A stretch of 58,851 nucleotides of DNA from the NCBI GenBank assembly GCA_903844635.1, contig CAIMUF010000054.1, positions 1-58,851 on the forward strand. Reading direction: 5' to 3'. The stretch comes from an uncultured Sulfuricurvum sp. Its GTDB lineage: Bacteria > Campylobacterota > Campylobacteria > Campylobacterales > Sulfurimonadaceae. This document shows positions 1 to 58,851 of this stretch, piece after piece; positions within the stretch are counted from its first letter, which is position 1; the number at the start of each line of letters is the position of its first letter. The notes below the pieces were generated by a model. That model was not told the DNA's origin. It searched no databases and was given only the letters and a program-made list of their open reading frames with translations. The position numbers were made by a program, and so were the translations under genes.

Positions 1-115
1 AATAATAAATAGTTATTATAAGATAATTTATAGTAATATTTAAAATCGCTTAAGCTTGGCGCTGTTACACTGCTAAGGATACAAAAATCTTATACTTAGA
101 ACAAAGGGGTTTTCG

Positions 116-1474
116 ATGGCACTATCAAGAAGAGATGCAATGAAATTTACCGGATTGGCGGCAGTTACGGCTGCAGTAAGTGGTTATGCAAAAGGTACTG
201 AAGCTCCACAATCAGCTGCTAAAGGGATATTATTATCACCAGCTCCTGTTCCAGCGGCAAAAGGTGCACGTGTTGTTATTGTAGGCGCTGGTCCATCTGG
301 ACTGACTATTGCGAAATACATCAAAAAAGGAAATCCAAAAGTTGATGTTGTTTTGATGGATAAACGTTCAGTCTTTATGTCTGGTTTTATCAGTAATCTC
401 GTTGCTACTGGAGTCCTTCCACTTGAATTTATTACACATGACTTTTTGGAAGGTGCGCGCAATGGAAGCTACACTTTTTTACAAGCAACGGTTCATGATA
501 TCGACCGTACGTCTAAAACAGTTTATACTAATGAAGGTACACTGAAATATGATGTATTGGTTTTAGCTCCAGGGATCGATTATGATTATTCTAAATGGAC
601 GAAAGGTGATTTAGAGCTTGAAACAGCATTAAAAACGAAGTTTCCTGGTGCCTTTATTGCAGGAAGCGAAACATTATCACTAAAATCTAAAATTGATAAC
701 TTAGAGAATGGCAGTGTATTCGTTCAAACGGTTCCCGGCGGTAATTACCGTTGCTTACCTGGACCATATGAACGCAGCTGTTTGATCGCAGATTATATGA
801 AGCGTAATAAAATCAAAGGTAAAGTAGTTATTTTGGACGAAAATCCAAATATTACGATCAAAGCGGATGGTTTCCACTCTGCATTTGAAAAATTATACGG
901 CGATTATATTACGTATATGCCAAGTACAACCATCACGAGTATTGATCCACACAAGCAGAAAATCGTTACTGAGTTGGGTGAAGAGATCGATTTCACGGAT
1001 GCCTCTTTATACAGTCGTGTTCGTGGTAATAAATTACTTGAAATCGCTGGTGTTGCAAAAGACAGTGTATTTAACAAAGGGGAAGCAAATATTGATCCGT
1101 TTACGTATCAAGTTATTGGCGATCTTAATGTATTCTGTACCGGTGATGTTCGTCCAATGGGCTTTAGTAAATCAGCTAATACGGCTAATACTGAGGGGAA
1201 AATTGTCGCAGCTAATATTGTCAAATATCTTGGTGGCGAAGAACTTAGCCGTAAAACATGGAAATCTCCGCTTACAGTTTGTTATTCTGGCGTGAGTGGT
1301 GATCCGCTTCGTGCTATTTCTGTTCATGCAGAATATTCATACGATGAAACCAAAAAATCATTTGGTTTTGCTAACGCTGGAACCATGGAAAAATGGGATG
1401 GAGCTGATGGTCTTGCCGGAGGTAAAGGTCTTATTGAATGGGGTAATGGACTTTATCGAGATTTCTTTAATTAA
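116..1474 (+). CDS. Sulfide dehydrogenase flavoprotein (flavocytochrome c type, FccB/SoxF-like)
   Basis: FAD protein expected to oxidise sulfide in the periplasm and pass electrons to a c-type cytochrome. The N-terminus has a twin-arginine signal (SRRDAMKF, residues 4-11) and a hydrophobic stretch to about 24. An FAD-binding GxGxxG motif follows (VGAGPSG, 56-62). YRCLPGPYER (211-220) matches the family's first redox cysteine site (Cys213). In known FCSDs the second redox cysteine lies in a GDAC motif; here the equivalent reads CTGDVRP (341-347), so the cysteine is three residues before GD rather than after it. The length (452 aa) and the C-terminal DFFN end fit FCSD. An AAAGGGG ribosome site lies upstream of the ATG. 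soxY and soxZ follow, which supports a sulfur role. No haem subunit gene is adjacent; the cytochrome at 3682 is a candidate partner. The family is clear; the exact electron acceptor is not. Confidence 0.88.
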   Translation: MALSRRDAMKFTGLAAVTAAVSGYAKGTEAPQSAAKGILLSPAPVPAAKGARVVIVGAGPSGLTIAKYIKKGNPKVDVVLMDKRSVFMSGFISNLVATGVLPLEFITHDFLEGARNGSYTFLQATVHDIDRTSKTVYTNEGTLKYDVLVLAPGIDYDYSKWTKGDLELETALKTKFPGAFIAGSETLSLKSKIDNLENGSVFVQTVPGGNYRCLPGPYERSCLIADYMKRNKIKGKVVILDENPNITIKADGFHSAFEKLYGDYITYMPSTTITSIDPHKQKIVTELGEEIDFTDASLYSRVRGNKLLEIAGVAKDSVFNKGEANIDPFTYQVIGDLNVFCTGDVRPMGFSKSANTANTEGKIVAANIVKYLGGEELSRKTWKSPLTVCYSGVSGDPLRAISVHAEYSYDETKKSFGFANAGTMEKWDGADGLAGGKGLIEWGNGLYRDFFN

Positions 1475-1487
1475 TATATTACTTTGT

Positions 1488-1508
1488 TTGCACGGATTTT
1501 CCGTGCAA
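1488..1508 (+). other. Intra-operon hairpin between fccB-like gene and soxY
   Basis: TTGCACGG and CCGTGCAA form a perfect 8-bp stem around a 5-base loop, 13 bases after the FCSD stop codon. No T-run follows, so it looks more like an mRNA processing or stability element, or a leaky attenuator, than a full terminator. Confidence 0.5.
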
Positions 1509-1592
1509 GGCAGTTTCAAGTAATTAGTTGATTATTTGAATTTGTTTTGTCATTCAAAAGTAAGAGCTTCAGTTTATGAAAGAGAGGAAGAA

Positions 1593-2060
1593 ATGGAAAG
1601 ACGTACTTTTATGAAGGGGACTTTTGCCCTTGCAACAATAGGTTTACTCAATCCTGTTTTATTTCGGCATGGCCTTGCTGCAGAAGATGCGATTGAAATG
1701 CCGTATAAAGAGTTATTGGATGAGTATCTGGGTGGGAAAAAATCGGAGGACGGCAGTACTATTATGAGTCTGAATATTCCGGATGCTCCCGAAAACGGAG
1801 CTGTTGTTCCAGTTGAAGTTACGATTAATTATCCGATGACTGCTGATAATTATATTGCTAACATTACAGTACTTACCACCAAAAATAAAGCAAATAAAGC
1901 GCTCTCTTTTGATTTAACACCTGCGAACGGTATGGCATATTTGTATGTCAATGTTAAAATGGGACAAACTCAGGATGTTGTAATTTTGGCAAAAACGAAT
2001 AAGGGAAAAATTTTTCAAACATCTAAAAACGTTCGAGTAGCTCTCGGCGGATGCGGTTAA
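1593..2060 (+). CDS. soxY: SoxY, sulfur-carrier subunit of the SoxYZ complex
   Basis: SoxY carries sulfur intermediates on the thiol of its C-terminal cysteine during periplasmic thiosulfate/sulfide oxidation. The protein begins with a Tat signal (MERRTFMKG plus a hydrophobic run ending near LAAEDA) and ends in the diagnostic GGCG swinging arm, Cys154 being next to last. I chose the ATG at 1593 rather than an in-frame one at 1536 because it has a GAGAGGAAG ribosome site and puts the twin arginines at residues 3-4; this gives 155 aa, normal for SoxY. soxZ follows after 13 bases. No SoxA, X, B, C or D genes are in the window, so this carrier must work with proteins encoded elsewhere or with the adjacent FCSD. 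Confidence 0.95.
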   Translation: MERRTFMKGTFALATIGLLNPVLFRHGLAAEDAIEMPYKELLDEYLGGKKSEDGSTIMSLNIPDAPENGAVVPVEVTINYPMTADNYIANITVLTTKNKANKALSFDLTPANGMAYLYVNVKMGQTQDVVILAKTNKGKIFQTSKNVRVALGGCG

Positions 2061-2073
2061 TTAAGGAGAAAAA

Positions 2074-2406
2074 ATGGAACTCAGAGGCGTAGTAAAAATT
2101 TTAGAGCAAAATTATAAAGTTGGTGATATCGTAAAAGCGAAAATCATTGTGATTCATAAAATGGATACTGGATTCACAAAAGATAAAGAATCGGGTAAAC
2201 AGTTTCCTAGGTTTTACATGAAAGAGATTACGGCAACGTATAATGGACAAGTTGTAGCTCATTTTGATTTAGATGTAGCAACCAGTCAGAATCCGGTCAT
2301 TCAGTTTCCGCTAAAAGTAACAGGTCCAGGTGAGCTGGTAGTTGATTTTGTTAATTCTGAGAATGAAAAGGCGCAAAAAAAGGTAAAACTGTCACCTGAC
2401 GCATAG
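2074..2406 (+). CDS. soxZ: SoxZ, partner subunit of SoxYZ
   Basis: SoxZ is the small beta-sandwich protein that pairs with SoxY. At 110 aa with no signal peptide it has the expected size; it is known to be exported by riding on the Tat-targeted SoxY. Typical features are the basic start, the HKMDTGF segment and the FVNSENEKAQK segment near the C-terminus. An AAGGAG ribosome site precedes the ATG, and the gene closes the first sulfur operon, just before a hairpin at 2418-2439. Confidence 0.94.
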   Translation: MELRGVVKILEQNYKVGDIVKAKIIVIHKMDTGFTKDKESGKQFPRFYMKEITATYNGQVVAHFDLDVATSQNPVIQFPLKVTGPGELVVDFVNSENEKAQKKVKLSPDA

Positions 2407-2417
2407 TCAATTGTTGG

Positions 2418-2439
2418 AATTCCCGTTAATTCGGGAATT
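2418..2439. terminator. Bidirectional terminator between soxZ and the chorismate-mutase-like gene
   Basis: AATTCCCG and CGGGAATT form a perfect 8-bp stem with a 6-base loop. It lies between two convergent genes and overlaps the last bases of the minus-strand gene. There is no long T-run on either side. Confidence 0.6.
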
Positions 2440-2737
2440 ACAATGACTTAGCATTTCTAAATTCTGAAATTTCTGATTCTACCATCTCATCAATCATAAT
2501 GGTATAGAGCTTAGTTAACAGGTTTGGGGATACACCAAATTCCATTGCTTTTGTGCGTACTCGGTCCATGACAGCTTCCATTCTCTCTTTCCCTTTTATC
2601 TCATCAATAGAGTGTTTAAATCGTGCAGCTTGTTTCACATAGGCATTACGTGCAGCGATCAATTCTACAATTTGATCATCCAAGCCATCGATGTTGTGTC
2701 GGAGTTCTTCGAGACTATTGCAATCTTGGGTTTTCAT
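2438..2737 (-). CDS. Chorismate mutase type II (AroQ-fold) domain protein
   Basis: A 99-aa all-helical protein matching the monofunctional AroQ/PchB-like chorismate mutase fold. The first helix has the pattern LRHNIDGLDDQIVELIAARN, followed by YVKQAARFKHS, which supplies the usual arginine and lysine that bind the substrate. Chorismate mutases convert chorismate to prephenate; PchB relatives split isochorismate, and I cannot separate the two from sequence alone. It lies alone, opposed to the sulfur genes, so its place here gives no functional clue. The ATG at 2737 is preceded by AAAGGAAATTC, a good ribosome site. Confidence 0.8.
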   Translation of the reverse strand: MKTQDCNSLEELRHNIDGLDDQIVELIAARNAYVKQAARFKHSIDEIKGKERMEAVMDRVRTKAMEFGVSPNLLTKLYTIMIDEMVESEISEFRNAKSL

Positions 2738-2826
2738 GAATTTCCTTTAAACTGATAATTAAACATAGTCTAACATAATGAGGATAAATAGACAGATAAT
2801 TGTATTTTTATCACACTCTATACTAT

Positions 2827-2832
2827 TATAAT
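2827..2832 (+). promoter_or_regulatory. Candidate -10 box for the Rieske/cytochrome pair
   Basis: A perfect TATAAT occurs in the AT-rich divergent intergenic region, about 106 bases before the chosen start of the Rieske gene. No good -35 at 16-18 bp spacing is visible, so this is a weak call. Confidence 0.35.
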
Positions 2833-2938
2833 ATCTTATTCTTTATTTTGAATGTTATTTTATATATTCTTATACTTATTTAAGCAAAATCTGAATAGCA
2901 TACGAGTGCTTTTAGAGATTAAAAGGGAGCAGAAGAAT

Positions 2939-3667
2939 ATGAATAGACGTAATTTTTTAAAAGTTATTGCTGCTGGCGCAACAGTTGTCGCAGTGAGTCC
3001 ATCGCTTATCCGAGGTAATTTGTATGCCGCAGATGGAAAGCTGTATGTTGGATATGAAAAAGCTCAAATAGTAGATGCAGCTGGTATTCCGATTAAGGCT
3101 TCAAGATTAGAAAAAGAGGTAACTTACATTTTCAATTATCCCTATGCATCTACTCCCTGTATGCTGATTAATTTACCAGAATCGTCTGAACAAGAAGTTG
3201 CATTAAAATCTGAAATGGGTGAGGATTATATTTGGAAAAACGGTGTTGGAAAAGATCGTACAATTGTTGCTTATGTGGCTATTTGTGCTCATCAATTGAC
3301 GCACCCGACACCTAATGATAGTTTTATTCAATATGTACCCAAAAATAAGCCAACCATGGCGTATGGCAATAGTGGTATTATTGTTTGTTCAGCTCATTTA
3401 TCTGCGTATGATGCCCGTGCAGGAGCAAAAGTACTTTCAGGAGCAGCATCACAGCCCCTTGCAGCTGTCGTGTTAGAGCATGCTGATGATGATACACTTT
3501 GGGCTGTCGGAATACTTGGAGCAGATAAATTTCAAGATTATTTTAGAGCATTTAAGCCTGAGTTCAAACAGTTTTATAATGGAGCAGCAGAAGCAAAAAA
3601 GCTGGTATCCATTTCGGCAAAAACCGTTAAGCTCACTGAATTTTCAAAAGAACTGATCCAATACTAA
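2939..3667 (+). CDS. Tat-exported Rieske [2Fe-2S] protein
   Basis: A 242-aa periplasmic or membrane-tethered electron carrier. It begins with a Tat signal (MNRRNFLKVI, then a hydrophobic segment to about residue 20). The Rieske cluster ligands are visible as C116-A-H118 and C150-S-A-H153, followed by a loop SGAASQPLAAVVLE (167-180) that matches the conserved Rieske Pro loop. The 31 residues between the two ligand pairs are more than in the bc1 Rieske protein, closer to oxidase-associated small subunits. The ATG at 2939 is preferred to an in-frame ATG at 2852 because of its GGGAG ribosome site and the Tat motif placement. A cytochrome gene follows 14 bases later; both probably serve sulfur oxidation, but that is inferred from context. 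Confidence 0.85.
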   Translation: MNRRNFLKVIAAGATVVAVSPSLIRGNLYAADGKLYVGYEKAQIVDAAGIPIKASRLEKEVTYIFNYPYASTPCMLINLPESSEQEVALKSEMGEDYIWKNGVGKDRTIVAYVAICAHQLTHPTPNDSFIQYVPKNKPTMAYGNSGIIVCSAHLSAYDARAGAKVLSGAASQPLAAVVLEHADDDTLWAVGILGADKFQDYFRAFKPEFKQFYNGAAEAKKLVSISAKTVKLTEFSKELIQY

Positions 3668-3681
3668 ATAAAGGGGAATAA

Positions 3682-4113
3682 ATGAAATTTTTTTTAATAG
3701 CTCTTACTCTTTCGGTGCTCTTGGCAAGTTCTATACAAGCTTCAGACAAAGTAAAAGGTCAAAATAATGATGATCATAGAAGTATGCTTATGAAAGACAT
3801 GCGTATCATGCTGGAAGCTATGGAACAGATTCAGCGTGGCGGACTGTACAGTTCAACGGAAGATATGAAAGTGGGTGTAAAAAAGCTACAAGGAACGCTT
3901 AAAACACTTGAAGGTGAAGAGGTTAAATGGATTTTACCAAAAGACCAAAAATACGCCTATCAGTTTGCTCAAAAAACAGCGAGTATGCTTCATTTATATT
4001 CGGATGATATGGTGACATCGATTGATGCTGGGAGAATGGATGATGCGCTTGAAGATTATTCTCAGTTGTTAAAGCAATGTACATCGTGTCATATTCGTAT
4101 TCGTAACTGGTAA
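3682..4113 (+). CDS. Periplasmic monohaem cytochrome, c'/c556-like
   Basis: A 143-aa secreted protein with a Sec signal (MKFFLIALTLSVLLASSIQA) and a single haem-binding CTSCH at residues 133-137, almost at the C-terminus. A mostly helical body followed by a C-terminal CxxCH is the layout of four-helix cytochromes c' and c556. Unlike typical class I cytochromes there is no N-terminal haem site. It is tightly linked to the Rieske protein and may accept its electrons or those of the FCSD flavoprotein upstream. The physiological partner is inferred only. Confidence 0.8.
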   Translation: MKFFLIALTLSVLLASSIQASDKVKGQNNDDHRSMLMKDMRIMLEAMEQIQRGGLYSSTEDMKVGVKKLQGTLKTLEGEEVKWILPKDQKYAYQFAQKTASMLHLYSDDMVTSIDAGRMDDALEDYSQLLKQCTSCHIRIRNW

Positions 4114-4139
4114 TGATTCTCCCCAATTATGGGAAGGAA

Positions 4140-4691
4140 CTATTTGCAGTCGCTTTTAGTTGGAATTTCAAATCCTATCTCTACATCTTGCCATGTTTTT
4201 CCTGCATGAAGAGTAAAGCATGCTTTATTGATGGATTGCAGTGATGCAAGCATCGTAAAATCACCCAAATCTATTGTCCCTTTTGCCACAATTTTTCCCT
4301 CTTGTATCGTATAATTTAGAGGAATTGTTTTGGTGATATTGTTCATTGTTATTTCAGTAATGGCTTTAGAATCTTTTACTGAAATAATTTTAGCCGTGAT
4401 ACTGTCAATATTTTGAACTTTGAAAAAAGAGTTTACCAATGTCGCATCACGCGCAGGATTAGCTGAATTAATACTTCCTGTATCAATTTTAACACTGCTT
4501 CCTACGAGTAGTGCTTCGATACTGCTTGCGTTTTTAGGCTGCGTTACTACACGATCAAAACTTCCGCCAACGCCAATTTTTTCATACGTTTTAAACGCTT
4601 TCCACGTTACTTTTGCAGAGTCACTTTGATAAGTACAATCTGCAAATGCACTTAATGCTAATAATAGGGTTGCAGAGACAATTTTTTTCAT
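4140..4691 (-). CDS. YceI-family periplasmic protein
   Basis: A 183-aa secreted protein (signal MKKIVSATLLLALSAFA) with the YceI lipocalin-like pattern: an early WKAFKTYEKIGVGGSFD strand pair, a central segment SINSANPARDATLVNSFF and a C-terminal strand EIGFEIPTKSDC. YceI proteins bind isoprenoid-type lipids, sometimes polyprenyl quinones; their cellular role is poorly settled. It is opposed to the sulfur cluster and separated from it by 26 bases that contain a weak CCC/GGG hairpin. Monocistronic by position. Confidence 0.85.
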   Translation of the reverse strand: MKKIVSATLLLALSAFADCTYQSDSAKVTWKAFKTYEKIGVGGSFDRVVTQPKNASSIEALLVGSSVKIDTGSINSANPARDATLVNSFFKVQNIDSITAKIISVKDSKAITEITMNNITKTIPLNYTIQEGKIVAKGTIDLGDFTMLASLQSINKACFTLHAGKTWQDVEIGFEIPTKSDCK

Positions 4692-4743
4692 TTAATTTCC
4701 TTGAAGTTTAATCTATCCGTTTATTGTAGCGGAGTTTTATAAA

Positions 4744-6267
4744 CTAAAGTGATGACCGTGCTGCTTGCCGTTTAGGTGTAATATTATTTTCAGTATTCTT
4801 ATTGGTTTGTGAAGTTTTTTGTCGCAGGAAAAAAGGAATTGTTTTTTCCGGTCGTTTACTCATATCTTCAGTGAGTGCTTTTTCTACCGTTTCTCTATCA
4901 TGATTTAGGATAAGATAGTTATAGATGAGTGTAATTTGACGATCGAGAGATATTTTCCATGTAGAGAGGGTTTGAGTATAAATCCATTCACTGAAGGCAT
5001 AAAATGAGTTAAATACACTTTCCTTATCCCATAGCAACTTCACCGTATTCTCAAAACTTCCACTGTTGTAAAAAATATCCCAAAAGCGAGCGAACCGTTT
5101 CATTTTTTGAATTTGTTCAAAACTGAGATTGTTATTTTGTAGAATGTCATACGGCGGTATATCACTGTAAATCATTCCATGCTCTTTATCGTGGCGTGAC
5201 AGTGTTGTTCCTGAGAGGTTTTTGAGGATACCGATTTGGATTTCACTGTGGGTCAGGGAAACAAGCTTATCGAGATTGCGCCCAAATCCTGTCAGTGTTT
5301 CTCCCGGAAGTCCGACGATGAGATCAAGGTGCATGTGTGCTTTGGTTTCATTTTCTAAAAATTGAAGATTTTCAAATATTTTTTCCAGTCGAAGCGGACG
5401 GTTGATCCCTTTTGCGATAATGGGGTCTAAGGTCTGGATACCGATTTCAAGCTGCAATGAGCCCTCAGGAAAAAGGGATATTTTGGCTTTTAGAACGTCA
5501 GGAAAATGATCGGGTATCACTTCGAAATGAGCGAAATAGGGGGGCTCTTTAGAGAGGAAAAAGTCCAAAAGACGATTGGCAAACGTCATATTGAGATTAA
5601 AGGTACGGTCGATGAATTTAAAACTTCGTGCGCCTCGCTGCCAGAGTATCTCAAATTCTTCGATGAGTTCATCCAGTGGAAAGTTTCGTACCTTTTCATC
5701 CATAGATGAGAGGCAAAATTCGCACTCAAATGGACATCCGCGTGAAGCTTCGACGTAGATAGTTCGGTTCGCTACGTCTTCATCACTGTACGCACGGTAG
5801 GGGAGAGTAATAGCTTTTAGATCAGGCATGGTGGATTTGATAAACTTAGCTCCCGTGTGCACTATTCGTTCGCCGTGAGTTGGATTCAATATCTCCTTAC
5901 ACAACTCATAAAATGCCACTTCGCCTTCACCGCTAATGATGTAATCAGCACGGCTAAAATCAACACGATGAGGAGTGTATCCAGCCTCTGGGCCTCCGAG
6001 AACGATAACGGTATCAGGAGCTACTTTTTTAATGATCTCTATAAGTTCCGCAGTTTGGGAAGCATTCCAAATATAGACGCTTATTCCGATGATTTTAGGA
6101 CTATGTTTTAGAATATCCTCGGCGATGGTTTGGATTTGCTCATTGATGGTAAATTCGACTATTTTGGTATCGTTTTGGAGCTCATGCAAGTTAGCGTAGA
6201 GATAGCGAAGTCCGAGTGCGCTGTGGGCGTAGCGAGCGTTGAGGGTAGTTAAGAGAATAGTGCTCAT
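4744..6267 (-). CDS. B12-binding radical SAM protein (DUF4080-type)
   Basis: A 507-aa enzyme with an N-terminal cobalamin-binding Rossmann domain (about 1-125, including VLGGPEAGYTP at 89-99) and a radical-SAM barrel whose iron-sulfur motif is C178-x3-C182-x2-C185 (RGCPFECEFC). The classical DxHxxG B12 loop is absent; NARYAHSALG (10-19) lies in its place, as in this subfamily. The C-terminal third fits the DUF4080 region. The substrate is unknown. Its ATG overlaps the stop of the upstream ParA-like gene by four bases (ATGA), so the two are translationally coupled. Confidence 0.85.
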   Translation of the reverse strand: MSTILLTTLNARYAHSALGLRYLYANLHELQNDTKIVEFTINEQIQTIAEDILKHSPKIIGISVYIWNASQTAELIEIIKKVAPDTVIVLGGPEAGYTPHRVDFSRADYIISGEGEVAFYELCKEILNPTHGERIVHTGAKFIKSTMPDLKAITLPYRAYSDEDVANRTIYVEASRGCPFECEFCLSSMDEKVRNFPLDELIEEFEILWQRGARSFKFIDRTFNLNMTFANRLLDFFLSKEPPYFAHFEVIPDHFPDVLKAKISLFPEGSLQLEIGIQTLDPIIAKGINRPLRLEKIFENLQFLENETKAHMHLDLIVGLPGETLTGFGRNLDKLVSLTHSEIQIGILKNLSGTTLSRHDKEHGMIYSDIPPYDILQNNNLSFEQIQKMKRFARFWDIFYNSGSFENTVKLLWDKESVFNSFYAFSEWIYTQTLSTWKISLDRQITLIYNYLILNHDRETVEKALTEDMSKRPEKTIPFFLRQKTSQTNKNTENNITPKRQAARSSL

Positions 6268-6848
6268 GATTGGGGTGCACTAAAATAGTGTCCATCGGTT
6301 GTGAAGAGCTTGAGTATTTTGTTGTATTCGCTAAATGCCTGTTTGTAGACGTGCTGGTTTTGTTTGCTTGATTCATACAGTTGGGTAGCGCTCATTCCTG
6401 ATTCCAGAGCATTTTTAAGCAGTTTAGTACGTCGCAGGTAGGTGAAAGCGAGATTGGGGAAATGTTCATGAATTTTTGCTTTTATGACGGTGGCATCGTT
6501 GGGATTATCGATCATATTCGCAAAGACAAGAATGGTTTTTTCTTTGTAATTTTTGATAAAAATCAGGCTTTTCATGATAGAGTTTAAATCATTGGTTGTG
6601 GGGACGAGGATGATGTCTGAGTTACGTAAAATCTCATCGACATGATCAGCATCAAATCCTCCGAAATCGTAGACTGTATCAGGGTAAAGGGGTATCTTCT
6701 TAGGGTAATATCGGGCGTTTTTGTATTTGTTAAGAACGACGGACATATCGTTAGTGGCGTAGCGATAGCCTAGGTCTTTGGCGAGTGAAAAAGCAAGAGA
6801 AGTTTTACCCACTCCCCCTTTGGTAGATGCGATAGAGATAATAGCCAT
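6264..6848 (-). CDS. ParA/MinD-type P-loop ATPase
   Basis: A 194-aa soluble ATPase with the deviant Walker A motif KGGVGKT (10-16), a switch region YDFGGFDADHVDEIL and a later DSDI/VPTTND segment. This is the small, orphan ParA type (shorter than chromosomal Soj); there is no parB, minE or flagellar gene next to it. It is coupled to the radical-SAM gene by an ATGA overlap. Roles for such proteins range from positioning of cargo to plasmid segregation; none can be assigned here. Confidence 0.85.
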   Translation of the reverse strand: MAIISIASTKGGVGKTSLAFSLAKDLGYRYATNDMSVVLNKYKNARYYPKKIPLYPDTVYDFGGFDADHVDEILRNSDIILVPTTNDLNSIMKSLIFIKNYKEKTILVFANMIDNPNDATVIKAKIHEHFPNLAFTYLRRTKLLKNALESGMSATQLYESSKQNQHVYKQAFSEYNKILKLFTTDGHYFSAPQS

Positions 6849-6864
6849 GATTCACCCATAAGTT

Positions 6865-6885
6865 TTTATGCAAATATAGCATAAA
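6865..6885. promoter_or_regulatory. Inverted repeat (TTTATGC-N7-GCATAAA) in divergent promoter region
   Basis: A perfect 7-7-7 dyad lies between the divergent ParA-like gene and PEP synthase genes, about 17 bases from the former start and 69 from the latter. The symmetry and location suit a binding site for a dimeric regulator, possibly acting on both promoters. Confidence 0.45.
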
Positions 6886-6953
6886 TCGTATCGTTATTGC
6901 CTAATTCGTGCTATTCTTATTTTAATAAAGTACAAGAAGAAAAAGGAGAGCGT

Positions 6954-9356
6954 ATGCGCTATATTCGTAGATTTGATTCTCTTGGATTAGCTGATCTGGC
7001 TTTGGTGGGTGGTAAAAATGCCTCATTAGGTGAAATGATAGGCTCTCTCAAAGTGTTGGGGGTCAAAGTACCTGAAGGATTTGCCGTAACGGCGGATGCG
7101 TATCGTGCATTCATCGAGCACAACCGTTTCGAGCCAAAAATTCGTCAATTGTTTTTGGATGTCGATTTGAGTAATATTGAAGCACTCAATCGATGCGGAG
7201 ACGCCATAAGAACGCTGATGCTCTCCGGTGATATGCCTGAGCTGTTAAAAACCGAAATTGCAGATGCTTACCAAGCAATGGAGAATGAATACGGTATGGT
7301 GTCAGTGGATGTGGCAGTGCGCTCATCGGCTACGGCAGAAGATTTACCCGATGCAAGTTTTGCAGGACAGCAAGAGAGTTATCTCAATGTTCGCGGCAGT
7401 GTAATGCTCATAGAGCACGTCAAACGATGTTTTGCTTCACTCTTTACCGATCGAGCTATCAGTTATCGTCACAGTCGTGATTATGATCATTTTGCCGTTG
7501 CTCTCTCGGTTGGAGTTCAAAAAATGGTACGCAGCGACCTTGCAAGCAGCGGAGTAATGTTTACGATCGATACTGAAAATGGTTCAGAAAATTTGATATT
7601 AATTAATTCAATATGGGGCTTGGGGGAAAATATCGTCGGCGGGCGAGTGAATCCTGATGAGTTTTATGTCTTTAAGCCAACGCTTAAAGAGGGAAAAATA
7701 TCCATTCTTAAACGTCAAATAGGTTCCAAGGCGCTCACGATGACGTACGATGAACGGCACACTACGATCAATCTCGCTACCCCTAAAGCCCTTCAAAACC
7801 GCTTTTCTATTTCGGATAAAGAGGTGGCGACGTTGGCGCGCTATGGGCTTCTTATCGAAGAGCATTACACCAAAAATGCAGGAACCTACCGTCCGATGGA
7901 TATAGAATGGGCGAAAGACGGACAAGATGGAGAACTCTACATCGTCCAAGCCCGTCCCGAAACGGTACAAAGCCGTAAGATGGGGGACAACAGTCTCGAG
8001 CAATACTCTCTAAAAGAAGGTACTGAGCCAAAAATACTTCTCAGTGGTAAAGCCATAGGTGAAAAAATCGGTTCTGGTCGGGTTAAGATCATTCATTCTC
8101 CTCATGAGGGGGAAAATTTTGTTGCAGGCGATGTTCTCGTTGCTGACATCACTGATCCGGACTGGGAACCGATCATGAAAAAAGCCTCTGCAGTCATTAC
8201 CAACCGAGGTGGACGAACGTGTCATGCAGCGATTGTAGCTCGTGAAATCGGTGTTCCGGCGATTGTTGGGACGGTGAATGCAACCCAACTGCTGAACGAT
8301 GGACAGGAGGTGACAGTGAGCTGCGCCGATGGAGAGAGCGGTCGTATTTATGCAGGATTACTGGAATACGAAGTTAATCACATCGAGTTAGGTAATATCA
8401 CCCCGACAACCACAAAGCTGTACATGAACGTCGGTAATCCCGACAGTGCGTTTAAAGTTGCTAAGCTTCCTAATGACGGGGTAGGGTTGGCACGGATGGA
8501 GTTTATCATTTCTCATTACATTAATGCCCATCCGATGGCTTTAGTGGAACTCTCACAGGGCAAAACGATTCAAGAACGTACGGCGGTAAAAGCTGCGATG
8601 TTGGGATATGATGATCCCAAAACATTCTTTGTCGATAAGATCTCTGAGGGGGTAGGGATGATCGCCGCCGCATTTTATCCTCGACTTGTCATTGTCCGCA
8701 CTAGTGATTTTAAATCGAATGAGTACCGACATATGATTGGCGGAAAAGCATACGAAGAGGTTGAAGAGAATCCAATGATCGGGTTTCGGGGTGCGAGTCG
8801 TTACTATTCTCCCCACTACAAAGAAGCGTTTATGTGGGAGTGTGAAGCGTTGAAGAAAGTGCGTGATGAGATGGGGCTTACGAACGTCAAAGTGATGCTC
8901 CCATTTGTGCGTACACCCGATGAGGCTCGGAAGGCAATTGCAGTGATGAACGAAGTGGGGTTGGTGCAGGGGGAGAATGGATTGGAAGTGTACGCGATGT
9001 GTGAAATTCCTGCCAATGTTATACTGGCAGATCAATTTTTAGAAATATTTGACGGATACAGTATCGGCTCCAACGACCTTACTCAGCTTATCCTCGGAGT
9101 CGATCGTGACAGCGCATTGGTCTCCTCGGTGTTTGATGAACGAAATCCGGCAGTGACAAGAATGCTTAGTATGGCGATTCGTGCGTGTAAAGAGCGGGGA
9201 AAATACATCGGTATTTGTGGACAAGCACCCTCGGATTATCCTGAAATAACTCGTTTTTTGGTTCAAGAGGGGATTGATTCGATTTCTCTTAATCCCGATT
9301 CACTGTTAAAAATGTGGCAGGTCGTTTCAGAACTGGAAGCCCAAATGGAGAAATAA
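6954..9356 (+). CDS. ppsA: Phosphoenolpyruvate synthase (pyruvate, water dikinase)
   Basis: An 800-aa enzyme making PEP from pyruvate and ATP, a key gluconeogenic step for a bacterium fixing carbon by the reductive TCA cycle. The domains are in normal order: N-terminal ATP-grasp (KNASLGEM at 21-28; VRSSATAEDLPDASFAGQQE at 122-141), the phosphohistidine domain with GGRTCHAAI (catalytic His424), and the C-terminal PEP/pyruvate barrel (SIGSNDLTQL and ICGQAPSDYPE). I use the ATG at 6954, which follows AAAGGAGAG; an in-frame ATG 57 bases earlier has no ribosome site and would add a non-homologous tail. ycaO follows 46 bases later. Confidence 0.95.
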   Translation: MRYIRRFDSLGLADLALVGGKNASLGEMIGSLKVLGVKVPEGFAVTADAYRAFIEHNRFEPKIRQLFLDVDLSNIEALNRCGDAIRTLMLSGDMPELLKTEIADAYQAMENEYGMVSVDVAVRSSATAEDLPDASFAGQQESYLNVRGSVMLIEHVKRCFASLFTDRAISYRHSRDYDHFAVALSVGVQKMVRSDLASSGVMFTIDTENGSENLILINSIWGLGENIVGGRVNPDEFYVFKPTLKEGKISILKRQIGSKALTMTYDERHTTINLATPKALQNRFSISDKEVATLARYGLLIEEHYTKNAGTYRPMDIEWAKDGQDGELYIVQARPETVQSRKMGDNSLEQYSLKEGTEPKILLSGKAIGEKIGSGRVKIIHSPHEGENFVAGDVLVADITDPDWEPIMKKASAVITNRGGRTCHAAIVAREIGVPAIVGTVNATQLLNDGQEVTVSCADGESGRIYAGLLEYEVNHIELGNITPTTTKLYMNVGNPDSAFKVAKLPNDGVGLARMEFIISHYINAHPMALVELSQGKTIQERTAVKAAMLGYDDPKTFFVDKISEGVGMIAAAFYPRLVIVRTSDFKSNEYRHMIGGKAYEEVEENPMIGFRGASRYYSPHYKEAFMWECEALKKVRDEMGLTNVKVMLPFVRTPDEARKAIAVMNEVGLVQGENGLEVYAMCEIPANVILADQFLEIFDGYSIGSNDLTQLILGVDRDSALVSSVFDERNPAVTRMLSMAIRACKERGKYIGICGQAPSDYPEITRFLVQEGIDSISLNPDSLLKMWQVVSELEAQMEK

Positions 9357-9402
9357 ATCTATTTGGATATACTCCATTTATTAAATAAGAAAGTGAAACA
9401 GT

Positions 9403-11022
9403 ATGAATCTTTTATCCAAAAGCTCACCCCTCGAAGAGTCAATTAAGAAAATGGAAGCGGTTTTAAGCGATGTAGGATGCGAGGCAATATTCTCGGACGA
9501 AAAACATCCATTAGAACATTGTTATTCTGTCAATCTGGCATCCATTGAAGCTCCCCGTCATATCTATTCAAATGGTAAAGGAATTGTCTCAGATGCCTCA
9601 AAAGCTAGTGCATTAGGTGAATACATCGAGCGATTGCAAACCAATAACTTTTTTATCGATTTTTATCTGCCTGAGAGAAAATATTATCCTGATGAGGTGG
9701 CGTTTGAGTTTGGCGGTGAATATTTAAATGATGAGTTACGCGCTATCTATAACCCTAATAATGAGTTAAGTGATGAAGATTGGGTCGATTACAACAGCGA
9801 TTATGAGGATAAAGTAGTTGCCCTGCCTTTCATCCAGCACAGTACGAGAGAAACCATTTATATCCCCCTCAACATTCTTAGTAATTTGTATGTGAGTAAT
9901 GGTCTTGCTACGGGCAATACTCCTCTCGAAGCACAAGTGCAGGCGTTGAGTGAGATTTTCGAGCGATATGCCAAGATCGAGATTATCAAAAATGGCTATG
10001 CCCTTCCAAAATATCCAGATGATGTTCTTCAATCGTACGAAAGCGTTTACCGTGATGTTGTCGCTTTGCGAAAGCTTGGCTATATTGTGGAAGTCCTCGA
10101 TGCATCGTTAGGCGGACAATTTCCTGTTACCGCTATTTCATTAATCAATCCGGATAATTCAACTCTGTTCGTCTCTTTTGGTGCCCATCCGATCTTACAA
10201 GTATCGTTGGAACGTACTATGACGGAACTGATGCAAGGACGCGGATTGGAGAATCTCGATGCGTTTGAGTCTCCAACTTTTGATATGTCGCTTGTTTCGG
10301 ACAGTTTTAATCTCGAATCTCATTTTATTGATTCCAACGGTAAGCTTGGATTTGGATTTTTGAGTTCTAAAAAGAGTTTTGAGTATGCACCGTGGAGCTA
10401 TGAGGGTGTGGGAAATGAAGCAGAATTTGAGTTCCTTCTTTCAATATTAAAAAATATTAACAAAGAGATGTATTTGCGTGAATACAGCTATTTGGGATTC
10501 TATTCATGTCAGATGATTGTTCCCAGTGTTTCGGAAGTGTATCCGATAGAGGATATGAGTTTTAATAACAAAAACAACGGCAAATGGATTCGAGAGATGA
10601 TCTTGAATTTTGAAGAGTTTGATGGCGAAGAGATATTAGATAATATTGAATCTCTAGAAGAAACGCTGAATGTAGAAAAATATATCGGAGTCATTTTTAA
10701 GCATAATTTTACGATGCAAGAGTTCAAAGCGCAAGTTCATCTTTTACTCGGTAATACAGATGATGCTCTCTCGTTACTTGAATTTGGAACCAATAAGATG
10801 GGTCATATCGTAGCAGAACTCATCCGCATGGGGGAGCAAGAGTGTGTGTGGGAAGAGTATGAAGAGGCATTGTTTGATATATATGGCAAAGAAAAAGTCA
10901 AGAAGGGACTCGCTATTTTGGAAAGTGAAGAATTTTTAATTGATGTAACCCTCCATAGCGATTATCATAATATGTTAAAAATGTACGACCGGTTGGAGAT
11001 CAAAAAAGCGTTAATCGTTTAA
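9403..11022 (+). CDS. ycaO: YcaO-domain protein (ribosomal S12 methylthiolation accessory factor)
   Basis: A 539-aa ATP-dependent YcaO protein that resembles E. coli YcaO over its whole length: NGKG and ALGEYIERLQTNNFF near the N-terminus, VYIPLNILSNLYVSNGLATG-like ATP-binding core, LSEIFERYAK, ASLGGQFPV, TELMQGRGLENLD and HFIDSNG. E. coli YcaO assists RimO in beta-methylthiolation of ribosomal protein S12; other YcaO members make azolines or thioamides. The resemblance to the E. coli type, including the C-terminal tail, and the absence of a precursor peptide or modification partner nearby favour the S12 role. It lies between ppsA and a MATE exporter, whose start is 5 bases after its stop codon. 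Confidence 0.85.
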   Translation: MNLLSKSSPLEESIKKMEAVLSDVGCEAIFSDEKHPLEHCYSVNLASIEAPRHIYSNGKGIVSDASKASALGEYIERLQTNNFFIDFYLPERKYYPDEVAFEFGGEYLNDELRAIYNPNNELSDEDWVDYNSDYEDKVVALPFIQHSTRETIYIPLNILSNLYVSNGLATGNTPLEAQVQALSEIFERYAKIEIIKNGYALPKYPDDVLQSYESVYRDVVALRKLGYIVEVLDASLGGQFPVTAISLINPDNSTLFVSFGAHPILQVSLERTMTELMQGRGLENLDAFESPTFDMSLVSDSFNLESHFIDSNGKLGFGFLSSKKSFEYAPWSYEGVGNEAEFEFLLSILKNINKEMYLREYSYLGFYSCQMIVPSVSEVYPIEDMSFNNKNNGKWIREMILNFEEFDGEEILDNIESLEETLNVEKYIGVIFKHNFTMQEFKAQVHLLLGNTDDALSLLEFGTNKMGHIVAELIRMGEQECVWEEYEEALFDIYGKEKVKKGLAILESEEFLIDVTLHSDYHNMLKMYDRLEIKKALIV

Positions 11023-11026
11023 TTAA

Positions 11027-12364
11027 ATGCACTTAGATTTAACTCAAGACGATATAAAAGTCCAGATAAAAAAGCTGGCTATTCCTGCTAGTGTCGGTTT
11101 TTTCTTTCACACGATGTACAACGTAACAGATACGTATTTCGCAGGATTGATATCGACGCAGGCACTATCAGCCCTGACCTTGTCCTTTTCCATTTTTTTT
11201 ATGATGATTGCTATTGCCGTAGGAATGAGTGAAGCAGTCACGGCTTTAGTGGGGAATGCTTTGGGGAGAGGGAATCGAGAACAGGCGTCTCATATTGCAC
11301 TGAATGCACTGTTGTTTGGACTTTTTCTTTCTTTTATTTTAACCATTATTGGGGTTATCTCTACACCTTATTTGATGATGTTATTGGGTGCTAAGGGAGC
11401 ATATTTACAAGAGTCTTTAGCGTATATCAATGTCATTTTATATGCGTCTGTCTTTTTCGTTGCTAGCTTTTTTATCAATGCACTCTTAAATGCGGTAGGT
11501 GATACGGCTTCATTTAGAAATGTACTGATCGTTTCTTCTGTGCTAAATGTTCTTTTGGATTATTGGTTTGTCACAGGAGGATTAGGACTAAGCCCTCATG
11601 GGGTGAGTGGAATTGCGTTTGCAACTGTGATTACTGAGTTCGTTACGGTTGTATACCTATTCTATAAACTGCAAAAAACTTCTCTTCTTAAGAACTACAG
11701 AGAGTTTTCAGTGGATAAATTAATCTTTAAAAAATTTATAATGCAGGGCTTTCCACCAAGTGTGAACATGGTTATGATGGCAACAGGTATTTTTATTGTC
11801 ACCTATTTTGCTTCTTCTTACGGTCAGGAAGTCATAGCTGCATATGGGATAGGAATGCGGATTGAGCAAATTATTCTCATGCCTATAATCGGTTTGAATG
11901 TGGCAGTTCTTACGATTGTTTCGCAAAATAATGGAGCAAAGCAGTTTGAACGTATTAAAGAAACGTTAAAAATATCTCTTTATTACGGAGGGATACTTTC
12001 ATTGGTCGGTATGGTTTTACTGCTTGTGGGGGCTGAGACATTTATGCACTTCTTTAGTGATGATTTAAAAGTGATAGAAGAGGGAGCCCGCTATTTACGT
12101 GTAGAAGCATTTATACTTTTTTCATTTGTTATTATATTTGTGTATCTGGCGCTGCTTCAAGGAATCGAGCGACCCGGTTTTATTTTTTATATCTCTATTT
12201 TTAGACAAATAGCCGCGCCTATCGTAGTATTGAGCCTTTTGTCTTTTTTAGGTTTAGGGGTGATTTGGATATGGATTGGGATTGCTATGATTGTGACTTT
12301 TTCAGCTTTAGTGACATGGAGATACAGTCATCAAAAACTGATTGAAGTTTCTATGCAAAGATAG
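11027..12364 (+). CDS. MATE-family multidrug/cation exporter
   Basis: A 445-aa, 12-helix inner-membrane transporter. The first helix has PASVGFFFHTMYNVTDTYFAG, characteristic of MATE N-lobes, and the second lobe repeats it (GFPPSVNMVMMATGIF). Such transporters expel cationic drugs or metabolites with Na+ or H+ coupling. It starts 5 bases after the ycaO stop codon and so is probably co-transcribed with it; the substrate is not evident. Confidence 0.9.
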   Translation: MHLDLTQDDIKVQIKKLAIPASVGFFFHTMYNVTDTYFAGLISTQALSALTLSFSIFFMMIAIAVGMSEAVTALVGNALGRGNREQASHIALNALLFGLFLSFILTIIGVISTPYLMMLLGAKGAYLQESLAYINVILYASVFFVASFFINALLNAVGDTASFRNVLIVSSVLNVLLDYWFVTGGLGLSPHGVSGIAFATVITEFVTVVYLFYKLQKTSLLKNYREFSVDKLIFKKFIMQGFPPSVNMVMMATGIFIVTYFASSYGQEVIAAYGIGMRIEQIILMPIIGLNVAVLTIVSQNNGAKQFERIKETLKISLYYGGILSLVGMVLLLVGAETFMHFFSDDLKVIEEGARYLRVEAFILFSFVIIFVYLALLQGIERPGFIFYISIFRQIAAPIVVLSLLSFLGLGVIWIWIGIAMIVTFSALVTWRYSHQKLIEVSMQR

Positions 12365-12408
12365 TTTTAGTAGTTGAAGATAAAATGATGAGTGTAAAAA
12401 TGGAAGAC

Positions 12409-12431
12409 GCGATAGGTCAAAAACCTATTGC
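12409..12431. terminator. Hairpin terminator between convergent MATE and helicase-like genes
   Basis: A 9-bp stem (GCGATAGGT with ACCTATTGC, one G-T pair) around a 5-base loop lies over the stop of the minus-strand gene. It is nested in a wider GAAGATAA/TTATCTTC inverted repeat (12376-12383 and 12432-12439). Position between two stops fits bidirectional termination. Confidence 0.6.
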
Positions 12432-13474
12432 TTATCTTCAGATGGTTTGAGTGATTTGACATTTATGCGACGTGGGGCACGCTTTGGCAGAGTAGATTCT
12501 GATTGCGCAGGTTTAGCGTAATCAGGTCTACGGTTGCTTGAAGATGAATCGTAAGGTTTCTTGTCTCCATACGGTTTTTTCTCACCGAAAGCAGGCTTAT
12601 CCCCATAAGGTTTTTTATCCCCGTACGGTTTTTTCTCACCGAAAGCAGGCTTATCCCCATAAGGTTTTTTATCTCCATACGGTTTTTTGTCACCAAAGGC
12701 AGGCTTATCCCCATAAGGTTTTTTATCTCCATACGGCTTTTTATCACCAAAAGCAGGCTTGTCACCATAAGGTTTTCGTTCGCCCTCAGATCTAGGTTTG
12801 TTGAATTGCTTTTTATCATCACCAAAAAATACCGGTTTATTGGCATACTGAGATTTTGTTGATTTTTCTTCATCTTTACGTGGAGTACCATCGATGTAGT
12901 GGTTACGCTCACGCGTTTTTTGTTCAAAAATAGGTTTACCGTTCTCATCTTTGCCTAAAAATTTTGGCTTGTCTCGGTCTTTACGCGCCCATCGTTCTTT
13001 TTTAAGCGCGTCTTCCTCATCACGTGCATCGCGTCGTGCTTTTGCTTCGGCTTTTTGCTGATTGTCTACGGCAATTCCAAAGCTCGGCTCAAATCCTGCA
13101 ACGGCTTCTTGGATAATAGTACGACCTAAAAGTGTTTCGATGCCGTAAAGATTTTTTTGATCTTCAGCACCTAATAATACCAATGCCATTTCGCGGGCAT
13201 GTGCAAAACGGGTCATATAGATGATCGCTTTCTCAGGAAGGTCGTAGCTGATTAGAATATCGTATTGATTTTTTTCGGATCCCTTCATGTCATCATCCGC
13301 TACTATGGTGATATTTTTAGCTTCTCCTATTTCAATGGATTGAGGATTCTTGGCTGTTACAATCAGAATTTGTTTTTCTGGATGTTGTGAGATTAAAAAA
13401 TTGAGTAACTCATTTTTACGTTCGCTGTTACATGGATGGATACGGTGGTTTTTACGTTGGATTTCAGATGACAT
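12425..13474 (-). CDS. Degenerate DEAD-box helicase C-domain with repetitive basic tail
   Basis: A 349-aa protein. Residues about 15-130 follow the outline of the second RecA domain of DEAD-box RNA helicases: RKNELLNFLISQHPEKQILIVTAKN, then YDILISYDLPEKAIIYMTRFAHAREMAL (split here only for quoting), matching the usual DLP...Y..R.GR..R stretch. The GR residues of motif VI are replaced, and the ATP-binding first RecA domain is absent, so ATP-driven unwinding is not expected. Residues about 150-230 are charged, and about 230-310 consist of an 18-residue repeat (KKPYGDKKPYGDKPAFGE) encoded by 54-bp DNA repeats. The tail is Lys/Arg-rich, like the tails that bind RNA. I infer an RNA-binding or chaperone role; no partner gene is adjacent. 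Confidence 0.7.
   Translation of the reverse strand: MSSEIQRKNHRIHPCNSERKNELLNFLISQHPEKQILIVTAKNPQSIEIGEAKNITIVADDDMKGSEKNQYDILISYDLPEKAIIYMTRFAHAREMALVLLGAEDQKNLYGIETLLGRTIIQEAVAGFEPSFGIAVDNQQKAEAKARRDARDEEDALKKERWARKDRDKPKFLGKDENGKPIFEQKTRERNHYIDGTPRKDEEKSTKSQYANKPVFFGDDKKQFNKPRSEGERKPYGDKPAFGDKKPYGDKKPYGDKPAFGDKKPYGDKKPYGDKPAFGEKKPYGDKKPYGDKPAFGEKKPYGDKKPYDSSSSNRRPDYAKPAQSESTLPKRAPRRINVKSLKPSEDKQ
12540..12775 (-). repeat. 54-bp tandem coding repeats (PYGDK tail)
   Basis: About four copies of a 54-base unit, spaced exactly 54 bases apart (for instance the GCAGGCTT core at about 12591, 12645, 12699 and 12753). They keep the reading frame and encode the 18-residue KPYGDK/PAFG unit. Copy number change would lengthen or shorten the tail without breaking the gene. 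Confidence 0.85.
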
Positions 13475-13659
13475 AAGTGTCCTTTAGGAGTGTGGCCTCA
13501 GTAATTCGAGGGAATGTGACGCTTTTTTACGACACAATTTTAATAATGGAATTATAGCGAGTTATTACTTATAGGCTTTGAGGCTGAATATTTATTTAAT
13601 AAATGAAACATAATGTTATTAAGTTTTTAATCAGCAGATTCTTTTATAATTACTGATAC

Positions 13660-13672
13660 TTGATTTTATCAA
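13660..13672. promoter_or_regulatory. Palindrome TTGAT-TTT-ATCAA upstream of 13758 gene
   Basis: A perfect 13-base palindrome 85 bases before the start codon. It resembles an FNR site (TTGAT-N4-ATCAA) but has three spacer bases instead of four, so recognition by a Crp/Fnr regulator is only possible, not established. Confidence 0.3.
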
Positions 13673-13757
13673 TTATTCTTCATAGGATAAACAGTTCTAT
13701 TGAAAAATTTGATAAAGACATGATTCACATTATGAAAGATTGAGGAGCAAAAGATCT

Positions 13758-14558
13758 ATGAAAAAACTTTTTACTTTACTTATAATAACACTGGCGTTCT
13801 CGTTGAGCGCTTTTGCTTCAGAAATGGTTTCAACCTACAAAATTGCTGCCTATGTTGATGTTGAAACGGCTAAATCAAAACTTTCTACGGCAGGTTTTGA
13901 AGTAGTAGGAACATACAAAGCGACTGATGCAGGAACTACTATTTTGTATACGAATGCGGCAATGAAAGCAGCAGCTGCAAAAGAGATTCGTGGATTTAAT
14001 GCGGTTGGACGCATTTTGGTAGACGATGAGCGTAAGCAAGTATCGATTGCTAATCCTCTCTATTTTGGGGCAGCATTTATGCAAAAAGAATTCAACAAGA
14101 CGGCCAGTTTAACGGTATTGAATTCACTTAAAAAAGCGTTTGGAACTTTGAAAGATTCTGAAGACGCATGGGAAGCAAAAGGACTTTCTGGATATCACTT
14201 TATGATCGGTATGCCCAATTATGAAGATATGGATACGGTTGGTACCGGTTCAACCGCTGATTTGGTAGCAAAAGCAAAAGCAGCAAAAGGGACAGTATCA
14301 GTCGTTCAAATTGGAACAGATCGTTATGTTGCTTTTGTAGAGCTTGACAAACGTACCAGTGGTTTTGTGAAAAAAATTGGTTCACAAAACAGTGAGATTT
14401 TACCGTACGCTGTTTTGATTGAAGGGGGAGCAGCTAAAGCGCTGAATGCAAAATATTATATTGCCGTTAGTTACCCACTTTTGACAATGACAGAATTTAT
14501 GGGAATTGCAACAGTTCCAGATGCTATTACTAAAAGTCTTCAAAAAATCTTTAAATAA
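13758..14558 (+). CDS. Secreted protein of unknown function
   Basis: A 266-aa protein with a clear Sec signal (MKKLFTLLIITLAFSLSAFA) and no membrane segment after it. I do not recognise the family with confidence. The mature part has two alpha/beta halves: an N-terminal one (STYKIAAYVDVETAKSKLST, later GRILVDDERKQVSIANPLYF) and a C-terminal one (VSVVQIGTDRYVAFVEL, YYIAVSYPLLTMTEFM); the first resembles the DUF302 type loosely. The ATG at 13758 follows GAGGAG; an in-frame upstream ATG at 13740 lacks a good site. It is convergent with the polysaccharide deacetylase, with only 7 bases between the stops, and is preceded by a 283-base region with palindromes. Confidence 0.75.
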   Translation: MKKLFTLLIITLAFSLSAFASEMVSTYKIAAYVDVETAKSKLSTAGFEVVGTYKATDAGTTILYTNAAMKAAAAKEIRGFNAVGRILVDDERKQVSIANPLYFGAAFMQKEFNKTASLTVLNSLKKAFGTLKDSEDAWEAKGLSGYHFMIGMPNYEDMDTVGTGSTADLVAKAKAAKGTVSVVQIGTDRYVAFVELDKRTSGFVKKIGSQNSEILPYAVLIEGGAAKALNAKYYIAVSYPLLTMTEFMGIATVPDAITKSLQKIFK

Positions 14559-14565
14559 GACTATT

Positions 14566-15336
14566 TTATTTATAAGGTTTGAGATTGAGCATTTTATCGA
14601 GCGTGGTGAAATTGTAGCCAATAGAGTGCAAAGTTTCGATGACCATTTCTAAGGATGCAACACTGGTAGGATTTCGGTGCATGAGGATAATATCACCGTT
14701 ACGTACATTAGAGACAACATTATTGGCAACAGCAAAAGGATCTTTGAGTGTCCAATCGAGTGAATCAAGTGACCAGAGTATGATAGAGGAACCGGATGCA
14801 TTGACGGTGTCTACAACATTTTGATTAATCGAACCGTATGGAGGGCGAAAGAGCAGAGGATAACTTCCGGTGAGTGTTTTAATTTGTGTAGAAGTACGAT
14901 CAAGTTGAGAGAGGGTCAAATTTTCGTCAAGATTGGTAAAACGAGGATGGTTAAAGCTGTGGTTTAATATAAGATGTCCTTCATTAAAGGAGCGTTTTAC
15001 CACGGAAATGTTCTCATCATTCATCGTTGCACCAATCATAAAAAAGCTTGCTTTTACATCATTTTTTTTCAAAATATCAAGAATCTTACACGTATTGTTC
15101 TCATCAGGTGCATCGTCAAATGTTAATGCAACGATTTTTTTCGTGGAATCACCATTGACGTAAACATTTTTATACGTTCCATTTTGAACAGGGGTGATGG
15201 TATCAGTACGCCATTTATCTAAAAATTGGGTCATGTTTGCATCAAGTAGTTTGGATGAGCCTTGTATGTTGTAGATAGTATCGGCAAATAAAAATGACTG
15301 ACAGAATGCGAACAGTATCAAAATAATTTTCATCAT
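14566..15336 (-). CDS. Secreted polysaccharide deacetylase (NodB-type)
   Basis: A 256-aa exported carbohydrate esterase family 4 protein. The signal is MMKIILILFAFCQSFLFA. Catalytic motifs are complete: TFDDAP (72-77, base Asp and metal Asp), HSFNH (126-130, metal histidines), RPPYG (164-168), then LWSLDSLDW and ILMH. These enzymes remove acetyl groups from GlcNAc in peptidoglycan or exopolysaccharide. The start overlaps the upstream FAD gene's stop (ATGATGA), so translation is coupled; the start may be 15336 or 15333. A longer reading to 15387 would spoil the signal peptide. Confidence 0.85.
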   Translation of the reverse strand: MMKIILILFAFCQSFLFADTIYNIQGSSKLLDANMTQFLDKWRTDTITPVQNGTYKNVYVNGDSTKKIVALTFDDAPDENNTCKILDILKKNDVKASFFMIGATMNDENISVVKRSFNEGHLILNHSFNHPRFTNLDENLTLSQLDRTSTQIKTLTGSYPLLFRPPYGSINQNVVDTVNASGSSIILWSLDSLDWTLKDPFAVANNVVSNVRNGDIILMHRNPTSVASLEMVIETLHSIGYNFTTLDKMLNLKPYK

Positions 15337-16592
15337 AAAGGTGTTGCTCCTAAATGCCCAGCCAAATACCCGCTGGCAAAGGACCACTGAAGATTATATC
15401 CGCCGCACGGACCATCGAGATTCATTACTTCACCGCAAAAATAAAGACCGTTGAGTATTTTACTTTCCATGGTTTCAGGACGTATCTCTTTGAGTGATAC
15501 GCCGCCTCGTGTAATCATCGCCATTTTAAAGCCATCATGCCCGATTACTGTAAGAGGTGTCCATGCGAGAAGTTTGATAAGACGGTCACGCGAAATTCCT
15601 TCGAGCTTGTTAAACCCCATATCGGGATCAGCTTGAGCGAGTATGCAGAGTTCACGGGCAATAGATTCAGGAAGGAGTGTCATGAGGTGGGTCAATACGG
15701 ACTGCTCTGGATTTTTGTAAATTTCATCTTTGATGTGTGTTCGAATTTGCTCTTCATTTAACCCTTTTGTCAGGTTGATAAGTAGTGGAACTTCACCGTA
15801 TTTCTCCAGCAGAGGATTCACTTCGCGAGCAAAATCAAGGACGACGGGACCACGAATACCATTTGCCGTGAAGATAAGATCCCCAATGGCCCGAAGATTT
15901 TTGGCTTTGGGTAAATCGACACGAAGTTCTGCCTTTGCGATGGTATCTGCACGGCACATAGCCACCCATGTCTCTTTGGTACGCAGTGGCATCATAGCGG
16001 GGTAGAGATCGGTGATTTTGTGTCCAACAGCGGAGGCAATAGTGAATCCATCGCCCTCGGCACCCAATTGCGGATAGCCTAGACCTCCTGTTGCGATAAT
16101 GACATTTGTTGCACTGTAGGAATTTTCAGCTGTGGTTACTCCTATTACGCGAGTACCGTCATGGTCTAAACTTTCAGCGCGTGATGAGGTGATGAGGACT
16201 ACTCCCAATCGAGCCATTTCCTCTTCGAGTGCGGTGATGATACTGACCGAACTGTGAGAGATTGGAAAAACACGATAGCCATCAGGTGCATGGCTTTCTA
16301 CTCCTATGTCAGCAAAAAAAGCAATTAAAGCACGATGATCAAAAGCATTCAGGGCCGGAGTCATAAATTTTCCCTCACGACCGAAACGTGCCATGAAATC
16401 TTCATTAGAGAGGGTATTGGTCAGATTACATCGACCGCCGCCGGTTGCTTTGAGCTTAGAAGCGATTTTAGAGAGTTTTTCGAGGAGAAGAACCCTGTTC
16501 CCACGACGTGCAGCGGTAATGGCAGCGATAAGACCTGCTGCCCCGCCACCTACAACAATGAGATCAAAAGAAGTTTTAGAGGAGTTTTGCAT
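15333..16592 (-). CDS. BaiN/HI0933-family FAD oxidoreductase
   Basis: A 419-aa flavoprotein. The dinucleotide fold is at the N-terminus (DLIVVGGGAAGLIAAITAA, 10-28), followed by KLKATGGGRCNLTN, and it ends in the family's signature CGEVMNLDGPCGGYNLQWSF. Members are usually annotated NAD(P)/FAD-dependent oxidoreductase; the true substrate in most bacteria is unknown, and BaiN itself acts on bile acids. It sits 14 bases after the transglutaminase gene and overlaps the deacetylase, making a likely operon. Confidence 0.88.
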   Translation of the reverse strand: MQNSSKTSFDLIVVGGGAAGLIAAITAARRGNRVLLLEKLSKIASKLKATGGGRCNLTNTLSNEDFMARFGREGKFMTPALNAFDHRALIAFFADIGVESHAPDGYRVFPISHSSVSIITALEEEMARLGVVLITSSRAESLDHDGTRVIGVTTAENSYSATNVIIATGGLGYPQLGAEGDGFTIASAVGHKITDLYPAMMPLRTKETWVAMCRADTIAKAELRVDLPKAKNLRAIGDLIFTANGIRGPVVLDFAREVNPLLEKYGEVPLLINLTKGLNEEQIRTHIKDEIYKNPEQSVLTHLMTLLPESIARELCILAQADPDMGFNKLEGISRDRLIKLLAWTPLTVIGHDGFKMAMITRGGVSLKEIRPETMESKILNGLYFCGEVMNLDGPCGGYNLQWSFASGYLAGHLGATPL

Positions 16593-16606
16593 GCGTCATT
16601 ATAGCA

Positions 16607-17455
16607 TTAACACTGACTGACCCATACGCCCACATCCATAGTTGAATCCGCAGTACCGACAAATGATCCTGCTATTGGGGGGACGGCTTCGGCTAATCGT
16701 GCAACGGCAACGGCTATGTGATCGCTTCCTGCGATTTTTCCGATCGTTGGGTCAAATCCCTTCCATCCCGCACCCGGTAAATAGACTTCAGCCCATGCAT
16801 GCGTCGATCCTATTTCTGACATGAGCGGCGCGTAGAGATATCCGCTGACAAACCGCGAAGCCAATCCCAAACATCTCACGGCTTCCATAAACAGCAAGGC
16901 AAAATCACGACACGATCCTGTTCCATAAGAGAGCGTTTGAGTGGCACTTTGAACTCCCGGTTCTTCTCTCACCTTATAAAGCTGTGTTTGATAAATATAT
17001 TCGGCAATTCGTTGAAGGAGCGTATAGGTTTGAATTGTTTCATCAGGTTTCCAAAAATTGCTGATCCATTCATGTACCGCATTGATGGTTTCTTGTTCGG
17101 GCAATTCCATATAGGGAGAAAGCAAAATTTGTTCATCTTCACGATAACTAAAAGGATAAGAAATCGCGTAATCACTCACTAAAAAGTCAAGGGGGTCTTC
17201 ATTGAATTGCTGGATGATTACTTCACTTTCAATCAAAAGTTGATGTGTCGGCAGATCAAAACTGGCAATAGCTACCGAATTTCCCTCAACATCTCGATGC
17301 CAAAGAACGTTAGATTCAGGAGTCGTCTTTAGGGTAAAAGACTCGATGCGCAGTTCATAGTCTTCTCGAGGGCGTAAGAGCAGGTTGTGGGCTCCCAGTA
17401 TTACGTTCGCAGAATAGTTATAGTAAGTGCGATGAATGATTTTATAACGTTGCAT
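16607..17455 (-). CDS. Transglutaminase-like cysteine protease/amidase
   Basis: A 282-aa protein with the bacterial transglutaminase N-terminal beta domain (RYKIIHRTYYNYSANV, LLLRPRED, 24-32) and a complete catalytic core: Cys182 in GTGSCRDFALLFMEA, His219 in STHAWAEVYL and Asp235 in GFDPT. Such proteins usually act as cysteine proteases or amidases, often encoded with ATP-grasp/alpha-E genes, none of which is present here. No signal peptide. It is the second gene of a minus-strand series starting with the DUF234 gene. Confidence 0.88.
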   Translation of the reverse strand: MQRYKIIHRTYYNYSANVILGAHNLLLRPREDYELRIESFTLKTTPESNVLWHRDVEGNSVAIASFDLPTHQLLIESEVIIQQFNEDPLDFLVSDYAISYPFSYREDEQILLSPYMELPEQETINAVHEWISNFWKPDETIQTYTLLQRIAEYIYQTQLYKVREEPGVQSATQTLSYGTGSCRDFALLFMEAVRCLGLASRFVSGYLYAPLMSEIGSTHAWAEVYLPGAGWKGFDPTIGKIAGSDHIAVAVARLAEAVPPIAGSFVGTADSTMDVGVWVSQC

Positions 17456-17486
17456 GGAAGACCTTGTGCATTGAGTTGTAGAATGA

Positions 17487-18401
17487 TTAATATTTCTTGT
17501 TCGTATTGATAAGAAGATCTTTCTCGCTCAAATCTTCGATCAGACTTTTTAGATGTTTCAGACTAAAGAGACGGAGGGTTTCGCCTTTTTCCTTTTTAAA
17601 TTCGCTTGAAAAACCATTTTTTGAGAAGATGGCAAAAATATCGGGGTTAAGTTTCGCACGAGTACATTTCTCTTGAAGTTTAGTGAGTTCACTTTTATTG
17701 GCTTTGGCTTTTGAATATTTACAAGAACCTGCCACAATTTTACCCGCTTTTGTTCGTCCCAATATTTCTATTTCACCATTTTTATCCCAATAAGAACCGA
17801 TTTTTTCAATCCAATCACCCTTGAAACTCTCTTTGATACGTTCCATTACGAGCTTCTCATAAATTGAATCAAAAAATGTCTGTTTGATTTCCACCCAGCG
17901 CTCTTTTGCTTCTAGATAGTCACCCTCTTTAATCCCCTTATAATACGGTGAGATCGCAGAAAACCAAAAACGAATGAATGGGCTGATAAATACTAGCCGC
18001 GCAGAGACTATTTCATTTTCGTCAGCGGGTTCATCCTGCGAAGTCTCACGAGCCAGTATCCCAAATTTGATCAAAAATGCAGCAGATTCTTCTCCCTCTT
18101 TTCGAGACAGATTGGCACGCTTGAATGCCGAATGTTCACGTCGATCACCGCTTGCCAGTGCAGTGAGAAGAGAGTGGTAGGATTTATTGCTTTGGGTGAT
18201 TTTAGTAATGTCCCCATGAATATATCGATAATTTGCCAGCACTTTTTCTTCAATCAGTTCATCCAGCGGTTTTGACATATCGACACTCCATCCCATTCCG
18301 CCGAAAACTGCGAAGTACTCTATCGCTTGTTCAATATCCGTTGCGTTATTTTGAAAACAAAAGGAGCGAAATTGTTTGAGGAGGGTGGGGTGATTTGACA
18401 T
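17487..18401 (-). CDS. Stand-alone DUF234 protein (winged helix plus nuclease-like fold)
   Basis: A 304-aa protein related to the C-terminal half of archaeal-type ATPases with DUF234. The N-terminal two-thirds looks like winged-helix DNA-binding structure (about residues 60-135). The C-terminal part contains GEIEILGRTKAGKIVAGSCKY, compatible with a PD-(D/E)xK-type core: E in EIE and K in CKY. In the archaeal family these parts are fused to a P-loop ATPase; no Walker motif is present here and none is encoded nearby. I can suggest DNA binding or cleavage but not a pathway. Confidence 0.65.
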   Translation of the reverse strand: MSNHPTLLKQFRSFCFQNNATDIEQAIEYFAVFGGMGWSVDMSKPLDELIEEKVLANYRYIHGDITKITQSNKSYHSLLTALASGDRREHSAFKRANLSRKEGEESAAFLIKFGILARETSQDEPADENEIVSARLVFISPFIRFWFSAISPYYKGIKEGDYLEAKERWVEIKQTFFDSIYEKLVMERIKESFKGDWIEKIGSYWDKNGEIEILGRTKAGKIVAGSCKYSKAKANKSELTKLQEKCTRAKLNPDIFAIFSKNGFSSEFKKEKGETLRLFSLKHLKSLIEDLSEKDLLINTNKKY

Positions 18402-18475
18402 GGGAAAAAAGCCTTCGGTTATTTTTTAGCATTATAACCTAATGAGCTAGGGGAACTCTTGATAGACGAGTGAGA

Positions 18476-18499
18476 ATGAGGAAAACTTATTTTCCTCAT
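18476..18499 (-). terminator. Terminator of the parvulin gene
   Basis: A perfect 10-bp stem (ATGAGGAAAA with TTTTCCTCAT) around a 4-base loop, 9 bases beyond the stop codon on the minus strand. The strongest hairpin in the window. Confidence 0.8.
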
Positions 18500-18508
18500 A
18501 GTCGTTTG

Positions 18509-18787
18509 TTATCCTCTGGCAGTAACTTCGAGTAAGTGGTAACCGAATTGTGTTTTGATCGGACCGTACAAAACGCCGACATCTCCTGTAAATACCGCTT
18601 TATCAAACTCAGGAACCATTTGTCCAGGACCAAATTTACCTAAAGAGCCACCGTCTCTGCCTGAGGGACATTTGGAGTGACTTTGAGCAACAGTCTCGAA
18701 AGATGTTCCGTTTTCTATATTTGATTTCAATGTATTACACTCTTCTACCGTCTCGACTAATATATGTCGTGCAGTTGCCCATGCCAT
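18509..18787 (-). CDS. Stand-alone parvulin peptidyl-prolyl isomerase
   Basis: A 92-aa single-domain PpiC-type rotamase. The motifs ARHILVET, HSKCPSGRDGGSLGKFGPGQM, FDKAVF and FGYHLLEV are all in place. There is no signal peptide or membrane anchor, so it should act in the cytoplasm, unlike SurA or PpiD. Upstream is AAAAGGATCATC before the ATG. It has its own terminator (18476-18499) and is probably monocistronic. Confidence 0.92.
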   Translation of the reverse strand: MAWATARHILVETVEECNTLKSNIENGTSFETVAQSHSKCPSGRDGGSLGKFGPGQMVPEFDKAVFTGDVGVLYGPIKTQFGYHLLEVTARG

Positions 18788-18860
18788 GATGATCCTTTTA
18801 TTGTTTTTGAAATTCTACTTTATTTTAACTTTGATTATTTCGCAATTATCTTCTTATTTT

Positions 18861-19073
18861 TTAAAGAAGATCAGCACCTTTTGCCGTCAATACCAACGTA
18901 ACTCCGTCTTCTTTCATGTCAATTATGCCGTCATTCTTTAGTTCGTCCATGGCGAGTTGAAAAGGGCGATCTTCTTTTGGTCCTAATTTTTTTAAAATAC
19001 CGTTGATAACATCTTGCTTGGTCATGATATGACCTTCTAATGCACGGCTGGATTTGAACCACGTCATAAACAT
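18861..19073 (-). CDS. Small conserved helical protein, start uncertain
   Basis: A 70-aa (from the first ATG) acidic/basic protein with a winged-helix-like pattern: KQDVINGILKKLGPK, then FQLAMDELKNDGIIDMKEDG and VTLVLTAKG. I do not recognise it. The frame stays open upstream to 19214 with no ATG, GTG or TTG, and that extension reads like protein (Pro/Lys-rich: SPPPTFQRKAPPKKE). Either the extension is real and begins at a rare codon (ATT at 19203-19205, six bases after AAGGA), or the gene starts at 19073 or at the internal ATG 19025 (MTKQD), which has AAGG before it. Confidence 0.55.
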   Translation of the reverse strand: MFMTWFKSSRALEGHIMTKQDVINGILKKLGPKEDRPFQLAMDELKNDGIIDMKEDGVTLVLTAKGADLL

Positions 19074-19245
19074 TGTTTTGATCTCATTTTTTTGAGTAGT
19101 TTCTAAACTTTCTTTCTTCGGCGGTGCTTTGCGTTGAAAAGTTGGAGGAGGACTTTTATAATCTCTTTTTGGTGTAGTTTTTCTATTCGTTGCAAATGGT
19201 TTAATTGGTAATCCTTATAATCGTGTAATGAGTTACTGTATTGTA

Positions 19246-19273
19246 TTGAAAAATATTTAAACACGGCTATAAT
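19246..19273 (+). promoter_or_regulatory. Sigma-70-type promoter
   Basis: TTGAAA (19246-19251), 16-base spacer, TATAAT (19268-19273); it lies 73 bases before the ATG of the cold-shock-like membrane protein gene. Confidence 0.65.
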
Positions 19274-19345
19274 ACATTATTATGCTATAAATTCTTGAGG
19301 CTTTAATTTGAAGCGAAAATACGAGTAGAAAGGAATTATACAATT

Positions 19346-20041
19346 ATGCAAGGCAAAATATTAGATTATAACCGTGATATGAAAAGCGGATTTTTAAGAG
19401 ATGAAAGTGAAAATAAATACCATTTTTTTGTGGGTGATTGTACCAATCCGGAAAAATTGACAATAGGTGCCAATGTCGATTTTGAGCACGATGGAGAAAA
19501 AGCAACTAAAATTACGGTCATAGATTTAGCACGAGAGATATCAGAAAATGATGCGCAACTTAACAAGAAACTATCCGCAAAAAAATCAAAGAAGCTGATA
19601 TCGGTACTTCTGAATTTGATACTTGTGGTGACGATAGTTGCATTAATCGTTATTGTCATCATGTCTGAAATGCAAAAGCAAAAATCAGAGGAAGTTCAAA
19701 AAAGATATGAAGCACAAATCAGCAGTATAAAAAAATATCTTCTCGAAGGAGACTGTGCTAATGCCGCTTTGGAATATGACCAAGCGAGTAATACGCGTAG
19801 CGAAATCTATAAACACGGTGCCTATTACAGTATTGAAACTCACGCAGAGCATGCGCATGCAATAGATATAGCTGAGTGTTTTACAAACGAGAATGATTTT
19901 AAAAATGCTGTAAAAATGCTGAATATAAAAAATGCAAACAACGCAGACTATTTTAATAGAGCTTCAATTATTTATAAAAAAGCAGGGGATGAAGAAAGCG
20001 CTCAAGAAGCACATTTAAAAGCTCAACAGATAATACCGTAA
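19346..20041 (+). CDS. Membrane-anchored protein with cold-shock-like domain
   Basis: A 231-aa protein with three parts. Residues 1-60 resemble a cold-shock/OB domain (GKILDYNRDMKSGFLRDE, then YHFFVGDC), where CspA proteins have GxVKWFNxxKGFGFI; the RNA-binding aromatic residues are only partly kept. Residues 84-106 form one transmembrane helix. Residues 125-231 are helical with TPR-like spacing (LLEGDCANAALEYDQAS, AIDIAECFTNENDFKNAVKML, IIYKKAGDEESAQEAHLKA). With the CSD in the cytoplasm the helical part would be periplasmic, or the reverse. No function can be assigned. Own promoter upstream; convergent with the 73-aa gene. Confidence 0.7.
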   Translation: MQGKILDYNRDMKSGFLRDESENKYHFFVGDCTNPEKLTIGANVDFEHDGEKATKITVIDLAREISENDAQLNKKLSAKKSKKLISVLLNLILVVTIVALIVIVIMSEMQKQKSEEVQKRYEAQISSIKKYLLEGDCANAALEYDQASNTRSEIYKHGAYYSIETHAEHAHAIDIAECFTNENDFKNAVKMLNIKNANNADYFNRASIIYKKAGDEESAQEAHLKAQQIIP

Positions 20042-20044
20042 AGC

Positions 20045-20266
20045 TTAAAGATCGTGAACGTTGTTCCATTGTCGTTTGAGTTTTTGGGTGTAGTAGTGCA
20101 ATGCATCTTCACGTGACAGCCGTTTTGGTTTGTCTTTGATATGCAAGGTTGAGACAAACTGCCCATTAATCATTCTAATGCTCAAAACTTCAGCATGCGT
20201 GCATTCACCGTACGTTCTTCCATTCGGAGTTTCAATTGTTATAAATTGGTCTTGTTTTACGGTCAT
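20045..20266 (-). CDS. Small protein of unknown function coupled to GIY-YIG gene
   Basis: A 73-aa basic protein that I do not recognise. It looks like a small beta barrel: VKQDQFITIETPNGRTYGEC, VLSIRMINGQFVSTLHI, then a helical KPKRLSREDALHYYTQKLKR tail. Its ATG overlaps the stop of the GIY-YIG gene by four bases (ATGA), so the two are made together. Confidence 0.6.
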   Translation of the reverse strand: MTVKQDQFITIETPNGRTYGECTHAEVLSIRMINGQFVSTLHIKDKPKRLSREDALHYYTQKLKRQWNNVHDL

Positions 20267-20556
20267 GGTTTAGGGATACTTTGACTTATTAAGATGTTTT
20301 TCTGGAGTCTACTCATTTTTTTAATACCAATTTCACGTTTGAGCGCGGTACTTTTATCCGCGCATATTTCAGAATACTCTAACGTCACTGGACGGCGAGA
20401 AAGAGTGTACTTAGCCCCTTTCGGTGAGGTGTTGTGCTCTATGAGCCTTTTTTCCACATTCAAGGCAATACCAGTATACAAAGTGTCATCACTGCAACGA
20501 ACTATGTAAACATTGTAAGATGATTTTAATGGTGTCATCATGTTTATTTTATCCAT
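20263..20556 (-). CDS. GIY-YIG nuclease-superfamily protein (UPF0213/YhbQ-like)
   Basis: A 97-aa single-domain protein. The two signature strands read YNVYIVRC and LYTGIA, followed by ALKREIGIKKMSR, where the conserved Arg and Glu of the nuclease are expected. Proteins of this size (YhbQ type) are thought to act on DNA ends or damaged DNA, but their activity is poorly known. Coupled downstream to the 73-aa gene. Confidence 0.85.
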   Translation of the reverse strand: MDKINMMTPLKSSYNVYIVRCSDDTLYTGIALNVEKRLIEHNTSPKGAKYTLSRRPVTLEYSEICADKSTALKREIGIKKMSRLQKNILISQSIPKP

Positions 20557-20610
20557 TAATGGAATTATAGCACATAGCTTAATCTTAAGACAGTAATATT
20601 CTCAGCTAAT

Positions 20611-21372
20611 TCACCCAATCCCTCTTATTTTTTTGATCATTTCGTATGCAGCATTGATTTCTTGTACTTTTGTTGTCGCCTCTTTGAGGTATTCGTCTGA
20701 TGCTCCTTGTGATTTTATGATATCAGGATGGAATTCACGCACTTTTGCTCGGTATGCTTTTTTTACAGCATCTATATGCGTATCGGAAGTGATTCCTAGA
20801 AGAGCATAGGCATGATCGATCGAACTTTCTTTGATACTTTTACTATAAAGAGATCCAAATTGCTCCAACATCGAATTCAACTCATCAGTGCTGATACGAA
20901 TTTTTTCTGCAATTTGTCGTAGCATTGCTTCTTCGGTATGACTCAAAACTCCATCGATATAAGAGAGATTGACGAGAAACTGCATCATTCGTAAACGTTT
21001 ATAGGAATCGTTCGCAAGAACTTCATGGAGCGCTGATGCTACTTGATCGAGATTAATAGAAATTTGTTTTTCAAAATCAAAGATTTCTTTGAGCAGTTCT
21101 TTTGTTGAAAGAGGTTCTGGGAAGAGGTTGCTGATGTCGTTAAACATATTACTAACGAGCTCTGCTTCCAGTTCATCTACCCTACCATCGGCCTTGGCAA
21201 CTTTAGCAACCAGTGCGACAAAGAGCCCTAGTTCACTTTTGGCAAGATGCTCTTTGTTTAATACAAATCCTTGAAACTGCTTTTGAGAATAAGTGTATGT
21301 GTTACGTGAATAGCTTCTGTTTATCCAATAAAAAACGAGAATCACAAGAGCTAAAAGAAAATATTGGGTCAT
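20611..21372 (-). CDS. DjlA-like membrane co-chaperone (TerB plus J domain)
   Basis: A 253-aa protein with the architecture of DjlA: an N-terminal membrane helix (3-17), a TerB-like helical domain (about 45-170, with AKADGRVDELEAELV and YIDGVLSHTEEAML) and a C-terminal J domain (187-253) carrying the HPD signature at 215-217 (REFHPDI). It should recruit DnaK at the inner membrane. AAAGGAT precedes the ATG. Divergent from the 21497 gene, with nested inverted repeats between them. Confidence 0.88.
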   Translation of the reverse strand: MTQYFLLALVILVFYWINRSYSRNTYTYSQKQFQGFVLNKEHLAKSELGLFVALVAKVAKADGRVDELEAELVSNMFNDISNLFPEPLSTKELLKEIFDFEKQISINLDQVASALHEVLANDSYKRLRMMQFLVNLSYIDGVLSHTEEAMLRQIAEKIRISTDELNSMLEQFGSLYSKSIKESSIDHAYALLGITSDTHIDAVKKAYRAKVREFHPDIIKSQGASDEYLKEATTKVQEINAAYEMIKKIRGIG

Positions 21373-21395
21373 AAAAATCCTTTGTAAAATAAAGT

Positions 21396-21446
21396 GACAG
21401 TTTATACTGCTATTGGTTAATAAAAGGTATAAACCCGTTAACTGTC
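21396..21446. promoter_or_regulatory. Nested inverted repeats between divergent genes
   Basis: GACAGTT (21396-21402) faces AACTGTC (21440-21446), and inside it GTTTATAC (21400-21407) faces GTATAAAC (21427-21434). The arrangement between two divergent starts could be an operator pair or a structured leader. Confidence 0.4.
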
Positions 21447-21496
21447 TGGCAACATTTTCTAGGTTACAATTATGTAAATTTGTTAAAAGGAAAATT

Positions 21497-22138
21497 ATGA
21501 AAAAAGCACTTTATTTAGCATTTATTATGGGAATTCTAAGTTCGTCACTCTCCGCATCCAATTTTGATATCGGAGTTTCAGGTTCTGATAGAGGAATAAA
21601 CGCTTTTTCGCTCTCGATCGGTGATTATTATCGTGTTCCCCAGCAAGAGGTGATGATCATCGAGCGTTCAATTCCTCGTGATGAGATGTCTGTCGTTTAT
21701 TTCTTGGCCCGGGAATCGGATAGAGACGCGCGATACATCAGTGATTTACGTGTACGTGGAAATAGCTGGTGGGACATCAGTCTCCGTCTTGGTCTCGATC
21801 CACGTACCCTTTATAGGATTGATAGCAGAAGACACGCAGGTCCTCCTTATGGACAATCGTATGGGTACGCTAAAAATCACCATTTACGAGATTCTGAGAT
21901 CGTTGATCTTGTGAACGTTCGCTTTCTTTCGGATTATCATCATATTAGCCCCGATGAAGTCATCGATCGACGACGTGGAGGAGAACGTTATAATCGAATT
22001 GATGAACATTACCGAGGTGCAAATCGTACTCAAAATCGTCCACAATATCCAGAAGAACGCCGCGAAGAGAGAGGATCAAACGGGGGGAAAGAGGACAGAG
22101 GTCATGGAAATAGCGAAGGTCACAGAAATGAGCGCTAA
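21497..22138 (+). CDS. Secreted basic protein of unknown function
   Basis: A 213-aa protein with a Sec signal (MKKALYLAFIMGILSSSLSA). I do not recognise it. The middle (about 50-115) is a compact helical segment (MSVVYFLARESDRDARYISD, GNSWWDISLRLGLDPRTLY) and the last 70 residues are hydrophilic, rich in Arg, Glu, Gly and Asn, probably unfolded. The ATG follows AAAAGGAAAATT; an in-frame upstream ATG is ignored because it would bury the signal. A hairpin terminator follows. Confidence 0.75.
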   Translation: MKKALYLAFIMGILSSSLSASNFDIGVSGSDRGINAFSLSIGDYYRVPQQEVMIIERSIPRDEMSVVYFLARESDRDARYISDLRVRGNSWWDISLRLGLDPRTLYRIDSRRHAGPPYGQSYGYAKNHHLRDSEIVDLVNVRFLSDYHHISPDEVIDRRRGGERYNRIDEHYRGANRTQNRPQYPEERREERGSNGGKEDRGHGNSEGHRNER

Positions 22139-22154
22139 AGCGTTCTTTACGCTT
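22138..22154 (+). terminator. Terminator of the 21497 gene
   Basis: AAGCGT and ACGCTT (6-bp stem, loop TCTTT) followed by ATTATTA. A second, GC-rich hairpin (22169-22192, ATAGG/GGGG with CCCCC/CTAT) lies just beyond and may add to it. Confidence 0.55.
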
Positions 22155-22276
22155 ATTATTACAATTGTATAGGTGGGGAAGTCACCCCCTATGTAAGATG
22201 AAGAGCAAAATTAGCAAAAAAATACTAAAATACTTCCTGCAATAGCCATTTACTTGATACTTTAACTGCCGAAATT

Positions 22277-22293
22277 CTGTCAACATTTGACAG
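22277..22293. promoter_or_regulatory. Operator-like palindrome CTGTCAA-CAT-TTGACAG
   Basis: A perfect 7-3-7 dyad about 82 bases before the SNF2 gene. TTGACAG also contains a consensus -35 (TTGACA), and a second TTGACA lies at 22307-22312, so a regulator bound here could overlap a promoter. Confidence 0.5.
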
Positions 22294-22374
22294 CTACGCA
22301 AAAACTTTGACATATCTGGACGAGAATAGAGTGCTCACTCTGAAACAATCAAATATAATTGAAAGAATAACTTA

Positions 22375-25300
22375 ATGGCAAAAATAAAACGATACGGACT
22401 AACTTTGTGGGGAGGGCGTTTTTATGAAGATATGGAATCATTGTTTGAAGCTGACCCAAGACTGACACGGGGTAAAACATACTTCAATAAAGGCTGGGTT
22501 AAGTCACTAGTAATCGAAGGCTCTGAAGTCATTGCAGGGGTTAAAGGATCGTATCGAAGTACCTATAATGTACAGTTAAATTTTAAACTTTTTAGTCATG
22601 AAATCAAAAATCGATTAGAAACCAAGGTCATTTCAGATCCTTTCTTGCAGTCGGCATTGCTCAATGGTACTTTACCGGAAGAGTTCATTGAGTGGTGTGA
22701 TGGAGAAAAAATAACGCTCTTTTTGAAAGGCTCTGAACTTGTAGAGAGTCCCTGTCAGCAATTTCAAGAGCAATGTGACAGTCGTTGTGACTGTGAAGAT
22801 TTGGCAAACCCATGTAAACACGCGTTTGCTGCACTTTTAGCTTTGAATGCGGAAATCGATAGTAATCCTCTGTTGTTATTTTCACTACGAGGAGTAGACC
22901 TCTCACATGTCATCGATGCATTTAATGAGGATGAAGATACTTATCCCATTGTCCTGGCACCATGGGAAGATATCATCTGTGATAAACCTTTAGAGATATT
23001 GCACCATGAAAATGCTTTTAATTTGATCGATTCACTTCTTACGTCCCATCCCTCTTTTGCTCCCATTGATTACAAAGAAGTGATGAGAGAGTTCTATAAA
23101 GCTCACAGCAAAGCCTTACCGCAAATCATTTCACCTATCTTTGATGAGAACATAGAGATTATCGAACGACTTTTTAAAGATGCTGAGTGTGAATGCACTA
23201 TGGATGAGTTTTGGCATAAAGGGTATGTGAGTATCAAACATCCGCTCTTTCGTCAAGAAGAAAAAACATCGCTGCTTTTTGCCCCTTATGCGATCAAATA
23301 TCAAAAGGGTGGCTGCACAATATCCTTACTGAGTTTTGTCACGCTCTTTTTGTCGTTTCGCAGTGAGGAGGGAAAAGCATCATACCGCTATTATCACGCT
23401 CTTAGCCGCACGCTGTATTTGCTTCTTCATGCTAATGCATTTATCCCAACCGTGCTCAAAGATAGCCAAAAACCACGATTCTTTATCGGCTGGATGCCAT
23501 TACTGACTCCACCATCCGTAACAAAGCAGCTTGAGATGCTTGCCTGTCATGCAACACCGTTTGTCCGCTTTGCTAAAAAAGATTCTTTTTTTGATGGAAA
23601 AAGCGGAACTCTACTCTTTTTAGCTAAAGCCATAGGCGATTACGTCAATGAAATGAACTTTATGCACAAACGCCGCTTTCTAAATCCTCCTGCTATCAGT
23701 GAGAGTTTTTTTAGGGGGAGTGCATTTGTTCAAAAAGAGGGGGGTAAAAACAACATCGACCGAGCTGTTTCGAATTACTTCTCTATTTTCTCTCTCCCTT
23801 TGAGCCGTTATATTCTTACTTTGACTCTGGAACGAGGAGATGAGGAGGAAAACTATGCGTTGTCAATGAGTGTTCTGGATAATGAAACACTCAAAGATCA
23901 GCTCTTATGTGATGCCCTTAGTGAAGAAAATTCTGCGGGGCTTTTAAAACTTCTCTCACCCATACGCGGTTTTTTAGATGAGATTGAATTTTTAAGTACC
24001 CAAAAAAGTATTGAACTTCAGGGAAAACGGTTTGAGCAGTTTATTATGGAGAGTTCTCCGTTGCTTGCTTCTTTTGGTGTTAAGATCGTTCTCCCGCGAG
24101 AGCTGCAACACCTCATTAAACCCCGTCTTTCTAGGAGAATTCGCTCCAAAACAACACCGACAAGCTTTTTAACACTCGACAAAGTACTCGAATACGACTG
24201 GACGATTGCAATCGGTGATACGCACATCAGCCTCGAAGAGTTTCAAGAACTGGTGAATCAGCAAAGTGAACTGGTGTTGTTTCGGGATAGTTACATCAGT
24301 ATATCCCCTGAAGAACTCAAAGCTCTTTTTGCACAAGCCAAAAAAACACCCAAGCTGACACGATTTGATATGTTAAGAGAACGTTTCGAGGGGAGTGCTT
24401 TACTGGATGATGATTTGGAAGCGTTCTTTGCAAACCTCTTTCGCACATCAACGTCAACTATCTCAGAGAGTCTACAAGCAACACTGCGTCCTTATCAGAC
24501 ACGAGGTGTGCAATGGTGTGTTTCGAACCTTCTAAGTGGCTTTGGGGTGATTTTAGCGGATGATATGGGATTAGGAAAGACGATTCAAACTATTGCCACC
24601 TTACTGCATCTCTATGAGCATAATCATATCAAGGGTAAAACCCTGATCGTTGTCCCTACGTCACTTTTGCCTAACTGGGAAAATGAGCTCACTAAATTTG
24701 CACCGTCATTTAGCGTATCACTTTATTATGGAGTAGGGCGTGTTTTAAGCGACACGACGATCATTGTTACAACCTATGATATTTTTAGACGTGACGAAAA
24801 ACTGTTTGCCTCGCATAAAATTGAAGCCTTGGTCATTGATGAAGCACAACGGATTAAAAACCCGACAACCCAAGCTGCTATTGCATTGAAATCGTTTAAA
24901 ACCAAATATCGAATAGCCCTCAGCGGTACACCGGTCGAAAACTCTCTTACCGAACTGTGGAGTATCTATGACTTTGCACTTCCGGGATACTTGGGAGAAC
25001 TTAACTCCTTTGTAAACACCTATGTACGCCCCATTGAGATGGATCAAAGCCAAGAATCTGCCAATAATCTCAAACGTATCACGGCACCGTTTATGCTTCG
25101 TCGTTTAAAAACGGATAAAAGTATCATCGATGATCTCCCCGATAAGATCGTGATCGATGAGTATGCGACACTGGTTCCTGAACAAGCGGCACTTTATCAA
25201 AGTGTTGTCGATGGTGCCATGAAAAATCTCGAAGCACAGGATGAACCGCAAAGCCGTTCCGGGCTTATCTTTAAACTCATTACCGAGCTCAAACAAATCT

Positions 25301-25872
25301 GTAATCATCCGCGTAACTACGATAAGACATCTCCTTATGATGCAGCGCTGAGTGGAAAAAGCGAGTTACTTCTGACGTTGCTTGAGCCGATGATTGCTAA
25401 GGGTGAGAAAGTTCTTATTTTTACGCAATACGTAGAAATGTTGAACATCTTGTCTCAAATTATAGAAGAGAAGTTCTTTGTGGAGCCCTTAACGTTTGAT
25501 GGGTCACTTTCCTCAAAACAACGTGAGGAAGTAGTTGCTTCTTTTCAAAACGATTCTGAAAAACAAGTTCTGATTCTCTCCCTCAAAGCAGGAGGGGTAG
25601 GGCTCAACCTCACATCAGCTGCTAATGTCATCCACTATGATTTGTGGTTTAATCCCGCCGTGGAAAACCAAGCAACTGACAGAGCGTTTCGTATCGGGCA
25701 AAAGAATAATGTCTTCGTCTATCGATTCATTACCAAGAACAGTTTTGAGGAGAAGATCGACAAGATGATCAAAGCAAAAACTGCTATGGGTGAGATGAGT
25801 GTCAGTGTAGGTGAAAAAGGTCTGGCTTCAATGGACAATGAGGAGATCAAAGCATTATTTGTGAGGGGGTGA
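22375..25872 (+). CDS. SNF2-family ATPase with SWIM zinc finger
   Basis: A 1165-aa protein of the RapA/HepA-like SNF2 class. A SWIM zinc finger is at C138-x-C140-x6-C147-x-H149 (CDCEDLANPCKH). The ATPase core occupies the C-terminal 500 residues: Walker A DDMGLGKT (729-736), DEAQ (822-825), then the helicase C domain with LSLKAGGVGLNLTSA and ATDRAFRIGQ. Such proteins are ATP-driven DNA or RNA-polymerase remodelers; bacterial SWIM-SNF2 proteins are mostly uncharacterised. It stands alone between a terminator and a hairpin at 25892. I see no other defence or repair genes beside it. Confidence 0.9.
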   Translation: MAKIKRYGLTLWGGRFYEDMESLFEADPRLTRGKTYFNKGWVKSLVIEGSEVIAGVKGSYRSTYNVQLNFKLFSHEIKNRLETKVISDPFLQSALLNGTLPEEFIEWCDGEKITLFLKGSELVESPCQQFQEQCDSRCDCEDLANPCKHAFAALLALNAEIDSNPLLLFSLRGVDLSHVIDAFNEDEDTYPIVLAPWEDIICDKPLEILHHENAFNLIDSLLTSHPSFAPIDYKEVMREFYKAHSKALPQIISPIFDENIEIIERLFKDAECECTMDEFWHKGYVSIKHPLFRQEEKTSLLFAPYAIKYQKGGCTISLLSFVTLFLSFRSEEGKASYRYYHALSRTLYLLLHANAFIPTVLKDSQKPRFFIGWMPLLTPPSVTKQLEMLACHATPFVRFAKKDSFFDGKSGTLLFLAKAIGDYVNEMNFMHKRRFLNPPAISESFFRGSAFVQKEGGKNNIDRAVSNYFSIFSLPLSRYILTLTLERGDEEENYALSMSVLDNETLKDQLLCDALSEENSAGLLKLLSPIRGFLDEIEFLSTQKSIELQGKRFEQFIMESSPLLASFGVKIVLPRELQHLIKPRLSRRIRSKTTPTSFLTLDKVLEYDWTIAIGDTHISLEEFQELVNQQSELVLFRDSYISISPEELKALFAQAKKTPKLTRFDMLRERFEGSALLDDDLEAFFANLFRTSTSTISESLQATLRPYQTRGVQWCVSNLLSGFGVILADDMGLGKTIQTIATLLHLYEHNHIKGKTLIVVPTSLLPNWENELTKFAPSFSVSLYYGVGRVLSDTTIIVTTYDIFRRDEKLFASHKIEALVIDEAQRIKNPTTQAAIALKSFKTKYRIALSGTPVENSLTELWSIYDFALPGYLGELNSFVNTYVRPIEMDQSQESANNLKRITAPFMLRRLKTDKSIIDDLPDKIVIDEYATLVPEQAALYQSVVDGAMKNLEAQDEPQSRSGLIFKLITELKQICNHPRNYDKTSPYDAALSGKSELLLTLLEPMIAKGEKVLIFTQYVEMLNILSQIIEEKFFVEPLTFDGSLSSKQREEVVASFQNDSEKQVLILSLKAGGVGLNLTSAANVIHYDLWFNPAVENQATDRAFRIGQKNNVFVYRFITKNSFEEKIDKMIKAKTAMGEMSVSVGEKGLASMDNEEIKALFVRG

Positions 25873-26299
25873 AGACTTTTTTACTAAAAAGGAACATCTT
25901 TTGCTTTCAAAATGTTCATGATACGACTATTAAAAAAATTATTTCGAATCCGTACTAAAAGATACAGAGAGTACCACATCACCAATATAGCGTTTGGGTG
26001 TGTGGAGTAGGGGGAATTAAATCTATTAGATTATCCGATTCCAAACGATACTTTTTTTAAATCAACTTCTTCGTCATTCTTAATATCATATATTCTCTCA
26101 AAATGGATACATCATAGCATAGTGTATTCAAATTAAACTAATTAATACTAAAGCTATAAAATGCTTTTAAGCCACTTTTCTTAGCGTGTTGCTGTACAAT
26201 ACACAAAAATATAATAAAAAAATAAGCTTTAAGTTTCAAAGATTTTGGTGAAGTTTTATTTTTAACAGCTTTGAAATACCGTAAACAAGGGGGTTTAGT
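25873..26299. other. Long AT-rich intergenic region
   Basis: 427 bases without a convincing gene. It holds the hairpin at 25892-25917 and, on the minus strand, a 22- to 26-codon open stretch with protein-like composition ending at 26031 (ERIYDIKNDEEVDLKKV), which may be the remnant of a lost gene. The last part should contain the promoter of the thioesterase gene. No tRNA-like fold was seen. Confidence 0.5.
25892..25917 (+). terminator. Candidate terminator of the SNF2 gene
   Basis: GAACA/TGTTC and TTTTG/CAAAA stack into a 10-bp stem with a 2-base bulge, 20 bases after the stop codon. No strong T-run. Confidence 0.45.
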
Positions 26300-26677
26300 A
26301 TGCAGATAAGGGTGTATTATGAAGACACCGATATCGGCGGTGTGGTTTATCACTCTAATTATCTTAATTTCTGTGAGCGTGCTCGCAGTCAGCTTTTTTT
26401 TGATGCGGGGCGTTCTCCTATAACGCAAAGCGGTCATTTTGTGGCAAAGAGCATCAAGGCAGATTATTTAAAAAGTGCGAAATTTGCTGATTTATTAGAG
26501 GTTAAGACGGTTCTGAAAAGTATGAAAAATGCTTCGTTTACTTTACTTCAGACAGTTTGTCGTGGCGAAGAAAAACTCTTTGTGATGGAAATACAGCTGG
26601 TTCATTTGTCTCATGAAGGGACGATTGTTTTGATTCCAGATGAGGAAAGAACTTTTTTACTTGGACTCTCAGAGTAG
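26300..26677 (+). CDS. ybgC: Acyl-CoA thioesterase, YbgC/4HBT family
   Basis: A 125-aa hotdog-fold thioesterase. The catalytic segment YYEDTDIGGVVYHSNYLNF (6-24) matches the 4-hydroxybenzoyl-CoA thioesterase/YbgC signature, with the catalytic Asp in EDTD. YbgC in other bacteria is linked to tol-pal and phospholipid metabolism; here it is isolated from tol-pal. Weak AAGGGGG site before the ATG. Its last 9 bases overlap the end of the convergent ankyrin gene. Confidence 0.88.
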   Translation: MQIRVYYEDTDIGGVVYHSNYLNFCERARSQLFFDAGRSPITQSGHFVAKSIKADYLKSAKFADLLEVKTVLKSMKNASFTLLQTVCRGEEKLFVMEIQLVHLSHEGTIVLIPDEERTFLLGLSE

Positions 26678-27118
26678 ACTTTTGAGTTTTGGCTTTGCCT
26701 TTTGAATGGCTTCCATAATGGGAAGATTGGAGCGAAGTATTGCAATATCATTAGGTGTCATTCCATCAATGCTCATGGCGGTGGAAGTTGCACCTTTTTG
26801 GAGTAAGAACAATGCTATATCGGTGTGATCTTTCCAAATGGCTAAATGTAAAGCGGTAGCGTTGGAACTGTCTTGTGCGTTGACATTTGCCCCTAAATCC
26901 ACTAAATGTTTTACTGCATCGATATTACCTACCCATGACGAATACATCAAAATAGTTTTGTTGTTATCTGAACGTGCGGTATTGGCATCTTCTATGGTTT
27001 GTACTAATCGTTTAAACTCTACGGTATCGTTTCGGTCAATGGTTTGTACCAGTTTGAATATATCTGCACCACTCAAAAGAGTGGCAGATAATAGGAAGAA
27101 AAATAGTATTTTTTTCAT
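26669..27118 (-). CDS. Secreted ankyrin-repeat protein
   Basis: A 149-aa protein with a Sec signal (MKKILFFFLLSATLLSGA) and about three ankyrin repeats: NNKTILMYSSWVGNIDAVKH, LVDLGANVNAQDSSNATALH, LAIWKDHTDIALFLLQKGAT. Ankyrin repeats bind proteins; exported bacterial ones act in the periplasm, for example beside catalases. Here the neighbour is a ferritin-like protein, whose stop overlaps its start by four bases, suggesting a common oxidative-stress or iron theme (inference). Confidence 0.85.
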   Translation of the reverse strand: MKKILFFFLLSATLLSGADIFKLVQTIDRNDTVEFKRLVQTIEDANTARSDNNKTILMYSSWVGNIDAVKHLVDLGANVNAQDSSNATALHLAIWKDHTDIALFLLQKGATSTAMSIDGMTPNDIAILRSNLPIMEAIQKAKPKLKSLL

Positions 27119-27621
27119 TGTTTAAATTGGGCAATAAACTCTTCAATATCATCAAAAAGCGATTGTAAATCTTCTTCATGTTCTACTTCATCCGCTAAAA
27201 TCTGAGAGACTAAATCGTACGTAACGACATCTTTTTCTCTTACAATATCGAGCATTTTAGAGTAGGTACTGATGGCACATTGTTCACCTTTGACCGCTTG
27301 GTCTAAAATGGCACGTACATCGGGATTTGTCGGAGCATCATAGCCACAGTTGGAGTGCGTCAGCCACTCTCCCGGATGCAAGATCGGAGTGCCTCCCAGC
27401 TGGATGATTCGACCGCTGATCATCGTAGCATGTCGAAGTTCATCTGCAGCATGGAGCGTTAATTCGGCAAGGACTGCATCTTTCATAAGCCCTTTGACAA
27501 CTTTGGCTTCGATAAAGTATTGATAATACGCCAGCCACTCATCACAATACGCTTTATTCAGTATCTCAATAACCGCCTGTGCTTCTATCCCTTTTAGGAT
27601 TGATATTCCACGCTTTGCCAT
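27115..27621 (-). CDS. Ferritin-like protein (Dps-like/bacterioferritin type)
   Basis: A 168-aa four-helix ferritin-like protein. Metal ligands are visible at CDEWLAYYQY (helix A Glu), ADELRHA (helix B ExxH), GEQCAISTY (helix C Glu) and ADEVEHEEDL (helix D ExxH), so a di-iron site is likely. Two cysteines, in SNCGYDAPTNP and GEQCAIS, lie next to the site 23 residues apart, as in thioferritin/DPSL proteins. Such proteins store iron or use peroxide to oxidise it. A Fur-like palindrome lies 50-65 bases upstream, and the Crp/Fnr gene upstream ends just before it. Confidence 0.85.
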   Translation of the reverse strand: MAKRGISILKGIEAQAVIEILNKAYCDEWLAYYQYFIEAKVVKGLMKDAVLAELTLHAADELRHATMISGRIIQLGGTPILHPGEWLTHSNCGYDAPTNPDVRAILDQAVKGEQCAISTYSKMLDIVREKDVVTYDLVSQILADEVEHEEDLQSLFDDIEEFIAQFKQ

Positions 27622-27671
27622 TTGAAACTCCTTTGAAGTACTGGAAAAGAGTATAGCCCTTGGAGTCTTAA

Positions 27672-27686
27672 ATAATAATTATTATC
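27672..27686 (-). promoter_or_regulatory. Candidate Fur box upstream of ferritin-like gene
   Basis: ATAATAATTATTAT is a perfect 14-base palindrome. It fits 12 of 14 fixed positions of the H. pylori Fur consensus TAATAATnATTATTA, and is placed where a promoter of the ferritin gene is expected. Confidence 0.5.
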
Positions 27687-27687
27687 C

Positions 27688-28317
27688 TCAAATGTATTTT
27701 TCAAGTTCCATTTTATTAAGAATTTCAAAATGCTTGTGGGGTTGATGGGAAATAAGTTGCTCTTTTTTGAGTTTTGTGAGATTTCGGGAAAGTGTTTCGG
27801 GGGTAATGGAGAGTTTTTTAGCGATTTGTGTCCCTTTTAGTTGACTAAAAAGGTGCGGCTGTTCCATCATCAAACGTACTATTTTAGACATTGTATCGGG
27901 TGCGCTAAGATTCTCTATCGCTCGCTCAAGAGTTCCGATTTTATTCATAAGGGAGGTCATCATGGCGATACTAAGCCCTGCATCGTTGTGAAGGATGTCT
28001 ACGAAGGGTACTTTTGCTATTTTTAAAATCGTACAGGCAGTCAATGTTTCGGCACTGGCAGGAAAGGGGAGTGATTTAAGAGTAGCTACTTCTGCAATCA
28101 TGGACGGAGCACGAAACCGATGCACTTCTAGTGTTTCAGTAGCATTGGATTTATAAACCGAAACGTCACCTTGGAGTAAAAAATGAAAATATTCACTTGC
28201 ATCTCCTTGATAAAAAATTATTTCATTGGATTCATAGTGGCGGATAATTGAAATATTTTCAAGCTTTTGGAGTTGTGCAGGAGAGAGATGACTGAAGATT
28301 TCAATGGATTGTATCAT
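27688..28317 (-). CDS. Crp/Fnr-family transcription regulator
   Basis: A 209-aa regulator with an N-terminal cyclic-nucleotide-type beta barrel (NEIIFYQGDASEYFHFLLQG, then RAPSMIAEVATLKSLPFPAS) and a C-terminal winged helix (GTQIAKKLSITPETLSRNLT, recognition helix TPETLSRNLTKL). There is no N-terminal cysteine cluster as in oxygen-sensing FNR, so it is not an iron-sulfur FNR. Its signal is unknown. It is 6 bases after the binding-protein gene and upstream of the ferritin gene, so it may control that block. Confidence 0.88.
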   Translation of the reverse strand: MIQSIEIFSHLSPAQLQKLENISIIRHYESNEIIFYQGDASEYFHFLLQGDVSVYKSNATETLEVHRFRAPSMIAEVATLKSLPFPASAETLTACTILKIAKVPFVDILHNDAGLSIAMMTSLMNKIGTLERAIENLSAPDTMSKIVRLMMEQPHLFSQLKGTQIAKKLSITPETLSRNLTKLKKEQLISHQPHKHFEILNKMELEKYI

Positions 28318-28323
28318 AGTGGA

Positions 28324-29331
28324 TCATTTACTCATCATGGGCTCAAAGCCAAACTCTTTGGGCTTCATCAGTTCAACAGGATAAATGACCTGTGAATCGA
28401 TAAGACGCATGCTGTACAAGCGTTCCGTGGAATTCAGATAAGAGATTAGATAATCGATCCCAACACTGGTGGTATAGTTGATCCAATCAAATGTGAGATC
28501 ATTATTCATCAATGAATTAATTTCATAAATCGACGGTACTTGCTCTACGATAGAGTTGGCAACGATCATATTACGCCGATCATTGTACTGCGTTAAAGTG
28601 ATTAAAGTAGGGTCAAAATTGATTTGAGTTGAAAGAATATTGTGCTCATGTGCACCGGTAAAAGTTAAATGCGATGCAAGCATGGATGCTTTAACAACAG
28701 GGAGATGGATAACGATACTTTTTTTCGAAAAAGCGGCAGGTCTGGCCAAAAATTTGACGATATTAGCTCCCTGAGTATCGACGGAATAGAGAGTTGATGG
28801 AATGGACCATTTTTTGGCATCAGAAGCTATAGTTTGGGTCATTTTAGCCAGATTATTACCAACCGCTGAATCACCATAAAATATGGCTAATGAGTGCCCC
28901 ATATAAGGAACAAGCGCTTCGATTTGAGCTTGATAATCAATGGCACCAAAAATGATATTGTTGTTACACACACCAACATCACGTTTATGTACTGTGGGAA
29001 TAAAAATCGGTTTATCCGGATTGAGCGTTAGCAGATTTTTTACCCCATTGAGTGTTAGCGGTGCCAGTACAGCTTGCATGGAGTCATTACTGATTTTTTC
29101 TAATGCTTGATCGATGGATATTACCGATTCATCCTTCATTTCATAAGATACCAGTTCAAAAGGAACTTTAGAAGCCATAAGAGTTGATAGTGCCACGTTG
29201 TAGGTAGATTGACTGTACTGCCCGACTACTGAGGGGGCAACAAGAAGAGCGACTTTAAGTTTTTGACTGGAATAGGTATCTTGAGCCCATAAAGAGAAAA
29301 AAAGTATAAAAAATAGAGTAAGAAGTTTCAT
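28324..29331 (-). CDS. Periplasmic-binding-fold protein (LppC/LivK-like)
   Basis: A 335-aa secreted protein (signal MKLLTLFFILFFSLWA) with the type I periplasmic binding fold: KLKVALLVAPSVVGQYSQS at the start, then YNVALSTLMASKVPFELVSY and repeated alpha/beta units (KPIFIPTVHKRDVGV, AIFYGDSAVGNN). Relatives include branched-chain amino acid binding proteins and LpoA/LppC activators of penicillin-binding proteins; no lipobox is seen and no ABC transporter is near, so neither role is proven. It overlaps the glycosylase gene by four bases (ATGA). Confidence 0.7.
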   Translation of the reverse strand: MKLLTLFFILFFSLWAQDTYSSQKLKVALLVAPSVVGQYSQSTYNVALSTLMASKVPFELVSYEMKDESVISIDQALEKISNDSMQAVLAPLTLNGVKNLLTLNPDKPIFIPTVHKRDVGVCNNNIIFGAIDYQAQIEALVPYMGHSLAIFYGDSAVGNNLAKMTQTIASDAKKWSIPSTLYSVDTQGANIVKFLARPAAFSKKSIVIHLPVVKASMLASHLTFTGAHEHNILSTQINFDPTLITLTQYNDRRNMIVANSIVEQVPSIYEINSLMNNDLTFDWINYTTSVGIDYLISYLNSTERLYSMRLIDSQVIYPVELMKPKEFGFEPMMSK

Positions 29332-29993
29332 CGAAGAGCCTCTTTGATGGTTTGTAAATCACGCATGGTCTCTTTTTTAAACGAAGGGTTACGGACTAAA
29401 AAAGTGGGATGGTGTATCGGAATGATCGGGATGTTTCCAAATGGGATGAGTTGTCCGCGTATACGTTCATAATCACTTTCATCATGCGTTAAAAGACGGT
29501 ATGCATCTTCTCCTAGAGTGACAATAAGTTTCGGAGCAAGAATTTCGAGCTGTTTGTGTAGGAATGGAGAACAGCTGCTGCATTCACTGGACGAGGGTTG
29601 CTGAAAACCAAATGGCTTGCATTTTACCGCGTGGGTTATATACACATCATTGATGGTGAGACCAAGTACTTTTTCGATCATATCACGAAGCATTGAACCT
29701 GAACGACCTGCATAATACGTGTTGGATTCATCCTCTGCACTGGAGACAAAAGCATCTAAAAAAAGAATTTTAGGATGAGTGCTGCCAAATCCATTCATAC
29801 TCTGGGTGCGTGACTTACTCAAATCACAGAGATGGCATCCTTTTATCGTCGTATTGAGCATTTCATACGAATTTGGGAGTGATGATGTCTGCGCTTGAGC
29901 TTTGTTCGGATTTATGGGATCGACATAGTTGAATCCCAGTGATTTGAGCCGATAAAGGTTTTCGAGTAAAGCAAGATTTTGATAAGAATTCAT
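29328..29993 (-). CDS. Uracil-DNA glycosylase-like [4Fe-4S] protein with altered motif A
   Basis: A 221-aa protein of the iron-sulfur UDG (type 4/5) family. Four cluster cysteines are visible: C53 and C56 (GCHLCDL), C125 (THAVKCKP) and C141 (SSCSPFL). The substrate loop HPTFLVRNP (195-203) is kept, and YYAGRSGSMLRDMI matches the family core. But motif A, normally GExPGxxED, reads LDAFVSSAEDE (79-89), losing the Gly and Pro that shape the uracil pocket. Activity may therefore be changed. It is the first gene of the minus-strand block 29993-27688. Confidence 0.78.
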   Translation of the reverse strand: MNSYQNLALLENLYRLKSLGFNYVDPINPNKAQAQTSSLPNSYEMLNTTIKGCHLCDLSKSRTQSMNGFGSTHPKILFLDAFVSSAEDESNTYYAGRSGSMLRDMIEKVLGLTINDVYITHAVKCKPFGFQQPSSSECSSCSPFLHKQLEILAPKLIVTLGEDAYRLLTHDESDYERIRGQLIPFGNIPIIPIHHPTFLVRNPSFKKETMRDLQTIKEALR

Positions 29994-30055
29994 AAATGAG
30001 AGTATAAGAAAAAGGGCGTTAAAAAGAGATAAAGAAACTCATTTGGATAAAAGTA

Positions 30056-30076
30056 AGTCTGCTTCTAGAGCAGACT
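30056..30076 (-). terminator. Terminator at the end of the outer-membrane barrel gene
   Basis: AGTCTGCT and AGCAGACT (8-bp stem, 5-base loop) overlap the stop codon on the minus strand; TTACTTTTAT follows, a partial T-run. Confidence 0.7.
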
Positions 30077-30647
30077 AAAATTTATAATTGAGACCGATAT
30101 AAGGTTTGATTGCTGAACCTCGTGTTTCAAAGGTGAAGTCATTGTCCGTGGTATTGCTCCAATGTCGATATATATAATCAACTCCTGCAAGTGCATAAAT
30201 ATGTTCGATAACTTTATAGGATAATCCAACGCCAAAATTAGTACTAAATTCGTTAACATCTTCATATGCAGGCAATTGACTGTCCATGTAGCCATATCCT
30301 ACACCGAGTTTGATAAATGGAGAAAGAGAAGATGTTAGTTCAAATTCTTTGATAATGTCAAGTCCAATTTCATACAATTTCGTCCCAGTAGTGTTATAAA
30401 AAACTCCATTGTCGTAGTTGATTTTTGAGAAAGTGAGTTGAAAATCTGTCCCAATATCTGCTTCAATACCTAGTTTTATTTTTAAATCACTATAGGTGTT
30501 GTCATTTTTGATTGTAGCCGTATTAGTACCGGATTTACTTGTGATTTTATCGGTATTATCAGCTTTTCCAAAATCTAATCCTACGTAAAATGAGCTTTCA
30601 GCCATAAGTGCACCGGTGAGACAGGTGAGTAAAATTATTTTTTTCAT
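30075..30647 (-). CDS. Small outer-membrane beta-barrel protein
   Basis: A 190-aa protein with a Sec signal (MKKIILLTCLTGALMA) and alternating amphipathic strands (FYVGLDFGKADN, YSDLKIKLGIEADI, FQLTFSKINYDN, FIKLGVGYGYM, YALAGVDYIY) ending in KPYIGLNYKF, with a C-terminal Phe that is the BAM recognition signal. It looks like an OmpW/OmpX-like eight-strand barrel. Function unknown. Divergent from the giant adhesin gene, with 221 bases between them. Confidence 0.82.
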   Translation of the reverse strand: MKKIILLTCLTGALMAESSFYVGLDFGKADNTDKITSKSGTNTATIKNDNTYSDLKIKLGIEADIGTDFQLTFSKINYDNGVFYNTTGTKLYEIGLDIIKEFELTSSLSPFIKLGVGYGYMDSQLPAYEDVNEFSTNFGVGLSYKVIEHIYALAGVDYIYRHWSNTTDNDFTFETRGSAIKPYIGLNYKF

Positions 30648-30811
30648 TAAACCTCTTGATTTATTAAATGTTAGTTACTTTATAGTTTTACGATTTAAAA
30701 ATCCTACTGAATAAAGTTTAATTTATTTTATATTCATCAATATTGTGTAGTTTTGTAGCAATAAAACAGAAAAGTAGTTTTTATGGAGATCGATTTTTAA
30801 GGTTTTTTAAA

Positions 30812-30817
30812 TATAAT
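30812..30817 (+). promoter_or_regulatory. -10 box of the giant adhesin operon
   Basis: A perfect TATAAT 52 bases before the GTG start. The -35 region is T-rich without a clear TTGACA, which is usual for Campylobacterota promoters. It would drive the 27-kb operon. Confidence 0.5.
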
Positions 30818-30868
30818 AGTATTAAATCACAAAATATTATTTAACGTACTGAGAGAGAAGGATATTCC

Positions 30869-33800
30869 GTGGCAAATGAGTCTCACTTAAGTTATGGAAA
30901 GAATACAATACCGTTAAAGACTGCTCCCTTAGCAGGGGAAAATCTTAATATTTACCTCCGCCCTGGAGATGAGCTAAAAAGCAGTATTGATTTATCAAAA
31001 GCTCAATACCAAATTGTTGGTACCGATGTTGTAGCAACTTTGCCAAACGGAGGTAAAATAACCTTTGTATCTCTTGGAATGATGGTATTTGAAGATAATC
31101 CGCCGATCATAAAACTCCCAAATGATGACAGATTGCTCGTCACAGATATTTTAAACAAAGTACAAAATATTTCCCAGGCCTCCAAAGATTCTATTCTTAC
31201 CTCTGGAGATGTTATTCTTCAAAGCGATGAAAAAAGCGATTCAGCAGCATCCCCAAAAAAATCGGATGAGCCTGTTGTTGATTATAATGCTTATTACGTT
31301 GATCCCCAACCAAATATCAAGCCTCAAGACGAAATCGGCCCCAAAGATAATGTGGGAAAATATTTAACCGAATCTCCAAGTTTTACCAGCAATGAAACCT
31401 CAAGCGCAACATCAACGCAAAACTATAGCTCCTCAGAAACACAAAGTCATTCTAAAGATAATATTGCTGATGTCTCTGCTGCCCTCTCTTTTGATATTGG
31501 CTTTTACCAGATAAAAAGTTCGGACTCTACTGCTACGGTTGCTAGCGTGACTACGACTACAGTACTAGGCGGAACGGGAAGCGCTTTAGGCAATGTTAGC
31601 AAGCTCGCGAGTGCTCAGTTCGAGCCTGAAACCATCGATTATAGAAATAATCCAAATGTTCAGGTAATTACGGCGGATGATCCAACGTATGTTACCGAAA
31701 CGTATTTGACAAAACTTGTCCGAATGAGTATCTCTCAGCCGATTGGATTTGGGATAACGGACGTAGCAATTACTGGCTTAGGAAGCGGTTTTCAGATTTT
31801 AAATTCGAATGGAACATCTGCTAATGCTATGGGTGGGGGATGGGATCTAGTCCCGGGAACTGGATTTACTGCTATAGCAACAGATGGTGGAGAAATAATC
31901 GAATTTTATGTTAAATATGAGCCTGCGAACGTAACGGTAAATACCGATTATTTGATGCAGGTGAATTTAACATCCATTTTTGATATGAACAATGTACCTT
32001 TACTGATGCAACCGGGTGTTGTTGTTCCTATTCTTAATACGCTTACCAGTGTCAAAGATGTTGGGGTGATTGTCAAAACAGTAGAGAGTGTTTCCGATTA
32101 TACCTATACAGGACAGTATTCCAGTGGATACGTTTTGGATACTACTCCCAATGAAAATATTATTTTTACTGGAAAGCTCGATTCGACAGTTCATGGCGGA
32201 CTCTCTAGTGATACAATCTCTGGAAATATTGGCAATGATATATTAGACGGCGCCAAAGGAAATGATACCCTAAGTGGTGGTACTGGAGATAATACTTTGA
32301 TCGGTGGATTGGGTATCGATACAGCGAGTTATGAATTTATAACCAAATACAGCGAAGATTTTCTTTTTGCCAATAATGGTGTTAATAATGACCCACTTAC
32401 AGGTCTTCCATACACGAATAATAGCAAAGGGGTTGTGGTCGATTTATTCGCCGGAACCGGAACGGGTAAAAGTGTTTATGATGCTACTACGGATGCGTTA
32501 ACCGGGGAAGAGACAAGAACGATTAGTGATACCTTGAACGGTATTGAATACGTTATAGGCTCTAAATACGATGATACTCTTAGCGGTGATGGAGCTGCCA
32601 ATAAGCTTATGGGCGGAGAGGGGAATGATACCCTTGATGGTCGCAGCGGAGCTGATTATTTAGATGGCGGTGCCGGTAACGATCGACTTATCGGAAGTAC
32701 GGATGATTTTATGATCGATGGGGGTGATAATACCGATACCGTCGATTTTTCGGATAATTCAAACGGGATAGAGGTTGCTCTCAACAACTCAAGCAATGGA
32801 ACTATCATCAATATCGGGGGTGCCGGAGCAACAACGACAAAGATCAAAAATGTCGAAAATGTCGCCGGATCTCACTTTAAAGACATCATTACCGGTGACA
32901 ATGCGGACAATCTTTTGATAGGTGGATCGACAACGATTACATCCAGAAGTGGTGATGATACCATTAGCGGTGGTTCCGGAGCGGATGTAATCGTTGGAGA
33001 TATGCAGGTTGCTTCAACAATCGGTAGTGGTTTGTATGGTGGAGATGATCTTCTCTCCGGTGGAGTCGGGAACGATATTATCTGGGGTGATTCCGCCCCT
33101 GTGTTAAGTACTTCTGTTCTTGTCGTGGATGCTAACCAAATGTCAGAAACAATTGTAGATACTAATCCTATCAGTCATGTTGTTACTACATTATCAACTG
33201 TGGTGGGGGGAAATGACACCCTTATGGGTGGTGCTGGAGATGATTATCTCAACGGCGGAAGCGGTTTTGATACGGTAGATTACACATCATCACTTTCTAG
33301 CGTTTCAGTAGATCTTAGCACAAACAGAGCATTTGGTGATGGAAATGATCGAATTTTCAATATAGAAAATATTATAGGTACATCTAATGGAGACACGTTA
33401 ACCGGGAATAATCTCGTTAATACTATTGTTGCTGGAGAAGGTAATGATACTCTAAGCGGTCAAGGCGGAAATGATACTCTTGATGGTGGACTTGATAGTG
33501 ACTGGGCAGATTATAGCTATTCTTCTGGAGTGATCGTCGATTTAAGCACTACACTGGGAACAGCTACTGTTACAGGTGGCGGAGATACAGATACCCTTGT
33601 CTCGATTGAGAATGTGATTGGTTCCAGCGGAAATGACACTATGACGGTTGGAAGCGGGACTAATACACTTTTAGGTAATAATGGAAATGACTATTTTTAT
33701 GCTTTAGGGAGTGGTGATACGATTGATGGTGGTAATGGAAGCGACAGCGTTGATTACGGGAGTTTAACCAATGATATCACTATTAATTTGGGTACTGGTG

Positions 33801-36800
33801 CTAGTGATGATCGATTGATTTCGATAGAAAATATTTATGCTACAGCCTATAATGATAGCTTAGTCGGTAGCAGTGATGCCAACATATTGGATGGAAAAGT
33901 CGGTGCTGATACACTTAGAGGGATGAGTGGAAATGACACTCTCTATGGTGGAACTGGCAATGATATTCTTGATGGTGGAGATAATGATGATACTCTTTAT
34001 GGTGGAGATAACAATGATACCCTGATCGGTGGATTTGGTACCGATATCTTAGATGGTGGTCTTGGTCAGAATACTGCGGATTACTCTGGAGTTGGGATTG
34101 GTTCGATTAATGTTGATCTATCAACCGGTATCGCCAGCGATGGTCAAGGGGCTTATGATACCTTGAGTAATATACAAATTGTCAAAGGTTCAAGCTCTGC
34201 TGATATTATGAAAGGTTCAAGCTCTGCTGATACCCTTATCGGCGGGAATGGTAATGATACCTTTCTAGCCAGCGGTGGCAGTGATACGTATTATGGTAAT
34301 ACAGGAAGTACCCCTGATAGCTATTCAGATAAAATCGATTATTCCGCACTCGGTACGGTCAATAATATTTTTGTGGATTTATCCTCTGCTTCATCTGTCA
34401 ACCCCGGTTTAGTTCAGCTCAGAGACAATACCAATGCTACTCTCTCTACCGATAGTCTTTACAGTGTTGAAGAAGTGTATGGTACATCGGGAAAAGACAC
34501 CATGATAGGTGGAGTTGGTCTAAATACCCTTTATGGCGGCGCAGGGGATGATACTCTTACCGGTACACTCGATGGTGATGTTTTGGATGGGGCAAGTGGA
34601 ATAAATCTCGCCGATTATCACACTTCGGCAGACAGTTTGACGGTAAACCTTACCCCCACCTCACAAAATGTTTATAAAACGAGTGATATTCCAACATCTA
34701 CCAACTCAGACACGTTAAAAAATATACAAAACGTGACCACAGGAAGTGGCAATGACACCCTAACCGGTAATAGTGCTAATAATGTCTTAAATGGTGGTTC
34801 CGGTAACGATACAGCAGATTATTCGACTTCTATTACCTCAATCAATGCAAATCTCACTACTGGGCAAGTGGTTGGTAGTGCTACGGGTACAGATACCCTC
34901 GTCAATATTGAGAATATCATCGGTACAGCACAAAGTGACATTATCAGAGGTGATACCAATGCCAATTCTCTTATGGGGTTGGGCGGTAATGATACGATAT
35001 ATGGCGGTCTTGATGGTGACCATATTGACGGTGGTGCTGCAAACGAAAAAAATACGCTCAATTACAGTGGGCTTGGTGCCACGACTATCGATCTTGAGGC
35101 AGAACAAGCACATTTAACTGCATCTTCAGTAGTCGATACAATTACCAATATCCAAGATGTAATCGCTGGAAGTAATAATGACATTCTTATCGGTAAAGTC
35201 GGCATGGTCAATACTCTCTTTGGCGGTGACGGTAATGATACCTTTACAGGAAATATGGATGGTGATCTATTAGATGGTGATATTGGTACAGCGGATATGG
35301 CAGACTATTCGTCCAATACTGCAAAAGTAGTCGATATATACGCGCAAAAGATAGCTTTATCCATAAGCGATTTATCTCTTGTTACTAAATACGATACATT
35401 TACAAACATCGAAATAATAAATACAGGAAATGCAAACGACCAATTCACCCTTACCGGTTCAAGTGACTCCAATCATCTAACGCTTAATGGTGGCGGGGGA
35501 AGTAATACGGTTGATTATGGCGGATTGTCTATCGGTAATATAGTAACTGATTTAAGTACAGTAGTGGGTGGTTATTCTACTGTTACTGTAAATGGCAGTA
35601 CTGGCGATGATTATATAGCAAACATTAAAAATATTACCGGTTCACAAAACGGAGATACTATCACTGGTGATGCAACAACTAATGTATTACATGGAAATGG
35701 TGGACATGATAAACTCGATGGCGGGGCAGGTAATGATACTGTTTATGGTGATACCGGTAACGATACGATTATTGGTACAATAGATAATACAGTTGATTAT
35801 TATGATGGTGGTGCCGATAGCGATACCATAGATTACAGTGCAGTTACTACGGCGCTTGCGCTTTCAAATGGAACGACAGTAACAGGCGGTGGAGTAGGGA
35901 CCGATACTCTGGCTAATATCGAAATTTTCAAATCTGGTTTTGGTTCCGATATTTTGAGTGGTGGCACATCGGCTATGACCATCTATGGTTATGACGGAGT
36001 AGATGCTATTACGGGTGGAAGTGGTGATGATCTCATTTATGGTGGGAGCAGCTGGAGTGCCACAGGTACAACGGATAATGTATCGAATGTCCTTGATGGC
36101 GGTGCAGGTAATGATAAAATCTATGCCGGAAGTGCGGGTGATACGCTACGCGGTGGTCTTGGAAATGACACACTTTATGGTGGTGCAGGTATAGATACAG
36201 CTGAATACTCCGTAGCGATGAGTGCAACTTTGAATACCTCTCTCGTAAATGCCGATGGGTTGGATGTCTTGGATATCGATACGATTGAAATTTTAAGAGC
36301 AGGCATAGGTGCAGACGTTATCACCGGAGCAGACACGGGTATTTTGGCGACGATTTATGCAGGGGCAGGAAATGATATTTTAAACGGTGGAGCAATAAAT
36401 GAAACACTTTATGGTGAAGTAGGCAATGATACACTAAGAGGCGGGGATGGGATTGATATACTGTATGCGGGTGATGGAAACGACCTTATATATGGTGCAA
36501 TTCTCACGGCTGGTCGAGATGTAATTTATGGAGGGAACGGCACTTTAGCCGATTCAGCTGGAAGTGATACCTTAGATTTTTCGGATAATACTAATATCGC
36601 CATCTCTATCGTTGTTGATATGAGTACTCAATCAGGTGTCACAACTGCGGGTACCGCAAAAATTTCAGGAAATACAGTCGCTACATTTTATCAGATTGAA
36701 AACATCACTGGAGGCAGTGGGGCAGATCAAATCACGGGTGATGCAAATGCCAATAGTCTCAATGGGGGAGGCGGTAGTGATACGATTTTTGTCAGTAACG

Positions 36801-39800
36801 GAGCCGATGCTATCGATGGCGGGGTCGGAACCGATACGATGGATTTTTCATCCAGAGCAACGGCAGTCAATGTTAATCTTGCTATGTTACAAATTCTCAA
36901 TAATGGAAACAGTGAAGCTCAAACAATCCAAAATATCGAAAATCTCATAGGAGGAAGTGTCGGGGATACCCTATATGGAGACGGTGTAACCAACACGATC
37001 CAAGGTGGATTAGGTGCTGATACGCTAAAAGGGGGCGATGGCAATGATGTTCTTTATGCCACGGATACTACGTTTGCAGGTGACGGTGCCGTTTCTAATA
37101 CCCTCTATGGTGAAGCCGGAAATGATACTCTCTTCGGTGCCGCAGGTGCTGATATCCTCGATGGCGGTTTAGGGAATGATACTTTGGATGGTAAAGAGGG
37201 TAGTGATATACTTATCGGCGGCGGCGGGAATGATACCATCGGTGACAGCGGAGTAGCGGGTAATGATACCCTAAGCTATGCCGGCTCATCGAAAATCATT
37301 ACGGCATTTGCCCTTTCTGATGGAACCATCGAGATTACCGATGGAACCGTCTTGGATGCAACGGTTACTTTAAACAGTGAAGATCAGACCAATGTGGGTA
37401 TCGATACCCTCAGTGCAACTCATGGAATCGAAATGATTTTGGGAAGCGGTTTGAGTGATAAATTTTTTACCCAAACCTACCGTCCTATCAACGAAGCGTT
37501 TACTCTCGATGGGGGAAGCGGTAATGACACCATCTATGGCGGTGCTCTTAATGACGTCGTATATGGCGGAGCTAATGACGATACCATTCGAGGTTATGGC
37601 GGAAATAATATTCTCGCGGGGGGAAGTGATACCGTTACCGGTTCAGGAACTGATACCCTCGATTACAGTTTTGATACCCAAGGGGTAAAAGTCAATCTTA
37701 CTTCAGGCTTTGCAAGCTACGACGCGGTTGCTCAAAATCGTGGAGTACACGTTACCGATGTAGGGATCTCCGGTTATATCGGCGGAACCGATGAGGTATA
37801 CAATTTTTATCGTGTTTTAGGGGGATCGGGTACCGATACGATAGCGGGTAATTTACTCACAGATAGTATTAACGGCGGCGCAGGTGATGACTGGATTGTA
37901 ATGACCACCGGCAATGACTACATCGATGGTGGGACGAATGCCGATTTCATAGATTATAACTTTATCGCCGGCAGTGTCATTGTTGATCTTTCAGGTTCCG
38001 TAGGGACAGGGAGCGCAGGAACCGATGATATCCGAAATATTGAAAACGTTTCGGGAAGTGCATCAGCAGATACGATAACAGGAAATAGCGGCGTTAATAC
38101 CTTGATCGGTAGACTCGGTAATGATACTATCTCCTCAGGAGCTGGCAATGATCTTATCTATGGGGATAATAACAACGCTAACAGCGCCTTAAACGAAGCA
38201 AGTGATACGGAAAGCGGTAGTGATAACCTCTATGGCGGTGCGGGAAGCGATACGATTTACGGCGGATTAGGAGACGATTACATCGAGGGGGATTCTGGAG
38301 GTGATGTTCCGACTGGATTTACCAATACCCTCTACGGTGGCGGGGGAAATGACAATTTTGGACTCTATAACGGGAATGACATCGTGTATGGTGGGAGCGG
38401 AACCGACACGGCTAATTATTGGAACAGCGGTGGAATCGTAGCCCGTTTGGATGCTACGTATGATATCGGCGGTATCAAATTCGGTACGATAACCCAAGGC
38501 GGTACGACCGATTATATCTCACTTGCAGATGTTGAAAACCTTTCAGGTTCAGGCTATGGAGACACTATTTATGGTTCGAGTTTAATATCGAGTGTTCTTA
38601 GAACGATCAATGGCGGCAATGGTAATGACTTTATTCAAGGGAATAGCGCAATTATCGCCGAGTATATCGATGGGGGAGAGAATGACGATACTATCGAAGG
38701 GGGCGGTGGAGCTGATACCCTTTATGGTGGTGGAGGAACCGACCTTTTTTACGGTGCGATTGATGGAGATACTATTTATGGCGGTGAGACCAATGAAACG
38801 GCTGGCGGTGACACAGTAAACTTTATTCATGTTACCGGAACGCCACTTGAGATCATTATGAATAATAATGCGCAAGGGTCTGTAAAAGTTGGCGGTATAG
38901 CTCAAAGTTATTTTTATGAAATTGAAAATATTGTGGGGACGAACAGTAATGATACCATCGTGGGAGATATCCAAGGCAATGCTCTAAGCGGTGGTGCTGG
39001 GGATGATACATTAGCCGGAGGTGCCGGGAATGATGCTATCGATGGCGGTGCCAATACCAACGGCGCAGGCGGTGGAGACTGGATCGATTTCACCATTGAT
39101 GGAGTAGCCGATGCGGTGAACGGTATTACGATTGATCTTGGCAATAAACTTCAACAGTGGATTTCAGCGACACGCGGAAGCGACACGGTAGCGAATATTG
39201 AAAATGTCAAAGGTACTGCAAACGCGGATACCATCTGGGGTGACAGTACCGGCAATTATGCTGCGGGAAGTGTTCATACTATATTGGGAATGGCAGGGGA
39301 TGACTCGATTGTATTACGCGGCGGAAACAACTCTATCGATGGAGGATCAGGGATCGATACGGTAAGTTACTCCAATGAAAATGGGGTTACTCTAACGCTT
39401 GTTGGTGGTGGCGGAACCGCGACGGTAGGATCTTACAGTGATATATTAACTACCATTGAAAACATTATCGGTTCGGATAATAACAATACGGCTTTGGCGA
39501 AAGATACGATCACGGGTGATGCTAATGCAAACCGCATCGTAGGGATGAGGGGTGATGATACCCTTGATGGCGGTGCCGGTAATGACAGCATAGAGGGTAA
39601 TTCAGATAACGATACGATCTACGGCGGTGCCGGAACAGATACGATCGACGGTGGTGCCGGTAATGATATGTTATACGTCAATACCAATACACTTACCGAC
39701 TCGGTTGCGAACACTATCTATGGCGGAAGTGGTGCTGACAATATTTTTGGTAGTTTGAGTGGAAATACCCTTTATGGCGATATGTCAGCAGGTGTAAGCT

Positions 39801-42800
39801 CAGGACAGGGCGATGTTCTCCGATACGATTTACTCAATACTGGAGTTCATGTCAATCTGAGCACTACCACTATGACTGCCGTAGGATGGGATGGAACAGC
39901 CGATGTTTTGGCAGCAACCGATACGATTGGCGGATTTACGAATGTTCGTGGGTCCGGATTCGCGGATAAGTTCGAGGGGACAACCGGAAGCGAATCGATC
40001 TACGGCGGCGCGGGTAACGATATTTTTGTCGGTAATGGCGGAGCCGATAGCCTCTATGGTGAGAGTGGTGATGATAGTTTTATCTTTACGACGGTTGCCC
40101 AAATGCAAGCGGCAGCACTCATCAATGGTGGAGCATCAAGCGAGATCAATAGCGTAACCTTGACGTCACATACCGGAAATGAGATTATCACAACGGCAAA
40201 TATGAGCTATATTCAGCAGTTGCAATTAGCAGGAGGTTCTACTTCGTTAGCAACCTATACAGCTAATACCAATAATATTTCGATTTTAGGGACAACGGGA
40301 GCTGATTATATTATTGGAGGGGTTGGCTTTACCAATACGATCAGTGGCGGCGGCGGTGATGATGTCGTTGTTTTTGCTGTGGGTGATTTGTTGGGTGATA
40401 TCGTAGATGGCGGTGCACATGCTACGGCGGATACCCTCAAAATCACAGGTGCATCCTCTATGACGGATGTACAGTTTACTAATGTTAGCAATTTTGAAGT
40501 GCTCGATCTAAGTGGCTACAGCGGAACGAGTATCACTTTGGGTACTGAAGCAAACGGCGCATTGGGGAGTACCGGAGTTGTCAATTTGGCGACGACTTAT
40601 GCGGCAGGGACGAGTGTGGTTGTCGACGTAAGCGGGTATGGTAATGGTCTCACGGTGAATGGCGGAACCGGAAGCGATGATGTTATTGTCTCTATTGGAC
40701 AGATTCTCACCGTAAATGGTTCTACCGGAACAGCCGATATTTTGGAATTCAAAGACGCAGGGACGATCAGTAGCTTGAGTGCAACGATCAGTGGAATTGA
40801 GCAGATTAAGTTTTCAAGTCTAGGGGCAAATAACATCACTTTGGATGCAAATACGCTATCCGATGCTCCAACTCTTGTCGGTGGTGCTAACTCAGATACG
40901 TTTAATTATTCGATTACTAATTTGACTGCAGCAGATAAGATCGATGGGGGAGCAGGGGTAGACACTCTTAGTCTCCTCAATGCAGGGATTATTGATAATA
41001 CGGCGAATGCAGTTTTTGGTGGCATGACAAATGTTGAGATTATCCAACTTAAAGATTCACTTGGTGTACACAATACTCTGACTATGGGTACGATGAATGG
41101 CACGATTAACGGCGGAAATCAAGGAGATGTTTACAATTATACTTTAGCAGATCTCACATCAGCAGATACCATTTTTGCAGGAACGGGAACGGATACCTTA
41201 GCCATTAGTGGCGGTGGTGTATTCACAGACTCTACTGTTATGACGAATCTTCACAGTATTGAAACCCTCAACCTAAACGGCTTTACGGGGACAAATGCAA
41301 CCTTAACTTCTACGGCTGGAAATGCAGGAATAACAACAGTAGACGCAACAACTAAAGCTTCTAGTCTTGATTTAACGATTGCATCTTTTTCCAATCCTAT
41401 TAGTGTAACGACGTCAGCAGGCTCCAATGATGTCATACGAACCAGTACAAACTACATGGCGAATCAAGTTCTCAATGCAGGTGTCGGAAGCAATGATACC
41501 TTGTCGATGAGTTCTGGAAGCGATGTAACCGATGCGATGCTTGCCAATAAAACCAATTTTGAAGTGTTCGATATTTCAGCTCTAAATGCCAATACGACTA
41601 TCACCATGGGAGCAAATGCGAATGCAGCCGGATTTACAACCGTTCAAGATACGAGTGCAAATGCAAAAACTATTGATGTTCATGGAGATGCAAGAACCTT
41701 AGCGGTAAATGCAGGTACGGGGGTGGACACTATTATTGTCAATAATGCAGCTCAAAATGCAGTGATAAATGGTGGAGCAACGGGAATCAATACCCTTAGT
41801 TTCTACAACTCACTCACGGGCGGCCAAGCAGGTTCAGCCGGAGTTATCGGAAATGTGACTTTTAGCAATATCCAAAAAATCCAGCTTGCCAATACCGGCA
41901 ATGACGTGACGTTTGACGCAAGTGCTATGGGTGTTACTCTTATCGGCGGAAGCGGAATCGATATTTTCAGATATGCTGCGGCAAATTTTACTGCTTTTGA
42001 TACGATTGATGGTGGTAATGGAAACGATACTCTTCTTTACACCACCAATTCTAATGCTATCACGGGAGCAGATTTTACCAATTTGACTTCGATTGAAACT
42101 TTACAGCTTGCCGATGGGGGGAATACAGTTTCGGCTTATAACTATACGTATGGAACACTTGTAGGTGGAAGTGGCGTGGATGCTATTAGTATAACCTCTG
42201 GAGCCAGCAGTGTCAAAATTGATGGGGCAGCGGGTAATGATGTGTTTACGTTTGCAAACGCAACCGATATGACCAACGCCACAACTATTATCGGAAATAG
42301 CGGTACAGATACCGTCGTTGTGAATGGTACGACCGATATTACGGCGGCAAGTTTTGCAAAATTAGCCACCGTAGAGACTGTAAATATTAGCGCACTTAAC
42401 GCCAATGCGACACTGGGAACAGCTGCACAAATAGAAGGTATTGTTACCGTAACAGATACCGGATCATTCGTTAAAACCATCGATGCCAGTACGTTTGGAA
42501 ACAACATTCTGGCGATCAATGCAAACGGTGGATCCGATGTTAATGATACGGTTATCCTAGACAGTGCTCAAACTACTGTATCGGTCAATCTTGGCAGTTC
42601 TACGGGAGATACCCTTTCACTATCCGGTGCGACAACCGTTACGGATAGTTTCTTTAGTAATAAACAGGGGATAGAAACGCTGAATCTTACCAACGGTACG
42701 ATGAGCAATGTAACTCTGGGAACCAATGCAAATACAACAGGAATCAAAACGGTTACGGATGCAGGTTCCAATGCTAAAACCATCGATGTGAGTGGAGATG

Positions 42801-45800
42801 CTATTGGGTTAACGGTCAATGCGGGTACAGGAGTTGATATCATCATTGTCGATTCGACTAAAACGTACACCATTGATGGGGGAAATGCTGAAAACAATAC
42901 ACTTAAACTTTCAAATCAGCTTACTACCAGTGAAACAGGTTCGGCAACGGTTATAGGAAATGTGAATTACAGTTCTGTAACTACCGTTCAACTTGCGGAT
43001 GGCGGAAATACGGTTGCGTTTGATTTGTACAGTGGTAGCGGAACCAATATCTCTCTCCTTGGAGGGATGGGTAACGATGTATTCAAATATGCTATTGCAG
43101 GTATGGCGGGCGATTCTCTTTTAGGTGGAGCAGGTAATGATACGCTATTCTTTACCGATTCTGGGACGATTGTTCAAGCAAGCCTCAGTGGCGTGGATAC
43201 CTCAACGGCAAACAAAATCGAAGTGATACAATTCGCAGATGGAGTTAATGCCATCACCGTCGATAAAGATGGAATATTATTGCAAGGTGGAAATAACGCA
43301 GACACCTTTAATTATGCGGTTGGAAGTTTGACTATTGGAGATACTATCGATGGCGGAAGCGGAACGGATATTTTGGCTCTTAGCGGTGGTGCAGTTACGG
43401 ATGTGCAATTTACCAACCTCTCATCGATTGAGACCCTAAACCTCACTGCTATTACAGCAGGTTCATCGGTTACACTGGGTACTGAGGCTGCTGGGGCAGG
43501 ACTGATAGCGGTAAATGGCAATACGGGTGGTATGACACTGGATGTACAAAACTTCGGTAACTCTTCATTGGGTATTGCACTGGGAGCCTCAAATGATACG
43601 CTTCTTGTTGCTTCGACGCAAACTCTCGTTACTGCTGTAGGAGGTGCTACTGGTACCGATACGCTTAAAGTGGTAGGAAGTGGTGTAGCAATCGGAGATG
43701 CACTTCTTGCGAACAAAACAGGTTTTGAGGTGTTGGATGTTGCGAGTTTGAGTACCAATTCAACGGTTACTCTCGTCTCAGCCGCTTCAGGATTTACCTC
43801 TATTTCCGAGAGTAGCGGAACCAATCAGCAAACCATCGATGTAAGCGGATATCTGGGAACACTTTCATCCGGCATTGCATTGACGAGTGCAGGTGCGGCT
43901 GGGGATACAGTCAAAGTTCTTTCTACCCAAAATATTGCTATTGCAGGGGGATCTGCAACAAACGATACACTTCAAATTACCAATCAAATAAGCAGTGGTG
44001 GAATCTCGGCAACAGGTTTAGGTGGTATCGAAAAAATTCAGCTTGGTGACTTTACAAATAGTGTTACGATGAACTATGATAATAAGACTTTCATTGGTGG
44101 AAGTGCTGATGATACGTTCCAATACTCTGTAGGCACTTTCTCTACGACCGATAGTCTCAATGGAGGAACTGCCGGTACAGATACGCTTCTGTTCTCAGAT
44201 GCTTCAACTTCTATCAGCGGTGCAAACTTTGGTTCCAACCTTACCGGTATTGATATTATTCAACTGGCCAATGGAGTCAATACGGTTTCGAGCTATGCGT
44301 ATACTGCGGGAACTCTCATAGGTGGAAATGGTGTCGACACGATTACGGTAACCGCGGGTACCAATGGAGCGAAAATCAACACGGGAACGGGTGTTGATAT
44401 CGTCAATGTCTCAAATGTGACAGATCTTAATAATACAACGATCAATGGTGGTGACTCACTCGATAAAGTGGTTATAACCACAACAAGTGGTGGGATTATA
44501 ACGGCTGCCAATATCACTAATATTGCAGAGATCGACTTAGCAAGCGGCGGCAGCGCATACACAATCAATACAGCTACCTCTATCGTCGGTTCTACTGGAA
44601 ATGACAGTATTATTGGCGGTGCAAGTGTTAACAATACCATCAGTGCAGGATTAGGGGATGACACTGTCGAGTTTGATATTGCCAATTTAGATGCCTCAGA
44701 TAAAGTATGGGGTGGAAATGTAGGCAACGATACCCTTAAAATTACTGGGACTGGTAACTTAGGTGATGCGATACTTGCAAACATTAGAGAATTTGAAGTC
44801 TTAGATGTCACAAGTTTGGTAGGTAATGTCACCTTAGCGGGTAACGCTACAACAGCAGGTATCACTTCCATTACGGATACAAATGGAGCTTCAAGCGCAA
44901 AAATTATCGATGTTACACTTAATACTTCGGTGACAAGTATCACTGCGGCTGGCGGAGCAGATACGATCAAAATCAATGGTAGTTCGGTGACAACGGTTAA
45001 TACAGGTGGAGGTGATGATACTATCAATGCAACCAGTACTCAAAGCGTTAGCATTGATGGTGGAACTGGCATCAATACTCTCAATATTCAAAACACAGGT
45101 ACGATCAGCGCCATAAATGCAACGTTGAATAGTATTCAAAAAATACAGTTTGCCGATGCGACAAATGACATAACTGTGAACAAAGATAATATTTCACTCA
45201 TCGGTGGAATAGGTAATGATACCTTTAATTATAACGCTACCGATTTGAGTGGAACAGACTATGTCGATGGTGGGAGTGGTGCAGGTGTTGATACCCTCAA
45301 AATCACAGGAAATGCAGCCCTTATTGATAGTCAATTCGCTCACGTTGTTAATATCGAGAAACTGGATCTTACCGGATATACAAATGGCGGTGTTACATTA
45401 TCTACAAATGCCGATAACAATACAACTCTTGAAGTGCTCTTGGGCACAACGGCGACAACGGTAGATGCTATTGGCTTTACTGGAAATATTACGATTACAG
45501 GTAATGCAACAGCAACAGATGATACGATAAAACTCAACAGCAGTGACTTTACCTCTGGCGATCACATTGCTGCTGATGGGGGAAATGATACTCTAGTCCT
45601 AAGCGGAAGTACCAATTTTGTAAGTACGGATTTCGCAAACGTGAGTGGAATTGAGACATTGGATATGAGTACCTTTGCCGGTACAACCGTGACGATGTTT
45701 GCCGATGCCAGCGGGAAATTTAATACCTATACAAGCTCCAACTTAGCAATGACAATCGATGCAAGTGCAATTGCAGGGGGAACATTCAATCTTGGTACTG

Positions 45801-47779
45801 GAAATGACAACTTTACCGTAGGCAGCGGCACTTCTACCGTAAATGCCAATACGGGAGTCAATACGGTCAGCATAAACAGTGCAAATCTTGACAGTACGGA
45901 TGTTATCACTTCAGGTGTAGGTATTACGGATACCCTTGTTGTAACAGGCAGTACCGCTTTGAGTACTTCTAATTTTGGGACAATCACTGGTTTTGAAAAA
46001 CTCGATTTGAGTGGATATTTCAATAATATTACCGTTGATAGTACACTCGCGGCTAAGTTCACAACCTTTACGACCAAATCGGGACAAACGCTAACGATTG
46101 ATATTGCTGACATCAGTGGAAAAACTATCGATGGTGCAGGTGATGTCGTGATTACTATGGGTGCAACGTCTTCACAATCATTGGCAGCCATTACTGCTAC
46201 AGGCACACAAACCTTGAAATTTACAGCAGATGCCACCTATACTGGGGCATCTATTGGCAGTGTTGATGTCATCGACGTTGCAAGTTCAACCACAGCAACA
46301 TTAAACGCGTCGCTTATTAGTGCAAAAACATTGACCTTTAGCGGCAGTGGCAATATGACTATTAATGCAGACAACACGGCTGCCAACAATAATTTTGGTT
46401 CTATTACCGATTCGATTTCAGGTACGGTTTCGCTTAATTATTCAGGGGGAACTGCACTTGATTTGAGTGGCACTAATATTGGAACAACGCTTGTGAATAC
46501 TTTTAATACTTCGAGCGCAACAGTTACCTTATCTGCTGCACAAGCTGGAAACATTACTTCCATCACCGGAAATGGCAGTTTGAGTGTAACCGGAGCTCTT
46601 GGAGCAGATTTGAATCTTGTTACAAAAGGATATACCGGTAACGTAACGATTGCAGATGCAAACGGACACAATGTAACCCTAGGCAATGGGACAAATCATA
46701 TTACGGACAACACAACGACTGCGAACGTCATTACGGGTGGAACGGGAAGTGATACTGTTCATGTGACAAGCTCTGTCGATGTGAGCGCTAAAACATTCAG
46801 TGGGATTGAAACACTTGCTCTTGGAGCAAATAGTGTCATCATAGATTCAGCAGATGCTGCTGCAATTTCTACGTCAATCACTGGAAATGGTAACTTAAGT
46901 GTAACCGGAGCATTGGGTGCGAACCTTGACTTGTCTGTAACCGGTAAAAACTACACAGGTAACGTAACGATTGTGAACGCAAACGGTCATGATGTTACCC
47001 TCGGCGTAGGGAGTGACAACATTACGAATACCATAGCTGGCGGAACATTAGATGCCGGTGCTGGAAATGACACCTATAATGTTTCAGTCGCCACAAATAT
47101 TGCTGATACAGGCGATATTGACATCCTTAATACTACCGCTACAATGGATTTAAGTGGAAAAGTTTCCGGCATTGAGACTCTCAATGTCGCATTCGGAACC
47201 ACTACCACTCTAAATTATGGTGATATAGGCACAAGTGGTATATCGATACTTTCCGGTTTAGGATCTGTAAGTATCCATGGTACTACAACTATGGATATTC
47301 ACACAGAAACAGTATCTTTGGGGGCAGATAAGCTAGGTATTACTGGCACAGCATTTGCAGACAGTCTCGTTCTTGATTTTAGCCAGCTTAGTAAAATTCA
47401 GTTTGATGGCGGGACAGGAACTGATACCGTCTCTTTCTTTGGTACTAATGCAGCTACTTTAAATGATTTGAACGCATTTACCAATATCGAAAAACTTGAT
47501 ATTCATTCTTTAGGTCTATCAGGAGGAGGACTTGCAATTGATGCTAATTCACTGTATGCCTTTACCGGTACAAATGCAGGTTTTTCCTTTGAGTTGGATG
47601 CAGCTGCAACTGATTTAAGTAACAGTAAGCTTTCTATTGATGGGTTAACTTCATGGAAGGTTGATGGTGGTACAGTTAATACTGGAAGTAGCTTTATATT
47701 ATCAGCTGGTGATGCCCATCACTATTCATTAACAACCAGTACAAATACAATAACTGACTTATATGTACACGCACTTTAG
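30869..47779 (+). CDS. Giant type-I-secreted RTX repeat adhesin
   Basis: A 5,636-aa surface or secreted protein, start GTG after AGAAGGATATTCC. Parts: an N-terminal domain without signal peptide (1-120); a Ser/Thr-rich linker (120-235); a beta-sandwich-like domain (235-430); a huge RTX block (about 435-3075) of GGxGxDxxxG nonapeptides that bind calcium, interspersed with TANYDG-type loops; and a second block (3075-5550) of longer beta repeats with little RTX (pattern F-x-N-xx-xx-E-x-L-x-L, TLGTxAxxAGI, TIDVxG, about 110-160 aa). No cysteine was seen. The C-terminus (DLYVHAL, after HHYSLTTSTNTITD) should be the uncleaved type I secretion signal. The exporter follows after 7 bases. It is not a toxin by sequence: no catalytic domain or acylation site was found. 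Ligand unknown. Likely role is adhesion or biofilm matrix. Confidence 0.85.
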   Translation: MANESHLSYGKNTIPLKTAPLAGENLNIYLRPGDELKSSIDLSKAQYQIVGTDVVATLPNGGKITFVSLGMMVFEDNPPIIKLPNDDRLLVTDILNKVQNISQASKDSILTSGDVILQSDEKSDSAASPKKSDEPVVDYNAYYVDPQPNIKPQDEIGPKDNVGKYLTESPSFTSNETSSATSTQNYSSSETQSHSKDNIADVSAALSFDIGFYQIKSSDSTATVASVTTTTVLGGTGSALGNVSKLASAQFEPETIDYRNNPNVQVITADDPTYVTETYLTKLVRMSISQPIGFGITDVAITGLGSGFQILNSNGTSANAMGGGWDLVPGTGFTAIATDGGEIIEFYVKYEPANVTVNTDYLMQVNLTSIFDMNNVPLLMQPGVVVPILNTLTSVKDVGVIVKTVESVSDYTYTGQYSSGYVLDTTPNENIIFTGKLDSTVHGGLSSDTISGNIGNDILDGAKGNDTLSGGTGDNTLIGGLGIDTASYEFITKYSEDFLFANNGVNNDPLTGLPYTNNSKGVVVDLFAGTGTGKSVYDATTDALTGEETRTISDTLNGIEYVIGSKYDDTLSGDGAANKLMGGEGNDTLDGRSGADYLDGGAGNDRLIGSTDDFMIDGGDNTDTVDFSDNSNGIEVALNNSSNGTIINIGGAGATTTKIKNVENVAGSHFKDIITGDNADNLLIGGSTTITSRSGDDTISGGSGADVIVGDMQVASTIGSGLYGGDDLLSGGVGNDIIWGDSAPVLSTSVLVVDANQMSETIVDTNPISHVVTTLSTVVGGNDTLMGGAGDDYLNGGSGFDTVDYTSSLSSVSVDLSTNRAFGDGNDRIFNIENIIGTSNGDTLTGNNLVNTIVAGEGNDTLSGQGGNDTLDGGLDSDWADYSYSSGVIVDLSTTLGTATVTGGGDTDTLVSIENVIGSSGNDTMTVGSGTNTLLGNNGNDYFYALGSGDTIDGGNGSDSVDYGSLTNDITINLGTGASDDRLISIENIYATAYNDSLVGSSDANILDGKVGADTLRGMSGNDTLYGGTGNDILDGGDNDDTLYGGDNNDTLIGGFGTDILDGGLGQNTADYSGVGIGSINVDLSTGIASDGQGAYDTLSNIQIVKGSSSADIMKGSSSADTLIGGNGNDTFLASGGSDTYYGNTGSTPDSYSDKIDYSALGTVNNIFVDLSSASSVNPGLVQLRDNTNATLSTDSLYSVEEVYGTSGKDTMIGGVGLNTLYGGAGDDTLTGTLDGDVLDGASGINLADYHTSADSLTVNLTPTSQNVYKTSDIPTSTNSDTLKNIQNVTTGSGNDTLTGNSANNVLNGGSGNDTADYSTSITSINANLTTGQVVGSATGTDTLVNIENIIGTAQSDIIRGDTNANSLMGLGGNDTIYGGLDGDHIDGGAANEKNTLNYSGLGATTIDLEAEQAHLTASSVVDTITNIQDVIAGSNNDILIGKVGMVNTLFGGDGNDTFTGNMDGDLLDGDIGTADMADYSSNTAKVVDIYAQKIALSISDLSLVTKYDTFTNIEIINTGNANDQFTLTGSSDSNHLTLNGGGGSNTVDYGGLSIGNIVTDLSTVVGGYSTVTVNGSTGDDYIANIKNITGSQNGDTITGDATTNVLHGNGGHDKLDGGAGNDTVYGDTGNDTIIGTIDNTVDYYDGGADSDTIDYSAVTTALALSNGTTVTGGGVGTDTLANIEIFKSGFGSDILSGGTSAMTIYGYDGVDAITGGSGDDLIYGGSSWSATGTTDNVSNVLDGGAGNDKIYAGSAGDTLRGGLGNDTLYGGAGIDTAEYSVAMSATLNTSLVNADGLDVLDIDTIEILRAGIGADVITGADTGILATIYAGAGNDILNGGAINETLYGEVGNDTLRGGDGIDILYAGDGNDLIYGAILTAGRDVIYGGNGTLADSAGSDTLDFSDNTNIAISIVVDMSTQSGVTTAGTAKISGNTVATFYQIENITGGSGADQITGDANANSLNGGGGSDTIFVSNGADAIDGGVGTDTMDFSSRATAVNVNLAMLQILNNGNSEAQTIQNIENLIGGSVGDTLYGDGVTNTIQGGLGADTLKGGDGNDVLYATDTTFAGDGAVSNTLYGEAGNDTLFGAAGADILDGGLGNDTLDGKEGSDILIGGGGNDTIGDSGVAGNDTLSYAGSSKIITAFALSDGTIEITDGTVLDATVTLNSEDQTNVGIDTLSATHGIEMILGSGLSDKFFTQTYRPINEAFTLDGGSGNDTIYGGALNDVVYGGANDDTIRGYGGNNILAGGSDTVTGSGTDTLDYSFDTQGVKVNLTSGFASYDAVAQNRGVHVTDVGISGYIGGTDEVYNFYRVLGGSGTDTIAGNLLTDSINGGAGDDWIVMTTGNDYIDGGTNADFIDYNFIAGSVIVDLSGSVGTGSAGTDDIRNIENVSGSASADTITGNSGVNTLIGRLGNDTISSGAGNDLIYGDNNNANSALNEASDTESGSDNLYGGAGSDTIYGGLGDDYIEGDSGGDVPTGFTNTLYGGGGNDNFGLYNGNDIVYGGSGTDTANYWNSGGIVARLDATYDIGGIKFGTITQGGTTDYISLADVENLSGSGYGDTIYGSSLISSVLRTINGGNGNDFIQGNSAIIAEYIDGGENDDTIEGGGGADTLYGGGGTDLFYGAIDGDTIYGGETNETAGGDTVNFIHVTGTPLEIIMNNNAQGSVKVGGIAQSYFYEIENIVGTNSNDTIVGDIQGNALSGGAGDDTLAGGAGNDAIDGGANTNGAGGGDWIDFTIDGVADAVNGITIDLGNKLQQWISATRGSDTVANIENVKGTANADTIWGDSTGNYAAGSVHTILGMAGDDSIVLRGGNNSIDGGSGIDTVSYSNENGVTLTLVGGGGTATVGSYSDILTTIENIIGSDNNNTALAKDTITGDANANRIVGMRGDDTLDGGAGNDSIEGNSDNDTIYGGAGTDTIDGGAGNDMLYVNTNTLTDSVANTIYGGSGADNIFGSLSGNTLYGDMSAGVSSGQGDVLRYDLLNTGVHVNLSTTTMTAVGWDGTADVLAATDTIGGFTNVRGSGFADKFEGTTGSESIYGGAGNDIFVGNGGADSLYGESGDDSFIFTTVAQMQAAALINGGASSEINSVTLTSHTGNEIITTANMSYIQQLQLAGGSTSLATYTANTNNISILGTTGADYIIGGVGFTNTISGGGGDDVVVFAVGDLLGDIVDGGAHATADTLKITGASSMTDVQFTNVSNFEVLDLSGYSGTSITLGTEANGALGSTGVVNLATTYAAGTSVVVDVSGYGNGLTVNGGTGSDDVIVSIGQILTVNGSTGTADILEFKDAGTISSLSATISGIEQIKFSSLGANNITLDANTLSDAPTLVGGANSDTFNYSITNLTAADKIDGGAGVDTLSLLNAGIIDNTANAVFGGMTNVEIIQLKDSLGVHNTLTMGTMNGTINGGNQGDVYNYTLADLTSADTIFAGTGTDTLAISGGGVFTDSTVMTNLHSIETLNLNGFTGTNATLTSTAGNAGITTVDATTKASSLDLTIASFSNPISVTTSAGSNDVIRTSTNYMANQVLNAGVGSNDTLSMSSGSDVTDAMLANKTNFEVFDISALNANTTITMGANANAAGFTTVQDTSANAKTIDVHGDARTLAVNAGTGVDTIIVNNAAQNAVINGGATGINTLSFYNSLTGGQAGSAGVIGNVTFSNIQKIQLANTGNDVTFDASAMGVTLIGGSGIDIFRYAAANFTAFDTIDGGNGNDTLLYTTNSNAITGADFTNLTSIETLQLADGGNTVSAYNYTYGTLVGGSGVDAISITSGASSVKIDGAAGNDVFTFANATDMTNATTIIGNSGTDTVVVNGTTDITAASFAKLATVETVNISALNANATLGTAAQIEGIVTVTDTGSFVKTIDASTFGNNILAINANGGSDVNDTVILDSAQTTVSVNLGSSTGDTLSLSGATTVTDSFFSNKQGIETLNLTNGTMSNVTLGTNANTTGIKTVTDAGSNAKTIDVSGDAIGLTVNAGTGVDIIIVDSTKTYTIDGGNAENNTLKLSNQLTTSETGSATVIGNVNYSSVTTVQLADGGNTVAFDLYSGSGTNISLLGGMGNDVFKYAIAGMAGDSLLGGAGNDTLFFTDSGTIVQASLSGVDTSTANKIEVIQFADGVNAITVDKDGILLQGGNNADTFNYAVGSLTIGDTIDGGSGTDILALSGGAVTDVQFTNLSSIETLNLTAITAGSSVTLGTEAAGAGLIAVNGNTGGMTLDVQNFGNSSLGIALGASNDTLLVASTQTLVTAVGGATGTDTLKVVGSGVAIGDALLANKTGFEVLDVASLSTNSTVTLVSAASGFTSISESSGTNQQTIDVSGYLGTLSSGIALTSAGAAGDTVKVLSTQNIAIAGGSATNDTLQITNQISSGGISATGLGGIEKIQLGDFTNSVTMNYDNKTFIGGSADDTFQYSVGTFSTTDSLNGGTAGTDTLLFSDASTSISGANFGSNLTGIDIIQLANGVNTVSSYAYTAGTLIGGNGVDTITVTAGTNGAKINTGTGVDIVNVSNVTDLNNTTINGGDSLDKVVITTTSGGIITAANITNIAEIDLASGGSAYTINTATSIVGSTGNDSIIGGASVNNTISAGLGDDTVEFDIANLDASDKVWGGNVGNDTLKITGTGNLGDAILANIREFEVLDVTSLVGNVTLAGNATTAGITSITDTNGASSAKIIDVTLNTSVTSITAAGGADTIKINGSSVTTVNTGGGDDTINATSTQSVSIDGGTGINTLNIQNTGTISAINATLNSIQKIQFADATNDITVNKDNISLIGGIGNDTFNYNATDLSGTDYVDGGSGAGVDTLKITGNAALIDSQFAHVVNIEKLDLTGYTNGGVTLSTNADNNTTLEVLLGTTATTVDAIGFTGNITITGNATATDDTIKLNSSDFTSGDHIAADGGNDTLVLSGSTNFVSTDFANVSGIETLDMSTFAGTTVTMFADASGKFNTYTSSNLAMTIDASAIAGGTFNLGTGNDNFTVGSGTSTVNANTGVNTVSINSANLDSTDVITSGVGITDTLVVTGSTALSTSNFGTITGFEKLDLSGYFNNITVDSTLAAKFTTFTTKSGQTLTIDIADISGKTIDGAGDVVITMGATSSQSLAAITATGTQTLKFTADATYTGASIGSVDVIDVASSTTATLNASLISAKTLTFSGSGNMTINADNTAANNNFGSITDSISGTVSLNYSGGTALDLSGTNIGTTLVNTFNTSSATVTLSAAQAGNITSITGNGSLSVTGALGADLNLVTKGYTGNVTIADANGHNVTLGNGTNHITDNTTTANVITGGTGSDTVHVTSSVDVSAKTFSGIETLALGANSVIIDSADAAAISTSITGNGNLSVTGALGANLDLSVTGKNYTGNVTIVNANGHDVTLGVGSDNITNTIAGGTLDAGAGNDTYNVSVATNIADTGDIDILNTTATMDLSGKVSGIETLNVAFGTTTTLNYGDIGTSGISILSGLGSVSIHGTTTMDIHTETVSLGADKLGITGTAFADSLVLDFSQLSKIQFDGGTGTDTVSFFGTNAATLNDLNAFTNIEKLDIHSLGLSGGGLAIDANSLYAFTGTNAGFSFELDAAATDLSNSKLSIDGLTSWKVDGGTVNTGSSFILSAGDAHHYSLTTSTNTITDLYVHAL
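32171..40095 (+). repeat. RTX calcium-binding repeat block
   Basis: The first two-thirds of the adhesin's repeats: dozens of GGxGNDTLxGG-type nonapeptides, often in pairs or triplets separated by VDLSTG-like strands and NIENIIGTxxxDTLTGN connectors. Known to fold only in the high external calcium, which aids one-way export. A 22-base exact direct duplication lies at 34184-34205 and 34211-34232. Confidence 0.85.
40096..47500 (+). repeat. Second beta-repeat block of the adhesin
   Basis: Divergent repeats of about 110-160 residues around the motif DTLxxxG...TDxxFxN...ExLDLS...TLGTxAxxAG...TIDV. RTX motifs are sparse. The last two units (about 46555-46700 and 46870-47030) are recent duplicates: both encode LSVTGALGA...YTGNVTI.ANGH.VTLG. 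Confidence 0.75.
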
Positions 47780-47786
47780 GATTTAA

Positions 47787-49904
47787 ATGGAACAACTACT
47801 CGAAACAACTCACTCTAAGCACGATAGACTCCTGCTCTCGTTCAAATACATCCTCGATTTTTACAATGGGGATGTGGAACTTAAAACGATTACGACCATC
47901 TTGGCACATACGAAACAGCATTTAGAGATTGAAGATCTTAAAAATGGCTCGATAGATTTTGGTCTTAATTTTGAACATGCAGAGATTTCTGCGGATATTA
48001 TTTATTCGCATATTTTTCCCTGCATTGTTATGAAAAAGAATGCAAAAGCAACAGTGCTCCTCGCATTGGAGGGAGATACAGTACAGCTGCTGGATGTGGT
48101 CAGCGGTGAAAAAAGTACCTATTCGGTGGCACAGCTAGTAAGCGAGTTTGATACAATTCTTTATTTTTACAAAGATTTGACACCTAAAAATATTTTGACT
48201 CATGATGAAAAAGGGAAAGAATGGTTTTGGAAACATCTTGTAGAAGCTAAACCGGATATTATAAAAGTCAGTATTTTGACCATATTTATCAATGTATTCA
48301 TCTTATTGGTCCCTTTGTATGCGATGAATGTGTACAACCGAGTTATCCCAAATTTTGCGACTGAAACCCTTTTTGTTTTGACCTTGGGGGTTGTTTTTAT
48401 CTTTATTTTTGATGCTTTGTTCAAGATGGTACGAATCTACATTCTTGAAAATATGGGTCGCCGTATCGGCAGTACCCTCGAAGAAGAACTGCTAAAGAGA
48501 TTGTTGCTGATTCAAAGTCAGCATGACCATCTTCTTGCCGGTTCAAAAGCAAATTTGTTTAAAGAAATCGCCCAAGTGCGGGACTTTTTTATGTCAAAGA
48601 GTATTGCGTATGCCCTTGATTTACCTTTTGTCTTTCTGACCCTTTTGGTTATTTATCTGATCTCTCCTTCTGTGGCAATTGTTGTCTTTTTATGTGGTAT
48701 CGCTATTATTGTGGTCAATGTGGTTTTACAAATGCCGATTTTTTCGTTGAGCAGAAAACTGTTTCATGATGGACAAATGAAACACAACTATCTTTTTGAG
48801 ACGATTAAAGGGATAGAGACGCTAAAGCTTACCAATGCAGTCTCAAAACGATTGCATAAATGGAGACAGCTCGTCAATTTTTATAATTACATTAATCTTA
48901 AAATACAAATGTATACCAATCTAGCCACCAATATTTCATACACGATTATGCAGCTTGCAACCGTGTTAACCCTTGTTGTGGGAGTCTATCAGGTACAAGA
49001 AAAAAATCTCACCATCGGAGCACTCGTAGCGCTTGGACTTCTTGTAGGTAGAGCAATGGTCCCTATCGTCAATATTTCCAATCTTTTGAGCAAATACAAA
49101 GAGTTTAAAGAGTCATTGGACTCACTCAATAAATTTTGGCACATGCCATTAGAAACTCAAAAACCAATCGATATCGGGATTAAAAAACTTCAAGGGCATA
49201 TCGAGTTCAATAACGTCTCTTTTACCTACGCTGGGACAAAACAGCCTTCGATTACCAGTGCTAATTTCAAGATTAAAGCCGGAGAGAAAGTTGGATTTAT
49301 AGGACCTACGGGAGCAGGTAAAAGTACGGTTCTACGCCTTTTAACAGGGCTTGATACTCCAAATAGTGGAAGTATTTTTATCGACGGACATGAAATAAAT
49401 ACCATACATCCCGTAGAGCTTCGAGATAACATCGGTATCATGCCGCAAGAGCCTTTTTTATTCGACGGTACGTTAAAAGACAACATTGAAATCGGCAAAA
49501 ATATTGGTAAAGATATGCTTATTAAACTTTTAACGATGACAGGACTCGAAGAGCTGGTTAAACGCTCAGGCGAGGGTGAAAACTTCCAAGTGGGAGAAGG
49601 CGGATCGAGGTTGTCCGTTGGTCAGCGCCATCTTGTCGGACTTGCCCGCTCTCTTATCAATGATCCATCTATTTTGATTTTGGATGAACCGACCACGGGT
49701 ATGGATGTCGGTCTTGAAAAAGAGATGATTAAACACCTTAAACCTATTGTGGAGGCTAAAACTTTGATTCTTATTACCCATCGTTTTGCTGCATTGGAAT
49801 TGGTCGATCGTGTATTAGTGGTTAACAATGGTCGCATCGTAGCAGACGGACCGCGAGATGATATTCTCAAACAACTTCAAACCCAAACTGGTAGTAAATC
49901 ATGA
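47787..49904 (+). CDS. Type I secretion ABC transporter (LapB/RtxB/SiiF-type)
   Basis: A 705-aa inner-membrane exporter. Residues 1-140 form a C39-like domain lacking the catalytic cysteine (LLLSFKYILDFYNGD in its place), which in HlyB-like systems holds the unfolded substrate. Six membrane helices follow (about 160-440), then the nucleotide-binding domain: Walker A GPTGAGKS (506-513), signature LSVGQ (609-613), Walker B ILDEP (631-635) and the H-loop ITHRF. It begins 7 bases after the adhesin, and its stop overlaps the HlyD gene start (ATGATGA), so all three belong together. Confidence 0.94.
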   Translation: MEQLLETTHSKHDRLLLSFKYILDFYNGDVELKTITTILAHTKQHLEIEDLKNGSIDFGLNFEHAEISADIIYSHIFPCIVMKKNAKATVLLALEGDTVQLLDVVSGEKSTYSVAQLVSEFDTILYFYKDLTPKNILTHDEKGKEWFWKHLVEAKPDIIKVSILTIFINVFILLVPLYAMNVYNRVIPNFATETLFVLTLGVVFIFIFDALFKMVRIYILENMGRRIGSTLEEELLKRLLLIQSQHDHLLAGSKANLFKEIAQVRDFFMSKSIAYALDLPFVFLTLLVIYLISPSVAIVVFLCGIAIIVVNVVLQMPIFSLSRKLFHDGQMKHNYLFETIKGIETLKLTNAVSKRLHKWRQLVNFYNYINLKIQMYTNLATNISYTIMQLATVLTLVVGVYQVQEKNLTIGALVALGLLVGRAMVPIVNISNLLSKYKEFKESLDSLNKFWHMPLETQKPIDIGIKKLQGHIEFNNVSFTYAGTKQPSITSANFKIKAGEKVGFIGPTGAGKSTVLRLLTGLDTPNSGSIFIDGHEINTIHPVELRDNIGIMPQEPFLFDGTLKDNIEIGKNIGKDMLIKLLTMTGLEELVKRSGEGENFQVGEGGSRLSVGQRHLVGLARSLINDPSILILDEPTTGMDVGLEKEMIKHLKPIVEAKTLILITHRFAALELVDRVLVVNNGRIVADGPRDDILKQLQTQTGSKS

Positions 49905-51172
49905 TGAATAAAATGGCACTTGAAAAACGGTGGAACTACTATATTACGGTTGTTCCCATCGGACTGTTCATTCTTGTCACCTTGATTTGGGCTACTTTTT
50001 CTGAGATTGATGAAGTGGTTCGTGGAGAAGGTAAAGTTATCCCATCAGGGCAAACAAAAGTTTTACAACATATGGAAGGGGGAATCGTAGCTGAGATACT
50101 GGTGAATGAAGGAGATACCGTTTCTGTAAATCAACCTATTTATCGATTGGAACAAGCCTCATTCACAGCCGATTTAAATGAAAAAGGGCTTGAAAAAGTA
50201 GCTTTGCAAGCAAAACAACAGAGGCTTGAAAGTCTTACTTACGATAAAAATCTTGTATATTCGCCTGAATTTATGCAACAATATCCTCAGATTGTTAGTA
50301 ATGAGATGCAAATTTATCACAGTGAAAAACTCAACAATTCCGATCGCCTTAACAGTGCATTGCAAAAAGTAGAGCAAAAGAAATATGAGATTCAAGACTT
50401 AGAGGCAAAACTGAGAGATTTGACATCCGAATTGGACGTTGAAACAGAAAATGCATCTATTGCCGAGCAGTTGATGAAATCAGGTGCCGGCTCGAAAAAA
50501 GAGTATTTGGCAGAGAAGAGTAAAAAACAAAACCTAATCACACAGCTCAATAGTATTAAAAATCAAATTCCGGTTGCCAGAGGAAAAGCTAAAGAAGGAT
50601 TGTTTGAAGTAAGCTCTATTAAGTCAGAAATTAAATCAAAAGCGTTGAATGAACTTCAAGATATTCGACTTAAACTGAGCCAGACATTTCAGCAAAGTGA
50701 GGCTAGTGGAGACCGAACAAAAAGACTCTTGATTACGTCACCTGTAAAGGGCATAGTCAATAAACTTTATTATTACACAATTGGCGGTGCGATCAAAGCA
50801 GGGGATAAAGTGGCTGAAATCACTCCTTTGGAAAGTGGATTTATGATTGACGCTAACATAAGGGCTTTAGATCGAGGTCGAATATGGATGGGGCAAAAAG
50901 TTAACATTGAAATAACGGCGTACGATTACGCTAAATATGGGAAAATAGAGGGACAGCTTGTTTCCATCAGTCCCGATAGTTACACCAATCAAAAAGGTGA
51001 AATTTTATATGCGGTTAAAGTCAAAGCGTATAAAGATAATCTAGGTGAAAACCTTCCTATTATGCCGGGAATGGAGGCAGTGGTTAATATTGTCACTGGG
51101 AAAAGAACGGTTTTAAGCTACCTCTTTTTACCAATCAAGCGTATGGGTAAGAATTCGATGCTTGAGCCATAA
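49901..51172 (+). CDS. Type I secretion membrane-fusion protein (HlyD/LapC/SiiD)
   Basis: A 423-aa periplasmic adaptor. It has one N-terminal membrane helix (about 15-35, VVPIGLFILVTLIWATFS), followed by the biotinyl-lipoyl half motif VIPSGQTKVLQHMEGGIVAE, a long coiled-coil hairpin (about 105-245) and a second lipoyl/beta-barrel segment (TSPVKGIVNKLYYYTIGG). The C-terminal part (AYDYAKYGKIEGQLVSISPD) is the typical HlyD barrel ending. It bridges the ABC exporter and TolC-type channel encoded at 54475. Confidence 0.93.
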   Translation: MMNKMALEKRWNYYITVVPIGLFILVTLIWATFSEIDEVVRGEGKVIPSGQTKVLQHMEGGIVAEILVNEGDTVSVNQPIYRLEQASFTADLNEKGLEKVALQAKQQRLESLTYDKNLVYSPEFMQQYPQIVSNEMQIYHSEKLNNSDRLNSALQKVEQKKYEIQDLEAKLRDLTSELDVETENASIAEQLMKSGAGSKKEYLAEKSKKQNLITQLNSIKNQIPVARGKAKEGLFEVSSIKSEIKSKALNELQDIRLKLSQTFQQSEASGDRTKRLLITSPVKGIVNKLYYYTIGGAIKAGDKVAEITPLESGFMIDANIRALDRGRIWMGQKVNIEITAYDYAKYGKIEGQLVSISPDSYTNQKGEILYAVKVKAYKDNLGENLPIMPGMEAVVNIVTGKRTVLSYLFLPIKRMGKNSMLEP

Positions 51173-51216
51173 TTATGTGTTATAATTCAATTTTAATTAA
51201 GATGAAGGAATTTTGA

Positions 51217-52182
51217 ATGTTTGCGTTGATACTAAAATTTCAAGCTATTATGGAAAAACTTAAACAAAATAAACGTCTCTGGTTTACAACAATTACGGTT
51301 CTTGCTTTTTTAGGAATAGCAGGAACGCTTCATTACTTAAACACAACGACAGAAAGATCTGCCCATAACTTATATGAAGCCACTAGTGGCACTTATTTTC
51401 AAGAGCTCGATTCAAAATTACTAGCAGCACAACAAGAAGTGACTATTTTAGGTGCTGCTTTGATGGACAATCAGCTCTTTTTTGGCGCAATTGCCAATGG
51501 TGCAAATACGGCAGGAAATAATGTAAAATTAAAACAAATTGCTGATAATATCAATGCAATAAGTAAAAATCAAATTGCATTAGAGTTGTATGATAAAAAT
51601 AGTATCAAAATCGCATCTTCCATTGAAAATATGAAACTAACGGCTACTGCTTATGATTCAAAAGGGCTTCGTAGTGCTATCAGTACTAATACATTTACGA
51701 GTGCAATTGAATATCAAGATGGACAAGTATATGTGAGAGTGTTTTTTCCTTTTGCTAACGGAGTTCTTGAAATTAAAAAATCAGTTGACTTTTTAATTGA
51801 CGAATATGCTGAGAGTGGAAAAATATTTCAAGTTATTCTAGATAAAGACTTTCTCGATATGAAGAGAGTACAAGAGTTTACGTATAAAAAAATTGGTAAG
51901 TCTCAAATTAGTGTGCAAACTAAAAGCAACGATGAGTTTTTAGACTATTTAGCGAAAGTAGATTTTGATCAACTTATCCTTGATAAATACATGCTTGCAG
52001 ATGGTTATTTCATTATGAGTAAACCTATCTTGGATATAGAAGGTAAAAGAATAGGGATTTTCCTAATAGGGGAAGATACTTTAAAAGAAAACAGTCTCCC
52101 TAAAATGACCAAAAGTATCTCAACCGGGATTACTACTGCAGCGATGGGCTTGGTTGTTTCCTTGCTTATTTTGATGATTTAG
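51217..52182 (+). CDS. Membrane protein with extracytoplasmic Cache-like domain, no output domain
   Basis: A 321-aa protein with a helix at about 20-38 (LWFTTITVLAFLGIAGTL) and another at the very C-terminus (about 302-321, TTAAMGLVVSLLILMI). The 260 residues between resemble the periplasmic double-Cache sensor of chemoreceptors: a long helix (ERSAHNLYEATSGTYFQELD), then YDKNSIKIASSIEN and YVRVFFPFANGVLEI strands. A normal chemoreceptor or kinase would continue after the second helix; this one stops there. So a ligand-binding domain without signalling part sits inside the secretion operon. The ATG follows AAGGAATTTTGA. I infer sensing or a structural role near the motor pair that follows. Confidence 0.65.
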   Translation: MFALILKFQAIMEKLKQNKRLWFTTITVLAFLGIAGTLHYLNTTTERSAHNLYEATSGTYFQELDSKLLAAQQEVTILGAALMDNQLFFGAIANGANTAGNNVKLKQIADNINAISKNQIALELYDKNSIKIASSIENMKLTATAYDSKGLRSAISTNTFTSAIEYQDGQVYVRVFFPFANGVLEIKKSVDFLIDEYAESGKIFQVILDKDFLDMKRVQEFTYKKIGKSQISVQTKSNDEFLDYLAKVDFDQLILDKYMLADGYFIMSKPILDIEGKRIGIFLIGEDTLKENSLPKMTKSISTGITTAAMGLVVSLLILMI

Positions 52183-52203
52183 ACAAGGACAGTACCTAAA
52201 GCC

Positions 52204-53769
52204 ATGAAACGAATTAAAGTACATAAAGCCTATTTTATCACTTGGTTATTTATCTTATATGTAGTGTACGCTAATGCAGAATTATTAAGCAATTTTTTTA
52301 TGGCTACAGTCATATTCAGTTCTGCCATTGTTGGATTTTTAGCCGTTGGAACGCTGTATCAGTTTGTCAGCGGTTTTGATATCATGATGCTAGGCGGTAC
52401 GTTTGGAGCACTTGCGTATAAACGTACCGGATATGAGTTTTACATTAGAAGTATTAATTCAATCCTGCCAGCTAATATCGCACATATGCTGCAAAGCAGA
52501 AAAGATCAGCAGCAAATGCTGTTTACTGAAGATGAATCTCGAGATATTATTGATTGGTTAGAACACAAGTTTTCCAAACAAAAATCGTATATAAATTTTT
52601 TCATCAATACTTCTATGCTTATTGGTCTTTTAGGGACATTCGTAGGTTTGGTTGAATCCATCGATAAAATGGGACAAATCATTTTGAGTCTCAATGGTGA
52701 GGTTCCGATTTCTGAAATTATGCAACAATTTTCAGGTCCTCTTTCGGGAATGGCGATCGGATTTGGAGCATCACTTTTTGGTGTTGTTACCGCTGTTATT
52801 TTAGGACTCAATGGATACATCTTGTTTCGATACCAAGATACGCTCATTAGTGGAGTGGAAGAGTGGCTTAAAGACAGAATTATTGATATAGCTCCAAAAG
52901 ACATTGATGATTCAATGTCATCAGCAGGTTCTGAGTTGACAGGACATCGAAAAAATTTCATGGATGTTTATCTAGATCAGCTTTCTATGCTTACGACAGA
53001 AATTACTAAATATTCGAGTGGAAATGAGAATATGTCTTCTATGGCGACTTCTCTAAGCTCTATAGAATCAATTTTAGATGAGCAAAAAACATATATGAAA
53101 TCCATGCTTCAACTGCAAGAAAATACCCAATCACGATACGAAACATTATCCTCAGCTGTTATTGATTTGTATGGATTAACAAATAACCGTTTGGAAGAGA
53201 ATAAATTTGCTTTGGATGCTATTTCAGAAGTTAATTACAAGCTTTTAGAGCAAAATAATCAGAAAATGAATCTTATTAATAACAATCTCTCTGATATTGG
53301 AATTCAACTTGGAACTAAAATAGATCAAGTGAATGTATTGCAACAGCAGGACACTCAAGCAAGCAATCAAAATGCTTCATTGCTTTTGGCGACCATGAAA
53401 GAAGCATCCAATGCTTTAGAAGAAAATAAACGCTCAACTAAATCGCTCTTAAAACTGAAAGAAGGTTCTGTAGCAAAAGATCTTGCTTTCCAGTCTAACT
53501 CCATTAGCCTTTTAGAAACAATCGATTCGGGCGTTTATGCAAATAAAGAAATTGCTAGTCGTATTTTTGAAGATGCTAGAGTGCTTAAAGTAGACCGTTC
53601 CAGTACAATAGAAGAAGGATTTAAACTCATCAACGCTCTTATTGAACATTCAAATAAACAAACAAATACGTTGAAAAAAATTGAAGAAAATTTGAGTAGT
53701 AAAGGTAACTCAAACACTAATAATGGTCAAAAAAAAGGTATCTTTTCCTCTTTTTTTAGACAAAATTAA
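52204..53769 (+). CDS. MotA/TolQ/ExbB-type channel protein with coiled-coil tail
   Basis: A 521-aa inner-membrane protein. Helices lie at about 10-24, 28-50, 132-155 and 185-207. LIGLLGTFVGLVESIDKMG (139-157) and PLSGMAIGFGASLFGVVTAV (179-198) match the conserved third and fourth helices of the MotA/TolQ/ExbB proton-channel family. Residues about 240-510 are long coiled coil (repeated TTEITKYSSG, NNRLEENKFALDAI, NNNLSDIGIQL), expected in the cytoplasm. Known related arrangements: SiiB of Salmonella SPI-4 beside a giant adhesin exporter, and ZorA, which has a long cytoplasmic tail. With the next gene (D18 in its helix) it probably forms an ion-driven motor. Which ion it uses is unknown. Confidence 0.78.
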   Translation: MKRIKVHKAYFITWLFILYVVYANAELLSNFFMATVIFSSAIVGFLAVGTLYQFVSGFDIMMLGGTFGALAYKRTGYEFYIRSINSILPANIAHMLQSRKDQQQMLFTEDESRDIIDWLEHKFSKQKSYINFFINTSMLIGLLGTFVGLVESIDKMGQIILSLNGEVPISEIMQQFSGPLSGMAIGFGASLFGVVTAVILGLNGYILFRYQDTLISGVEEWLKDRIIDIAPKDIDDSMSSAGSELTGHRKNFMDVYLDQLSMLTTEITKYSSGNENMSSMATSLSSIESILDEQKTYMKSMLQLQENTQSRYETLSSAVIDLYGLTNNRLEENKFALDAISEVNYKLLEQNNQKMNLINNNLSDIGIQLGTKIDQVNVLQQQDTQASNQNASLLLATMKEASNALEENKRSTKSLLKLKEGSVAKDLAFQSNSISLLETIDSGVYANKEIASRIFEDARVLKVDRSSTIEEGFKLINALIEHSNKQTNTLKKIEENLSSKGNSNTNNGQKKGIFSSFFRQN

Positions 53770-53788
53770 TGAATGACGGGAGAGCGTA

Positions 53789-54463
53789 ATGGCTGGTGGT
53801 GGCGATAGTAATGAAATGAATCCGTTCATTTCTTATGTCGATTTATTTGCTTCAATCATCATGGTATTACTTTTGTTTATTCTTATTTTATTCGTTAATG
53901 TTGGTTATTATTTACAATTTAATTCAAAAGATAAAACAGAAGAAAAAATTCCTGATATTCAGCAAGAAAAAAGTCAAGCAGAAATGGTTATTACAGCATC
54001 AAAAAAAGAAGATAAGAAAGAAATGGAAAAAGCAAAAGCCATTCAGTTGTTTATTCCAAAAGAAACAAATAATACGACTCCGGTACAAGGGGGAGAAGTA
54101 GAAGGAAATACACTCAGTAAACAATCTGAAACGTATGCATTAGCCGACTTTAAAGAACAAGATTTGGTTATCTCCTTTAAAAATAATGAATATTTTTTAT
54201 CCAAAGAAATTATTGCACAAGTAACAGCCTTTATGGAAAATATACTAACGAAAAATCCTAATGCTCTCTTTTATATTAGCGTTAATGATTCTAAAAAAAT
54301 AATAAGCTCGACACAAACAAAACAAGTCTCATTAGGTAGAATCTTGAGTATTAAAAATGCTTTGGAAAAAGACCCTGCACTTAAAAATAGAATCAAGCTG
54401 AACTATCAGCAAGCAGAATCATTGAATTATGAATTCGGTCACTTAAAAATTGATGTAAAATAA
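53789..54463 (+). CDS. MotB/TolR/SiiA-like partner of the channel protein
   Basis: A 224-aa single-helix protein. The N-terminus reads NPFISYVDLFASIIMVLLL, with Asp18 at the cytoplasmic start of the helix (about 17-39), the position of the proton-carrying Asp in MotB and TolR. A charged linker (45-115) leads to a periplasmic domain (about 118-224) with the outline of OmpA/MotB (FKNNEYFLSKEIIAQVTAF, then SLGRILSIKNALEKDPALKN), though the usual peptidoglycan-binding residues are not clearly kept. It is 19 bases after the channel gene. Together they match SiiAB/MotAB-type motors. Confidence 0.75.
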   Translation: MAGGGDSNEMNPFISYVDLFASIIMVLLLFILILFVNVGYYLQFNSKDKTEEKIPDIQQEKSQAEMVITASKKEDKKEMEKAKAIQLFIPKETNNTTPVQGGEVEGNTLSKQSETYALADFKEQDLVISFKNNEYFLSKEIIAQVTAFMENILTKNPNALFYISVNDSKKIISSTQTKQVSLGRILSIKNALEKDPALKNRIKLNYQQAESLNYEFGHLKIDVK

Positions 54464-54474
54464 GGTAAATAAAT

Positions 54475-55899
54475 ATGATTTTGAATGCATCTAAGTATTT
54501 GACTTTAGCCGTTCTTTGCGCAGAACTTTTTTCCAATGTTTTGAATGCTGACAGCTTACCTGTAGGACTTAAATCACCACCTAGTTTGGTCATTAGCAGT
54601 GGGAAAAGTGTTGATATGAATAATACACTCGAAGCTAATGTATCAGCGGCAGCAGGTGCAATCGTTATGCCAATATCTAATGCAAACAATGTGACACTAA
54701 AAAGTATTGTTGTCTCTTCAATTGATTCCAATTATCGGGTAAAACAAGCACAGGAGCGGGTTAAGCAAGCTGATTCATTCATTCGTGAGGCTGTTGCTGA
54801 TTTTCTTCCTCAGGTTTCTCTTACGTCGGATATGATGCGTAAAAAATATGAAGGGTTTGAACCGCAAGATTACGCTCAAAGTTCATACGGGTTTACGACT
54901 AGCTATAATGTATTTTCTTCAGGAAAGCATTGGGTTGGTATTGAAAAAAATAAAATTCTGAAAAAAGAGCAAGAAGAAAAGCTAAAAGGTACAAAAGAAG
55001 AAGAGATCAATAAAATCATTGATGCCTATTTTAGTGTTGTATATGGAAAACTTTCCATGGATGCAAATAAAAAGAATTATGAAAAATTATTCAAAATTTT
55101 CGAAATCGTTAAAACGAAACGAGAATTAGGTGCTGCGACAATGGGAGATGAGAGTTCTATTTCAGCCAGTGTTTCAAATGCAAAAACGGCAATGACGAAT
55201 ACCGAATCAGCCTATAATAATGCAAAAGATTATTATGAGTTTTTGACGGATAAAAAAGTAGCTGAGGCTACTCCTTATGAGCTTGGGTTTGACATTAATC
55301 TTGAGAGTATCGAGGCCATTGTTGATAAGATGCAAAGTGGCAATACGGATATTAATGTGATTAAAACACAGATTAATGCAAAGCAAAAAGAAATTTATAT
55401 TAATAAAGCTAGTGACTGGCCAACCATAGACTTGTCGTTTACGGATACGAAACGCTCTCGCTATGATTTTAATCAGCAAGCAGATGGTGATAATAATGAC
55501 CTGTGGTTTCAGTTGACTTTAAACTACACCCTCTATACAGGTGGTAAAACGGAAGCTAAGACTGCACGTTTGATGAGTGAAGCTTCCGAAAGAGGTTACA
55601 ATCTTGAATATACCTCTAAAGATTTAAAGTGGAATACTCAAAAATTATACAATTCAGTACAAACCAATACCAATACGCTAAAAACATTGCAGGATGAAAT
55701 CGTATCCAGTGAAAAAATGGCAGATGCATATTGGGAGCGTTTCCGACTTTCAAGCCAAGACTTAGTGACATTATTGCAAGCTCAACGGCAAGTAAACAGT
55801 GCTGAGCTTGAAAAATTGCGAAGCGAAAAGACTCGGATAATTGATTATTTTAATTTGCTGACCAAGCAAGGAAAATTATTAGAGTATTTTGAATTTTGA
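54475..55899 (+). CDS. TolC-family outer-membrane channel
   Basis: A 474-aa outer-membrane efflux protein. Sec signal (ASKYLTLAVLCAELFSNVLNA), then two OEP halves with the long alpha-helical hairpins of TolC: VKQAQERVKQADSFIREAVADF and QKEIYINKASDWPTIDL-type segments, and in the second half KTLQDEIVSSEKMADAYWERF and LVTLLQAQRQVNSAELEKL. It provides the outer-membrane exit for the adhesin, completing the tripartite exporter with the 47787 and 49901 products. Confidence 0.92.
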   Translation: MILNASKYLTLAVLCAELFSNVLNADSLPVGLKSPPSLVISSGKSVDMNNTLEANVSAAAGAIVMPISNANNVTLKSIVVSSIDSNYRVKQAQERVKQADSFIREAVADFLPQVSLTSDMMRKKYEGFEPQDYAQSSYGFTTSYNVFSSGKHWVGIEKNKILKKEQEEKLKGTKEEEINKIIDAYFSVVYGKLSMDANKKNYEKLFKIFEIVKTKRELGAATMGDESSISASVSNAKTAMTNTESAYNNAKDYYEFLTDKKVAEATPYELGFDINLESIEAIVDKMQSGNTDINVIKTQINAKQKEIYINKASDWPTIDLSFTDTKRSRYDFNQQADGDNNDLWFQLTLNYTLYTGGKTEAKTARLMSEASERGYNLEYTSKDLKWNTQKLYNSVQTNTNTLKTLQDEIVSSEKMADAYWERFRLSSQDLVTLLQAQRQVNSAELEKLRSEKTRIIDYFNLLTKQGKLLEYFEF

Positions 55900-55923
55900 T
55901 TAATTTTATAGCGGAGGTGTTAC

Positions 55924-56172
55924 ATGTCTAAAATAGTTTTTTTATTCTTGCTTGCAAGCAGTTGTCTTTTAGCTCTTGGCAGTGATAATAATGCCACAAA
56001 AAAAGGTCAAAATATAAGAGAAAAAGCTCTTTTTATGAATAAAGATCATTATCAAAAAATTCTGAAAAAAGTAGATGATGATAAAAAGAAACAAAAAAAA
56101 GAGATGAAAATTTATAAGCGTAAAGATGGATCGATTGATACGTTAAAAACAATATATGAGGCAAATCATTGA
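55924..56172 (+). CDS. Small secreted highly charged protein
   Basis: An 82-aa protein with a hydrophobic signal (MSKIVFLFLLASSCLLALG) and a Lys-rich helical mature part (HYQKILKKVDDDKKKQKKEM, KIYKRKDGSIDTLKTIYEAN). I do not recognise it. The cysteine at 14 has no strict lipobox (LASSC), so lipidation is doubtful. Ribosome site GGAGGTGTTAC. It sits between tolC and the TPR gene with an overlap to the latter, so it is part of the adhesin operon; a helper or chaperone for export is only a guess. Confidence 0.65.
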   Translation: MSKIVFLFLLASSCLLALGSDNNATKKGQNIREKALFMNKDHYQKILKKVDDDKKKQKKEMKIYKRKDGSIDTLKTIYEANH

Positions 56173-57944
56173 ACCTAAAGGATAAAAATCACACACCGTT
56201 ACTTCTCAGTGGTGATTTATTTTTAAAAGATTCCCAAAATGATGAAGCCATAGCTTGCTACATCAAAGCAAGCACTTTGGAAGATATTAAAACATGGGAA
56301 AAGGATGTTCTTTTACGTTTTTATAATAATCTTGGAGTTGCTTATAAGCGAAAAGGAAACTTTCTTCAAGCTCAAAGATTGTTTGAGCAAGGTATATTGA
56401 CAGAACCTTTATACTCTTTTTTTTATTTTAATCTTTATACTATTTATAAAGATCAAAATCGAATGGAGAGTGCTGAGAAACTTTTATTAAAAGCAATTTC
56501 TTTGCGTATTAACGACATTCGATGCTATGTTGCCTTGATCGAGTTATATCAAGAAAAAAGATATTTGAAAAAAGCTCTAGAAGTAGCGATTATCTGTGCA
56601 AATCAGTTTAAAGAAGAGTATAAATCTCATTTGCTGGTTGGTAATTGTTTTACAGCTCTTAAGCTGTATAAAAATGCCATTGAGCCATATTTAAATGCAA
56701 TAAAAATCAATCCAAAAATTACCTCGTCATATAATAATATTGGTGTTGCATACAAAGAACTTGAAGAGTATGATAACGCTAAAGCTATGTATGAAAAAGT
56801 ATTAGCCTTAAATCCAAATGATCCTGCTGTCCATAATAATTTAGGGAATTTGTTACGGAATTTGGAAGATTTTAAGGGTGCAGTGTCACATCTGGAAGCG
56901 TCGATAAAAATTAATCCTACCTATGCGGATGCGTACAGTAATTTAGGCGCCGTGTATAAAGAGCAAAAAATGTACGATAAAGCAGAGGGTTATTATCGTA
57001 AAGCATTGGAATTAAGTCCAAACCATACCAATGCAAACTTTGATTTTGCATTGATTGAGCTTACAAAAGGAAATTATCAAAATGGATGGAGACGATACGA
57101 GCACCGTCTTAAAATGGATGAGCTTGTAGCTAAAGTTTATTTTTATACAACACCTATGTGGAGAGGTGAATCACTTGATGGAAAGACCATTATTTTACAA
57201 AATGAGCAGGGATTTGGAGATAACATTATGTTTATCCGATATGTTCCTATGTTTGTGAAATTAGGGGCAAAGGTCATTGTTCGAACACGTTTGGAATTAG
57301 TTGACCTTTTTAAATCTATCGAGGGTGTAGATGCTGTAATCAGCGAAGAAGATGCAATACCTTCGCATGACTATTATCTTCCTCTCCTATCGGCTCCTTC
57401 ACGTTTTGTGACAACTCTTGAGACGATACCAAGCACTTTCCCATATTTAGTGCCAAATAAACAAAAAATTGGTGTTAAATTGTCTAAAGATGCTCTCAAT
57501 ATCGGATTAGTATGGAGCAGCAGTCGAACCAATAAGGATTTTAAAAACAAATACATTGGGCTTGAATATTTTAAAGATCTTTTCACGCTAAAAGGGACTA
57601 AGTGGTATTCGCTTCAAGTAGGAGACGACGCCACTGAAATCAAATCGGAAAAATTAGAAGCTAAGATAACGGATTTGTCTAAATATTTGGTTGATTTTTC
57701 AGCTACGGCAAATATGATTGCAAATTTGGATATTGTAATCACTACGGATACTTCTGTGGCTCATTTATGTGGCGCAATGAATAAAGAAGCCTGGGTCTTA
57801 GTTCCAAACCCATCAGACTGGAGATGGATGCAAGAAGGAAATACTACACCTTGGTATAAAAGTTTAAAATTATTTCGTCAAAATAAAACAGGATCTTGGG
57901 AGAGTGTTATTTCTGAAATAAAAAAATCTTTACAAGAAAGATAA
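56169..57944 (+). CDS. TPR protein with glycosyltransferase-B-like domain
   Basis: A 591-aa cytoplasmic protein starting at TTG (overlap TTGA with the upstream stop). Residues 1-300 contain about eight tetratricopeptide repeats (for example NNIGVAYKELEEYDNAKAMY, YSNLGAVYKEQKMYDKAEGY). Residues 305-591 resemble the GT9/GT41-like fold: NGWRRYEHR, IILQNEQGFGDNIMFIRYVP, LSAPSRFVTTL, IGLVWSSSRTNKD, then ITTDTSVAHLCGAM and NPSDWRWMQEG. Such TPR-glycosyltransferases modify proteins or make glycans. As the last gene of an adhesin operon it could glycosylate the adhesin before export, as with other giant adhesins; that is inference. The donor sugar is unknown. Confidence 0.8.
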   Translation: MNLKDKNHTPLLLSGDLFLKDSQNDEAIACYIKASTLEDIKTWEKDVLLRFYNNLGVAYKRKGNFLQAQRLFEQGILTEPLYSFFYFNLYTIYKDQNRMESAEKLLLKAISLRINDIRCYVALIELYQEKRYLKKALEVAIICANQFKEEYKSHLLVGNCFTALKLYKNAIEPYLNAIKINPKITSSYNNIGVAYKELEEYDNAKAMYEKVLALNPNDPAVHNNLGNLLRNLEDFKGAVSHLEASIKINPTYADAYSNLGAVYKEQKMYDKAEGYYRKALELSPNHTNANFDFALIELTKGNYQNGWRRYEHRLKMDELVAKVYFYTTPMWRGESLDGKTIILQNEQGFGDNIMFIRYVPMFVKLGAKVIVRTRLELVDLFKSIEGVDAVISEEDAIPSHDYYLPLLSAPSRFVTTLETIPSTFPYLVPNKQKIGVKLSKDALNIGLVWSSSRTNKDFKNKYIGLEYFKDLFTLKGTKWYSLQVGDDATEIKSEKLEAKITDLSKYLVDFSATANMIANLDIVITTDTSVAHLCGAMNKEAWVLVPNPSDWRWMQEGNTTPWYKSLKLFRQNKTGSWESVISEIKKSLQER

Positions 57945-57962
57945 ACCTTTATCCTGACAAGA

Positions 57963-57984
57963 AGAACTCAATTAAGAGTTCTTG
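57963..57984. terminator. Bidirectional terminator between adhesin operon and sodB
   Basis: AAGAACTC and GAGTTCTT form a perfect 8-bp stem (loop AATTAA) between convergent genes, overlapping the end of sodB. Confidence 0.7.
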
Positions 57985-58562
57985 ATGCCTACAAAGTTCT
58001 CCGATACGAATTCCCAGTTAATCAGTTTCCACCAATTTTCCAGATAGTCCGGACGTCCATTGCGGTAGTCGATATAATAAGCATGCTCCCATACATCACA
58101 CACCAGTAGCGGTATTTGTCCATGACGTATCGGAGTGTCTGCATTGGAAGTTGTTTCGATGACGAGATGTTTATCTTGTGTGACAATAAGCCAAACCCAA
58201 CCCGAACCGAAAAATCCGGAAGCAATGGTTAAAAATTTCTCCTTAAAGAGCTCTAACGATCCAAAATCTTGTGTTAGTTGCTCAGAAAGATTGAGTGAAA
58301 TATTGGTAGGAACAGGCGACAGTCCGTGCCAGTAAAAGTCATGATTAAAAACTTGAGCTGCATTGTTAAAAATAGCACCATTAGCATTTTTCACGATATC
58401 TTCAAGCGATTTATCAATAAACTCTGTCCCTTCGATAAGCGCATTAAGCTTGTTCACATATCCCGCATGGTGTTTACCATAATGATATGAAAGTGTTTCG
58501 GAAGAGAGGTAAGGTTCGAGTGCTGTCAGCGTATAAGGCAGACTCATTAATTCAAATTTCAT
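57972..58562 (-). CDS. sodB: Iron superoxide dismutase
   Basis: A 196-aa cytoplasmic Fe-SOD that converts superoxide to peroxide and oxygen. Metal ligands are His27 (YHYGKHH), His74 (NHDFYWHG), Asp156 and His160 (CDVWEHAYY). Gln70 in NNAAQVFNH is the residue typical of iron rather than manganese enzymes. Start MKFELMSLPYTL matches E. coli SodB; GGAGG precedes it by 5 bases. No signal peptide. Upstream is an AT-rich region with a weak Fur-like stretch (58587-58603). Confidence 0.95.
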   Translation of the reverse strand: MKFELMSLPYTLTALEPYLSSETLSYHYGKHHAGYVNKLNALIEGTEFIDKSLEDIVKNANGAIFNNAAQVFNHDFYWHGLSPVPTNISLNLSEQLTQDFGSLELFKEKFLTIASGFFGSGWVWLIVTQDKHLVIETTSNADTPIRHGQIPLLVCDVWEHAYYIDYRNGRPDYLENWWKLINWEFVSENFVGIKNS

Positions 58563-58707
58563 TGTATCCTCCTTTAATAATAAAAAATGATAATCTTATA
58601 TCTCTAAAGTTTACCAAAAAATAATGAATTATTTTAGATATTAATATCAATCTTAATTCAAAGGGGTGTAAAACATAAACCGAATACTTGTTCTAAGGAG
58701 TTTTCTA

Positions 58708-58785
58708 ATGAAACGGATTATAAGTATCCCAAAATTTAAATCTGAAGTGCAATTTTTTGACTTAAAAAATCATACCTATTTTTAG
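58708..58785 (+). pseudogene. Short ORF, possible 5' remnant interrupted by IS element
   Basis: An ATG with a good AAGGAG site opens a 25-codon frame (MKRIISIPKFKSEVQFFDL) that stops two bases before the end of the transposase fragment. It may be the truncated start of a gene cut by the insertion, or chance. Confidence 0.25.
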
Positions 58786-58786
58786 C

Positions 58787-58851
58787 TTAAGCCGCTGCTA
58801 CTAATCCATAAAAAACCTCATTGGGTGTTTTCCAATTTAAAGACTTTCTAG
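58787..58851 (-). mobile_element. IS30-like transposase, C-terminal end (partial)
   Basis: On the minus strand the last bases of the window encode RKSLNWKTPNEVFYGLVAAA and a stop, matching the C-terminus of IS30-family transposases (RPRK.L.WKTP.EVF). The rest lies outside the window. The inverted repeat end is expected in the bases just to the left (about 58750-58786) but I cannot fix it. Confidence 0.6.

Follow-up and report, generated by a model that had tools for sequence, protein, structure and literature searches.

The presence of a MotA/MotB-like gene pair among the secretion genes of a giant adhesin raises the question of which kind of motor this pair forms and what it does for the adhesin. 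The window, meaning here the whole stretch of DNA analysed, is the forward strand of contig CAIMUF010000054.1 of a Sulfuricurvum sp. and has 58,851 nt. The gene set begins with a giant RTX-type adhesin of 5636 aa (30869-47779), a probable T1SS substrate with GGxGxDxL-type repeats, whose first ~116 residues (30869-31216) make up a conserved N-terminal domain, AdhN, recognized in an alignment of 16 sequences. Directly 3' of it lies the gene of a T1SS ABC transporter with a C39-like N-terminal domain (47787-49904), which matches the Peptidase_C39, ABC_membrane and ABC_tran models of Pfam and scores 685 bits against TIGR03375, slightly below the cut-off of 693.1. It is followed by a membrane fusion protein of the HlyD family (49901-51172; TIGR01843, 321 bits, above the cut-off of 208.65), a truncated chemoreceptor-type sensor (51217-52182), a MotA/SiiB-like pentamer-type subunit of 521 aa (52204-53769), a MotB/SiiA-like subunit of 224 aa (53789-54463) and a TolC-family outer-membrane channel (54475-55899), which matches OEP (1.1e-32) and reaches 123 bits with TIGR01844, below the cut-off of 225.15. 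The last two genes encode a small Lys-rich protein of 82 aa with an N-terminal hydrophobic stretch (55924-56172), also found 3' of TolC in the closest relatives, and a TPR protein (56169-57944), which matches TPR families, has a glycosyltransferase-9-like C-terminal part (Glyco_transf_9 E 0.03, under the cut-off) and is kept across the sub-clade of the window. That one of these two proteins glycosylates the adhesin is a guess. All genes from the adhesin to the TPR protein are on the + strand with intergenic gaps of at most 45 bases, so that a single operon is likely. Homologous adhesins adjoin the motor cassette in many relatives. Elsewhere in the genome there are four MotA/ExbB-type genes, one of which is the flagellar MotA beside the flagellar MotB.

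The first-pass annotation had described the pair at 52204-54463 as keeping the channel helices and the membrane aspartate, with some 270 residues of coiled coil on the MotA-like protein and an eroded OmpA-type domain on its partner, and all these features are found. The MotA-like protein passes the Pfam MotA_ExbB cut-off (24.0 bits against 22.9), and its AF2 model, of moderate confidence (mean pLDDT 69), has four membrane-type helices followed by continuous helices at residues 252-442 and 448-501. The cytoplasmic tail of ~270 aa (52954-53769) has a heptad periodicity above that of all 500 shuffles. The same periodicity is present in 12 of 14 Campylobacterota tails with p<0.005, in the remaining two with values of 0.008 and 0.030, and in the SiiB tail with p<0.002. 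The sequence of the tail is unconserved, and the total length of the protein ranges from 371 to 855 aa across relatives with an intact N-terminus. Thr145 (52636-52638) and Ser190 (52771-52773) do not vary in any of the 46 sequences and are common to SiiB; they are positioned as is the polar ring in other 5:2 motors.

AF2 models the MotB-like protein as a TM helix (residues 13-46), a linker of low confidence (47-115) and, at residues 117-223 (54137-54457), an alpha/beta domain with block pLDDT mostly 73-92. Asp18 (53840-53842), the putative ion-carrying aspartate in NPxxxxVD, is invariant in the 46 sequences covering that position, and fusions to unrelated channels do not occur among the homologues. 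The Pfam scan of this protein returns no OmpA match and nothing else significant, and the Asp of the canonical HTD motif is unconserved in the family; nonetheless, 45 of 45 sequences retain the Arg of the LSxxRA motif (Arg184), which aligns with Arg167 of SiiA. The position of SiiA Arg162 is occupied by Gln179, with Lys178 alongside. Arg162 and Arg167 are the peptidoglycan-binding arginines of SiiA, of which Arg162 is important for invasion.

The assignment of the pair as a SiiAB-type motor, corresponding in Campylobacterota to SiiB and SiiA of Salmonella, is well supported. In a Foldseek search of the whole PDB with the MotB-like domain, SiiA (6qvp) ranks first with a TM-score of 0.82 by target, and VIA-align also places SiiA on top with a Z of 13.0, followed by an entry at 10.5; searching the PDB by sequence alone was uninformative. 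The MotB profile scores SiiA at 45.2 bits, the rhizobial PRK09039 protein at 17.5 and the flagellar MotB of the same genome at 1.3, while the MotA profile scores a rhizobial MotA/TolQ/ExbB protein at 57.7 bits, SiiB at 37.7 and the flagellar MotA of the same genome at 5.0. The MotA profile thus favours the rhizobial protein over SiiB, and Sii is singled out by the MotB side only. Foldseek with the MotA-like model returns ExbB, ZorA, TolQ and MotA alike at similarly weak scores, so this model cannot choose between families. Profile-profile alignment by hhalign gives E 4.2e-12 for the MotB-like protein with SiiA and E 1.6e-10 for the MotA-like protein with SiiB. The comparison of the Asp18 region with SiiA, proposed earlier as a check, reveals a motif EfNPWPxFVDxFS common to the MotB-like family and SiiA, in which Asp18 aligns with Asp13 of SiiA. 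N11, P12, V17 and D18 of the window protein are identical to SiiA, and at position 13, where the window protein has F, 36 of 46 relatives have W. In the MotA core, all eleven positions compared are identical to SiiB.

The rhizobial protein with the top MotA-profile score of those tested comes from S. meliloti (L099, 11917-14054) and is the best match to the MotA core outside Campylobacterota. It lies outside any T1SS adhesin operon, and its PRK09039 peptidoglycan-binding partner, unlike the MotB-like protein, has a long insert as well as an OmpA domain of canonical type. The SiiB reference came from a tblastn search of plasmid records with the MotA-like protein, in which a Salmonella fragment labelled as plasmid was found. 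This 4.3-kb record (NZ_CP130079.1) is a fragment of SPI-4 with siiA, siiB and siiC, probably a mislabelled chromosomal piece. No siiAB-like DNA was found in E. coli.

In Salmonella, SiiAB is an inner-membrane proton channel that controls the retention of the adhesin SiiE, which is lowered by uncoupling and raised by acidification (PMC6272769, PMC12607715). Secretion of SiiE itself is independent of SiiAB, as SiiE still reaches the medium without them, and SiiB binds SiiF, the T1SS ABC protein, in two-hybrid assays (PMC12607715). SiiA is built from a TM segment (14-38), a disordered linker (51-92) and a domain at 93-210 (PMC12607715). The MotB-like protein shares with it the fold, the motif, the TM aspartate, the disordered linker and the equivalent of Arg167, and has Gln179 in place of Arg162. 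The MotA-like protein resembles SiiB in its core, where the key residues are identical, and in its heptad-periodic tail, which is ~230 aa long in SiiB and widely variable in length in the Campylobacterota motor. As in SPI-4, the motor genes are encoded alongside a giant adhesin and its T1SS. Still, the locus is not SPI-4 in the strict sense (SiiA-F): the adhesin is of RTX type, whereas SiiE is of BIg type; the gene order is MotA-MotB, whereas in SPI-4 it is reversed (siiA-siiB); the truncated dCache sensor gene is present in addition; and the hosts range across Campylobacterota.

The pair is no product of chance: within the order, the MotA-like protein was found in 14 of 150 genomes and the MotB-like protein in 15 of 150. 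An alignment of the MotA core, scanned against 84,980 GTDB species genomes, yields 45 distinct loci, every one in Campylobacterota, a limit which may reflect that the scan patterns favour close relatives. At each of these loci the two motor genes stand side by side, with T1SS or adhesin genes nearby. No relative was found in viral contigs or phages, and a phage or virus origin was rejected. The 121-kb plasmid CP146529 of an Arcobacter sp. carries the whole set (1-22393 of the region analysed), with an 8555-aa adhesin, ABC, HlyD, sensor, motor pair, TolC and an EAL protein, so the unit is capable of moving; in the annotation of this plasmid, the ABC gene appears as two ORFs. The set is also carried by Sulfurospirillum cavolei.

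The motor is tied to one type of adhesin. It is present in 21 of 200 genomes of the order and AdhN in 22, with 20 in common (Fisher p 3e-24, kinship ignored); the exceptions, one genome with the motor only and two with AdhN only, are fragmented assemblies, and fragmentation of MAGs limits some of these co-occurrence calls. In four of the shared genomes AdhN is encoded away from the motor, either on a different contig or at a distance of 40 kb, so the link goes beyond physical proximity. A charged, helical-looking stretch then follows AdhN in many relatives, which by analogy recalls the N-terminus of SiiE, a beta-sheet/coiled-coil region that governs its retention (PMC6272769).

Control of giant T1SS adhesins at the cell surface is also the task of the LapD/LapG system, which works by a protease and c-di-GMP. 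The LapG-type site [TPAS]A[AS]G was found in 0 of 31 relatives within the first 250 aa of the N-terminus of the motor-linked adhesins, and LapG, present in 46 of 200 genomes, overlaps with only 10 of the 21 motor genomes and is missing from the other 11. In the genome of the window, LapG adjoins another adhesin: contig C35 (2-6177 of the region analysed) carries a second giant adhesin, directly behind which come genes for LapG (Peptidase_C93) and for a LapD-like GGDEF/EAL protein. LapA/LapG/LapD control of the motor-linked adhesin was rejected on these grounds. Judging by its genes, the genome of the window holds two different adhesin-control systems.

The first-pass annotation had missed the AdhN link and also the gene immediately before the motor pair, which encodes the truncated chemoreceptor-type sensor. 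This protein is composed of TM1, a dCache_3-like periplasmic domain and TM2, after which it stops, leaving it without a cytoplasmic output domain. The dCache_3 domain is detected in 9 of 14 orthologs (best E 2e-7), and all 43 full-length orthologs stop at the end of TM2, whereas dCache relatives in the same order run 300-500 residues past TM2 in chemoreceptor-like fashion (judged by eye). Conservation among the orthologs peaks in TM2, with an entropy of 0.95 bits versus 2.05 for the sensor region (subsamples of 16), while the conservation is reversed in 16 receptor relatives, with 2.14 bits for TM2 versus 1.58 for the sensor region. Since TM2 is the most conserved part of a protein without cytoplasmic part, its partner is most likely within the membrane. 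TM2 weakly matches Pfam MotA_ExbB in 3 of 14 orthologs (best E 0.004), a match which suggests helix mimicry and is too weak to use.

Sensor orthologs (at least 209 bits; best non-ortholog 115) are present in exactly the 21 of 200 genomes that have the motor. Among the 45 loci, the gene is seen wherever the contig is long enough, usually immediately upstream of the motor but in some cases at the opposite end of the operon, beside the adhesin. A dCache gene is absent from SPI-4, which leaves the role of the sensor without precedent. A possible parallel is the partnership of FliL with the flagellar stator (PMC6426602), in which a membrane protein that has a periplasmic domain acts on a MotAB-type motor. 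FliL differs from the dCache partner in having a single TM segment and a stomatin-like domain.

Taken with the operon context, the homology to SiiAB makes a role in adhesin retention or release the most likely one here too. It is likely that the pair is a PMF-driven SiiAB-type 5:2 motor which sets the retention or release of the AdhN-class adhesin, with the sensor as its probable gate. In this motor, five MotA-like chains would ring two MotB-like chains in the inner membrane, and Asp18 would pass ions between the ring residues Thr145 and Ser190. The flexibly tethered SiiA-type periplasmic domain may contact peptidoglycan or the adhesin/exporter, while the coiled-coil tail would reach into the cytoplasm to the T1SS ABC protein, as expected from SiiB and SiiF. 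The motor would recognize the giant adhesin through AdhN, and the proton (or sodium) gradient would drive the choice between holding the adhesin in the exporter and letting it go. The truncated dCache sensor would read a periplasmic ligand and, because it has no cytoplasmic part, act on the motor inside the membrane via TM2. The gene set, the SiiAB homology, the ion site, the tail, the co-occurrence and the reversed conservation of the sensor are supported by computation on sequences and models; the 5:2 stoichiometry, the ion flow, the retention role, the gating of the motor by the sensor, the contact of the tail with the ABC protein and the direction of force are inferences. A more specific form of this mechanism is put forward tentatively: a chemosensor-gated ion motor in which TM2 of the truncated chemoreceptor sets hold or release by periplasmic ligand, without kinase, c-di-GMP or protease.

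The earlier suggestion that force is passed into the cytoplasm, perhaps to the ABC exporter, is plausible by analogy because SiiB binds SiiF (PMC12607715), but the truncated receptor and the AdhN link speak no less for adhesin retention controlled by a sensed signal than for the ABC protein as target. Taken further, this suggestion leads to a motor that powers or aids export itself, in which the PMF moves a chain of >500 kDa and the tail pushes the ABC protein. The closeness of the motor genes to the ABC and HlyD genes in the window and the SiiB-SiiF interaction fit such a role, and export of so long a chain could benefit from extra energy. This is nevertheless unlikely, as Salmonella SiiE reaches the medium without SiiAB and many giant adhesins, including the second one of this genome with its LapG/LapD-like genes, are exported without such a motor. 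Alternatively, the pair could be a mechanosensor or load sensor, a channel that reports adhesin tension, is tuned by the sensor protein and produces no useful force. The weak peptidoglycan signature, the long flexible tether and the dedicated AdhN link are consistent with this, and sensing of the cell state has been raised for SiiAB (PMC6272769); it is, however, quite unlikely in view of the 5:2 ion-path residues, all of which, where checked, are strictly kept as in force-producing relatives.

The annotation had also held that the pair recalls ZorA/ZorB and SiiB/SiiA more than flagellar stators. The Sii part of this claim stands by fold, profile score, motif and operon context, and the Zorya part holds only for a shared TM3-TM4 core and the possession of a tail, in the absence of the Zorya partner genes. 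ZorA and ZorB have a MotAB-like core, a long cytoplasmic tail on ZorA and a conserved Asp required for function (PMC11890865), and a Zorya-like anti-phage motor could lie in the adhesin operon by chance. With the PADLOC ZorA/ZorB models and NCBIfam scans, the MotA-like protein matches ZorA3 models at 28.5 bits over residues 139-204 only, and the MotB-like protein matches ZorB1 weakly, at 16.1 bits, over residues 7-62 only. SiiB itself matches the ZorA models in the same manner, and the best ZorA-model matches in the order, with up to 62 bits, resembled other tailed MotA-like proteins. No ZorC, ZorD or ZorE-type effector gene is found among the five neighbours scanned, and the neighbours at 45 of 45 loci are adhesin or T1SS genes. 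A chance placement of this kind is therefore very improbable, and membership in Zorya was rejected, the matches being limited to the core with no full-length similarity to the ZorA/ZorB models. That the pair is a second flagellar stator would agree with the aspartate and the MotA/MotB fold, but this can practically be dismissed: the genome encodes its own flagellar MotA/MotB elsewhere, with 5.0/1.3 bits against 37.7/45.2 for SiiB/SiiA, and the operon is that of a T1SS. Flagellar MotAB membership is thus ruled out by profile scores and context.

The SiiAB-type reading links a motor and a cut-down sensor to one type of giant adhesin across sulfur-oxidizing and related Campylobacterota, whose grip on surfaces may be under bacterial control through this set. 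In the literature searched, SiiAB is treated in passing or for Salmonella only, as part of a single island. The motor is a member of SiiAB; what is new here is the conserved truncated-receptor subunit and the strict tie to one adhesin domain. This second, wider SiiAB lineage of free-living hosts indicates as essential parts the ion path, the SiiA-type domain, the tail and AdhN. The truncated receptor may be the missing input to SiiAB-type adhesin control, and the occurrence of a receptor with a membrane helix as its sole conserved output in exactly the motor-bearing genomes makes ligand gating of a 5:2 motor testable. For relatives of Sulfurimonas, Sulfuricurvum, Sulfurospirillum and Arcobacter, it would be a means of adhesin control besides LapD/LapG.

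Some loci vary in their accessory genes. On the contig of locus L036, the T1SS ABC gene of L055 (5054-7080) is split into three ORFs, which may be a sequencing error or a decayed copy. Six loci of Arcobacter/Sulfurimonas type (L042, L062, L066, L073, L076 and L094) have a longer TolC, followed by a protein of 710-720 aa. At L042 (2991-8101) these two proteins carry SPOR and GGDEF-EAL domains, and behind them lie a small lipoprotein-like gene and the gene of a Sel1 protein, an arrangement that is perhaps a c-di-GMP input to the same adhesin system.
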